From Pirellulales bacterium (GTDB lineage Bacteria > Planctomycetota > Planctomycetia > Pirellulales > DATAWG01), in NCBI GenBank assembly GCA_035939775.1, contig DASZFO010000071.1, positions 1-37,739 of the forward strand: a stretch of DNA of 37,739 nt. The letters run 5' to 3'. The stretch's first letter is position 1. Every line of letters begins with the position of its first letter. A program made the position numbers and the translations under genes. Positions 1 through 37,739 of the stretch are shown here, one piece after another. Below the pieces are notes generated by a model. It had not been told where the DNA came from. It made no database searches and worked only from the letters and a program-made list of their open reading frames with translations.

Positions 1-1
1 C

Positions 2-67
2 CTGAAGCCCGCGAGGATCGGGAATCTGCTGGAGATCTTCCAGCAAATCCCCTGCGGGGACAGATAA
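2..67 (+). CDS. Possible C-terminal tail of an upstream gene (partial)
   Basis: An open frame enters from the left edge and stops at TAA 65-67. Its 21 visible residues end in an amphipathic stretch (IGNLLEIFQQIP) followed by CGDR. I cannot name the family. Another frame is also open here to a TGA at 73-75, so the choice of frame rests only on the protein-like composition. If real, it would be the gene preceding the nucleotide-sugar decarboxylase. Confidence 0.2.
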   Translation: MKPARIGNLLEIFQQIPCGDR

Positions 68-82
68 CAAGGTGAAACCGCC

Positions 83-145
83 ATGAAAAACAGACTCCGT
101 AAACTCATCGAAATAATACGCACCTTTATCAGAGTGGAAAAGTAG
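83..145 (+). CDS. Possible 20-residue peptide ORF
   Basis: ATG 83 is preceded at 8 nt by AAGGTG, a plausible Shine-Dalgarno sequence. The frame encodes a 20-residue basic, amphipathic peptide (MKNRLRKLIEIIRTF...) and stops at TAG 143-145. It lies between a possible upstream gene tail and a repeat-filled gap. No family is recognised. A short ORF with a ribosome site can arise by chance, so support is weak. Confidence 0.25.
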   Translation: MKNRLRKLIEIIRTFIRVEK

Positions 146-171
146 ACAGCCCTAGTGAGAATCGGGGAAAG

Positions 172-335
172 TTAGGGGCTCGGGGCTAGGGGTCTTTGGA
201 CTCGGGGACGCCCAAGCGCGACTATCGGCAGCGGCCGTCGGGATACTATATTGACCCCTAGACCGCGCTCGATCTTGCCCAACGCCGGGCGGCGACCGCT
301 TTCCGAACCCCGAAACCCGAGTCCCGAACCCCGTG
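172..335. repeat. Degenerate CCCGAGTCCC/GGGGCTCGGG word repeats
   Basis: G-rich words (GGGGCTCGGG, GGACTCGGGG) at about 172-215 are complementary to C-rich words (ACCCCGAAACCCGAGTCCCG) at about 303-334, so a long imperfect hairpin is possible. The right block abuts the GTG start of the decarboxylase gene. The same words recur at 1309-1436. Confidence 0.6.
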
Positions 336-1307
336 CCTTCTCTCCACCGCATTCTCGTCACCGGCGGCGCCGGGTTTCTCGGCTCCCACCTCTGCGAACG
401 CTTGGTCGCCGAGGGGCACGATGTGATTTGTCTCGACAACTTCTTCACCAGCCAAAAAACCAACGTCAGCCATTTGCTCGAACAGCCGAACTTCGAGCTG
501 GTCCGTCACGACGTGGTTCATCCGATCTGGCTCGAAGTCGATCAGATCTATAATCTGGCCTGTCCCGCAGCCCCCGGCCATTATCAGTTCAACCCAATCA
601 AGACCTTGAAGACGTCGGTCGTCGGGGCGATTAATGTGCTAGGGATGGCCAAACGCTGCCGCGCGAAAGTCTTGCAGGCCTCCACCAGCGAAGTCTACGG
701 CGATCCCGAAGTCCATCCGCAGCCCGAGTCCTATCGCGGGGCGGTGAATCCGATTGGTCCGCGGGCCTGTTATGACGAAGGCAAGCGCGCCGCCGAGACG
801 CTATTCATGGACTACCATCGAATGAACCGGGTCAACATCCGCGTGGCCCGCATCTTCAACACCTATGGCCCGCGAATGCATCCATTCGACGGGCGAGTTG
901 TGTCGAACTTCATTCTGCAAGCGCTCGAAGGACGGCCGCTCACGATCTTCGGCGATGGTTTGCAAACGCGCTCGTTCTGCTACCGCGACGATCTGATCGA
1001 GGGATTGATTCGCTTGATGAACGCGCCCGATGATGTTTTTAGCCCGGTGAACCTTGGGAATCCCGACGAGTTCACGATCCTCGAGCTGTCCGAGTTGGTA
1101 TTGGAACTGACGGGGTCGAAGGCGCCGCTGGAGCGCCGTCCGCTGCCGGCCGACGACCCGACGAAGCGCCGCCCCGACATCGCCCGCGCCCGCGCGACGC
1201 TCGGCTGGCAGCCGACCGTTCCGCTACGCGAAGGCCTCGTGAAGACGATCGAGTGGTTCCGAAAGATCGATGTGAACCAATATCGTGCGCCGACACCAAA
1301 TTACTAG
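333..1307 (+). CDS. UDP-glucuronate decarboxylase (UDP-xylose synthase), SDR family
   Basis: This extended short-chain dehydrogenase of 324 residues is predicted to turn UDP-glucuronate into UDP-xylose and CO2, using bound NAD+, in the cytoplasm. Visible signatures are the Rossmann motif [11 protein letters not shown] (10-20), TSEVYGDP (118-125), the catalytic pair Y147/K151 in CYDEGKR, the segment [10 protein letters not shown], and [10 protein letters not shown] near the C-terminus. Together these fit the UXS subgroup rather than UDP-glucose 4-epimerase. The start is GTG 333, placed four residues before the first beta strand; no clear Shine-Dalgarno site is present, and repeat words fill the leader. 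It would supply xylose units for polysaccharide or glycoprotein, in keeping with nearby envelope genes. Length is normal for the family. Confidence 0.9.
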
Positions 1308-1308
1308 G

Positions 1309-1436
1309 GGCTCGGGATTCGCGGGCGCAAGCGGAAATTGGGCCAACGGTAAGATATTTTGTTGCTCTGAACGCCGCACCCATCCGTCGCGCCGAGGGAT
1401 TCTCGAATCCCGAGTCCCGTATCCCGAGCCCCGCTC
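1309..1436. repeat. Inverted repeat of GGGGCTCGGGAT between two genes
   Basis: GGGGCTCGGGAT just after the decarboxylase stop (about 1311-1322) is exactly complementary to ATCCCGAGCCCC just before the rhodanese start. A related CCCGAGTCCCG word lies beside the second arm. The same word set occurs at 172-335. Confidence 0.65.
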
Positions 1437-1440
1437 CCTT

Positions 1441-1773
1441 ATGCCCGCTCCAATCGAAACCGACTGCCGCACGGTTCATTCAGATCTGGCCGCCGGCGCG
1501 GATTTTTTGCTTCTCGATTGTCGTGAGCCGGATGAATTTGCGATCGCGAAGATTGAGGGGGCGCAATTACTGCCGATGAGCGAGTTGGCGGCGCGGGTCG
1601 ACGAATTGGCCCCGTACCGCGACCGTCGAATTGTGGTCCACTGCCATCATGGCGGCCGCAGTCTGCGCGTGGCCAATTGGCTGCGCGGCCAGGGCTTCGA
1701 TCAGGCACAGAGCATGGCTGGCGGCATAGACGCCTGGGCCACCGAAATTGATCCGACCGTGCCGAGATATTAG
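1441..1773 (+). CDS. Single-domain rhodanese-like protein
   Basis: This is a stand-alone rhodanese domain of 110 residues. It contains the LDCREPDEF motif (25-33) and the active-site loop CHHGGRS with catalytic Cys68, followed by the conserved GG-D-AW block (MAGGIDAWA, 92-100). Family members carry persulfide sulfur on the cysteine and donate it to thiols or to sulfur-requiring pathways; the physiological acceptor here is unknown. Start ATG 1441 gives a full-length domain. A longer in-frame extension to 1285 would run through intergenic repeat words and is rejected. It follows the decarboxylase by 133 bp of repeats, so shared transcription is possible but unproven. Confidence 0.88.
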   Translation: MPAPIETDCRTVHSDLAAGADFLLLDCREPDEFAIAKIEGAQLLPMSELAARVDELAPYRDRRIVVHCHHGGRSLRVANWLRGQGFDQAQSMAGGIDAWATEIDPTVPRY

Positions 1774-2000
1774 CGTCGTTCCAGTTTAACCAAACAACCG
1801 AGTCGCTGTTACCGGAAAACTTCTCTCAAGCGGTAGAATCAAATGGTCGAAATAGGAGCGGAAGCATCAGTTTAGCGGCCGGTCGCGCGCGAGCGCAGCT
1901 AGCAGCGCGAGTGCCGTATGCAATCGTGGCGAGCGCCGCGCCGGAAGGCCGCTTCTTTCATATTTCGTACTTCGGCCTTCGTACTTCGTACTTAACCGCC
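1774..2000 (+). promoter_or_regulatory. Leader of the Mla-type operon
   Basis: This gap holds a TAGAAT -10-like hexamer near 1834, with only a weak -35 candidate. Just before the start codon lies a run of CTTCGTACTTC-type words (about 1956-1993). The promoter call is tentative; the direct word repeat is clearly visible. Confidence 0.3.
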
Positions 2001-2858
2001 ATGTCTGCCGCTCCGAACACTTTCGCCTCTCGGTTTTGGTTGGCGATCGCCGACTGGATCGCCGATTTGGGCGAGGTCGTGTTCAATTGGATGGCGACGC
2101 TCGGCGACATGGCCCTCTTCTTTCTGCGAATCACCGGCTGGATCGTACGGCGGCTGCCGCGTCGCGAAACGCTGCTGCCGGCCTTTTATCAAACGGGCGT
2201 GTTGAGCCTGCCCGTCGTCGCGCTCACCGGCACTTTCATCGGCATGGTGCTGGCGGTGCAGAGCTATTCGCAGTTTCGCCAATTGCACCTAGAGACCCGG
2301 CTCGGGTCGATCATCAACATGTCGCTCGTCCGCGAACTCGGTCCCGTGCTGGCGGCCACGATGCTGGCCGGCCGGGTAGGGAGCGCGATGGCGGCCGAGC
2401 TGGGCACCATGCGCGTCACGGAGCAGATCGACGCCCTGAGCAGCATGGGCGCCAGTCCGATCCATTATCTGGTCGTCCCGCGGTTTCTCGCCTGCCTGCT
2501 CTTGATCCCCATGCTCACGATCATGGCCGATTTCATGGGGGTCGTCGGCGGATTCTTTTATAGTGTCGAGCTGCTGGGGATCGACTCGCATTATTATTGG
2601 TCCAATTCGCAAAAATTCGTCGGCGCGTATGATCTCTATGAGGGGCTGGTGAAGAGCCTGTTCTTCGGCGCGGCGATCGCAGTGATCAGTTGCCATCGCG
2701 GCTTCAATTGCGATCCGGGGGCCGAAGGGGTCGGCCGGGCCGCCACGAATGCGTTTGTTTACTCATTTATCGCAATCCTTGTTCTGGATCTCTTTCTCGC
2801 CATCATTCTTAACGCGATTTATACGATGATCTGGCCGCAGGGAGTGACGCTATTGTGA
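2001..2858 (+). CDS. mlaE: MlaE/YrbE-type ABC transporter permease
   Basis: This integral membrane permease of 285 residues belongs to the MlaE (DUF140) family, the inner-membrane channel of retrograde or anterograde phospholipid transporters. Several hydrophobic helices are visible, along with the conserved blocks LVRELGPVLAATMLAGRVGSAMAAELGTM and EQIDALSSMG, which are hallmarks of the family and contact the ATPase. ATG 2001 is chosen because upstream in-frame sequence back to 1911 reads through intergenic repeat words. The next genes encode the matching ATPase and MCE protein, giving an MlaE-F-D order. No MlaB or MlaC gene is visible nearby. Confidence 0.92.
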   Translation: MSAAPNTFASRFWLAIADWIADLGEVVFNWMATLGDMALFFLRITGWIVRRLPRRETLLPAFYQTGVLSLPVVALTGTFIGMVLAVQSYSQFRQLHLETRLGSIINMSLVRELGPVLAATMLAGRVGSAMAAELGTMRVTEQIDALSSMGASPIHYLVVPRFLACLLLIPMLTIMADFMGVVGGFFYSVELLGIDSHYYWSNSQKFVGAYDLYEGLVKSLFFGAAIAVISCHRGFNCDPGAEGVGRAATNAFVYSFIAILVLDLFLAIILNAIYTMIWPQGVTLL

Positions 2859-2861
2859 ATT

Positions 2862-2962
2862 GCGGATTCTTGATTTTGGATTTTCGATTTTGGATTGCGG
2901 ATTGTGGTCGCTCGCGATTGAGAATCCAAAATCGGCAATCCAAAATCCAAAATCGCTGCTGA
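2862..2962. repeat. GATTTTGGATT/AATCCAAAATC inverted word repeats
   Basis: The gap between permease and ATPase starts with words such as TTGATTTTGGATTTTCGATT and ends with the complementary AATCCAAAATCGGCAATCC type, repeated. A hairpin several tens of bases long can form. The block ends about 20 nt before the next start codon. Confidence 0.7.
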
Positions 2963-2984
2963 TGAGCAGTAGGCAAAAAGTGCC

Positions 2985-3818
2985 ATGGCTGCAATTACCA
3001 AATCCTCAGAGCCGGCCCAGCCGCTGATTGAAACGCGGGACTTGACGGTCAAGTTCGGGCGGCAGACGGTGTTGCGCGGGCTGAGCCTTGCGGTTCCGCG
3101 CGGGCAGACGCTGGCCGTGATCGGCGAGAGCGGGTGCGGCAAGACGGTGCTGCTCAAGAGCTTGATCGGTTTGGTAAAGCCGTCGGGCGGCGCCGTGATA
3201 TTCGATGGCCGAGATTTGGCGGAATTGAAAGAACACGAGCTGACGCACGAGCGGATTCGCTATGGCTACCTGTTCCAAGGCGCGGCCCTGTTCGACAGCC
3301 TGACCGTTGCGCAGAACGTCGCCTTTCCCCTGCGCCAGCACACGGATTCCGATAACGACAAGATTCGTGAGATTGTCCACGCTCGGTTGGCGGAAGTCGG
3401 GCTCCCGGAAAGCGTCGCGAGAAAAAAACCGGCCGAACTTTCGGGCGGAATGCGGAAGCGGGTGGGACTGGCCAGAGCGCTCGTCCTCGATCCCGAGGTG
3501 ATTCTGTACGACGAGCCGACAACCGGGCTGGACCCGATCATGAGCGACGTGATCAATGAATTGATTTTGCGCACGCGCGGCAAGCGCCCGGTCACGAGCG
3601 TCGTGGTGACGCACGACATGCATACGGTGCAAAAAGTCGCCGAACGGGTGGTCATGCTCGATTCATTGGCTCGGCTCAAGCCGGACCAACCCCAGATGAT
3701 TTTCGACGGACCGGCGAAGCAATTGGAACACAGCCAGGATCGCCGCGTGCGGCAGTTTGTGCGCGGCGAAGCGGGAGAACGACTGATGGAGTTGGCAGAG
3801 CAGGCGGCGGCGAACTGA
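2985..3818 (+). CDS. mlaF: MlaF-type ABC transporter ATPase
   Basis: This ATPase of 277 residues powers the lipid transporter. Walker A GESGCGKT is at 47-54, the Q-loop Gln at about 98, the signature LSGGMRKRV at 152-160, Walker B VILYDE at 172-177, and the H-loop histidine at about 210 in VVVTHD. The MRKR after the signature and the long C-terminal segment after the H-loop are typical of the MlaF/Mkl group. ATG 2985 follows a repeat-filled spacer of 126 bp after the permease. Co-transcription with the flanking permease and MCE genes is likely from gene order. Confidence 0.93.
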   Translation: MAAITKSSEPAQPLIETRDLTVKFGRQTVLRGLSLAVPRGQTLAVIGESGCGKTVLLKSLIGLVKPSGGAVIFDGRDLAELKEHELTHERIRYGYLFQGAALFDSLTVAQNVAFPLRQHTDSDNDKIREIVHARLAEVGLPESVARKKPAELSGGMRKRVGLARALVLDPEVILYDEPTTGLDPIMSDVINELILRTRGKRPVTSVVVTHDMHTVQKVAERVVMLDSLARLKPDQPQMIFDGPAKQLEHSQDRRVRQFVRGEAGERLMELAEQAAAN

Positions 3819-3835
3819 CAGAGGGAATGAGGACG

Positions 3836-3904
3836 GAGGTCGGACGTCGGAGGTCGAACAATAGCCGATTCGCTTGCGTTAGCCGGTTCGCTTGCGAACC
3901 GAAG
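3836..3904 (+). repeat. Composite leader element, copy 1
   Basis: A GGAGGTCGGACGTCGGAGGTCG word block is followed by a CGCTTGCG-TTAGCC-GGTTCGCTTGCGAACCG block containing the perfect hairpin GGTTCGC/GCGAACC. The element ends about 33 nt before the MCE start codon. An inverted copy, in the same relation to its gene, lies at 6928-6990. Confidence 0.65.
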
Positions 3905-3936
3905 TTCACGCGGGTCGGGGTGCGACGGAGTGAGTC

Positions 3937-5100
3937 ATGGACGAACGGATCATGCAATTTCGCGTCGGGGTGGTGGTGCTGGCGGTCGCGCTGATCGCCG
4001 GCTTCCTGACGCTCTTGTTCGGCCATCTTCCGGCATCACTCCTGCACAGAACTTACAGCATCTATATCGAGTTTCCCCAAGCCCCCGGCGTTTCCGTCGA
4101 CACACCGTTGCGCAAGAGCGGAATCTTGATCGGGCGGGTGACGAAGGTCGAGTTGATCGGCGAGCAGCAGGAGCGCGTGCGCGTGACCGTGGCCGTCGAT
4201 CAGGATTACAAAATACTGCACAGCGACACCGTGCGAATCTCCGCCAGTCTGCTGGGCGACGCGGAACTGCAAGTCGTTCCCGGAGCGGATGCCGACAAAC
4301 AAGACAACTTCCTCGCGCCGACGGGGCAGCGGGATCCGCGGCGGGGACAATTCGTACCCATCGCCGACAAAGCCGATAAGCAAGCGAACGCTCCAGTCCA
4401 ACCCGGTGAAACGCTCCACGGGACCGTCGCCAACAATCCGCTCCAGTCGATGTCGAACCTCGAGCCGGAAATGAGCCGGGCCGCTCGAGCGCTCACCACC
4501 GCCAGCGATCAAGTGAACAAGCTGGCCACGGATATCGATAAGCTCTTGGGGACGAACAACGAGCAGTTCGATCGTTTGCTGAACAAAACGGAGCGCTCGC
4601 TCGACATGCTGCAAAAAACGATGGGGAGCCTCGATTCGATCATCGGCGATCCGGAAGCGAACGCCAAGCTGCGCCAAAGCATCGCCGAGATGCCCACGAC
4701 ACTCAAGCAGGCGCAAGACGCGTTGACATCGATTTCAAGGACATCGGCGCGAGCGGAACGGAACCTGGAGAATATGGAGGGCTTCACGAAACCGCTCGGC
4801 GAGCGCGGCGAAACGATCATCAACAACGCGGACCAAAGCGTCCGCCGCCTCGACGAACTGTTGGGCCAGATGCAGCAATTCAGCCGCCAGCTCAATAGCC
4901 GCGAAGGCTCGCTCGGCCAATTGATGTACAACCCGCAGCTCTATCAGAACCTGAACGAAGCCTCGACGAACATCAACGAGCTGTCGCGGCAACTCAAGCC
5001 GATTCTCAACGACGCGCGGGCCTTCTCCGACAAAATCGCCCGCCACCCAGAACTCCTCGGCGTTCACGGCGCTCTCCAGCAAAGCACGGGGATCAAATAG
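3937..5100 (+). CDS. mlaD: MlaD/MCE-domain protein
   Basis: This protein of 387 residues has an N-terminal membrane anchor (about 11-30) and one MCE domain (about 38-125, with the TPLRKSGILIGRV segment), followed by a long helical, Gln/Asn/Glu-rich region with regular Leu spacing typical of the coiled tails of MCE proteins. MCE proteins form hexameric rings that receive lipids from the MlaE/F machinery and guide them through the periplasm. The tail is longer than in E. coli MlaD, which suggests a needle-like or barrel extension; that is inference. ATG 3937 gives the anchor near the N-terminus; MQF at 3952 is an alternative. It is the last gene of the cluster and is followed by a 100-bp palindromic element. 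Confidence 0.9.
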   Translation: MDERIMQFRVGVVVLAVALIAGFLTLLFGHLPASLLHRTYSIYIEFPQAPGVSVDTPLRKSGILIGRVTKVELIGEQQERVRVTVAVDQDYKILHSDTVRISASLLGDAELQVVPGADADKQDNFLAPTGQRDPRRGQFVPIADKADKQANAPVQPGETLHGTVANNPLQSMSNLEPEMSRAARALTTASDQVNKLATDIDKLLGTNNEQFDRLLNKTERSLDMLQKTMGSLDSIIGDPEANAKLRQSIAEMPTTLKQAQDALTSISRTSARAERNLENMEGFTKPLGERGETIINNADQSVRRLDELLGQMQQFSRQLNSREGSLGQLMYNPQLYQNLNEASTNINELSRQLKPILNDARAFSDKIARHPELLGVHGALQQSTGIK

Positions 5101-5116
5101 CACGGGCCGACGTTTA

Positions 5117-5216
5117 GAACGCCTAACAAATCCGGCGGGGGCTGTCCCCTTTTTGCGCAGTCCGCGGAGCAAAACGGGGACTGTCCCCTTCTCCCGGCCG
5201 GATTTGTTAGGCGTTC
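5117..5216. mobile_element. 100-bp palindromic MITE-like element, arm type A
   Basis: The ends GAACGCCTAACAAATCCGGC and its complement form a 20-bp inverted repeat. The core has two GGGGCTGTCCCC/GGGGACTGTCCCC palindromes around TTTTTGCGCAGTCCGCGG. TTA flanks it on both sides (5114-5116 and 5217-5219), as expected of a 3-bp target duplication. The right TTA is the stop codon of the creatininase gene. Confidence 0.8.
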
Positions 5217-6005
5217 TTAAAACGGAAATCGCTCGTCCAATTCGGCGGCCGAGAGTTCAACGAGGAAGGTCGCCAGGCGATCGACGGCGTGCTTCATCAG
5301 CAGGCGGCCCTTCTCGGCCGTCGCGGCATGAGGGTTTCCCGCCCCGCTATTGGTCGTCAGAAGATGCCAAGGGCGCGTGATCGAGACCCAACCGCGGTTC
5401 ACGGCCTCGAATCGCGTCGGCCGGGTCGCGCCGTCGTCGGCCGCGAGCGAGCCATCCGGATTGCGGGCCACGAGATGCGGAAAACAGGCAAGCGCCAGCG
5501 ACGTTTCGACCTCGCCCGCATGATCGTCCGGCGCGGAAAAAATCTCCCGCTGCAGGTCGGCCAGCGCGGTGTACCAATTGCAGAGGAATAACTGGGCGGG
5601 TGTCTTGCCGAACAATTCGCGGAGCACCGGCTTGAGATCGTTCCCCCCGTGGCTATTGAGCAGCACGATCTTGTGAATGCCGTGGCGCGCGAGCGAATCG
5701 ACCAGATCGCGAATCACCGCCAAGAGCGTCGATGGATTGACGTTCATTGCCAGCGGAAACGCCATTTGATTGGTCTCGGTGCCGTAGGGGATCGTCGGCA
5801 GCAGGATGACCTCCGCCCCGCGATCGTGTGCCGCGGCGCAAATCTGCTCGCCGATCGCGTCGGCCTCGAACACATCGGTGCCGTAGGGCAGGTGCAGATT
5901 GTGCGGCTCGGTCGCTCCCAGCGGAAGCACCGCCACCTCGAACGCATGCTCCTTCACGTAAGCGTAGTTGGTTTCGGCGAGCTTCCAGACGCGAGGCATG
6001 GGCAT
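5217..6005 (-). CDS. Creatininase-family amidohydrolase
   Basis: This protein of 262 residues belongs to the creatininase (PF02633) family of metal-dependent amidohydrolases. Likely metal ligands are E33 and H35 in ATEPHNLHLP, D44 in YGTD, H119 in NSHGGND, and E165/E167 in AGEVETS. Family members open cyclic amides such as creatinine or formylated pterin and riboflavin precursors; the substrate here is unknown. The gene follows the smaller HlyD adaptor by 19 bp, suggesting one transcript. Its stop codon TAA is supplied by the target-site copy next to the MITE at 5117-5216, so the extreme C-terminus may have been altered by the insertion. ATG 6005 or 5999 could be the start. Confidence 0.88.
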   Translation of the reverse strand: MPMPRVWKLAETNYAYVKEHAFEVAVLPLGATEPHNLHLPYGTDVFEADAIGEQICAAAHDRGAEVILLPTIPYGTETNQMAFPLAMNVNPSTLLAVIRDLVDSLARHGIHKIVLLNSHGGNDLKPVLRELFGKTPAQLFLCNWYTALADLQREIFSAPDDHAGEVETSLALACFPHLVARNPDGSLAADDGATRPTRFEAVNRGWVSITRPWHLLTTNSGAGNPHAATAEKGRLLMKHAVDRLATFLVELSAAELDERFPF

Positions 6006-6024
6006 TTCCGAAGCGTTTTGGCTC

Positions 6025-6906
6025 TTACTGGTCGCGGGGCAGGATGGTCATCGAGCCTTGCAGGCCGGGGCGGAGGAGCTGGTCGCGATTCTCGATTTCG
6101 GCCCAGACGCGGAATTGGCCGTTCACCGGGTTGACTTCGGGACTAACGAACGCCACCTTGCCGTGGAACTCCGTTCGCGGCGCGCCGGGCAGATCGACCA
6201 CGAGCGACACGGGGCGACCAACCAAGTCGCCGCCGGTTTCACGCGAGCTGAGAAACGCCTCGGCCCGCAACCGATCCATCCGCAGGATTCGCACGATCGA
6301 ATCGCCGGGCTGCACCCACTCTCCGCGGCGGCGCTTGATCTGCACGACCACGCCCGAAATCGGTGCGACCACGCGGCGGCGCTCGATGTTGAACGTCGCG
6401 GTATCGACCTCGTTCTGCTTTTGCTTGGCGGTCAAGGCGGCGACCTCCTGGTCTTCCTGAGCCTGCTCGTATTCGAGCGCCGCCTTCTCCTTTGCCAGAC
6501 GAAGCTGATCGAGTTCCGATTGCGAGACGCTCTTGCTGAATTTTCCGACCGATTCGAGTCCGCGCTGCTCCTCGGTCGTCGCGACCTCGAGCGATTTCTT
6601 GGCATAGCGAAGCTTCACGTCGCTGTCTGCCTGCTTCTTGGCGATCTCGAATTCGAACTGGGCCTTGTTCCGGGCCAACACCGCTTCGGTGTCCTCGAGC
6701 CGCGCCAGCAGAGTTCCCTCCGTGACCGATTGCCCTTCCTGGACGGCGACGTTCGCCAGCGGCCCAGCCTCGCGCGAGGAAACCTCCACCTGCTCGATCA
6801 GCGTCACCACGACGGAATCGACATGAATCGCTCCGCCATTCTGCTCCGCGCCGCTGGCGCGGACGAAGAGAACTAAGAGAACGAAGACTGCGATCGTGCG
6901 CTTCAT
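6025..6906 (-). CDS. HlyD-type periplasmic adaptor protein
   Basis: This protein of 293 residues begins with a cleavable signal peptide (MKRTIAVFVLLVLFVRASGA). It has the plan of a membrane-fusion adaptor: a lipoyl-like half motif (PLANVAVQEGQSVTEGTLLARLED), a long helical hairpin rich in Glu/Lys/Gln, the second half (VVAPISGVVVQIKRRRGEWVQPGD), then a beta-barrel part. Such adaptors link an inner-membrane pump to a TolC channel. The gene lies 84 bp downstream of the GAF-HlyD fusion, and a TolC-family gene diverges from the pair, but no pump gene is present. The leader carries a composite repeat (6928-6990). Confidence 0.87.
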   Translation of the reverse strand: MKRTIAVFVLLVLFVRASGAEQNGGAIHVDSVVVTLIEQVEVSSREAGPLANVAVQEGQSVTEGTLLARLEDTEAVLARNKAQFEFEIAKKQADSDVKLRYAKKSLEVATTEEQRGLESVGKFSKSVSQSELDQLRLAKEKAALEYEQAQEDQEVAALTAKQKQNEVDTATFNIERRRVVAPISGVVVQIKRRRGEWVQPGDSIVRILRMDRLRAEAFLSSRETGGDLVGRPVSLVVDLPGAPRTEFHGKVAFVSPEVNPVNGQFRVWAEIENRDQLLRPGLQGSMTILPRDQ

Positions 6907-6927
6907 TTTTCACTCAAACTCCAGGAC

Positions 6928-6990
6928 ACTCCGGTTCGCAAGCGAACGGGCTAACGTAAGCGAACCGCCTAACATCCGACCTCCGACCTC
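6928..6990 (-). repeat. Composite leader element, copy 2
   Basis: Read on the - strand, this gap matches 3836-3904: GAGGTCGGAGGTCGGA words, then TTCGCTTACGTTAGCC and GTTCGCTTGCGAACCGG. It ends 21 nt before the adaptor start codon, the same relative position as copy 1 before the MCE gene. Confidence 0.65.
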
Positions 6991-9072
6991 TCAAAACAGC
7001 AGGCGCGATTGGATCGTTTCCCAAAGTTCATGTAGCCAGACGTAGCCGAGCGAACGCCGTCCGCAATGGATTTTGGCCATCACCGTCGCTCCCGGTCGAA
7101 GTTGCTCGGGCGGAATCTCGGCGCGATCGAAGCTCACGGCGACGAGCACTGTCGCCCCGGTCGTTTTGTCGCTCTCCGTCGACAGCGCCACTCGAGCGAT
7201 CTTGCCGTTGTACGTCACTCCCGGCCCCGTTGCCAAGATGAACGACACCGGCAGATCCGTCGTTGTTCCTTGTCGGACCTTGCGCTCTTCGGCTTCGCTC
7301 TGCTGCGCGTCCAGCACGTGCCCGATCCGATTGTCGGAAACTTGCAGTTCCAGGACCCAGGGGCCATTTGTGTCCGCGACGGACAGCAGCGCCTGTCCGC
7401 GAGCGACCGGCCGGGCCGCCAACAGGTCCTTCGCGTTCCAGGTGAGCACGGCGCCGTCGATCGGGCTATGCAGCTCAAGGTCCAGACGCTGGGCACGCAG
7501 GAGTTTCTGCTGTTGCACGAGACTGGCCAGGAGCGATTTTACCTCTTCCTCGTCGGCCGAGAGCTGATTGATCTTTTCGGTCGTGTTCGCCGCGCTGTCG
7601 CGGCCTGTCGCCAACCGCGAGGCCTGGATCGCGGAGAGCCGGGCTTGGGCCGTTTGGATCTCTCCCGCCAAGCGGCTGAATTCGAAATCGAGCTGCGGTT
7701 TGCGAAGAATGGCCAACAGATCGCCGGCCGCCACCTTCTGATTCTGCTGAACCTCGATTCGATCGACGATCCCGTCGGACCGCGCAAACACTTCGCGGCG
7801 CAGCTTCGGCTGGAGTTCGCCGCGGGCTGCGATATCGAAATCCGCCGGAATGACCATGAGCGCGATCGCGGCCGCCGCGACGAGCGCCAAGGCCAACACC
7901 GTTTTGGGCAACTGCTTGGCCTGCGCCAACCAGCCGACGCGGCCGAAAGTGCGCCACAGAGGCAGCAATGGAACGCTTTCGTACATCTGGGCGTTCCCCA
8001 GCGCCGAACCGCTCTGCCGGCACACGGCCGCGATTCGTTCGCGCTGCGCGGGATCGAAGCCCGCTCCGTCGAATCGCTCGATGATGAGGGCGCCGATCGG
8101 CGCTCCATCGGTCTGAGCGGAAACCGAGTCGGGCGAATCGGGGCGGTCCTCTCGCGGCCGGTGCAACGGCAGAACCGCCAAGCCGCGGGCGTGAGTCTCA
8201 TCCAGCACCCGCTCGAGTGGGACCGCGAGCTGCGGCGGGGAGTCCGCGTGGCCCTCGGCTTGCCAAAACGGCTCGCCCGCCGAGTTCACCGCTGTCGCAA
8301 GTTGCTCGAGCGACCGCACGACCTCCGCCCGCCGGTCGAGCTTGTCGATCCCGCTGACGGCCAGCAGCCGGCAGCCCGATCCGATCGCGAGCGCGACGCT
8401 CACGCGATCACAGCCGATTAGATCGCGGCCGTCATTGGCGATCGTGTAGGCAACGGCCCGCAGTTCCAAGCTGCCGTGAACCTGTTGTGTGAATCGTTCG
8501 AATTGCCGCCAGAGAGTTCCCCGATCGCGCAGCTCGCGGAGTTCAGCATTCCGCTGATGTTCGGCCGCCAATTCGCCGATCGCAGCGAGGAAGCGGAGAT
8601 AGCCATGTTGGGCAAGTGTGGTGACGTTGGGCCGCTGAAACACCTCGACCAGCCCGGCGGCGCCGGCTTCCGCATCAAGCGGGGCGAGCACCAGCAGATA
8701 GTCGGTCGGATTGATCGCCTGCGGCTCGCCGGCGAGAGTTGCACGAGGCGCGATCACGCGCCCCTCGCCGGTCGCAAGCACCGCGGCGAGCAACTGCGTG
8801 TGGCGTTGGGCATCCGCCCAATTCTCCGCCAGGGGAATCGCATCAAGGCGAAACTGGCACTCCAAATGGATTTGACCGTCGGCGCTGCGAATCCAAATCG
8901 CGCCGCCAACGGCCGCCAAGCCCTCGACCGCCCGTTCGAGAACCAACTGATGAAACTGCCGTCCGGTCAGGTCCGATCCGGCCAGCCGGGCCAGATCATC
9001 GACCAAGTCCTCGATCTCTCGGCCGGCAACCGGCTCGGAAGCGAATTCGTGCGGTGATGGCTCGTAGCTCAT
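6991..9072 (-). CDS. GAF-domain sensor fused to HlyD-type adaptor
   Basis: This protein of 693 residues combines a long soluble N-terminal region with a membrane-fusion adaptor. Residues about 20-380 look like one or two GAF-type sensor domains (for example VGGAIWIRSADGQ and LIGCDRVSVALAIG, each with the expected beta-strand pattern). One transmembrane helix follows (about 389-409, TVLALALVAAAAIALMVIP). A lipoyl/HlyD region then follows with EVFARSDGIVDRIEVQQNQKV, a Gln-rich coiled hairpin, and LHSPIDGAVLTW. The GAF part would be cytoplasmic and the adaptor periplasmic. ATG 9072 is chosen because GGAAG lies 5 nt upstream; an extension to 9159 lacks such support. It heads a probable three-gene - strand operon. 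No pump gene or M50 protease is adjacent. Confidence 0.87.
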   Translation of the reverse strand: MSYEPSPHEFASEPVAGREIEDLVDDLARLAGSDLTGRQFHQLVLERAVEGLAAVGGAIWIRSADGQIHLECQFRLDAIPLAENWADAQRHTQLLAAVLATGEGRVIAPRATLAGEPQAINPTDYLLVLAPLDAEAGAAGLVEVFQRPNVTTLAQHGYLRFLAAIGELAAEHQRNAELRELRDRGTLWRQFERFTQQVHGSLELRAVAYTIANDGRDLIGCDRVSVALAIGSGCRLLAVSGIDKLDRRAEVVRSLEQLATAVNSAGEPFWQAEGHADSPPQLAVPLERVLDETHARGLAVLPLHRPREDRPDSPDSVSAQTDGAPIGALIIERFDGAGFDPAQRERIAAVCRQSGSALGNAQMYESVPLLPLWRTFGRVGWLAQAKQLPKTVLALALVAAAAIALMVIPADFDIAARGELQPKLRREVFARSDGIVDRIEVQQNQKVAAGDLLAILRKPQLDFEFSRLAGEIQTAQARLSAIQASRLATGRDSAANTTEKINQLSADEEEVKSLLASLVQQQKLLRAQRLDLELHSPIDGAVLTWNAKDLLAARPVARGQALLSVADTNGPWVLELQVSDNRIGHVLDAQQSEAEERKVRQGTTTDLPVSFILATGPGVTYNGKIARVALSTESDKTTGATVLVAVSFDRAEIPPEQLRPGATVMAKIHCGRRSLGYVWLHELWETIQSRLLF

Positions 9073-9232
9073 AGAACTTCCAATATAACCCAACCGCAAG
9101 CGGCGGTCGCGGCCCTGGCGCGCTGCCGAACCCTGCCAACATTCTCCGGCCCCTGCCAAACTCCCTATCCTCCCGCAGCGTGATCATGAGCGCTGCCGGC
9201 CGCTTGGCAAATTGCGAAAATCTTGCCGGTTG

Positions 9233-9249
9233 TACCGAAATTGTCGGTA
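9233..9249. promoter_or_regulatory. Operator-like inverted repeat in the divergent gap
   Basis: TACCGA-AATTG-TCGGTA is a perfect 6-bp inverted repeat with a 5-bp spacer in the 265-bp gap between the divergent adaptor (start 9072) and TolC-family (start 9338) genes. Position and symmetry suit a regulator site for either gene. No convincing -35/-10 pair is visible, so the role is inferred. Confidence 0.35.
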
Positions 9250-9337
9250 TTTCCACCCGTGCCGATGCCGATGAGTAGGTCGAAGAAAGGTCAGTTTAGC
9301 GGCGCCATCGGATCGCGCCGCCACCATTCGGATAGTC

Positions 9338-12300
9338 ATGAACCGAATCTCGCTCTCCATTTTGGGATTAATGCTAGCGACGGCCGCTTTGTCGACTGGC
9401 TGTGGCGCTCAGCATGCGCCGTTCAAATTCCGTTTGAGCGACGACGCGGACCATTACAACAAGGTGGCGACCGAGATTGAATACCCCAACATTGCTGATT
9501 GCCCGAGCGACTCCGCGATCACCTGCCCCTCGCCTGAAGCGATCGGGCCCGACAGTCATCCCACGTATTGGGACATGAAGTTGGAAGAGGCGATGCAATT
9601 GGGTCTGGCAAAGTCGAAGGTGCTGCACGACTTGGGGGGCACGGTGCTTCGTTCGCCTCCCAACATTCGCACGATCGCCGATCCGGCCATCATCGACACC
9701 GATCCGAAGTCAGGCGTCGAGGCGGCGCTTTCGGAATTCGACGCAACCTTCAACTCGCGCGTCGATTATCAGCGAAACAATCGCTTCATCAACAACGTCT
9801 TTTTCGGCGGCGGCACGCGCGACCTGGTGCAAGACACCGACGTCTTCCGCAGCGATATCACGAAGACGGCCGCGACCGGCAGCCAGTTCACTTTCGCGCA
9901 CAACACGGTTTACGACCACAACAACAGCCCCGGCAACTTGTTCGGCAGCTCCTGGGACACGAATTTCGAGGCCTCGGTCCGCCAGCCGTTATTGCAAGGC
10001 GCCGGCGTGGAATACAATCGGATCGCGGGGCCCAAAGGCTCGCCGGGGAACTTGAACGGCGTGTTGATCGCTCGGGTGAATACCGACATCAGCCTCGCCG
10101 ATTTCGAATTGGGTCTGCGCGACATGGTCAGCAACATCGAAAACGCGTATTGGGACCTGTATTTTGCCTATCGCGATCTGGACGCGAAGATCGCGGCTCG
10201 CGACAACGCGCTCGAAAGCTGGCGCAAGACGCATGCCCTGTTCCTGGCGGGCCGCCGCGGCGGCGAGGCCGAGAAAGAGGCCGAAGCCCGGCTGCAATAC
10301 TTCCAATTCCAGGAAGAGGTGCAAAACGCCTGGAGCGGCCGGCTCAACGAGGGAACGCAAACCAACAACGGCTCCGGCGGCGGCACGTTCCGGGCGGCGG
10401 GTGGAGTTCGGGTTTGCGAACGTCGCTTGCGGTTCTTGATTGGCTTGCCGGCCAACGACGGCCGCCTGATTCGCCCCGCCGACGAACCGAGCCTGGCGAA
10501 AGTGGTCTTCAATTGGGATGAAATCCTGCCCGAGGCCATCAATCGCCGGCCTGAGTTGCGACGCCAGCGGTGGGTCATCAAGCGCGGAGAGCTGGCGCTC
10601 ATCGCAAGCCGCAATTTCCTGCTGCCCAAGCTCGACACCTTCGGCCTGTATCGAATTCGCGGTTTCGGCCGCGATCTCAAAGACGGTATGGACAACACGA
10701 CGGAAAACAGCGCTTTCGCGGATCTTACCAGCGGCCAACATCAGGAATGGGAAGTCGGCATGGAGTTGTCCGTTCCGCTCGGCGAGCGCCAGGGGCACGC
10801 CGCGGTCCGCAACGCGCAGCTCGTGTTGTCGCGCGAGCGGGCGATCCTCGACGATCAAGAGCGGCAAGTCGTGCTCGACGTGAGCAACGCCGTGGGCGAA
10901 GTGGACCGCGCCTATCAAGCGGCGCAGACCGCGTACAACCGCCGCATGGCGGCCAAAGCCGATGTGGCCTCGACCAAAGCGGCCTACGAGTCGGACAAAG
11001 CCCCGTTGGATTTGTATCTCGAAGCACAGCGCCGCATTGCGGAGGCCGAGAGCCTATTTTTCGCGGCCCTCGTGGAATACGAGTTGGCGATCAAGAACTT
11101 GCACTACGCCAAGGGCTCGCTGCTCGATTACAACGAGGTCTATCTATCCGAAGGTCCGTGGCCAGGCAAGGCTTACAAGGACGCGGCCAATCGCCAGTCC
11201 TCGCGCTGGCAGCCGCACGCGCTGAATTATATCTTCCATCAGGGATCGCCGGTCAGCGGCGGAACCGAGCCGAACTATCCGCTCCCGCCGCCCGTCGGTC
11301 CGCTGCCTGGTCCGCCTGCTGGGTCGGAGCAAGTGCCTGTGAAGCCGCTGGAAGAAATCCCTTCGACGACTCCTCAGCCGCAAACGGTCACTCCGCCGGC
11401 GACGACCGACCGACGGTCGGCGCCGCCCGGAACAACGTTGCGCGCTTACACTCCGCAGCCGACGGTCCAACCGGCCCGCGCGCCGCAGGGGCAGGTGCCG
11501 GCGGGGCAGCAATCGACAGCTCAGCAACCTGCCGCTCAACAACAAGCCGCCCAGCAGCAAGCAGCGCAGCAGCCGCTGGCGCGATCGCAGGATCGAGCCG
11601 CCACCGACGCGAACCACCCGCCGCTTGCCCCACAAACGAATAACGCGCCGCAATCGACGTATTCGTTCCGATCGACCGCCGCGCCGCGTCCAACCGTTGC
11701 ACCTCAGCCGGTCCCAGCGCCGCAGCCGACACAATGGTCGCTGAGGACGGCAACGCTTTCTGATTCACGACCCATTGCAGCGCAACCGGCGACTCCGCGG
11801 TTCGCGGCTGTCCAGCCGTCAACTAGCGAGCCGGCGGCAGCGGCATCAGCTCCCTCAGCGTATGGGGAATCCTCATTCCAGCGCTCGCCGGCCGATAACG
11901 CCGATCCATCGCGCGAACAGAAACTCAACAACAATTCACAATCGAATGACCTCAACTGGCGGCCACTGCCGGATAAGTCGGCGGCGGTCGAGCGGTGGCC
12001 GATTCCGGTGAGCCAGATATCATCGTCTTCTCAACAGACAAACGATCGCAGCCCGACGCGAGTCGGCAGTGAACGGCCGCCCGTCGTCAGGCCGGCGGAT
12101 CAAACGAGCGCCTCTCAAATGATTCCTCGCGAACCCGACGCTCCGCGTGAATCCGTCTTTGTCTCGTCGGCTCGTTCGCAGCAGCCAGGTGCAGCGGTCG
12201 AATCGCAACCGTCACACGCCCGGCCCGTCATCATAAACGACTCAACGGTCCAGCCTCGGCAACCGCTGCCGGCATGGCAATCGACCGAGTCACTGACGAG

Positions 12301-12676
12301 ACGATTGCCACCGATTGTTTCGGCGGCAGATTCCGGAGTGCCTCCAGAACCCGCTCGCTCGGCATCATGGCCGGAATCGACCCTGCGCCCCTTGCCCCCG
12401 GTCGGCAACACGAACACGTACTTCGTGGCGCCGGCGGCGCAAAACAACAATTACGTGCGACCCACTTCGTACCCGTCCGATTCAGGATCGACCGCTCAGC
12501 CCTGGCCGGCCACCGAGGTGCGCCTGCTGCCTCCAGTGCAATCGACGGACTACTCGACCGCCCCGAGCGATCCGCAGCGCCCCGCGGCGACTCAGCCGCT
12601 CCCGCCAACTTCCAAAATCCAGCCACTCCCGCCGGTCAATTCACCGCTCGATCGCCTGCCCCCCGTCGGGCCGTAG
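9338..12676 (+). CDS. TolC-family outer-membrane lipoprotein with long Pro/Gln-rich tail
   Basis: This protein of 1112 residues has a lipobox signal peptide (ALSTGC, lipidated Cys about 22). Residues about 80-610 carry two TolC-like halves with long Ala/Glu/Arg-rich helices (for example ELGLRDMVSNIENAYWDLYF and LALIASRNFLLPKLDTFGLY). Known TolC proteins of about 450-500 residues form trimeric outer-membrane channels for export. The remaining roughly 490 residues are low-complexity, rich in Pro, Gln, Ser and Ala, with a run of repeated AAQQQ blocks encoded near 11,500-11,580 and several LPPV-type motifs at the very end. The tail is in the same frame without a stop, so it is truly fused. No Shine-Dalgarno site is evident at ATG 9338. 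Its divergent neighbours encode two HlyD-type adaptors, suggesting one export system. Confidence 0.88.
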   Translation: MNRISLSILGLMLATAALSTGCGAQHAPFKFRLSDDADHYNKVATEIEYPNIADCPSDSAITCPSPEAIGPDSHPTYWDMKLEEAMQLGLAKSKVLHDLGGTVLRSPPNIRTIADPAIIDTDPKSGVEAALSEFDATFNSRVDYQRNNRFINNVFFGGGTRDLVQDTDVFRSDITKTAATGSQFTFAHNTVYDHNNSPGNLFGSSWDTNFEASVRQPLLQGAGVEYNRIAGPKGSPGNLNGVLIARVNTDISLADFELGLRDMVSNIENAYWDLYFAYRDLDAKIAARDNALESWRKTHALFLAGRRGGEAEKEAEARLQYFQFQEEVQNAWSGRLNEGTQTNNGSGGGTFRAAGGVRVCERRLRFLIGLPANDGRLIRPADEPSLAKVVFNWDEILPEAINRRPELRRQRWVIKRGELALIASRNFLLPKLDTFGLYRIRGFGRDLKDGMDNTTENSAFADLTSGQHQEWEVGMELSVPLGERQGHAAVRNAQLVLSRERAILDDQERQVVLDVSNAVGEVDRAYQAAQTAYNRRMAAKADVASTKAAYESDKAPLDLYLEAQRRIAEAESLFFAALVEYELAIKNLHYAKGSLLDYNEVYLSEGPWPGKAYKDAANRQSSRWQPHALNYIFHQGSPVSGGTEPNYPLPPPVGPLPGPPAGSEQVPVKPLEEIPSTTPQPQTVTPPATTDRRSAPPGTTLRAYTPQPTVQPARAPQGQVPAGQQSTAQQPAAQQQAAQQQAAQQPLARSQDRAATDANHPPLAPQTNNAPQSTYSFRSTAAPRPTVAPQPVPAPQPTQWSLRTATLSDSRPIAAQPATPRFAAVQPSTSEPAAAASAPSAYGESSFQRSPADNADPSREQKLNNNSQSNDLNWRPLPDKSAAVERWPIPVSQISSSSQQTNDRSPTRVGSERPPVVRPADQTSASQMIPREPDAPRESVFVSSARSQQPGAAVESQPSHARPVIINDSTVQPRQPLPAWQSTESLTRRLPPIVSAADSGVPPEPARSASWPESTLRPLPPVGNTNTYFVAPAAQNNNYVRPTSYPSDSGSTAQPWPATEVRLLPPVQSTDYSTAPSDPQRPAATQPLPPTSKIQPLPPVNSPLDRLPPVGP

Positions 12677-12686
12677 GGGAGCTTCA

Positions 12687-12779
12687 ATGCTGAATTGACG
12701 GGTGCCATGGCCACTGCCCTGAGTGGCCATGCCTCGTTGGAACTCATGCCCACGCCGAGCCGTGGGCATGGCACCCAAC
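12687..12779 (+). repeat. Intergenic palindromic repeat, copy 1
   Basis: This contains GGGTGCCATGGCC, GTGGCCATGCCTCGTTG and GTGGGCATGGCACCC, so its ends can pair. An inverted, diverged copy is at 13134-13263. Frames through it give false ORFs. Confidence 0.7.
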
Positions 12780-12835
12780 ATGTCAAAGCAGCTTTGACGC
12801 TCCACAAGAAGCAGTTTCAAAACGCCGCGAGGAAC

Positions 12836-12893
12836 GTCCGCCGCGGCGGGGACTTTCCCCTTCTCCCAACCGGTTTCGTTAAGCGTTCTTAGT
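12836..12893 (+). mobile_element. Degenerate right half of the palindromic MITE
   Basis: CGGCGGGGACTTTCCCCTTC followed by CCGGTTTCGTTAAGCGTTC and TTA resembles the right part of the type A element at 5117-5216. No left arm is evident, so this is a relic. Confidence 0.45.
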
Positions 12894-13015
12894 TTAGAAA
12901 CGCGCACGTCATTGTTTCTATAGATTGCCAAGTCTCGCAGAATCTTGGCTACCGTCCTTCGATTCGATTTAAGAGCCTCGCGCGGCGCGGCCGATAGAAC
13001 CAATACAATTCGGTT

Positions 13016-13108
13016 GGGAGGACAGGATGGCAGATGCTAGCTAGGCTGTCCTGTTTCAGGATAAAGATCATGGTAAGACGACGGATCGGCCTACCATGAT
13101 CTTTTTTT
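13016..13108 (+). ncRNA. Candidate small RNA ending at a strong terminator
   Basis: A TACAAT -10-like hexamer (13004-13009) precedes a segment with two hairpins: AGGACAG/CTGTCCT (13019-13052), and the terminator stem at 13063-13104. No clear -35 is present. A five-codon ORF (ATG 13027, stop TAG 13042) with a GGGAGG ribosome site nests in the first hairpin. No coding gene follows on this strand for about 1 kb, so a short untranslated RNA is the simplest reading. The segment could instead be an extended 3' end of the TolC-family transcript. Confidence 0.35.
13063..13108 (+). terminator. Rho-independent terminator
   Basis: AAAGATCATGGTA (13063-13075) and TACCATGATCTTT (13092-13104) form a perfect 13-bp stem, followed directly by more T. 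The loop is 16 nt. The T-run lies on the + strand side only, which sets the direction. Confidence 0.75.
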
Positions 13109-13133
13109 GCGCGCCGGGCGAATGAGCCTGGAT

Positions 13134-13263
13134 CAGCGTGCGGTGCCACGCCCGCGCGGGGCGCCCTCCGGGCCCCCGAGCGGGTCGGCGTGGGCATGAG
13201 CCGCAACGAGGCATGGCCGCCCAGGGCGGCGGCCACGGCACCCATCAATTCAGCATTGACTCG
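13134..13263 (-). repeat. Intergenic palindromic repeat, copy 2 (inverted)
   Basis: The complement reads GTCAATGCTGAATTGATGGG, TGCCGTGGCCGCCGCC, GGCCATGCCTCGTTG and CTCATGCCCACGCCGA. These match the copy at 12687-12779, with a longer GC-rich tip. The pair flanks about 350 bp that contain the terminator and a MITE relic. Confidence 0.65.
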
Positions 13264-13266
13264 CCA

Positions 13267-13749
13267 CTAGCCAAGCGTCACCAGCAAGCCCTGGCCGGCC
13301 TTGGCGGCCATTGCGACGACCTGTTTCAGTTCGCGGAAATACGTCAAGTATTCTTCCTTGAGGTCGTCTTCGGGTTCGTCCCAAATGCCCGGATAAATCT
13401 GTTGCTGTTCCATCTCATTGGCGTCGAATCGCGACCAAAGTTGATCGTCGGAAACGTTGGAGAGCGCCTGGTAAATCTGATTCGTCTCTTCCGGTGCAAA
13501 CCAGCGGAGCGGCGACTCTTGATCATCGCTGAGCCGCTCGCCGCCCGCTAACAAGAACGCGAGCGGGCCATGACCTTCCCACGTTTCGCCCGTCAGTAGG
13601 TAGTGCAAGCCATGCCAGGCCTTTTCGAGCGAAACACGATCGGCCGTGGCGGTGCCTCGCCCCGATATTCCGCCCGACGAATCTGGCCCCGATGAAAGTC
13701 GAGCGAGGTCTCCTGACGAAGCTGCCGATACTGAGCAGTACATTCCCAT
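13267..13749 (-). CDS. DUF1877 (YfbM-like) family protein
   Basis: This is a soluble protein of 160 residues. It opens with MGMYCSVSAAS, the usual start of DUF1877 proteins, and includes LEKAWHGLHYLLTG, a block typical of the family. The biochemical function of the family is not established. ATG 13749 is supported by GAGGG about 10 nt upstream. The gene is alone on the - strand between two repeat-rich gaps and converges with the terminator at 13063-13108. C-terminal residues (AAKAGQGLLVTLG) end just before the inverted repeat at 13134-13263. Confidence 0.85.
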   Translation of the reverse strand: MGMYCSVSAASSGDLARLSSGPDSSGGISGRGTATADRVSLEKAWHGLHYLLTGETWEGHGPLAFLLAGGERLSDDQESPLRWFAPEETNQIYQALSNVSDDQLWSRFDANEMEQQQIYPGIWDEPEDDLKEEYLTYFRELKQVVAMAAKAGQGLLVTLG

Positions 13750-13865
13750 CTTGACATTCCCTCTTTGAGTGAAAATGCGCCCGATTCGGTCCAAAACGCC
13801 GGGCGCTATGAAAATATAGCTCCTGCCGCGCCAACTGGCCTTGTCGTTGAAGGACCAGCCCGGAA

Positions 13866-13985
13866 CCGCCGGGGACCGTCCTCGATTTCTCCCTCTCCCT
13901 TGACGGGAGAGGGCCGGGGTGAGGGTGTCGCGGAGCAAAACGGGAACTGTCCCCCTCTCCGCAGGCGATTCTCGGATAGGCTCTT
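13866..13985. mobile_element. Rearranged MITE relic with a second palindrome inside
   Basis: The left arm GAACCGCCGGGGACCG and right arm GGCGATTCTCGGATAGGCTC, then TTA, match the type B element. Its core is partly replaced by a CCTCTCCCTTGACGGGAGAG hairpin with GGGCCGGGGTGAGGG. The direct repeat GGACCAGCCCGGA occurs on both sides (about 13853 and 13994). Confidence 0.55.
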
Positions 13986-14079
13986 AGCCGTCGATGGACC
14001 AGCCCGGATTTCGCGATTGCCGAACCAATGGGCGTGGTGACAGTCGGGGAAGTCGACAATCGCGGCGAGGATGGCATCC

Positions 14080-14118
14080 TTGCTCCGGCTGCCGGCGGTC
14101 GGGGATAATCCGGCCATG
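14080..14118 (+). promoter_or_regulatory. Leaderless-type promoter cassette, copy 1
   Basis: TTGCTC (14080-14085), an 18-bp spacer, GATAAT (14104-14109), six bases (CCGGCC) and ATG 14116. It stands before a 20-codon remnant of the FQFSLRTLL family. This is the first of 12 copies up to 26,217. Confidence 0.6.
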
Positions 14119-14178
14119 ATTTATCCGCTCAAACGCAAACGCCGATTTCAATTCAGCCCGGCCGGCCTGCTAGAATAA
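14116..14178 (+). pseudogene. Truncated FQFSLRTLL-family leader (20 codons)
   Basis: The frame reads MIYPLKRKRRFQFS and then departs from the family into PAGLLE and a stop. The family start (basic residues, FQFSLRTLL, membrane helix) is recognisable only up to the serine. Its last codons (TAGAAT, 14171-14176) double as the -10 of the next gene. Confidence 0.5.
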
Positions 14179-14185
14179 CCGCATG
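14171..14185 (+). promoter_or_regulatory. TAGAAT-N6-ATG leaderless-type start
   Basis: TAGAAT lies exactly six bases (AACCGC) before ATG 14183, the cassette geometry without the cassette sequence. TTCAAT 18 bp further upstream could act as the -35. Confidence 0.4.
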
Positions 14186-14443
14186 GACAACCCCGCGAAT
14201 CCGCCGTTGAATCCGCCGCTACTGGACGGCTCCGAATCGACGCCGAAGGCGAGGCCGGTGTTTCGCGTCCTCGGGATTGTGGCTTTCATGTTCTTGGGCG
14301 TCGCGAGCTTTGGTCGGGCCGTATTCAGCGGCTTCCGCGAAGACTTTTGGTCGGCTGGATGGAGCGCATATTCGGGCTTTGTGTTTGCGGCCATTGGCGT
14401 TTCCTGGTATGCGAGATTCCGCCACATGCGGACGAAGTTGTGA
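14183..14443 (+). CDS. Small two-helix membrane protein
   Basis: This protein of 86 residues has a Pro/Asn-rich cytoplasmic-looking start (MDNPANPPLNPPLLDG), a hydrophobic helix (about 26-46, VFRVLGIVAFMFLGVASFG), a short polar loop, a second helix (about 57-75, WSAYSGFVFAAIGVSWYA), and a basic end (RFRHMRTKL). No family is recognised. There is no Shine-Dalgarno sequence; the -10-like TAGAAT six bases upstream suggests leaderless translation. The acyltransferase gene starts 40 bp downstream, so the two may share a transcript. Confidence 0.65.
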   Translation: MDNPANPPLNPPLLDGSESTPKARPVFRVLGIVAFMFLGVASFGRAVFSGFREDFWSAGWSAYSGFVFAAIGVSWYARFRHMRTKL

Positions 14444-14483
14444 GATTGGCCGGCGAACAATGGACTCGAAGCAAGGAGCAACT

Positions 14484-15110
14484 ATGCTTGCCATGCCGCC
14501 GGTTCAAACCAGAATTCGAATTGCCCCGGCCACGAATCAAGATCGTGCAGCAGTTTATCGGCTCCGACACCAGGTTTACGCTCGCGAACTCCACCAGCAT
14601 GCCGAGAATCCCGAGGAACTACTAACCGACGCGCTCGACGGTTTCAACGATTACATTACGGCGTCGCTGGATGGCGAGATCGTCGGTTTCGTCAGCCTCA
14701 CTCCACCCGGGCACGGACGGTATTCGATCGACAAGTATCTCGCCCGGCAGGAACTGCCGTTCCCTTCGGACGATCGACTGTACGATGTTAGATTGCTGAC
14801 GGTGGCCGCGGAGTATCGAGGTCGCCCGATCGCTGGCCTGCTGATGTATGCGGCCCTGCGGTGGATCGAATCGCGCGGTGGGACAAGAATTGTTGCCATC
14901 GGCCGGCGCGAGATATTGGGCATGTATCTCAAGGTGGGATTTGAGCCACTCGGGCGTGAAATCCAATCGGGCTCGGTCCGATTCGAGCTGATGACTGCGA
15001 CCACGAGTTCCATGCGTGAGAGCTTAGCCCGTTATAAACCGGCCATGCGTAAGGTCGAAAGTGGAATCGATTGGCAGCTCGGAATACCGTTTCATCCGCC
15101 AGCGATCTGA
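14484..15110 (+). CDS. N-acyl amino acid synthase-like (FeeM-type) GNAT protein
   Basis: This protein of 208 residues has the fold signature of GNAT/FeeM-type acyltransferases: RLRHQVYARELHQH (26-39) as in N-acyl amino acid and acyl-homoserine-lactone synthases, a central strand region with EIVGFVSLTPPG, and a cofactor-loop-like segment EYRGRPIAGLLMYAALRWIE (110-129). Known relatives move an acyl chain from acyl carrier protein to an amino acid. Substrate and product here are unknown. ATG 14484 is selected because AAGGAG lies 6 nt upstream; ATG 14460 is the longer alternative. It may be transcribed with the preceding small membrane protein. Confidence 0.7.
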   Translation: MLAMPPVQTRIRIAPATNQDRAAVYRLRHQVYARELHQHAENPEELLTDALDGFNDYITASLDGEIVGFVSLTPPGHGRYSIDKYLARQELPFPSDDRLYDVRLLTVAAEYRGRPIAGLLMYAALRWIESRGGTRIVAIGRREILGMYLKVGFEPLGREIQSGSVRFELMTATTSSMRESLARYKPAMRKVESGIDWQLGIPFHPPAI

Positions 15111-15526
15111 TCCAAAACGAGGGCGAAAATGCCCATTGCGTTTCGGCCAATCGCCCGGCACGAACTGAAGAAATCCACGGCCGAACCCGCTCCTGGACGA
15201 TCTGGACGCGTCGGACGATGTTTTGCAGCTCTTTCCATGAGGGCTTCTTCTCCTATCTCCGGCGCCGATTGAGCCTCGTCGTCGCAAAGCCGGTCCTTTG
15301 GAGCCATTCCTTAGCCTCCGTCTTTGTTCCCTGGCCATTGCTGCTGGTTCGGATAAGTTCGTCCAGTTCGTCCGTAATCCACAAGTCATGCGAGCGCGTC
15401 GTCGGCCTCTGACACCAGGCGGTCGGTCGGCAAATGTAGATCGTTCATCATCGAAGCCCGTTCCTGCACGCCGCGATCGCCCTGGGCAGCCTTGCTCCGG
15501 CTGCCCGCGGTCGGGAAAATGCGGCC
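15111..15526. other. Gene-free stretch with a possible - strand relic and promoter cassette 2
   Basis: No intact gene is visible. On the - strand an open stretch (about 15447-15256) reads LWITDELDELIRTSSNGQG and onward with protein-like composition, hits TAG at 15253-15255, and continues open in the same frame (WKELQNIVRRVQIVQERVRP). This could be a decayed gene, but the family is not recognised and chance cannot be excluded. The right end carries promoter cassette copy 2. Confidence 0.25.
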
Positions 15527-15529
15527 ATG
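15492..15529 (+). promoter_or_regulatory. Leaderless-type promoter cassette, copy 2
   Basis: TTGCTC (15492-15497), a 17-bp spacer, GAAAAT (15515-15520), GCGGCC, then ATG 15527. The spacer is one base shorter than in most copies. Confidence 0.5.
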
Positions 15530-15745
15530 CGGACCGAGCCGCCTCCGGACGGATTCTTCACTCGCGGTCGTGTAGAATGGCGGGCGGTGCGAGAGAGGCG
15601 CGAGGCAGATTATCAGCGTGCCAAGCTCGCGTTCCAGGATGGCGGTGGAGTGCGGCCCTCTATCAACGGTCGCCTCGAAGTCGATCCCGCAGACCAATCC
15701 GACAGGTTGCCCCAACCCCCTTTCGCAAACCCTGGAGACTCTTGA
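15527..15745 (+). CDS. Hypothetical 72-residue protein coupled to the next gene
   Basis: The ORF begins at the cassette ATG and encodes a charged 72-residue protein (Arg/Glu-rich centre, EWRAVRERREADYQRAKLAF) without membrane helix or known motif. Its TGA (15743-15745) overlaps the ATG of the zinc-ribbon gene by one base, an arrangement typical of translational coupling. No relative is recognised. It may be a real small protein, a relic, or merely a translated leader. Confidence 0.4.
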   Translation: MRTEPPPDGFFTRGRVEWRAVRERREADYQRAKLAFQDGGGVRPSINGRLEVDPADQSDRLPQPPFANPGDS

Positions 15746-15951
15746 TGGCATTCTGCCCGAAATGCAAAGGTGTTTTGGACGAGATGGCGTTGATATGCCC
15801 TCATTGTGGATTTGATTTTCCCTCGACGTATGTTGAGCGGCGCAATGGCATCGAGTTTTCTCGCCTTGCTGACGTTGCGCTGGTGGTTGCGGCGCTCATT
15901 ACGGGAGTTGGCTGCGCAGCCGCCGTAATCGGAGTGCCGATAGCATCGTAA
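15745..15951 (+). CDS. Zinc-ribbon small membrane protein, probably frameshifted
   Basis: This 68-residue product has a zinc ribbon at its start (C4, C7, C18 and C21 in CPKC and CPHC), then FDFPSTYVERRNG and a hydrophobic helix (about 43-64). GGAG lies 9 nt before ATG 15745. After the TAA at 15949-15951 the next frame stays open and encodes a second hydrophobic helix (LTALIGCPIAFLYQFALLIV, near 15963-16022) ending in FRSSR. This suggests that an original two-helix protein of about 105 residues has been cut by a one-base shift. The relic part has no start or ribosome site of its own. Confidence 0.65.
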   Translation: MAFCPKCKGVLDEMALICPHCGFDFPSTYVERRNGIEFSRLADVALVVAALITGVGCAAAVIGVPIAS

Positions 15952-16135
15952 ACGGACAATGGTTAACGGCGTTGATTGGTTGTCCGATCGCCTTTCTATA
16001 CCAATTCGCCTTGTTGATCGTTTTTCGTTCGAGTCGGCAAGCTGCAGCGACCCCAAGCCCTCGCGTCCGGCCGCGAGGAGTGAATCAGCCTCACGCTGGC
16101 CCCCAGGACCTTTCATTTTTTCAATTTGGAAACCG

Positions 16136-16211
16136 CACACTAGCCCGACGCGCCAGCGAGGGTTCTGGCTTTCCAAGGGAATTCCCACGCTTGCGCTTCG
16201 GGCTAGTGACT
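16136..16211. repeat. CACTAGCCCGA palindromic repeat
   Basis: CACTAGCCCGACGCGCCAGC at the left pairs with GCTTGCGCTTCGGGCTAGTG at the right (about 19 of 21 matches over the arms). It lies in the gap after the zinc-ribbon gene and may act as a terminator hairpin. The frame through it gives a meaningless ORF. Confidence 0.7.
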
Positions 16212-16276
16212 AAAGTGGTCGCCCCAAACCTCGTGATATGAAAAAGTAAGAAGCCCTGCGCTGGCCCCAGCATCGC

Positions 16277-16315
16277 TTGCTCCGACTGCCCGCGGGCGGA
16301 GATAATGCGACGATT
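16277..16315 (+). promoter_or_regulatory. Leaderless-type promoter cassette, copy 3 (start triplet ATT)
   Basis: TTGCTC (16277-16282), 18 bp, GATAAT (16301-16306), GCGACG, then ATT 16313 where other copies have ATG. Confidence 0.5.
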
Positions 16316-16357
16316 GGATTCAGCCTGCGCAACCTCATGCAGTGGAGATATCTATGA
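16313..16357 (+). pseudogene. FQFSLRTLL-family leader remnant overlapping a lipoprotein start
   Basis: From the expected start triplet (ATT) the frame reads IGFSLRNLMQWRYL and stops at TGA 16355-16357, which overlaps ATG 16354 (ATGA). Only the FSLR part of the family is recognisable. If translated from ATT, it could couple translation of the lipoprotein; otherwise it is debris. Confidence 0.4.
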
Positions 16358-16767
16358 GTCGTCTCTCGCATCGCCGCCACTTATTGCCCGTATGGACTCT
16401 GTTCGTGTCGCTCCTCACTCCGACTGGTTGCGGGCAGAACAACCAAACTCCGCCGAAGGAGAAGGATGTGGAGAAGGAGCTGGACGGTACAAGCACCGCG
16501 ATCGCATTAGGTGAGACCGAGCCACCGGTCCTCACGAAGGCGATCGCAGATAGAATCCGTCCAGGCTTATCGCAGGAAGAGGTACTGTCGTTGTTGCAGG
16601 ACGCAGCGCGGAACACACGCGCCGCCGGATCCTTGGATTCTGCGGTCGCCCTGGGCAAGTTGAATGACATTCGATTCGATCTGACCGTTAGTCAGGGCAA
16701 GCGGAAGTTGGTGTTGGCTTTCAAAGACCGCAAATTGGTAGACAAGACGCAGGAGGGATTGGAGTAG
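16354..16767 (+). CDS. BamE-like small lipoprotein
   Basis: This 137-residue protein has a signal peptide with lipobox TPTGC (Cys near 26), a polar Lys/Glu-rich linker, and a domain with IADRIRPGLSQEEVLSLL, reminiscent of the G-hydrophobic-S/T-x-x-E-V helix of BamE/SmpA-type domains, then RKLVLAFKDRKLVDKTQEGL. Exact function is unknown; it should be membrane-anchored on the periplasmic side. ATG 16354 is chosen because GGAG lies 7 nt upstream; ATG 16342 is also in frame. A related GMTEAEVE motif occurs in the lipoprotein at 21465-22376. Confidence 0.65.
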   Translation: MSRLSHRRHLLPVWTLFVSLLTPTGCGQNNQTPPKEKDVEKELDGTSTAIALGETEPPVLTKAIADRIRPGLSQEEVLSLLQDAARNTRAAGSLDSAVALGKLNDIRFDLTVSQGKRKLVLAFKDRKLVDKTQEGLE

Positions 16768-16781
16768 GACTCGCGCTCAAC

Positions 16782-16819
16782 CGCCCAGAATCAAGCCGCC
16801 CGCATCCCGCTGCGTCAAC
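16782..16819. repeat. 38-bp block repeated at 21403-21440
   Basis: CGCCCAGAATC followed by AAGCCGCCCGCATCCCGC matches 21403-21440 at 34 of 38 positions; all four differences are transitions. Here it follows the lipoprotein gene; at the other site it precedes one. Confidence 0.6.
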
Positions 16820-16900
16820 CGTGGGACGTTGAGAATCCCGCCCGGCGATGCGTTGGCCAGTGGGCTGCGGGGATCGTGACTCCCATGGGTCGATCATCTG

Positions 16901-16938
16901 TTGTCGGGCTGCCCGCGGTCGCGAATAATGCGGGCATG
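16901..16938 (+). promoter_or_regulatory. Leaderless-type promoter cassette, copy 4
   Basis: TTGTCG (16901-16906), a 17-bp spacer, AATAAT (16924-16929), GCGGGC, then ATG 16936. Confidence 0.5.
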
Positions 16939-17265
16939 CAAACCGAGGCGCCCCAAGCTGATCGGCCTGCTCAAAAACATCAAGGCCGGCACGGTCGTCT
17001 TGGGCGATACGATGAACGGAGCGGCCGCGCGAGCATAGGTATATTGCCTCGCGATTCGCTGGCGGATGGAAAGGCGGCGTTTGGAGCCGTCTCAGAGCCG
17101 AAGCCACTGGCCTTCGAGGCGGCTGTCGAGGCACCGTCGGTGAATCCGGAGTACGGCGAGGACTTTTGGATTCCGTTGGTCGGCGTGATGGATCTCGTGC
17201 TACCGGAATCGGATGTCCGGTGATCGCCGACTTCAAGACCAGCGGTGGCGGCGGAGAACCGCGAC
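16936..17265 (+). pseudogene. Relic of a PD-(D/E)XK (RecB-like) nuclease
   Basis: The frame from the cassette ATG runs to TGA 17221-17223. Its last third reads YGEDFWIPLVGVMDLVLPESD, and the next frame continues directly with PVIADFKTSGGGGEPRR. Joined across a missing base, these give the G-x-x-D ... D-F-K-T core of RecB/Cas4-type nucleases. The upstream half is poorly conserved, and a third frame near 16935-17035 also looks protein-like (PKLIGLLKNIKAGTVVLGD). The fragment is thus a broken, mosaic remnant with only the catalytic core visible. Full-length relatives have hundreds of residues more. Confidence 0.5.
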
Positions 17266-17272
17266 GACTCCT

Positions 17273-18988
17273 TTATTCCAGCCTAGACGGTTCCTTCCGC
17301 GATGCGTCCGAGGACTTCACGCCGCCGTCGGCCGCTGTTTCCCACAAGCCTTCGAGGGCACGCATTACTGCCTGGCGCTGCGGATAGTCATCTGCCCGCT
17401 CCTTGGCGGCCGCCGGTACGGCAGCGGTAGCGATCTCGTCCGTGGTTGCCTCGCGCGTGCGCATCACGTAGTCGAATCGCTGCATCTTCGGCCAAGGATC
17501 GGAACCCATATCGCGGATTTCATGCACGACCGAAAAATCCTGCTTGAGATAGGTCACATCCGCGCGGACGAAACTGCCGGACGCGCCCTGGTAGTAGACT
17601 TGCGCTCGCGGCAAGGGTTCGCCAGGAGTCGGAACGAGGCCGCGAATCGGATCGTGTTCCGAGAGCGACGGAGCATGGCACAGATAGCAGTTGCGCAGGT
17701 GGTTGATCCGCACCAATTCCGACTTGACCCAAACGCCCTTATCATTCTTGAACGGCAGACTGGGATCCGGCTGTTCCAGCATTTTGTTCAGTTCGGGAAG
17801 CGCCCCGACGTCGTTGACCGCAACTAACGCCCGCGCAGCGTGAATGGCAACCGGCGGCCAGGGATAGCGCAACCCGGCGAGAAGTTGTCGGCGATATTCG
17901 GATTTCGGCCGATCCTTAAGAGCGTCGCAAGCCGATTTCCGCACTGCGCTCGAAAGGTCATAGATCGCGCGATCGGCGAGCGCCGCACTGGCCTCTAGGG
18001 ATTTTATAATATCAAGCGATGCGATCAGTTGCAGCCGAACGGTTTGGTCGTGTGGTTGGAGCATTTGCACGAGCGTCGAAGTGGCCGTGAATTCATGAAT
18101 GTGAGGGTCGTTGCTCAGGATCGTAAGGAGTTCCGATTCAAAAGGCGCGCCCAATTTGCGGGCTGTTTCGATACTAAGAGCGGGATACCCGCGGCTCGAC
18201 TCCTCAACGAGCGGCATACGATCCAAGAACCGATGCAGGCCGGACGCAATCTTTTGGATTTCTTCCGCCTCGCCCGGCGACTTTCGACAGGTCGCGCCGC
18301 GACGGAACGGAATGCCCGCCAATTCGGGATGGCGCGAGGCAAGGTCGGGAATCAACGAATTCTCCGCAAGCACAAGCACGGTGGTCGACCCACGTTTGCC
18401 GGCCGCTGCGTTCGGCACCGACTTGACGATGCCAGGCAACGAAAGCAAATCGAGTTCAATCGAATTCATTTGCAAATCGCGCGATAATTCTTCGGCGCTC
18501 TGCACATGATCCAAACCGGCCAATCCTCGATCGACAACCGCTTCGACGAGGTCCCTTGAATTCTGCCGAGCACGGGACAATCGTTTGTCGTTGGCGCGGT
18601 CTGGATGCCCAGATGGCAAGGCCGCGGTCGAATGGGCGGTCGGATCTTCCTTCTTGGCAGGCGCCAACGTCTGTAGTGCGTCGCGATGCGCTAGCGTCGG
18701 CCGCGGATCGAAATCGAGCGCGGATTCGGAGCCGGACAACGAGATTTGAGCGATAGAGGCGGCCAACAGAGCCGGCGGATGGATCTGCATTGTCGGGGCT
18801 GAGAAATCCTGAAGCGAGGGCGTTTGCTCAAGGGCGGGTGGCGGTGCCGCGGGCCAGAAAACTCTTGCCACGCCGAAAACGACTAAAAAAGAGGCGATGA
18901 CCGTCCCACTCCAAACGGCCGCCCAATTCGTCGCATAGGGAGCCTCGATATGAGTGCCATGCAGCGGACCGGTGGATGAAGCAGGCAT
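17273..18988 (-). CDS. HEAT-repeat protein with a CXXCH heme motif and membrane anchor
   Basis: This 571-residue protein has one hydrophobic helix near the N-terminus (about 22-42, AVWSGTVIASFLVVFGVARVF), a Pro/Ala-rich linker, then an alpha-helical repeat region resembling HEAT repeats (for example SLEASAALADRAIYDLSSAV and PPVAIHAARALVAVNDVGAL). Near residues 434-438 it has a single CYLCH motif, the pattern for covalent c-type heme. HEAT plus CXXCH proteins are common in planctomycetes but their reactions are mostly unknown. ATG 18988 is preferred because GGAGG lies 8-9 nt upstream; a TTG at 19129 would extend it by 47 residues. It is one of only two - strand genes in the middle region. Confidence 0.78.
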   Translation of the reverse strand: MPASSTGPLHGTHIEAPYATNWAAVWSGTVIASFLVVFGVARVFWPAAPPPALEQTPSLQDFSAPTMQIHPPALLAASIAQISLSGSESALDFDPRPTLAHRDALQTLAPAKKEDPTAHSTAALPSGHPDRANDKRLSRARQNSRDLVEAVVDRGLAGLDHVQSAEELSRDLQMNSIELDLLSLPGIVKSVPNAAAGKRGSTTVLVLAENSLIPDLASRHPELAGIPFRRGATCRKSPGEAEEIQKIASGLHRFLDRMPLVEESSRGYPALSIETARKLGAPFESELLTILSNDPHIHEFTATSTLVQMLQPHDQTVRLQLIASLDIIKSLEASAALADRAIYDLSSAVRKSACDALKDRPKSEYRRQLLAGLRYPWPPVAIHAARALVAVNDVGALPELNKMLEQPDPSLPFKNDKGVWVKSELVRINHLRNCYLCHAPSLSEHDPIRGLVPTPGEPLPRAQVYYQGASGSFVRADVTYLKQDFSVVHEIRDMGSDPWPKMQRFDYVMRTREATTDEIATAAVPAAAKERADDYPQRQAVMRALEGLWETAADGGVKSSDASRKEPSRLE

Positions 18989-19099
18989 TGTCGCAACCTC
19001 CAGAGCTTGCGTCGGGAGCGGAAGCAGAAGCGGTCTCTTGCTGCGTGGCGGTGTTTCTTTAGTTCGTTTGGTCGGAGCGGTTTTCTTCCATCGGCCGAT

Positions 19100-19129
19100 A
19101 TTATCATCCTCACCTGCCGCAGATTGCAA
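19100..19129 (-). promoter_or_regulatory. Promoter for the HEAT/CXXCH gene
   Basis: On the - strand TTGCAA (19129-19124), an 18-bp spacer and GATAAT (19105-19100) form a good promoter. The leader to ATG 18988 is about 105 nt with a proper ribosome site, so this gene is not leaderless. The sequence loosely resembles the + strand cassettes. Confidence 0.5.
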
Positions 19130-19195
19130 GCAGACGTGGTGCGAGAGACAGGATGAAGCGCTGCGTCAGGCGAGGAGCGCTAAGGCGATTACACC

Positions 19196-19234
19196 TTGCT
19201 CCGGCCTCCCGCGGTAGCGGATAATGCGACAGCG
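19196..19234 (+). promoter_or_regulatory. Leaderless-type promoter cassette, copy 5 (start triplet GCG)
   Basis: TTGCTC (19196-19201), 18 bp, GATAAT (19220-19225), GCGACA, then GCG where ATG is expected. It precedes the MITE-split pseudogene. Confidence 0.5.
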
Positions 19235-19496
19235 AAGCGGCGTTTTCAGTTTAGAGCCTACCCAAAAACCGCCTGGGCAAAGGGGACAGTCCCCGTTTTG
19301 CTCCGCCGACCATCGCGGCGATGGTGCCCGCGCAAAAGGGGGACAGTCCCCGGCGGTTTTCGGATAGGCTCTAAGCCTGCGCTCACTGTCGATCGTCGTC
19401 GCGTTGCTGACGGTGGTCGGCGGTGATGTCGGACGGCGGGCTGAGATTGTGCGTGAGCGGACGCGATTTGTCGGGCGGCTAATCACCCCAGACTAG
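19232..19496 (+). pseudogene. FQFSLRTLL-type membrane-protein gene split by a MITE
   Basis: Left of the MITE the frame reads AKRRFQF. Right of it the frame continues SLRSLSIVVALLTVVGGDVG, then RRAEIVRERTRFVG, to TAG 19494-19496. Removing the 118-bp element and one 3-bp target copy restores CAG TTT AGC CTG, that is FQFSLRS, in frame. The rebuilt protein has the family plan: basic start, FQFSLR, one membrane helix, short basic tail. The start codon is also lost (GCG), so the gene is dead. The ThuA gene starts 5 bp after its stop. Confidence 0.7.
19254..19371. mobile_element. 118-bp palindromic MITE-like element, arm type B
   Basis: The ends GAGCCTACCCAAAAACCGCC and GGCGGTTTTCGGATAGGCTC form the inverted repeat. 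The core has two GGGGACAGTCCCC palindromes around a short CCATCGCGGCGATGG hairpin that accounts for the extra length. It is flanked by TTA (19251-19253) and TAA (19372-19374). Confidence 0.75.
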
Positions 19497-19500
19497 CATC

Positions 19501-20277
19501 ATGATCCTCTTCCAAGCCCTTGGCATCTCAATCGCAGTTGTCGCTCTATGCGGGTGTGCGAATAGCACGCCGTCCCCAACAAGTGCGACAACGCAGCCCA
19601 CCTTCAACGTGCTCGTCGTCACCTCACGCGCCAAAGACCACTCGAAAATGATCGCGGCCGCGGCTCCCATGTTGAAGATGATGGCAACCGACAACCATTT
19701 CGATGTGGATATTACGGATGACGACACGGTCATCAATGATGCCAATCTCGCCCGGTATCAGGTCTTCGTTCAATTGCAGGAAGCGCCGTTTGATATGACC
19801 CCGCAGGAGCAGGCGGCTCTACAGAAATTCATCGAGGAGGGGCACGGCTGGGTTGGCATTCATGCGGCTGGGCTGACCGGCCGGGAATTTCTGGCGCCCG
19901 GCATGACTTACTGGAGCTGGTTCGAAACCTTCCTGGGCGGTGTGGTCTATTCGCCTCACCCGCCGTATCAGAAGGGCACGCTGGTCGTCGAGGATCACAA
20001 TCATCCCATCACCAGAAACCTTCCCGACCGGATGGTCATCTCCGATGAGTGGTACGAGTTTGATAAGAGCCCGCGGCCGCACGTTCACGTGCTGGCGCAC
20101 GCGGATGAATCGACCTACAAGCAGAAGAAGCCGATGGGTGATCATCCCATGATTTGGATCAATGAGAAGTATCGGCGGATGGTTTACATCGCCATCGGCC
20201 ATGATGCTTCGCTCTGCTTGAACCGCGATTTCGAAGTGCTGGTGCGCGACGCGATCTTTTGGGCGGACTCTCAATAA
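19501..20277 (+). CDS. ThuA-domain lipoprotein 1
   Basis: This 258-residue protein has a lipobox (ALCGC, Cys19), a Thr/Ser linker, and a ThuA-like (trehalose utilisation, glutamine-amidotransferase-like fold) domain: FNVLVVTSRAKDHSKMIAAA, then QVFVQLQEAPFDMTPQEQAA, LQKFIEEGHGWVGIHAAGL, and GDHPMIWINEKYRRMVYIAIGHD. Enzymatic activity of such domains is mostly unproven; many are linked to sugar or glycoside metabolism in planctomycetes. It is followed by a paralogue 59 bp downstream, so the two likely form an operon. No Shine-Dalgarno site is visible before ATG 19501. Confidence 0.85.
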   Translation: MILFQALGISIAVVALCGCANSTPSPTSATTQPTFNVLVVTSRAKDHSKMIAAAAPMLKMMATDNHFDVDITDDDTVINDANLARYQVFVQLQEAPFDMTPQEQAALQKFIEEGHGWVGIHAAGLTGREFLAPGMTYWSWFETFLGGVVYSPHPPYQKGTLVVEDHNHPITRNLPDRMVISDEWYEFDKSPRPHVHVLAHADESTYKQKKPMGDHPMIWINEKYRRMVYIAIGHDASLCLNRDFEVLVRDAIFWADSQ

Positions 20278-20336
20278 CGAATTCGTAGCTGCGACGCCGG
20301 CGCCGCATCCGCAGTCGCAGTCGGAAGAGAATCAAT

Positions 20337-21119
20337 ATGAACCGCTTTGGTCGCTGTGCCAATGCGATTGCCTTCTGCATTCTCGTTGGCTGTCAAACTA
20401 ATAATCCGAAGGTCGCGACTGGTCCACCGCCGTTTCACGTGCTCGTGATGGCTGAGACCGGCGGCGTGCACGCTCCGTTCGTTGCCGCGGCAAAGTCCTG
20501 GCTTGCGGATCAGGCGGCAAAGCAGCACTTCACGCTGGACTACATCGAGAACGCCGACCGGATCAACGATGAGTTTCTTTCGCACTACCAGCTTTTTCTG
20601 CAACTGAACTATCCACCGTACGGCTGGAGTCCCACCGCCATGGCGGCGTTCCAGAAATACCTGACCGAAGGCAGGGGCGGTTGGGTGGGCCTGCATCACG
20701 CATCGCTGCTCGGCGATTTTGATGGTTACCATGTCTGGCCTTGGTATGACCAGTTCATGGGCGGCATCATCTGGAAAGACTACATTCCCAAATTCGCTTC
20801 GGGAATAGTCAACGTCGAAGACGCAAATCATCCGGTGATGAAGGGCATCCCGGCCTCGTTCGTCATCAAGAAGGAAGAATGGTACACGTACGACAAAAGT
20901 CCCCGCCAAAATGTGCATGTGATCGCTAGCGTGGATGAGTCGACCTATATCCCCAATGGCCGCGTGAAGATGGGAGATCATCCGGTGATTTGGACGAACG
21001 ATAAGATCAAAGCACGCAACGTCTATATTTTCATGGGTCATTCGCCGGTGCTGTTTGATGACATCGCCTACAAGGCAATTCTGACAAACGGGATTCTGTG
21101 GGCGGCAGGGCGGAACTAA
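20337..21119 (+). CDS. ThuA-domain lipoprotein 2
   Basis: This 260-residue paralogue of the preceding gene has a lipobox (LVGC, Cys19) and the same domain order: FHVLVMAETGGVHAPFVAAA, LTEGRGGWVGLHHASLLGDF, WYTYDKSPRQNVHVIASVDE and GDHPVIWTNDKIKARNVYIF. GGAAG lies about 10 nt before ATG 20337. The two proteins should sit side by side on the periplasmic face of a membrane. Moderate divergence points to an old duplication. Confidence 0.85.
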   Translation: MNRFGRCANAIAFCILVGCQTNNPKVATGPPPFHVLVMAETGGVHAPFVAAAKSWLADQAAKQHFTLDYIENADRINDEFLSHYQLFLQLNYPPYGWSPTAMAAFQKYLTEGRGGWVGLHHASLLGDFDGYHVWPWYDQFMGGIIWKDYIPKFASGIVNVEDANHPVMKGIPASFVIKKEEWYTYDKSPRQNVHVIASVDESTYIPNGRVKMGDHPVIWTNDKIKARNVYIFMGHSPVLFDDIAYKAILTNGILWAAGRN

Positions 21120-21228
21120 CAAGCGAAGGCGGACGTGAGATCACTCCGGTAGCCGATGAGCGCGAGCATCGAGCGGCGAATCGATTCAGCCAGATGGCCG
21201 TCCCGCGTTATGCGGCTGAGAGTATCCC

Positions 21229-21267
21229 TTGCTCCGGCGGCCCGCGGTCGGGGACAATGCGGCCATG
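21229..21267 (+). promoter_or_regulatory. Leaderless-type promoter cassette, copy 6
   Basis: TTGCTC (21229-21234), 18 bp, GACAAT (21253-21258), GCGGCC, then ATG 21265. Confidence 0.55.
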
Positions 21268-21378
21268 CTAGCCCAAATCGAAACGATCGACGTGGGGATT
21301 CTTCTTGCCGTCGTGTTGATCCTCATCGGGAATAGATTGCCTCTCGTGCTGGGCCCACTCCGATGGCTTCGCGATTAA
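21265..21378 (+). CDS. 37-residue single-helix membrane peptide
   Basis: The ORF starts exactly at the cassette ATG and encodes MLAQIETIDVGILLAVVLIL followed by IGNRLPLVLGPLRWLRD. It is clearly related to the N-terminus of the membrane protein at 25561-26085 (ETMDVAIVVTVVLLLNGNSL) but stops before the FQFSLRTLL part. It may be a truncated paralogue or a real one-helix peptide. Confidence 0.5.
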   Translation: MLAQIETIDVGILLAVVLILIGNRLPLVLGPLRWLRD

Positions 21379-21402
21379 CAGTGTCAGCCGGGCGTTTGCG
21401 TT

Positions 21403-21440
21403 CGCCCAGAATCGAGCCGCCCGCGTCCCGCTGCATCGAC
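21403..21440. repeat. 38-bp block repeated at 16782-16819
   Basis: This lies just upstream of the lipoprotein gene starting at 21465. It is 34/38 identical to the earlier copy with four transitions. On the - strand three of these are silent in one frame (VDAAG-GRLDSG), which may hint at a former coding segment. Confidence 0.6.
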
Positions 21441-21452
21441 CACAGGACTTGG

Positions 21453-21467
21453 TATGATGGGGGTATG
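21453..21467 (+). promoter_or_regulatory. TATGAT-N6-ATG leaderless-type start
   Basis: TATGAT (21453-21458) lies exactly six bases before ATG 21465. The sequence upstream is not the cassette, and no good -35 is visible. Confidence 0.4.
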
Positions 21468-22376
21468 GACGCGTCCTCTCCGTACGATTCTTGTTGCGCT
21501 TTCCAACTGATGCTGGCGATCGCGTTTCTGTCAGGGTGCGGCGGCGCCCCAAGTGACAATAAGGCGAAAGATGAAAACTTGAGCCATACGGACAGTCTCG
21601 GAGGCCGCGCCGAGCCACAATCCGCAAGCGCCCTACTTTCCTCCGCTGATTACGCGGCATTCCGTCCGGGAAGATCAAAGACCGAAATTCTCAATGAACT
21701 CGATTGGCGCGGCAATTTCCAGACGGCGACCGAATATAATGGAAAAAGTGCTTCTGCGATCAGCTACGGCGTCGATGGAGGACCCTTGAGCAACAACGGC
21801 CGCGAGATTTGGGCGATATTTGTTGACGATAAGTTTGAAAAACTTGTCGAACCGCCACCGGGGAACCCGGAGTGGGCTAAAACCCCGCGAATCGAGATCG
21901 GCGACTTTGGCTACCTCAAGCGTGCGACCGAGAGTAACGCCGTCAGAATTGCCGATCTGGAAAAGGAGATAGCAGCACACCCTGCTCCTTCGCATGTGGA
22001 CTGGGGCCTAACGGCGGTTTTTCTTGCCTTCTCGCCAGCGCTTGAGGCGAAGCGCGCGCCTGCCTTGAAAAAGAACAGAGCGCTACGTGATGAGTATAAC
22101 GCTGCACGGCTGAAGATTGGGATGACCGAGGCCGAGGTCGAGTCCATATTTAAGGCGAAGCCGTTGCGATCGGGCGAGGTGAAAGCGGGCTCATTCAAAG
22201 TCTACGGGAGTGCAGAGTCGCTCGACATCACGGCTTATCTTCACTATTCGAATGTCCTGGTGTTATTCCGTGAGGGCAAGCTCGTGGGAGTCGACAGCGG
22301 GGATATCCCTGGAGGGGAGGACGGGCTTCGACGGATTCGGGAAGGCTTTATTTATTTGCTTCCTCAGCAGAACTAA
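21465..22376 (+). CDS. Lipoprotein with a BamE-like C-terminal domain
   Basis: This 303-residue protein has a signal peptide ending in the lipobox AFLSGC (Cys25), a variable middle part with VDGGPLSNNGREIWAIFVDD, and a C-terminal part with ARLKIGMTEAEVESIFKAKP, a motif like that of BamE/SmpA domains. It is predicted to be anchored in a membrane with the body in the periplasm; no partner is identifiable. ATG 21465 is chosen because it gives a proper lipoprotein signal and has the TATGAT-N6 geometry. An open extension to 21363 would overlap the 38-bp repeat and the 37-residue ORF. Confidence 0.7.
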   Translation: MDASSPYDSCCAFQLMLAIAFLSGCGGAPSDNKAKDENLSHTDSLGGRAEPQSASALLSSADYAAFRPGRSKTEILNELDWRGNFQTATEYNGKSASAISYGVDGGPLSNNGREIWAIFVDDKFEKLVEPPPGNPEWAKTPRIEIGDFGYLKRATESNAVRIADLEKEIAAHPAPSHVDWGLTAVFLAFSPALEAKRAPALKKNRALRDEYNAARLKIGMTEAEVESIFKAKPLRSGEVKAGSFKVYGSAESLDITAYLHYSNVLVLFREGKLVGVDSGDIPGGEDGLRRIREGFIYLLPQQN

Positions 22377-22443
22377 TGATTGAATGGCCCTGACCTCCCG
22401 CATTGCAGCACGGAGTGAGTCAGCACGCCACCCCGCGTATCTC

Positions 22444-22482
22444 TTGCTCGGGCTGCCCACGGTCGGGGATAATGTGGCCATG
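22444..22482 (+). promoter_or_regulatory. Leaderless-type promoter cassette, copy 7
   Basis: TTGCTC (22444-22449), 18 bp, GATAAT (22468-22473), GTGGCC, then ATG 22480. The frame from this ATG encodes only 13 residues (MQDEPLKARIAVA) and stops at 22521, 63 bp before the next gene. Confidence 0.55.
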
Positions 22483-22584
22483 CAAGACGAGCCGCTGAAA
22501 GCGAGAATCGCTGTCGCTTAATGCTGGGTCAACCAGCGTCGGTCGGCATATCACGAATTATCTATCTCCCAGAAGGAGGCCCGC

Positions 22585-22836
22585 ATGGCAGTCCATGTCC
22601 ACCACGCGTTCGAGAAGGGTGACGATGACAGCGGCGAGAACCCGATGGAGAAAATGAGTGAGATGTTCGGGCCGGGTCACGTCGATCAAGCCGTTCGCTC
22701 CGCGATTCTGGCGTGCTGGATGGCGCTGCCCAAGGAACGCCGCAACGTCGAAGAAGTCGAGAAGGAAGTGCGTCGTATCTTAGAGCGCGCGCTCGCCAAC
22801 TTCCGCGAAGACGCGACATCGTTCGGCCGTCATTAA
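22585..22836 (+). CDS. Conserved small acidic helical protein
   Basis: This 83-residue protein has a His-rich start (MAVHVHHAFEKGDDDSG), then FGPGHVDQAVRSAILACWMALPKE and a long charged helix (VEEVEKEVRRILERALANF), ending REDATSFGRH. From memory, similar short proteins are widespread in planctomycetes, without known function. AGGAGG lies 6 nt before ATG 22585, one of the best ribosome sites in the window. Transcription could start at cassette copy 7. Confidence 0.75.
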   Translation: MAVHVHHAFEKGDDDSGENPMEKMSEMFGPGHVDQAVRSAILACWMALPKERRNVEEVEKEVRRILERALANFREDATSFGRH

Positions 22837-22979
22837 GCGGAACCGATCTTGAACAACCCACGCGACGGCCGCCGATAAGAACCGCCAACAACCTCACAAC
22901 CTCGAACAGCCTCCGCACGCGGAACTGGAAGCGGCGGCGGATTGGCCCAAGGTTCTCGGCGGGGTTTTTCACGCGCTGG

Positions 22980-22994
22980 TATAATGCGGCCATG
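22980..22994 (+). promoter_or_regulatory. TATAAT-GCGGCC-ATG leaderless-type start
   Basis: A perfect TATAAT (22980-22985) is followed by GCGGCC and ATG 22992, as in the cassettes, but the upstream part differs and no TTGCTC is present. Confidence 0.5.
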
Positions 22995-23291
22995 AGCATG
23001 TCGTTTCAACTCTCGAAGCGGACGATTTCTTACGCCTTGGGGTGGCTGTGCCTGGCGATAGCGGCCGGTGGGTGGGGAGTCATCTCAGTCGGCGGTGATT
23101 CGACAGTAACGGCCTTTGGGTTCATACTCGCCTTCAACTGTTTTTGGGCGGCGATTGAATCATTGCGCGGGCGTCGTTTCGCCCGCATCGCTCTTGATCG
23201 GGCGATTCTCGTACTTGTAATGATGATGGGCTATTGGATCTTGCGAACCATACCGCTGTCGGACAGCGACCCAGGGATGCCCACCGGCTAG
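22992..23291 (+). CDS. Small membrane protein, MSM-FQLS family, paralogue 1
   Basis: This 99-residue protein reads MSMSFQLSKRTISYALGWLC, with hydrophobic helices at about 14-32, 39-55 and 67-84. It aligns with the protein at 25198-25476 (MSMPFQLSIGRILRAMAWLL; both continue LAIAAG-W). The function is unknown. Start ATG 22992 is fixed by the paralogue and by the TATAAT six bases upstream. A longer open frame to 22713 overlaps the preceding gene and is rejected. Confidence 0.7.
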   Translation: MSMSFQLSKRTISYALGWLCLAIAAGGWGVISVGGDSTVTAFGFILAFNCFWAAIESLRGRRFARIALDRAILVLVMMMGYWILRTIPLSDSDPGMPTG

Positions 23292-23342
23292 TTTTTCCTT
23301 GGCAAATCGGCACCGGTATCACCGCCCGGCCGCGCGTATCGC

Positions 23343-23381
23343 TTGCTCCGGCTGTCCGCGGTCGCGGATAATGCGGCAATT
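23343..23381 (+). promoter_or_regulatory. Leaderless-type promoter cassette, copy 8 (start triplet ATT)
   Basis: TTGCTC (23343-23348), 18 bp, GATAAT (23367-23372), GCGGCA, then ATT. The following gene uses a normal ribosome site 42 nt downstream, so here the cassette would give a leadered mRNA. Confidence 0.5.
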
Positions 23382-23420
23382 CCCGGAGATCGCATTACTC
23401 GAATCGTTGGAGGGCCTGGA

Positions 23421-24170
23421 ATGCGCAAGTTGTTTTTCGGAGCCTTTGTCCTGGCCGTTTCACTAGCTCGTGTTGCGAGGGCCGACGATCAGGCCGACGC
23501 CAAGGCGATCCTCGACGACGGCATCAAGGCTCATGGCGGCGAGTCTGAATTGCTCAAGTTGACTCGTCTGCACTGCAAGAGCAAGGGCACATGGTACGAC
23601 GGCGACAAGCAGACTCCCTGTTCCTACGAGACCTACTTTGACGGCAGCGACAAGGGGCGGATTATGTCGTTTGATGAAGACAATAAACTCAGGAGAATCG
23701 AGGTTTTCAATGGCAAGGACGTGTGGGAGAAAGACGACGACCAGGAGACCGAGACGCTTTCGGGCGAGCGACTGAAGGACCGACAGGAATTGATGTACGA
23801 CAACTGGGCAACCCAGCTTTTTCCCTTGAAAGCCGAGGATTTCCACTTGTCCATCCTCGACGAGACCGAGGTTGACGGACGGAAGGCAGTTGGCATCCTT
23901 GTCAAGCACGAGCGACACGAACCGTTGAAGCTGTATTTCGACAAGGAAACCCATCTGCTTGTGAAGGTCCAAGGCAAATTCAAGAACCTGGACGACGGCA
24001 AGGAGCACGATGAAGAAGCCGTTTATTCGGACTATCGAGACGTGCAGGAGACGAAGCAGCCATTCAGGTGCAAAACGTTCTCGGACAAAAAAGCGGACAC
24101 TGATCTTCATCTTACGGAAATGACGCCATACGATAAGCCGCTCGACGAAAAGTTGTTCCTCAAACCGTGA
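23421..24170 (+). CDS. LolA-like exported protein
   Basis: This 249-residue protein has a signal peptide (MRKLFFGAFVLAVSLARVARA) and a periplasmic domain with alternating beta strands. It begins DDQADAKAILDDGIKAHGGE, a start typical of planctomycete proteins annotated as outer-membrane lipoprotein-sorting (LolA/LolB-like) proteins, and includes EVFNGKDVWEKDDD and LKLYFDKETHLLVKVQGKF. Such folds have a half-barrel that can hold lipid; an actual role in lipoprotein sorting is not shown. ATG 23421 is supported by GGAGG about 9 nt upstream. Confidence 0.72.
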   Translation: MRKLFFGAFVLAVSLARVARADDQADAKAILDDGIKAHGGESELLKLTRLHCKSKGTWYDGDKQTPCSYETYFDGSDKGRIMSFDEDNKLRRIEVFNGKDVWEKDDDQETETLSGERLKDRQELMYDNWATQLFPLKAEDFHLSILDETEVDGRKAVGILVKHERHEPLKLYFDKETHLLVKVQGKFKNLDDGKEHDEEAVYSDYRDVQETKQPFRCKTFSDKKADTDLHLTEMTPYDKPLDEKLFLKP

Positions 24171-24200
24171 GCAGGTGACTCGGCTGGCACGGCCAAGCAT

Positions 24201-24234
24201 CCAGCCGCCCGCGGTCGGGGATAATGCGGCCATG
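24201..24234 (+). promoter_or_regulatory. Leaderless-type promoter cassette, copy 9 (no -35)
   Basis: GATAAT (24220-24225), GCGGCC and ATG 24232 are kept, but the TTGCTC part is replaced. A GTGACTCGGCTGG block upstream (24174-24186) also precedes copy 10. Confidence 0.5.
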
Positions 24235-25119
24235 ACAATCCAGTTCGGTCTGAGAGCAATCTACCGCAACATGAGCGCCGCCAAGTTCACCATCGCGTTT
24301 TGCGTTTTCGTAGCGCACGCAGGCGTTGCGTCGGTTCCCGACGGATTGTCGTTACGCTGGCTACGGGCGGCGCGGGCGTGCGGGCAAGTCACCGAACCAA
24401 AGCCGGCGGATCATCGAGTCTCGGGCGAACTAACCGGCCGATTCCTCGTTCACGGAAAGCTTGCTCCACCGATTGTCTTTGGCCCGATCATGCCGCGTAC
24501 GGGCAAGCGGATTACGGATGACTCTCTTAGCGTGTCCGGCGAACAGCAGGCGCTAGCGAACGTTATCGTGTATTTGGCGCGCGGCGCCGACGGCGGGCGA
24601 CCACCCGCGATCGCCGACGAGAAGCCGAATTCCGACCCGGTCATCATTTCGATCTTCGATGGCCACCTTGTCCCCCGCGTGGTCGGCTTAAGAGACACCC
24701 AGGCGCTCGTTATCGACAACTTTGACGATGACTCGTGCTTTTTCAGCTTCAATCCGACAGAAATTGGCCCACGAGTCCGCGTCGATTCCATGTCGCGGGC
24801 AGTCGTGCGAGTTACCAAGGCTCGGCGGTATCCGGGCGAGATCGAGTGCAATGCCCATGATTGGTTGCGAGGATTCGTCTATGTGTCGGATGATCCGTAC
24901 TTTGCCGTCAGCGACGACGACGGGCGATTCACCATCAAGAATGTTCCGGTCGGGCAATGGGTGTTCGCCGCATGGCACGAACGGGCATCCAAGCTTGACG
25001 ATGTTTCTATCGATTCCAAGCCGGCCAAGTGGAACCACGGGCGATTTACGCTCACGATACGCCCCGGCGTTAATTCCTTGGGAACAGTCGAAATCCCAGC
25101 CGAGACGTTTGCGCGATGA
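24232..25119 (+). CDS. Exported cupredoxin/carboxypeptidase-regulatory-like protein
   Basis: This 295-residue protein starts at the cassette ATG. The first 13 residues (MTIQFGLRAIYRN) resemble the FQFSLR leader; a normal signal peptide begins at Met14 (MSAAKFTIAFCVFVAHAGVA). The body matches the methylamine-utilisation/plastocyanin-like plan: VIVYLARGADGG, RVVGLRDTQALVIDNFDDDS, YPGEIECNAHDWLRGFVYVS, DDPYFAVSDDDGRFTIKNVP, VGQWVFAAWHER. Type-1 copper sites in relatives use His, Cys, His and Met. Cys and one His remain (ECNAHDW), while the first His and the Met positions look replaced, so copper binding is doubtful. Secretion is likely. Confidence 0.72.
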   Translation: MTIQFGLRAIYRNMSAAKFTIAFCVFVAHAGVASVPDGLSLRWLRAARACGQVTEPKPADHRVSGELTGRFLVHGKLAPPIVFGPIMPRTGKRITDDSLSVSGEQQALANVIVYLARGADGGRPPAIADEKPNSDPVIISIFDGHLVPRVVGLRDTQALVIDNFDDDSCFFSFNPTEIGPRVRVDSMSRAVVRVTKARRYPGEIECNAHDWLRGFVYVSDDPYFAVSDDDGRFTIKNVPVGQWVFAAWHERASKLDDVSIDSKPAKWNHGRFTLTIRPGVNSLGTVEIPAETFAR

Positions 25120-25161
25120 GCCGGGACTTATCGTTACTCCAAGTGACTCGGTTGGACTCGC

Positions 25162-25200
25162 TTGCTCCGGTTGCCCGCAGTCGGGGATAATGCGGCTATG
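25162..25200 (+). promoter_or_regulatory. Leaderless-type promoter cassette, copy 10
   Basis: TTGCTC (25162-25167), 18 bp, GATAAT (25186-25191), GCGGCT, then ATG 25198. Confidence 0.6.
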
Positions 25201-25476
25201 AGCATGCCGTTTCAATTGTCGATTGGACGGATTCTCCGCGCGATGGCCTGGCTGTTGCTGGCGATCGCGGCCGGTCGGTGGTGCGTTAATTCATTAGGCG
25301 GCAGTTTTCATGTAACGTTTTTGGCGTTCGTAATCGCTTTCGGTTGCGTTGGATCGTCGGTTGCATCCTTGGAGGGTCGCGGTCTTCAATCCATCGCCGG
25401 CCACTGGGCCTACGTTGCGTGCATAATGGCGGAAGCCACCTGTCTTCCGTTTGCGTTGCACGCGATCATCCCTTAA
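25198..25476 (+). CDS. Small membrane protein, MSM-FQLS family, paralogue 2
   Basis: This 92-residue protein reads MSMPFQLSIGRILRAMAWLL with three hydrophobic segments (about 14-30, 38-56, 67-88). It is a paralogue of 22992-23291: the start, LAIAAG-W and the spacing of helices agree, while the C-terminal halves have diverged. The start is fixed by that alignment and by the cassette. No function is known. Confidence 0.7.
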   Translation: MSMPFQLSIGRILRAMAWLLLAIAAGRWCVNSLGGSFHVTFLAFVIAFGCVGSSVASLEGRGLQSIAGHWAYVACIMAEATCLPFALHAIIP

Positions 25477-25512
25477 CCGCATCTTCGTTGTCGAATTGGC
25501 GGCAAGAATCCC

Positions 25513-25551
25513 TCGCTCCGACTGCCCGCGGTCGAGGACAATGCGGCCATA
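25513..25551 (+). promoter_or_regulatory. Leaderless-type promoter cassette, copy 11 (start triplet ATA)
   Basis: TCGCTC (25513-25518), 18 bp, GACAAT (25537-25542), GCGGCC, then ATA 25549. An in-frame ATG follows 12 nt later. Confidence 0.5.
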
Positions 25552-25560
25552 CTAGCCTGG

Positions 25561-26085
25561 ATGGAAACGATGGACGTGGCGATTGTCGTGACCGTCGTAT
25601 TGCTTCTCAACGGAAATAGCTTGCGCCGTATACTGGCGACGCTGCGACGGCAGTCGCGTGCGTCCGGCGGCGCCAACCGCGGGGCTCACGCAGATGAGAA
25701 GCCTCGCCGCCGATTCCAATTCAGCCTGCGAACACTGCTGATCGGCGTCACGCTGCTCGGCGTGGCGTGTGGCTATATTGCGCGGCAAGCGGAGATGGTT
25801 CACGACCGGAGGGCGGTACTGGCAGATATCGAAAGCAACGGTGGCGGCTTTTTTTCTACCGTCCGCACTACGGCCGGGTTCTGGAACCGGTTTCCCAACT
25901 GGCCAGATCAAGCGATCGCGTCGATCGGCAGCAAGGATCAACACGACTCGCCTGCCGGAACGATGATGCGGACGATTCTTGGCGACGAAGTCGTCGTGGT
26001 CATTTGGCTGCCAACGACAGTCCCTCGATCAGAGCAGGATCGGATTAGGAAGTTTATTCCCGAAGCCTATTTGTGGAAGTTCTAG
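25561..26085 (+). CDS. FQFSLRTLL-family membrane protein
   Basis: This 174-residue protein has a first hydrophobic helix (about 4-20, MDVAIVVTVVLLLNGNSL), a basic linker, the signature RRRFQFSLRTLLIGVTLLGV with a second helix, and a soluble C-terminal part (about 75-174) with FWNRFPNWPDQAIASIG and EVVVVIWLPTTVP. It is the only complete family member in the window; fragments occur at 14116, 16313, 19232 and 26759. Its N-terminus parallels the 37-residue ORF at 21265. By that comparison the ancestral start is 25549, where ATG has become ATA, so ATG 25561 is used here. Confidence 0.72.
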   Translation: METMDVAIVVTVVLLLNGNSLRRILATLRRQSRASGGANRGAHADEKPRRRFQFSLRTLLIGVTLLGVACGYIARQAEMVHDRRAVLADIESNGGGFFSTVRTTAGFWNRFPNWPDQAIASIGSKDQHDSPAGTMMRTILGDEVVVVIWLPTTVPRSEQDRIRKFIPEAYLWKF

Positions 26086-26178
26086 CGACAGGCGAGCAAG
26101 CTCTGCCGCGCAGGCAATCCTCGGGCACCTCCCCTGCCCGGAGTCAGTCGCTCAGCGTCCCGTGACTCCACGAATCGC

Positions 26179-26217
26179 TTGCTCCTGCTGCCGGCGGTCG
26201 GGGATAATGCGGCCGGA
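26179..26217 (+). promoter_or_regulatory. Leaderless-type promoter cassette, copy 12 (start triplet GGA)
   Basis: TTGCTC (26179-26184), 18 bp, GATAAT (26203-26208), GCGGCC, then GGA. The next gene start is 65 nt downstream, giving a leadered transcript. Confidence 0.5.
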
Positions 26218-26281
26218 ATCTGGCGGCCCGTTGACGCCACGTTCAAACGCAGTCAACAATTGTCAGGCGTCATTGAGCATC

Positions 26282-26647
26282 ATGCGGCTTTCCCACATCA
26301 ACGTGACCATGCCGAAGGGATGTGAGGACATTGCGCGTTCGTTTTATGCCGGGCTTTTGGGTTTGCGGGAAATCCCCAAGCCGGAGCCGATACGCGATCG
26401 CGGCGGTGTTTGGTTTGATGCTGGCGGATTGGACGTGCATGTTTCGGTGGAGGAACAGCGGGCGGGAGCCGACTCCTATCGACACTTTGGTCTTGAGTGT
26501 GCTGACGTCGACGGATTGCGAGCGAAGTTGCAGGCCGCCGGCGTGACGACGGAGGAGGGACGCCCGGCGCCGTGGCGGCGTTTTTTCGTGCAAGATCCGT
26601 TTGGAAATCGGATTGAGTTTCACGAGACCGGCGGATTACGAGGATGA
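26282..26647 (+). CDS. Glyoxalase/VOC-superfamily protein
   Basis: This 121-residue single-domain protein has a paired beta-alpha-beta pattern: LSHINVTMPKGCEDIARSFY, GLLGLREIPKPE, GGVWFDAGGLDVHVSV, then HFGLECADVDGLRAKLQAAG, RRFFVQDPFGNRIEFHET. His5 and the late Glu (IEFHE) sit at usual metal-ligand positions. The family includes glyoxalases, dioxygenases and antibiotic-resistance proteins; the substrate cannot be told. No good ribosome site precedes ATG 26282. The gene follows cassette copy 12 and is followed closely by a MITE. Confidence 0.82.
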   Translation: MRLSHINVTMPKGCEDIARSFYAGLLGLREIPKPEPIRDRGGVWFDAGGLDVHVSVEEQRAGADSYRHFGLECADVDGLRAKLQAAGVTTEEGRPAPWRRFFVQDPFGNRIEFHETGGLRG

Positions 26648-26653
26648 GATTAA

Positions 26654-26753
26654 GAGTCTGTCCGAGAACCGCCGGGGACTGTCCCCCTTTTGCGCAGTCC
26701 GCGGAGCAAAACGGGGACTGTCCCCTTTGCCCAGGCGGTTCTCGGATAGGCTC
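26654..26753. mobile_element. 100-bp palindromic MITE-like element, arm type B
   Basis: The ends GAGTCTGTCCGAGAACCGCC and GGCGGTTCTCGGATAGGCTC form the arms. Two GGGGACTGTCCCC palindromes flank GCGCAGTCCGCGGAGCAAAA. TAA occurs on both sides (26651-26653 and 26754-26756) as a 3-bp duplication. Confidence 0.8.
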
Positions 26754-26758
26754 TAACG

Positions 26759-26875
26759 ATGCAATCCCATTTCTTCGAGCAGTCGAAGCCCAACCGCCGC
26801 CGCTTTCAATGCAGCCTGCGGAAAGCCCGCCGTTGGCCATTGATTCAGCGACAAGATCTTAGGACACTATGTTGA
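26759..26875 (+). pseudogene. Truncated FQFSLRTLL-family fragment next to a MITE
   Basis: A 38-residue frame starts two bases after the MITE target copy: MQSHFFEQSKPNRRRFQCSL, then RKARRWPLIQ and a stop at 26873-26875. The family signature is present up to SLR, then the hydrophobic helix is lost. No promoter cassette remains directly in front. Confidence 0.5.
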
Positions 26876-26932
26876 GCGCGATCGATGATTCAGCGCCGCC
26901 GCGCAGCGGTCGTCAACTCGAAAGGACACTCC

Positions 26933-27886
26933 ATGTCAAAGACTCGTCGAGAATTCTTGGCTGCGGCCGCAGTGGCTGGCACGGCAATCGCTGCTCCGGC
27001 GCTTGCGGCCACACCGCAGCAGGAGCCGACGACGCGACCGGCCTCTTCGCAGCCGCTGCGTATCGGGTTGGCGACATATTCGCTCTGGCAGTTCCGGAAC
27101 CCGGACTATCACAGCGTCGAAAAGTGCATTGATCTGGCCGCCATGTGGGGATTCGACTCGGTCGACGTGCTCCAGGTCCAGCTCGAGCACGACGACTTTC
27201 CCTATCTCCAGCAGTTGAAGCGGCGGGCGTTTACTCAGGGCCTCGACCTGCACGGCTTTTCCACGCACCAGACTTTCCTCACGGCCGATGCCGCCAAGCG
27301 CCGCACGAACGTCGAGCATACGATTTTCTGTCTCGAACAGGCGTATGCCTTGGGCATCCCCTCGATGCGCGTGCAGACCGGCACCTGGGGCACGAGCAAG
27401 GATTTCGACGATCTGATGGCTCACCGCGGGATCGAGCCGACGCCCGCCGGCCGCACGGAGGAAGAGGGCTTTAAATGGGTGATCGATTGCTTCCAGCAGT
27501 GCATCCCCACGGCGGAGAAGTGCGGCGTGACGATGGGCCTGGAAAACCATTGGGGCCTCGGCCGCACTCCCGAGGGCGTGCTCCGCGTCGTTGAAGGAGT
27601 GAACTCGCCGTGGCTGCGCGTGACTTGCGACATCGGCAATTTTCTCGAAGACCCTTACGACAAGCTCGACGCGATCGCCAAATATGCGACGTTGGTCCAT
27701 GCCAAGACGTACTACGGCGGCGGGCTTTGGTATTCGCTCGACCTCGACTACGCCCGCATCGGCGCGATGCTGAGGCGGCACAAGTACCACGGCTACGTGA
27801 CGCTGGAATTCGAAGGCAAGGAAGACCCGCGCAGCGCCGTGCCCAAAAGCCTATCGCTGCTCCGCAGCACGCTCGTGGTCGATTGA
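26933..27886 (+). CDS. TAT-exported sugar phosphate isomerase/epimerase-like TIM barrel
   Basis: This 317-residue protein has a twin-arginine signal (TRREFLAAAAVAGTAIAAPA) and an AP-endonuclease-2/xylose-isomerase-like TIM barrel: RIGLATYSLWQFRNPDYHSV, MWGFDSVDVLQVQLEHDDF, MGLENHWGLGRTPEGVLRVV, VTCDIGNFLEDPYDKLDAIA, VHAKTYYGGG, and YHGYVTLEFEGKEDP. Conserved Glu, Asp, His and Glu at barrel ends suit a divalent-metal site. Planctomycetes carry many exported paralogues, usually tied to carbohydrate use; no substrate can be named. ATG 26933 has AAGGA 6-7 nt upstream. Confidence 0.87.
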   Translation: MSKTRREFLAAAAVAGTAIAAPALAATPQQEPTTRPASSQPLRIGLATYSLWQFRNPDYHSVEKCIDLAAMWGFDSVDVLQVQLEHDDFPYLQQLKRRAFTQGLDLHGFSTHQTFLTADAAKRRTNVEHTIFCLEQAYALGIPSMRVQTGTWGTSKDFDDLMAHRGIEPTPAGRTEEEGFKWVIDCFQQCIPTAEKCGVTMGLENHWGLGRTPEGVLRVVEGVNSPWLRVTCDIGNFLEDPYDKLDAIAKYATLVHAKTYYGGGLWYSLDLDYARIGAMLRRHKYHGYVTLEFEGKEDPRSAVPKSLSLLRSTLVVD

Positions 27887-27934
27887 ATGGCCCTGAGTGA
27901 CATCGACAGACTCGTTTCATACGGCGACTCCGAC

Positions 27935-28124
27935 GTAGGATGCGTCGAGCGAAGCGCTAAGAGCCTATCCGAGAACCGCCGGGGACTGTCCCCTTTTTGC
28001 GCAGTCCGCGGAGCAAAACGGGGACTGTCCCCTTTGCCCAGGTGGTTCTCGGATAGGCTCTAACGCATCGTGAAGCGGGAGACAACTCCCGGTGCGTCCG
28101 CTCGGACTTGACGCACCCTACGCG
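27935..28124. repeat. GTAGGATGCGTC inverted repeat interrupted by a MITE
   Basis: GTAGGATGCGTC at about 27935 pairs with GACGCACCCTAC at about 28109-28120. The 100-bp MITE (27961-28060) lies between the two halves, so the older repeat appears split by it. Confidence 0.55.
27961..28060. mobile_element. 100-bp palindromic MITE-like element, arm type B
   Basis: The ends are GAGCCTATCCGAGAACCGCC and a complement with one mismatch (GGTGGTTCTCGGATAGGCTC). TAA flanks both sides (27958-27960 and 28061-28063). It is almost identical to 26654-26753. Confidence 0.8.
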
Positions 28125-28136
28125 ACTCGCACGTCA

Positions 28137-28163
28137 GCACTGGCCGACTTCGCTGGCCAGTGC
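28137..28163. terminator. GCACTGGCC/GGCCAGTGC hairpin between convergent genes
   Basis: A perfect 9-bp stem with a 9-nt loop sits in the gap between the convergent TIM-barrel and PEP-CTERM genes. There is no T-run, so termination is only inferred from position; it may be another dispersed palindrome. Confidence 0.35.
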
Positions 28164-28188
28164 CACCGGGCGCGCCTGAGTGTACTCC

Positions 28189-31100
28189 TCACGCTCCATC
28201 GTGAGGATCGTCGCCTCGCGGAGCATGACGACTACACTGATGCGAGCGCCGCACCATCGCCATCGCACCGAAGAGCGCGAGCACTGCCAACACAACCGTC
28301 GAAGGCTCGGGCACGGCCGAGGGATTGCTGGCCACAGTGGCGCCGCTCGCGAATGGCCCGGCCGGAATCGGATTGCCGCTGAAGCCTTCGACACTCGGGG
28401 GATCTAAGCCCGATGGACCCGGCGCGCCGTAAGCGAACGGAGCGCTCGACTGCAAAGAACCAGCCACGGCAAAGCCGCCCGACTCGCCCAGCGGATTGCC
28501 CGAGGCATCGCTGGCGTCGATTGTCACTAGGGCGGGGCTGCCGGCCGCACCGCCGATGATTAGCGCCCCCTGGACGATGTGATTAGCCGTCAGATCGCTG
28601 CCGGCATTGACCTGAGTGGTTCCCGAGCCATCAATGTTGCCGACTTGTTGATGCGTGCCGGAGACGAGGATGCCGGCGGCGGCGCTGCTGTTGTTCATGA
28701 TGTTCACTCGACTGGATCCGCTACTAAGCGCCGAGACGGAGCCGGCCAGTTCCAACGTCGCGCTGTTGTTGACCTTCGCGGTGACGCCGGTTCCAATCGT
28801 GGCCGCGCCGCTCGTCGCCTTGAACCGCAAGGTGCTCGAATCGTTGACCACCAGCGAACTGGCCGCGTCCAGCCTCGCGGCGCCATCGACTTCAAGCGTC
28901 CCGTTGCCTCCTTCGGAAAACGCGGAATTGGCGTTGTTGGTGAACGGGCCGCCGAACGTGCCGCTGGAGCCGCCAGCGAAGGTGGCTGTGGTGCTGATAA
29001 TGTTGAACGTTCCGCCGCCGTTGTTGGTGACGAGTCCAGTGAAGATCGCCGGGTTGTAAGCGACGACGATCGTCTTGCCGTTTTCATTCGTGACCGGGCC
29101 GTTCACGGTGGTCGTGCCGCCGCTGAGTGTGACGCTTCCATTGTTGTCTAGCCCCGCGCCGCCGGTGCGGAAAATGCCCCAGCCGCTGATTTGGCCGGTG
29201 TTGTTGAGCGGCTGGCCGCCATTGTCGAAAGTGCCGCCGGTGAGATTGATGATCCCGGCGTTGGCCACTAGTCCGGGGACGACGACCAGTTGATTGCCGG
29301 TGCCAGCCGTGAGCAATCCGGTGGTCGGATTCTGCACGGTGCCGGTGACGGCCAGGATTCCGCCGCCGAACGCCTCGATGGTGCCATTGTTGACGACGGC
29401 GTTGCCGAGATTGCCGACACCGCGGATGCTTCCCATGTTGTTGATCGCGCCACCGGCGAGACTGGAGTTGAAGCCGGTCAATTGAATCAGGCCGGTGTTG
29501 GTGAAGGCCTGAACGACGTTGATCGTACCAGACTCGGGCACGAGGAAACCCGCGTTGCTAAACGGGGTGGCGATCGTGCCGTGCCCGCCGATCGTGCCCG
29601 CCGCGTTGTTGTTTAGCGTGGACGTGCCGGCGACGATTCCGCCGCTCAGGTTGATCGCGCCGGAGTTGGCCACGCTTCCGCCAGTGAGCCGCAGTTGTAG
29701 GCCCGCCGCAATGCCGATATTGCCCGCGTTGGCGTTGGGGCCCGCATTGCTCAAAGCGAGGTTGCCGCCGCTGATTGAGATTTGGGCATTGTTGGTGAAG
29801 CCAGCGGAACCGCCGATCGCGCCGGTGCCCGCGAGCAGGGCATTGTTCAGCAGAAGTCCGCCGCCGTTGATTGTGCCGCCGGCAAGCGTGAACGTGCCTT
29901 CGTTATCCAGACCGGCCCCATTGAGAGTGAGCGTGATTCCGCTTCCTATCGCCAGGCTCGTGTAGTTAATCAGGCCATTGGCGGCGGTGAAGGGGGCGTT
30001 GAAGGCCACGGTTCCAGCATTGATTAGCTGGCCGTTGAACAGACCACCGGCGTACGTGAATGTGTTCTGGTTTTGGAGTGTGCCGTTGAAGGTGCCGCCA
30101 ACCTGTGCGAATGATGCGAAGGAGAGGCTGCTGCCGGCGTCCTGGGTGAGCGTGCCATTGGGGTTCAAGGTGATCGAGCCGCTGACAACATGAGAACTTC
30201 CGGCGCCGAGTTCGAAGCTGAACGAGCCGACGCCGCCGAGTGCCTCGTTGCCGGTGACGATCAGCGTCTGGTTGGCCGCTAACGTCAACGCCGCGCCGAA
30301 GGCGGCGGAGGTGGAAGTTGACGCGGCGCTGGAGTCCCACGTGACACTGGATGTCAGGTTGAGGGTGCCGCCGGTCCAATTCAAGAGGGCGGGAACGCCG
30401 TTGAAATTGAGTGCCGCGGCATTGATCGTTCCGCCGCTGAGATTGATGACGCTGCCGGCCGTGTTGAACGCAACGAGCGTGCCGCCAACCGTGAGGATGC
30501 CGGTGTTGCTGACGGCCAAGACGCCCGTGCCGCCCGGACCGGATCCGACAACGACAAAGCCGCCAAGGGTAGCGGTGCCGCCGCTGAGGGTGTAGGTGCC
30601 CATCGAACCGGCGTTGCCACCGAGGTCAATGGCGCCACTGACATTGGCGCCGCCGGTTTGAGTGAACACGCCTGTACCGTTGAGGCCAATCTCCTCGTCG
30701 ACACTGGTCTGCAGATTGCCGGCGTTTAAGGTGTAAGAACCGCTCGTCGCACTCGCGTTTCTGCCGAGGTAGAGGGTTCCTCCTCCACTTCCTCCACCGG
30801 ATCCGCCACGGATGGTGTTATTCCCACCCGTCTGGACGAAGGTGCCTGCGCTGCTGTAGCCGACGTATTCGCTACCACTGGAAATCAGTAGATTGCCGCC
30901 GCTCAAAGCATACATCCCTCCCGTCCCAGCGGCGTTGTAACCGATGAATAGATTCGCATTACCAGTGTTCGTGCCGCCGGTCTGGTTGAAAACGCCCGTG
31001 CCGACGTCGCCGACGTATTCGTTCGTGTTGGCTACCAGCGTGCCCGTGCCGCCGAGATTGTAGGTGCCCATGGCGCCGGCGTAGGTGCCGACGTCAAGAA

Positions 31101-31674
31101 ACCCGGTGGCCGTGGCGATCGTGTTCGAGCCGGCCGTCTGCGTGAACGTGCCCGTGCCATATAAGCCGACGTATTCGGACTGGTTAGCCACGAGCGCGCC
31201 TGTGCCGCTGAGCGTATAGACCCCCGTCGAGCCGGCGCCGTAGCCCACGACAAGATCCCAACCGGGATTCGTGGTGACGGTTCCAGCGGTTTGATTGAGC
31301 GCGCCCCTGCCCGCGGTCGGACCGACGCCGGAATAGCCGCCGATGAGGATCCCGTTGGCGGTCAGACTGTTGTTGTATGGTATCGAGAGCGTCGCGGTCG
31401 TGGCGCCCGCTCCGGTCAAATCAATCGACAGCAAACCAAGCGAGGGCCCTTTGATAATAAAGCCATCGTACGTCACCGTGCGAGCGACTCCATCGGTGAA
31501 CACGATGTTTACCGTGTCGCCGGTGGAAGGCGCACCGACAGGTGACCAGTTGCCCGGCACGGTCCAGTCGCCGTCCCCGACGTTCCAATTGCGAGTCACT
31601 GCGTGGGCCGGTTCGCCGCGGAGAATCAAGAGCACGGCGGCCAACGCGACGGCGAAACGATGCGACCTGCGCAT
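28189..31674 (-). CDS. PEP-CTERM surface protein with autotransporter-type beta repeats, paralogue 1
   Basis: This 1161-residue protein has a signal peptide (MRRSHRFAVALAAVLLILRG ending in AHA), then repeated beta-strand units. Residues about 110-400 carry units of the kind GTYTLSG...NEYVG...GTFTQTGG; later parts carry LSGGTI and NNGTI-type strands. The C-terminal module (LELAGSVSALSSG to IDASDASGNPL) is shared with the two neighbours. It ends with VPEPSTVVLAVLALFGAMAM and VRRS, a PEP-CTERM sorting signal cut by exosortase in known systems. An unusual tail SRHAPRGDDPHDGA follows the basic end. ATG 31674 has GAGGAG 8 nt upstream; an extension to 31770 lacks support. No exosortase gene is in view. 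Confidence 0.88.
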   Translation of the reverse strand: MRRSHRFAVALAAVLLILRGEPAHAVTRNWNVGDGDWTVPGNWSPVGAPSTGDTVNIVFTDGVARTVTYDGFIIKGPSLGLLSIDLTGAGATTATLSIPYNNSLTANGILIGGYSGVGPTAGRGALNQTAGTVTTNPGWDLVVGYGAGSTGVYTLSGTGALVANQSEYVGLYGTGTFTQTAGSNTIATATGFLDVGTYAGAMGTYNLGGTGTLVANTNEYVGDVGTGVFNQTGGTNTGNANLFIGYNAAGTGGMYALSGGNLLISSGSEYVGYSSAGTFVQTGGNNTIRGGSGGGSGGGTLYLGRNASATSGSYTLNAGNLQTSVDEEIGLNGTGVFTQTGGANVSGAIDLGGNAGSMGTYTLSGGTATLGGFVVVGSGPGGTGVLAVSNTGILTVGGTLVAFNTAGSVINLSGGTINAAALNFNGVPALLNWTGGTLNLTSSVTWDSSAASTSTSAAFGAALTLAANQTLIVTGNEALGGVGSFSFELGAGSSHVVSGSITLNPNGTLTQDAGSSLSFASFAQVGGTFNGTLQNQNTFTYAGGLFNGQLINAGTVAFNAPFTAANGLINYTSLAIGSGITLTLNGAGLDNEGTFTLAGGTINGGGLLLNNALLAGTGAIGGSAGFTNNAQISISGGNLALSNAGPNANAGNIGIAAGLQLRLTGGSVANSGAINLSGGIVAGTSTLNNNAAGTIGGHGTIATPFSNAGFLVPESGTINVVQAFTNTGLIQLTGFNSSLAGGAINNMGSIRGVGNLGNAVVNNGTIEAFGGGILAVTGTVQNPTTGLLTAGTGNQLVVVPGLVANAGIINLTGGTFDNGGQPLNNTGQISGWGIFRTGGAGLDNNGSVTLSGGTTTVNGPVTNENGKTIVVAYNPAIFTGLVTNNGGGTFNIISTTATFAGGSSGTFGGPFTNNANSAFSEGGNGTLEVDGAARLDAASSLVVNDSSTLRFKATSGAATIGTGVTAKVNNSATLELAGSVSALSSGSSRVNIMNNSSAAAGILVSGTHQQVGNIDGSGTTQVNAGSDLTANHIVQGALIIGGAAGSPALVTIDASDASGNPLGESGGFAVAGSLQSSAPFAYGAPGPSGLDPPSVEGFSGNPIPAGPFASGATVASNPSAVPEPSTVVLAVLALFGAMAMVRRSHQCSRHAPRGDDPHDGA

Positions 31675-31751
31675 AAATGCGCTCCTCGTTGCAAGAGTAG
31701 AAGAGGCGGCAGCCACCGTTAGGCTAATACCCACGCGCGACGAATGCAAGG
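31675..31751 (-). promoter_or_regulatory. Conserved leader of PEP-CTERM paralogue 1
   Basis: CCTTGC (31751-31746), a 16-bp spacer, TATTAG (31729-31724), then GCCT, a CCTCTTC-like segment and CGAGGAGCGCATTT before ATG. The order and spacing match the leader of paralogue 2 (35208-35279). Confidence 0.5.
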
Positions 31752-31766
31752 AAACTGAGATCGGTT

Positions 31767-34700
31767 TCACCGAGCACGGCGCCGGCGTACGATCCCCTCG
31801 CCAACTACGCTCGAAAGCGTGACGAGCATCAGAACGAGCGCGGACGGCTCGGGAACCAACGATGCGTTGCCGCCCACGGTGGAAGAGCCAAGCAACGAGA
31901 TCTCTGGATCGGCGCCGCCGCTGGTGCCGCCGATCGAGTTAGCAGAACTGATGTCGCCCGCTCCAAATGGGCCGCTGGGTATCAACGAATCGGCCAAGAC
32001 AAGTCCGCTCGACTGATCCAAAGGATTGCCCGAGGCACCGCTGGCGTCGATCATCACGAGGGCCGGCGATCCGGCCGTGCCGCCGATCACGAGCGCGCTT
32101 TGCACGATGTGATCGGCGGTTAGATCGCTCCCGGCGTTGACCTGCGTGGTGCCGTTGCCGTCAATCCCGCCGACGTGCTGATGCGTGCCGGAGACAAGGA
32201 TCCCGGCGGCGGCGCCGCTGTTGTTCGTGATGTTCACGCGGTTGGAGCCGGAGGACAGCGCCGAGACCGAGCCAGCCAGTTCGAGCGTGGCACCGCTGGA
32301 GACGGTCGTGGTCACGCCCGTGCCGATCGTGGCCGCGCCGCCAATGAAGATGTTGAATCGCAACGTGCCGCCGTTGACTTGCAACACGCTGTTGGCGTTC
32401 AAGGTTGGGGCGCCATTGAGTTCAAGAGAACTGTTGCCGGACTTAATAAACGCACCCGAGTTAATCAACAGACCGGGAAACAAGGTGTTCCCGCTCGATT
32501 GACTGTCGGTTAGCATGACTCCCGCGGCGACGCCGAGCGTCGGAACACTGCCGGAGAGCGTGCCGGAGAGGCTGCTCACGGTCTGACTATTGCCGAGGTT
32601 GACGGCTGAGACGGCCCCGCTGATGGTGCTGATCGTAAGCGCGCCGGTGCCGATTGTGCCGCTGCCGGCCGTATTGAGCGTCCCGCCCATCACGGTAGTG
32701 GCGCCGCCGAGGCTGTTCGTACCCGAAAGCGTGAGCGTGCCGGCGCCAGTCTTCGTAATCGAACTATCTGAGCCTCCGTCGCTGACGGCGCCCAAAGTTA
32801 GCGTACCGGTCCCAGCGCCATTATTGGCAACATTGAAGGCAACATCGCCGGCCAGCGTCGTCACCCCGATAGTCAGGTCGTACGCCTGGTTCATCGGAGC
32901 AGTCGTGGCGGTGACGTTCAGCGCAGTGCCCATGCCCTTGCCGACGCTCAGCGTGCCGATCGTCACCGTTGGTCCCGCAGCGGTGGCGGCCACGTCGATC
33001 GTCGAATTGATCCCGCCATTGAGCACCACGTTGTTGACGGACACCGCCGGAGCCGTCACGGTGTAGCTGAATTTGCTGATCGTCTGGGTCGAGACATCGT
33101 AGCCGGTCCCGCCGCCGAATCCGACGTAAACGTTGTCGCTGCCCATCGCGGCCGCCAGGTCGCCGGCCGAGTAGACGTGAGTAAACGTGTTGGTGGTGTT
33201 CTCCTCGTTGAGCGTTTCGGTGATCGTTTGGGCGATTGGATTGAACGCGAGTGAGACGTCGATCGGAATGCCGCTGACGAGATTGACCGGCGCGACCGGC
33301 AGATAGGTGTCGTTGTTGGGATTGCCGTTCGTGAGCAGGTTCGTGCCGATCACGTGACCGGCCCAGATATTCAGTGCGATCGCGACGCTCGGCTGGACGG
33401 GTGTGCCGTTTTCCGAGGTGTAGGCGAAGCCCCCGCCCAACCCGCCGATGGCGTTCAAACCTCGCGCATCATTTTGCAGGACGAACACGACCCCATCCGC
33501 GGCTGTCGCCAGATTCGGGCTGCTTGGTGTGTACGTATACGAGGCATTGAAGCCATTGGCGCCTAGCGCGATGGGCTGAAGCGTATTCGAATAGGCCGCG
33601 CGAGCTTCAAAAACTGCGCCGTCGGTCAACGTGAGCACATTGCTGTTGATCGGGTTGCTGGTGATCGCCGTGTTGTTGACGGTCCAACCGGTCCCGGCGC
33701 CGGTGACACTCGTGCTCGTACCGCCGAAACCGGCCAACGAAGCCGTGGCGACAAGAGCAGACGAGGCGCGCAACGTGCCCCCGTTCAGGACCACCGTGCT
33801 CGTGCCCAGGACAGTGGAGTTGGCCAGTTGAAGCGTCCCGGCGTTGACGGTGATGGCGCCGGAGAGGCTGTTCGTGCCCGAAAGCGTGAGCGTGCCGGCG
33901 CCGGTCTTCACGATTCCCGCGCTGCCACTGATCGGGCCGGCCAAGGTGAAACTGTTTCCGCCGGCCACGGTCAGCGTGTTGCTCAGGGTGACGGCGTCGC
34001 TGAGGGTGTATGGCCCGTTGCCATCCGCTTGCAGCGTTCCGCCGCCCGCCGTAAGTGTGCCGGTTCCGAGCGCGTTGTTGTTTCCAATGACGACTGTCCC
34101 CGCACTCAGCGTCACGCCACCGGAGAAGGTATTGTTGCCGCCGAGAGTCAGGGCGCCGGCGCCAGACTTGGTGAGGGAGCCCGTGCCGCTGATGGCACCC
34201 GCATAGTTCTGGGCATTCGGGTTAGCGAAAACCAGCGCGGCATTGTCGGTGATGTTGCTTGCAACCGAACCGTTGTTCGTCGTGCCGTCGCCGAGCTGCA
34301 GAGTTCCAGCGCTGATCGTGGTGGTGCCGGTGAAGGTGTTGTTGCCGCTCAAGGTCAGCCTGCCGGCGCCAGACTTGGTGAGGGAGCCCGTGCCGCTGAT
34401 GGCACGCGCATAGCTCTGGGCATTCGGGTTAGCGAAAGCGAGTGCGGCATTGTCGAGGATGTAGCCGACGACCGAACCGTTGTTCGTCGTGCCGTCGCCG
34501 AGCTGCAGAGCCCCAGCGTTGACTCTGGTGGGGCCGATGAAGGTGTTGTTGCCGCTCAAGGTCAGCGTGCCAGAACCGTTCATATCCAGTGCCATGGTGC
34601 CAACCCCGTCATTGATTGCGCCGGCGATGGTCGTGGCGCCGGAACCGGAGACTACGAGGGTTTGAAGTCCGAAGATCCCGCTCTCGATCGTGCCTCCAAG

Positions 34701-35207
34701 GTCCAGCAAGACCCCCGTGTTCGCGCTGTTGTCGGCCAAAGTGTAATCTCCTTCCAGCGTCAGCGGAGCGTCAATCGTCTCGGTAAAGTGACTGCCGCTA
34801 AACAACGTGCTGGCGATCTGGATTGTCCCGCCGGAGGTCAAGACCAGGGGGTTTCCGTTCGACGTGCCAATTGTGTAGCTTGGGGCCGCCGTGTCAAACG
34901 TGATGCTCTCCGGATTACGCCCGGCGTCGGGAACAATCTGGGTGATGTTACCGGTGCCGTTAAACGTGGCCGTATCCGGATTGGTGGTGCCCGAGGTAGC
35001 GCCGGGAAGCCGCCCAAAGACCCAGTTGCCGACGGTCTGCCAAGCCCCGGTGCCGGCGCCCCCGCCCCATGTGCCGCTGGCGGCAAGCGCGGAGTTGCTC
35101 ACTCCGACGACCGACAGGATGAGGACCGCGGTCTTGATCCAACTGAGAACAAATCGTCGCGAGCAAAAGACGCCAAACGCGACTCGGAAGCAATGGCGTA
35201 AGCACAT
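31767..35207 (-). CDS. PEP-CTERM surface protein with beta repeats and lectin-like domain, paralogue 2
   Basis: This 1146-residue protein has a long signal peptide (FVLSWIKTAVLILSVVGVSN ending SALA), then WGGGAGTGAWQTVGNW, a common start of such proteins. Autotransporter-associated beta-strand units follow (GSLTKSGAGRLTLSGNNTFT and similar), including a 69-residue tandem duplication. Residues about 490-715 resemble an L-type lectin domain (DGVVFVLQNDARGLNAIGGL, VYVGFGGGTGYDVSTQTIS). The shared module then leads to VPEPSALVLMLVTLSSVVGE and RRRRAR, a PEP-CTERM signal. ATG 35207 has GAGGAG 7 nt upstream. Known relatives are exported matrix or surface proteins; the lectin part suggests glycan binding, which is inference. 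Confidence 0.88.
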   Translation of the reverse strand: MCLRHCFRVAFGVFCSRRFVLSWIKTAVLILSVVGVSNSALAASGTWGGGAGTGAWQTVGNWVFGRLPGATSGTTNPDTATFNGTGNITQIVPDAGRNPESITFDTAAPSYTIGTSNGNPLVLTSGGTIQIASTLFSGSHFTETIDAPLTLEGDYTLADNSANTGVLLDLGGTIESGIFGLQTLVVSGSGATTIAGAINDGVGTMALDMNGSGTLTLSGNNTFIGPTRVNAGALQLGDGTTNNGSVVGYILDNAALAFANPNAQSYARAISGTGSLTKSGAGRLTLSGNNTFTGTTTISAGTLQLGDGTTNNGSVASNITDNAALVFANPNAQNYAGAISGTGSLTKSGAGALTLGGNNTFSGGVTLSAGTVVIGNNNALGTGTLTAGGGTLQADGNGPYTLSDAVTLSNTLTVAGGNSFTLAGPISGSAGIVKTGAGTLTLSGTNSLSGAITVNAGTLQLANSTVLGTSTVVLNGGTLRASSALVATASLAGFGGTSTSVTGAGTGWTVNNTAITSNPINSNVLTLTDGAVFEARAAYSNTLQPIALGANGFNASYTYTPSSPNLATAADGVVFVLQNDARGLNAIGGLGGGFAYTSENGTPVQPSVAIALNIWAGHVIGTNLLTNGNPNNDTYLPVAPVNLVSGIPIDVSLAFNPIAQTITETLNEENTTNTFTHVYSAGDLAAAMGSDNVYVGFGGGTGYDVSTQTISKFSYTVTAPAVSVNNVVLNGGINSTIDVAATAAGPTVTIGTLSVGKGMGTALNVTATTAPMNQAYDLTIGVTTLAGDVAFNVANNGAGTGTLTLGAVSDGGSDSSITKTGAGTLTLSGTNSLGGATTVMGGTLNTAGSGTIGTGALTISTISGAVSAVNLGNSQTVSSLSGTLSGSVPTLGVAAGVMLTDSQSSGNTLFPGLLINSGAFIKSGNSSLELNGAPTLNANSVLQVNGGTLRFNIFIGGAATIGTGVTTTVSSGATLELAGSVSALSSGSNRVNITNNSGAAAGILVSGTHQHVGGIDGNGTTQVNAGSDLTADHIVQSALVIGGTAGSPALVMIDASGASGNPLDQSSGLVLADSLIPSGPFGAGDISSANSIGGTSGGADPEISLLGSSTVGGNASLVPEPSALVLMLVTLSSVVGEGIVRRRRAR
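34141..34556 (-). repeat. Tandem 207-nt duplication inside the PEP-CTERM gene
   Basis: Two adjacent 207-nt units (offset measured between GCCGGCGCCAGACTTGGTGA at 34155 and 34362) encode almost the same 69 residues with LQLGDGTTNNGSV and GTGSLTKSGAG. Near identity of DNA points to a recent event. Confidence 0.75.
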
Positions 35208-35279
35208 AATGCGCTCCTCGAAACAGATTGAAGAGGGCAATCCCTCCCAGGCTACTACCCGCGCGCCGCGAACACAAGG
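35208..35279 (-). promoter_or_regulatory. Conserved leader of PEP-CTERM paralogue 2
   Basis: CCTTGT (35279-35274), a 16-bp spacer, TAGTAG (35257-35252), GCCT, a CCCTCTTC segment, then CGAGGAGCGCATT before ATG. This matches the leader at 31675-31751. Confidence 0.5.
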
Positions 35280-35429
35280 AGATTTGCGGAGAGATGCTGA
35301 ATCCCGAGAGCCAGAACAGGCTGGTATGAATGGCTGAGAGTGAGGCTCTCGGCCTCGCTTCAAGCGGTCAATTGCGGATAAGGCCCGTACGCCGACAAGG
35401 CACAAGCAGCAGCGATGACTGCTCGCCGC

Positions 35430-37739
35430 TTACTTTCGCTTTCGCCGCCCCAAGCAGCCGAGTGAAGCCGAGCCGAGCAGAGCCAGCAGCATCGTCGTAG
35501 GTTCTGGGACCGTCGCTGCGCTGCCGCCGAGATTACCGCTGGCGAGAGTATCGGCGCCCAAGATCAAATCGCTTGCCGACGATCCGTCATTGGCCAGTGA
35601 GTTCGACGGATTGACCGATCCAGCGTCAATTGTCTCGATGGGATCAAGAGAGCTGGCCAGCACGAAACCACTCGACTGAGCCAACGGATTGCCCGAGGCA
35701 TCGCTCGCGTCGATCGTCAACAGCGCCGGGCTGCCGGCCGCCCCGCCGATGATCAGCGAGTTCTGAACGATGTGGTCGGCGGTGAGGCTGGCACCGGCGT
35801 TGACTTGGGTATTGCCCGTCCCGCCGATGCCGCCGACTTGTTGATTTCCGGCGGAGATCAAGAGGCCCGCGGCAGCGTTGCTGCCGTTGGTAATCGCGAC
35901 TCGATTGGCCGGGATCGTCGTGCCCAAGGCAGAGACCGAGCCGGCCAGTTCCAAGACACCGCTGCCGGTGATGTTGGCTGTCACGCCGTTGCCGACGCTT
36001 GCCAAGCCGGAAGCAATGCTTGCTCGTAGTTTTCCGCCGCTGGCCGCCAGCGAGCTGTTGTTGCCGAGCGACAGCCCGCCGTCGATCTCCAGCGTGCCAA
36101 CGTTCGACTTAACGAGCACTCCGCCGGTTCCAGCAGTTGCTCCGGACGCCAAAGCGATCGTGCCAGCGAACGTCGTGCCCGTCGACTGATTTACAGTGAG
36201 CGCGGCGCCTGAGCCGACGTTCACCCGCGCCGAGCCGCCTGAGACCGTGCCCGACAGGCCAGTTACCGATTGGTTCTTGCCGAGATTCAAGACGGAGGCC
36301 GCGCCGCTATTGCCGTTGACGGCCAATGGGCCGCCGCCGAGCGTGCCTGTCGTGGTGGTGGTGAGAGTGCCGTTGTTGACCGTCGTGGCGCCGCTATACG
36401 TATTGTTTGCGCTGAGAACCATGGTGCCCGGACCGTTCATGGTGATCCCACCCGTGGTTCCCACTTCGTCGCGGAGAACGGCCGACACGTTCAGCTTGCC
36501 GACTCCGGCCGCGACGTTGAATGGGATACTGATGCGCAGGTCGATACCACCAGGCGCCGCGATGTTTGCGTCACTTGAGACTGGATTAGCTGTAACGGCG
36601 CTATTGAAGGTGAAATCGCCGAAGGGTGCTGGCGGGGACGGATCGCCGGCGATCGTGGCGCCGCTGTTGAGCGTCAGTTGGCCCACGTTGTGCGTTGTGC
36701 CGAGGCCCGTCGTCAGGATTCCGTTGGCGTTGATCGTAATCGCGGGGATGCTCACATTGGGAGCATTGAGACCAGAGCCGAGCACGTTGTTGGCGCCTCC
36801 GAGATTACCCAATTGGAGTGTGCCGCCGTTGTTGATTGTAATGGTGCTCGTCGTGTTGAATGTGGCCGCGGCGCCGTCGTAGCCATAGTTGGCGATGAGC
36901 CTTCCGCCGGCAATCGTAACGGGGCCGGCAAATGTGTTGGCCGCGCCGAGAAGAAGTTCGCCAGGCCCCACATAGTTGAGACCGCCGCTGCCGACGATCG
37001 GATGGAAGACAACCAGCGCGTTGGCGATGTTGGTGATATTGACGCTGCCGCCGCCGGCGCCGAGCGTGATGGCGCGGGAAGTCGAGTTGTAGGCCGTCCC
37101 GGTTACCTGCAGCGTGCTGCCTCCGTTCAAAGCCACTCCGCCGCCCGCCGCGCCCAACGCGCCGTCGGCGGCAACCGAGAGAGTCGTGGCATTGTTGACC
37201 GTCGTGCCGCCTGAGAAAACATTGGATGGACTTGAAAGCACCAGCGTTCCGCCGCCGGCCACGATGATGCTGCTGCTCGCGGACTCGGCGATACTGCCGG
37301 CGATGGTTTGAGTAGTTCCGGGTGCCACGCTGAAATTGGCGTTGCCTCCCATAAGAAATAGTGAGCCTCCCGCGGCGGTTCCCGCACCGCCAGCATGCCC
37401 GAGGCCACTGCCACCGCCGGTGCCCGCCGTGAGCGAGCCGGCATCGGTCGACGAATTGGCAAAGGTGATGGTCGCACCGGAGCGAACAAAAACTGCGGCG
37501 CCGAATGCCGCGCCCCCTCCTCCGCCGCCTTCATTCCCATTGCCGCCGACTCCGCCGCCGATGCCACCGAAGCCACCTACAAAAGGTCCATACACGGCAA
37601 CATTGGATGATCCTCCTCCGCCGCCGCCTCCGCCGCCGAAGCCGCCATTGCCGCCGCCGCCAGCCGATGTGTTAATAACATCACCACCTCCGCCGCCGCC
37701 GCCACCGAAACCACCGGCGCCGCCCATTCCGGAATTGTT
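35430..37739 (-). CDS. PEP-CTERM surface protein, paralogue 3 (5' end outside the window)
   Basis: The visible 769 residues begin inside a glycine-rich region (GGGGGGG runs, about 37,500-37,725) and go on with autotransporter-type strands (GGGTLVLSSPSNVFSGGTTV, NTYSGATTVNNGTLTTTTTG). Then come the shared module (LELAGSVSALGTTIPANRVA to IDASDASGNPL) and VPEPTTMLLALLGSASLGCL with basic GRRKRK, the PEP-CTERM signal. The frame is open through the window edge, so start, signal peptide and leader are not visible. It is the first gene of three in tandem on this strand. Confidence 0.88.
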   Translation of the reverse strand, partial: NNSGMGGAGGFGGGGGGGGDVINTSAGGGGNGGFGGGGGGGGGSSNVAVYGPFVGGFGGIGGGVGGNGNEGGGGGGAAFGAAVFVRSGATITFANSSTDAGSLTAGTGGGSGLGHAGGAGTAAGGSLFLMGGNANFSVAPGTTQTIAGSIAESASSSIIVAGGGTLVLSSPSNVFSGGTTVNNATTLSVAADGALGAAGGGVALNGGSTLQVTGTAYNSTSRAITLGAGGGSVNITNIANALVVFHPIVGSGGLNYVGPGELLLGAANTFAGPVTIAGGRLIANYGYDGAAATFNTTSTITINNGGTLQLGNLGGANNVLGSGLNAPNVSIPAITINANGILTTGLGTTHNVGQLTLNSGATIAGDPSPPAPFGDFTFNSAVTANPVSSDANIAAPGGIDLRISIPFNVAAGVGKLNVSAVLRDEVGTTGGITMNGPGTMVLSANNTYSGATTVNNGTLTTTTTGTLGGGPLAVNGNSGAASVLNLGKNQSVTGLSGTVSGGSARVNVGSGAALTVNQSTGTTFAGTIALASGATAGTGGVLVKSNVGTLEIDGGLSLGNNSSLAASGGKLRASIASGLASVGNGVTANITGSGVLELAGSVSALGTTIPANRVAITNGSNAAAGLLISAGNQQVGGIGGTGNTQVNAGASLTADHIVQNSLIIGGAAGSPALLTIDASDASGNPLAQSSGFVLASSLDPIETIDAGSVNPSNSLANDGSSASDLILGADTLASGNLGGSAATVPEPTTMLLALLGSASLGCLGRRKRK

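Follow-up and report, generated by a model that had tools for sequence, protein, structure and literature searches.

A repeated promoter-like block in a Pirellulales bacterium is probably the multiplied 5′ end of a membrane-anchored protein family with a leaderless design

Promoters in which the −10 element lies directly 5′ of the start codon, with no Shine-Dalgarno sequence and no requirement for a −35 element, have been described in Deinococcus-Thermus and Actinobacteria (PMC12340547, PMC3160421). In Deinococcus, TANNNT motifs adjoining open reading frames (ORFs) were tested experimentally (PMC12340547), and leaderless genes were predicted from such TANNNT signals (PMC3160421). It has been inferred from base composition that species poor in Shine-Dalgarno sequences, planctomycetes included, rely on leaderless mRNA and/or ribosomal protein S1 (PMC5397173). 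The repeated block described here resembles these promoters in its layout, but in Deinococcus-Thermus and Actinobacteria the arrangement is a genome-wide mode, whereas here it concerns one gene family, with a near-identical 39-bp block found about 70 times. The block also departs from the TANNNT criterion in that its GATAAT-N6-ATG starts with G rather than T, while 30 of 93 family genes without the block carry TANNNT six or seven bases (N6 or N7) before the start codon. The initial annotation of this DNA had known of no described element of the kind; this holds for the 39-bp sequence, which was absent from the collections searched, but not for −10-adjacent leaderless promoters, which were already on record (PMC12340547, PMC3160421). 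The element is a gene-family 5′ end that has multiplied specifically in this lineage; the leaderless design itself is already known from other phyla.

Two further systems bear comparison. The vsp and vpma genes of Mycoplasma bovis and M. agalactiae (PMC2268961) likewise combine a conserved 5′ region and N terminus with a divergent remainder. However, their conserved 5′ part is an untranslated region, whereas the block genes are predicted to have no leader, and they rely on one active promoter and Xer-type inversions, whereas here a promoter-like block stands at every copy in same-strand arrays. No switching recombinase was identified for the block family. Integron cassette arrays are also same-strand, and a repeat separates their short and mostly unrelated ORFs, but the integron repeat follows the gene and the block precedes the start codon.

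The window we analyzed, 37,739 nucleotides long, is contig C71 in its entirety; the draft genome to which it belongs comprises 6.39 Mb in 384 contigs. The exact pattern TTGCTC-N17/18-GATAAT had seven matches in the window, all on the + strand, and none in 100 shuffles. When mismatches were allowed, the listing confirmed the 12 copies reported initially, at the same places and all on the + strand. Six bases separate the −10 from the start triplet in every copy, and the triplet is ATG in 7 of the 12, both as first described. The spacer is 18 bp, except in the copies at 15492 and 16901, where it is 17 bp. The architecture TTGCTC-N17/18-GATAAT had been attributed to all 12; it held as an architecture, but the copy at 24196 lacks the TTGCTC hexamer because its left half is foreign.

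The seven copies with ATG differ in what follows. The copy at 14080 to 14118 (ATG at 14116) leads into a decayed family start, MIYPLKRKRRFQFSPAGLLE; the one at 15492 to 15529 (GAAAAT; ATG at 15527) into a 72-amino-acid (aa) ORF, MRTEPPPDG...; and the one at 16901 to 16938 (TTGTCG, AATAAT; ATG at 16936) into a 95-aa ORF, MQTEAPQADRP.... The copy at 21229 to 21267 has GACAAT and an ATG at 21265, and that at 22444 to 22482 (ATG at 22480) is followed by a 13-codon remnant, MQDEPLKARIAVA. At 24196 to 24234 the copy is a hybrid, in which a left half matching a second repeat, block B2 (AGCATCCAGCCGCCCGCG), is joined to the right half of the block; a 295-aa ORF with no Pfam match starts at its ATG (24232). 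The copy at 25162 to 25200 (ATG at 25198) heads a small membrane protein of 92 aa, MSMPFQLSIGR.... Among the remaining copies, three are dead: 16277 to 16315 (ATT at 16313, with an IGFSLRNLMQ remnant), 19196 to 19234 (GCG at 19232, with an anchor remnant in another frame at 19374 to 19463), and 26179 to 26217 (GGA at 26215). The copy at 23343 to 23381 has ATT at 23379 and lies 5′ of an ORF that had been labeled LolA-like, for which we found no Pfam or NCBIfam match. The copy at 25513 to 25551 has ATA at 25549 and an intact anchor, RRRFQFSLRTLLIGVTLL, in frame 3′ of it. No known RNA family and no tRNA was found within the window.

A related start that the initial list did not include lies on the + strand at 22980 to 22994 and reads GTATAAT-GCGGCC-ATG, with the −10 at 22980, the ATG at 22992, and an unrelated left half. 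It heads a small membrane protein, MSMSFQLSKRT... (22992 to 23291), whose gene is paralogous to that at 25198.

The initial annotation had proposed searching the genome and its relatives with a profile of the block. Our profile, built from sequence only and 47 columns long, recovered 59 copies from the initial 270 kb examined and none in three rounds of shuffling. In the whole assembly it gave 72 matches of 27 to 64 bits (E ≤ 1e−3); across the order, 146 further genomes yielded no comparable block, their best match reaching 23 bits. The exact block pattern was absent from 39 relatives, and a search of the GTDB contigs, among which this genome itself may be missing, gave no match to the exact core pattern. 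The block is a real repeat, far from chance. Fourteen contigs carried at least two copies, and in 13 of them all copies were on the same strand; the exception (C100) had two on the + strand and one on the − strand. Among 67 copies scored without gaps, the start triplet was ATG in 53 and GTG in 3. The statistics on this genome rest on ∼498 kb of its DNA.

Many copies read on into MQTEPPKADPPKRKRRWFQFSLRTLL..., a hydrophilic leader followed by what we read from the sequence as a transmembrane anchor. By profile, the anchor was whole in 30 of the 67 copies, partial in 17, and missing in 20, and in 9 of the 67 a piece of it lay in another frame. In about a third of the copies, the anchor was lost or never present. 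The sequence 3′ of the anchor encodes leucine-rich repeats, DUF1559, or membrane proteins not assigned to a family. Blocks likewise head a DUF1598 protein and a complete DUF1559 pseudopilin. Of 30 genomes examined from the order, 22 contained the anchor, which extends to the class (52 of 249 genomes); no paper on its sequence turned up in literature searches. The block appears to form the 5′ end of genes in one family, whose N-terminal membrane anchor is common across the order. The products behind the block had been called unrelated and not a gene family. Several are unrelated, but the second part of that statement was too strong, because a shared N-terminal anchor heads about half of the copies and many others are decayed or fused.

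Conservation of the block is sharply bounded. Most positions in the ∼40 bp that end at the ATG, spacer included, are 75 to 100% conserved; past the ATG, codon conservation drops to about 60%, and more than 17 bp upstream it is near background. These bounds, and a spacer nearly as conserved as the −10, which is unusual for a sigma-70 promoter, would suit the promoter of a regulon, in which selection keeps all 39 bp because a special sigma factor reads the sequence or the spacer serves as an operator. We consider this quite unlikely on the following grounds. With live copies defined as those with an ORF of at least 75 codons, a classification that depends on ORF length in a 384-contig draft, mismatch to the consensus over 36 bp was similar in the two groups (P = 0.76 in a comparable split), and spacer divergence was 10.9% in live and 10.2% in dead copies (P = 0.76). 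The longest genes carry the most diverged blocks on average (5.3 mismatches for ORFs of >200 codons versus 2.8 to 3.4), although the overall rank correlation between ORF length and block divergence was weak (P = 0.07), and family genes of the same genome use the −10 and N6 spacing with unrelated spacers. Since dead and live copies match the consensus equally, promoter selection does not explain the near-identity of the 39 bp, and the view that the whole block is conserved for promoter function does not stand. The −10 itself diverged at 1.2% of positions in live copies versus 5.6% in dead ones (P = 0.04). The six bases before the ATG were 21.6% divergent in live copies, their number constant at six. 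It looks as though selection acts on the −10, the spacing, and the ATG in working genes, and the remainder reflects recent spread.

If the −10 spans positions −12 to −7 and six bases follow, +1 would fall on the A of the ATG. We examined the spacing in 93 family genes that lack the block, located by profile in 14 genomes, this one included. TANNNT stood at N6 in 20 genes and at N7 in 10, compared with 13 occurrences in total over 29 other offsets. The N6 hexamers were TAGAAT, TAGACT, TACAAT, TATACT, and similar. Among the hexamers with TA at this place, 20 of 26 had T at position 6 and 20 of 26 had A at position 4, which rules out an in-frame stop codon (TAG or TAA) as the cause of the signal and points to a −10 hexamer. 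By genome, TANNNT at N6 or N7 was found in 12 of 18 family genes here, 6 of 19 in G019, 4 of 7 in G014, 2 of 2 in G001, 2 of 7 in G015, and 2 of 10 in G023, with single cases in G021 and G005. It was absent from the family genes of G022 (0 of 12), G004 (0 of 5), and G016 (0 of 4), and in a mostly more distant sample it occurred in 2 of 25, both at N7. Because family genes of other lineages are without it, the spacing signal does not characterize the family as a whole.

As a control we used 27 prepilin-like genes of this genome, G019, and G014, whose starts are also well defined. Only 1 of the 27 had TANNNT at N6 or N7, and 9 had a Shine-Dalgarno sequence; a Shine-Dalgarno-like motif was found in 3 of the 93 block-less family genes. 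The family and the pilins differed at N6 or N7 (22 of 44 versus 1 of 27; Fisher P = 2e−5, with same-genome paralogues not independent). Among genes at large, the N6/N7 excess was weak (15 of 865 candidate starts in this genome, P = 0.01). A genome-wide leaderless mode was rejected, as the excess was only weak in this genome and G019 and Shine-Dalgarno sequences were clear in this genome. Since the pilin control and the genes at large differ from the family, the predicted leaderless design is a trait of the family in some lineages and not of the genome.

The block-less family genes, with TANNNT-N6/7-ATG that the pilin control lacks, give independent comparative support to the predicted leaderless transcription and to the start on the A of the ATG that had been proposed from the block alone; the promoter-plus-start architecture was borne out as well. 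That transcription would start on the ATG and translation be leaderless is what we infer from these sequences. A real −10 might instead serve a transcription start elsewhere, its proximity to the ATG being a legacy of a single ancestral gene. The kinship of all block copies and the missing spacing in some lineages agree with that account, but the spacing is kept in several genomes of different families even though the intervening bases change freely and the upstream DNA is unrelated, so we hold it to be very unlikely.

The TTGCTC hexamer fared less well as a functional −35. It agrees with TTGACA at three of six positions, and among 30 family genes with the −10 at N6 or N7, TTG was found at 18-bp spacing in 2 and at 16-, 17-, or 19-bp spacing in none. 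The absence of the motif from these similarly arranged genes suggests that a −35 would be dispensable. The promoter reading, although a prediction, is supported and sharpened.

The second repeat, B2 (∼90 bp), lies on the + strand at 16779 to 16874, 26 bp upstream of the block copy at 16901, and a partial B2 lies at 21401 to 21451 (+), 3′ of the copy at 21229. B2 had 27 matches in the examined DNA of this genome, mostly in the same orientation as the nearest block and about half of them 18 to 43 bp upstream of a block. The block and B2 have GCYGCCCGCG in common. Half-blocks and hybrids exist, with block/B2 junctions near this sequence; a hybrid at L012:1260 takes its left half from the block and its right part from B2, the reverse of the arrangement at 24196. 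Homology between copies extended over a median of 52 bp within contigs versus 53 bp between contigs, and over the aligned stretch, same-contig copies resembled each other no more closely than copies from separate contigs did. Tandem duplication as the sole mode of spread is not favored, because copies on the same contig share no longer homology. Recombination between repeats fits, because hybrids of both kinds exist, and may have been the means of spread.

These hybrids and their junctions, the same-strand arrays of most multicopy contigs, and the lack of any anchor in 20 of 67 copies also raise the reading that the block and B2 form a recombination site or mobile cassette where ORFs are exchanged, as in an integron array but with no known integrase. 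We regard this as unlikely: ordinary recombination between similar repeats can yield hybrids, and the end of the block exactly at the ATG is the expectation for a promoter-start unit. A search for the IntI integrase (TIGR02249) gave six weak matches, none over the cutoff, as in 14 control genomes, and B2 plus block folded as a single strand no better than shuffles (z = +1.2), so no attC-like hairpin was found. An integron array proper was rejected on these two grounds. No pair of terminal inverted repeats, as in a palindromic repeat or MITE, was found at the block with arms of at least 30 bases. It is also rather unlikely, in our judgment, that the block is a spreading "start module" that offers promoter and start codon in one piece to any frame and makes new leaderless genes and N-terminally re-tailed proteins here, through a dedicated recombination mechanism acting at the GCYGCCCGCG core.

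We think it likely that the block is the multiplied 5′ end of a membrane-anchored protein family with a leaderless design, recently spread in this genome. A GATAAT −10 sits exactly six bases 5′ of the ATG and would be bound by RNA polymerase holoenzyme, which would initiate on the A of the ATG. The resulting leaderless mRNA would be read directly by ribosomes, with a Shine-Dalgarno sequence unnecessary. In intact copies, the ATG is followed first by a short hydrophilic leader, then by a predicted transmembrane anchor (RRWFQFSLRTLL...), and finally by leucine-rich repeats, DUF1559, or small membrane proteins. The unit would have spread recently to about 70 copies in this lineage, mostly in same-strand arrays, with duplication and recombination between direct repeats as the probable means. 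Frameshifted or truncated copies, fusions to other reading frames, and hybrids with B2 would be by-products.

To our knowledge, little is known experimentally about where transcription and translation start in planctomycetes. Here a predicted leaderless design recurs in one concrete gene family, and pilins of the same genomes do otherwise, which makes the question of planctomycete initiation directly testable. The repeat illustrates how a leaderless promoter and its start codon may travel as one short unit, and fusion of such a promoter-start unit to other frames would be a simple route to new genes.

Besides B2, the second repeat of about 90 bp that often lies upstream of the block, a third sequence type (GCGTCAG..CCGGCTTG.TCCCGATGCCAA..GATC.C) preceded some blocks elsewhere in the assembly (L014, position 9545, and L127), and the upstream regions of the blocks thus fall into a few classes. 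At position 1260 of L012, another stretch outside the window, the left half of a block was fused directly to B2, which is the reverse of the arrangement in the hybrid copy at window position 24196.

Two block copies on different contigs, L015:13673 (minus strand) and L025:7699 (plus strand), had 371 bp in common at 97% identity, and both were close to contig ends. This likeness may reflect either a recent duplication or a mixture of strains in the assembly.

A separate repeat in the window carries the palindrome GGGGACAGTCCCC. Its inverted copies (43 to 60 bp) are at positions 19251-19372 and 26653-26756 and were 93% alike, and a 33-bp piece of the repeat region is found at 13952-13984. Protein genes on the plus strand within the array included a GNAT protein gene similar to the N-acyl amino acid synthase FeeM (14277-15110) and two tandem ThuA-like genes (19501-20277 and 20337-21119). 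The minus strand from about 27900 to 37739 holds a long, coding-like repetitive sequence; near position 35561, a stretch read by eye from the DNA as ...AATVPEPTT... is reminiscent of PEP-CTERM exported proteins.
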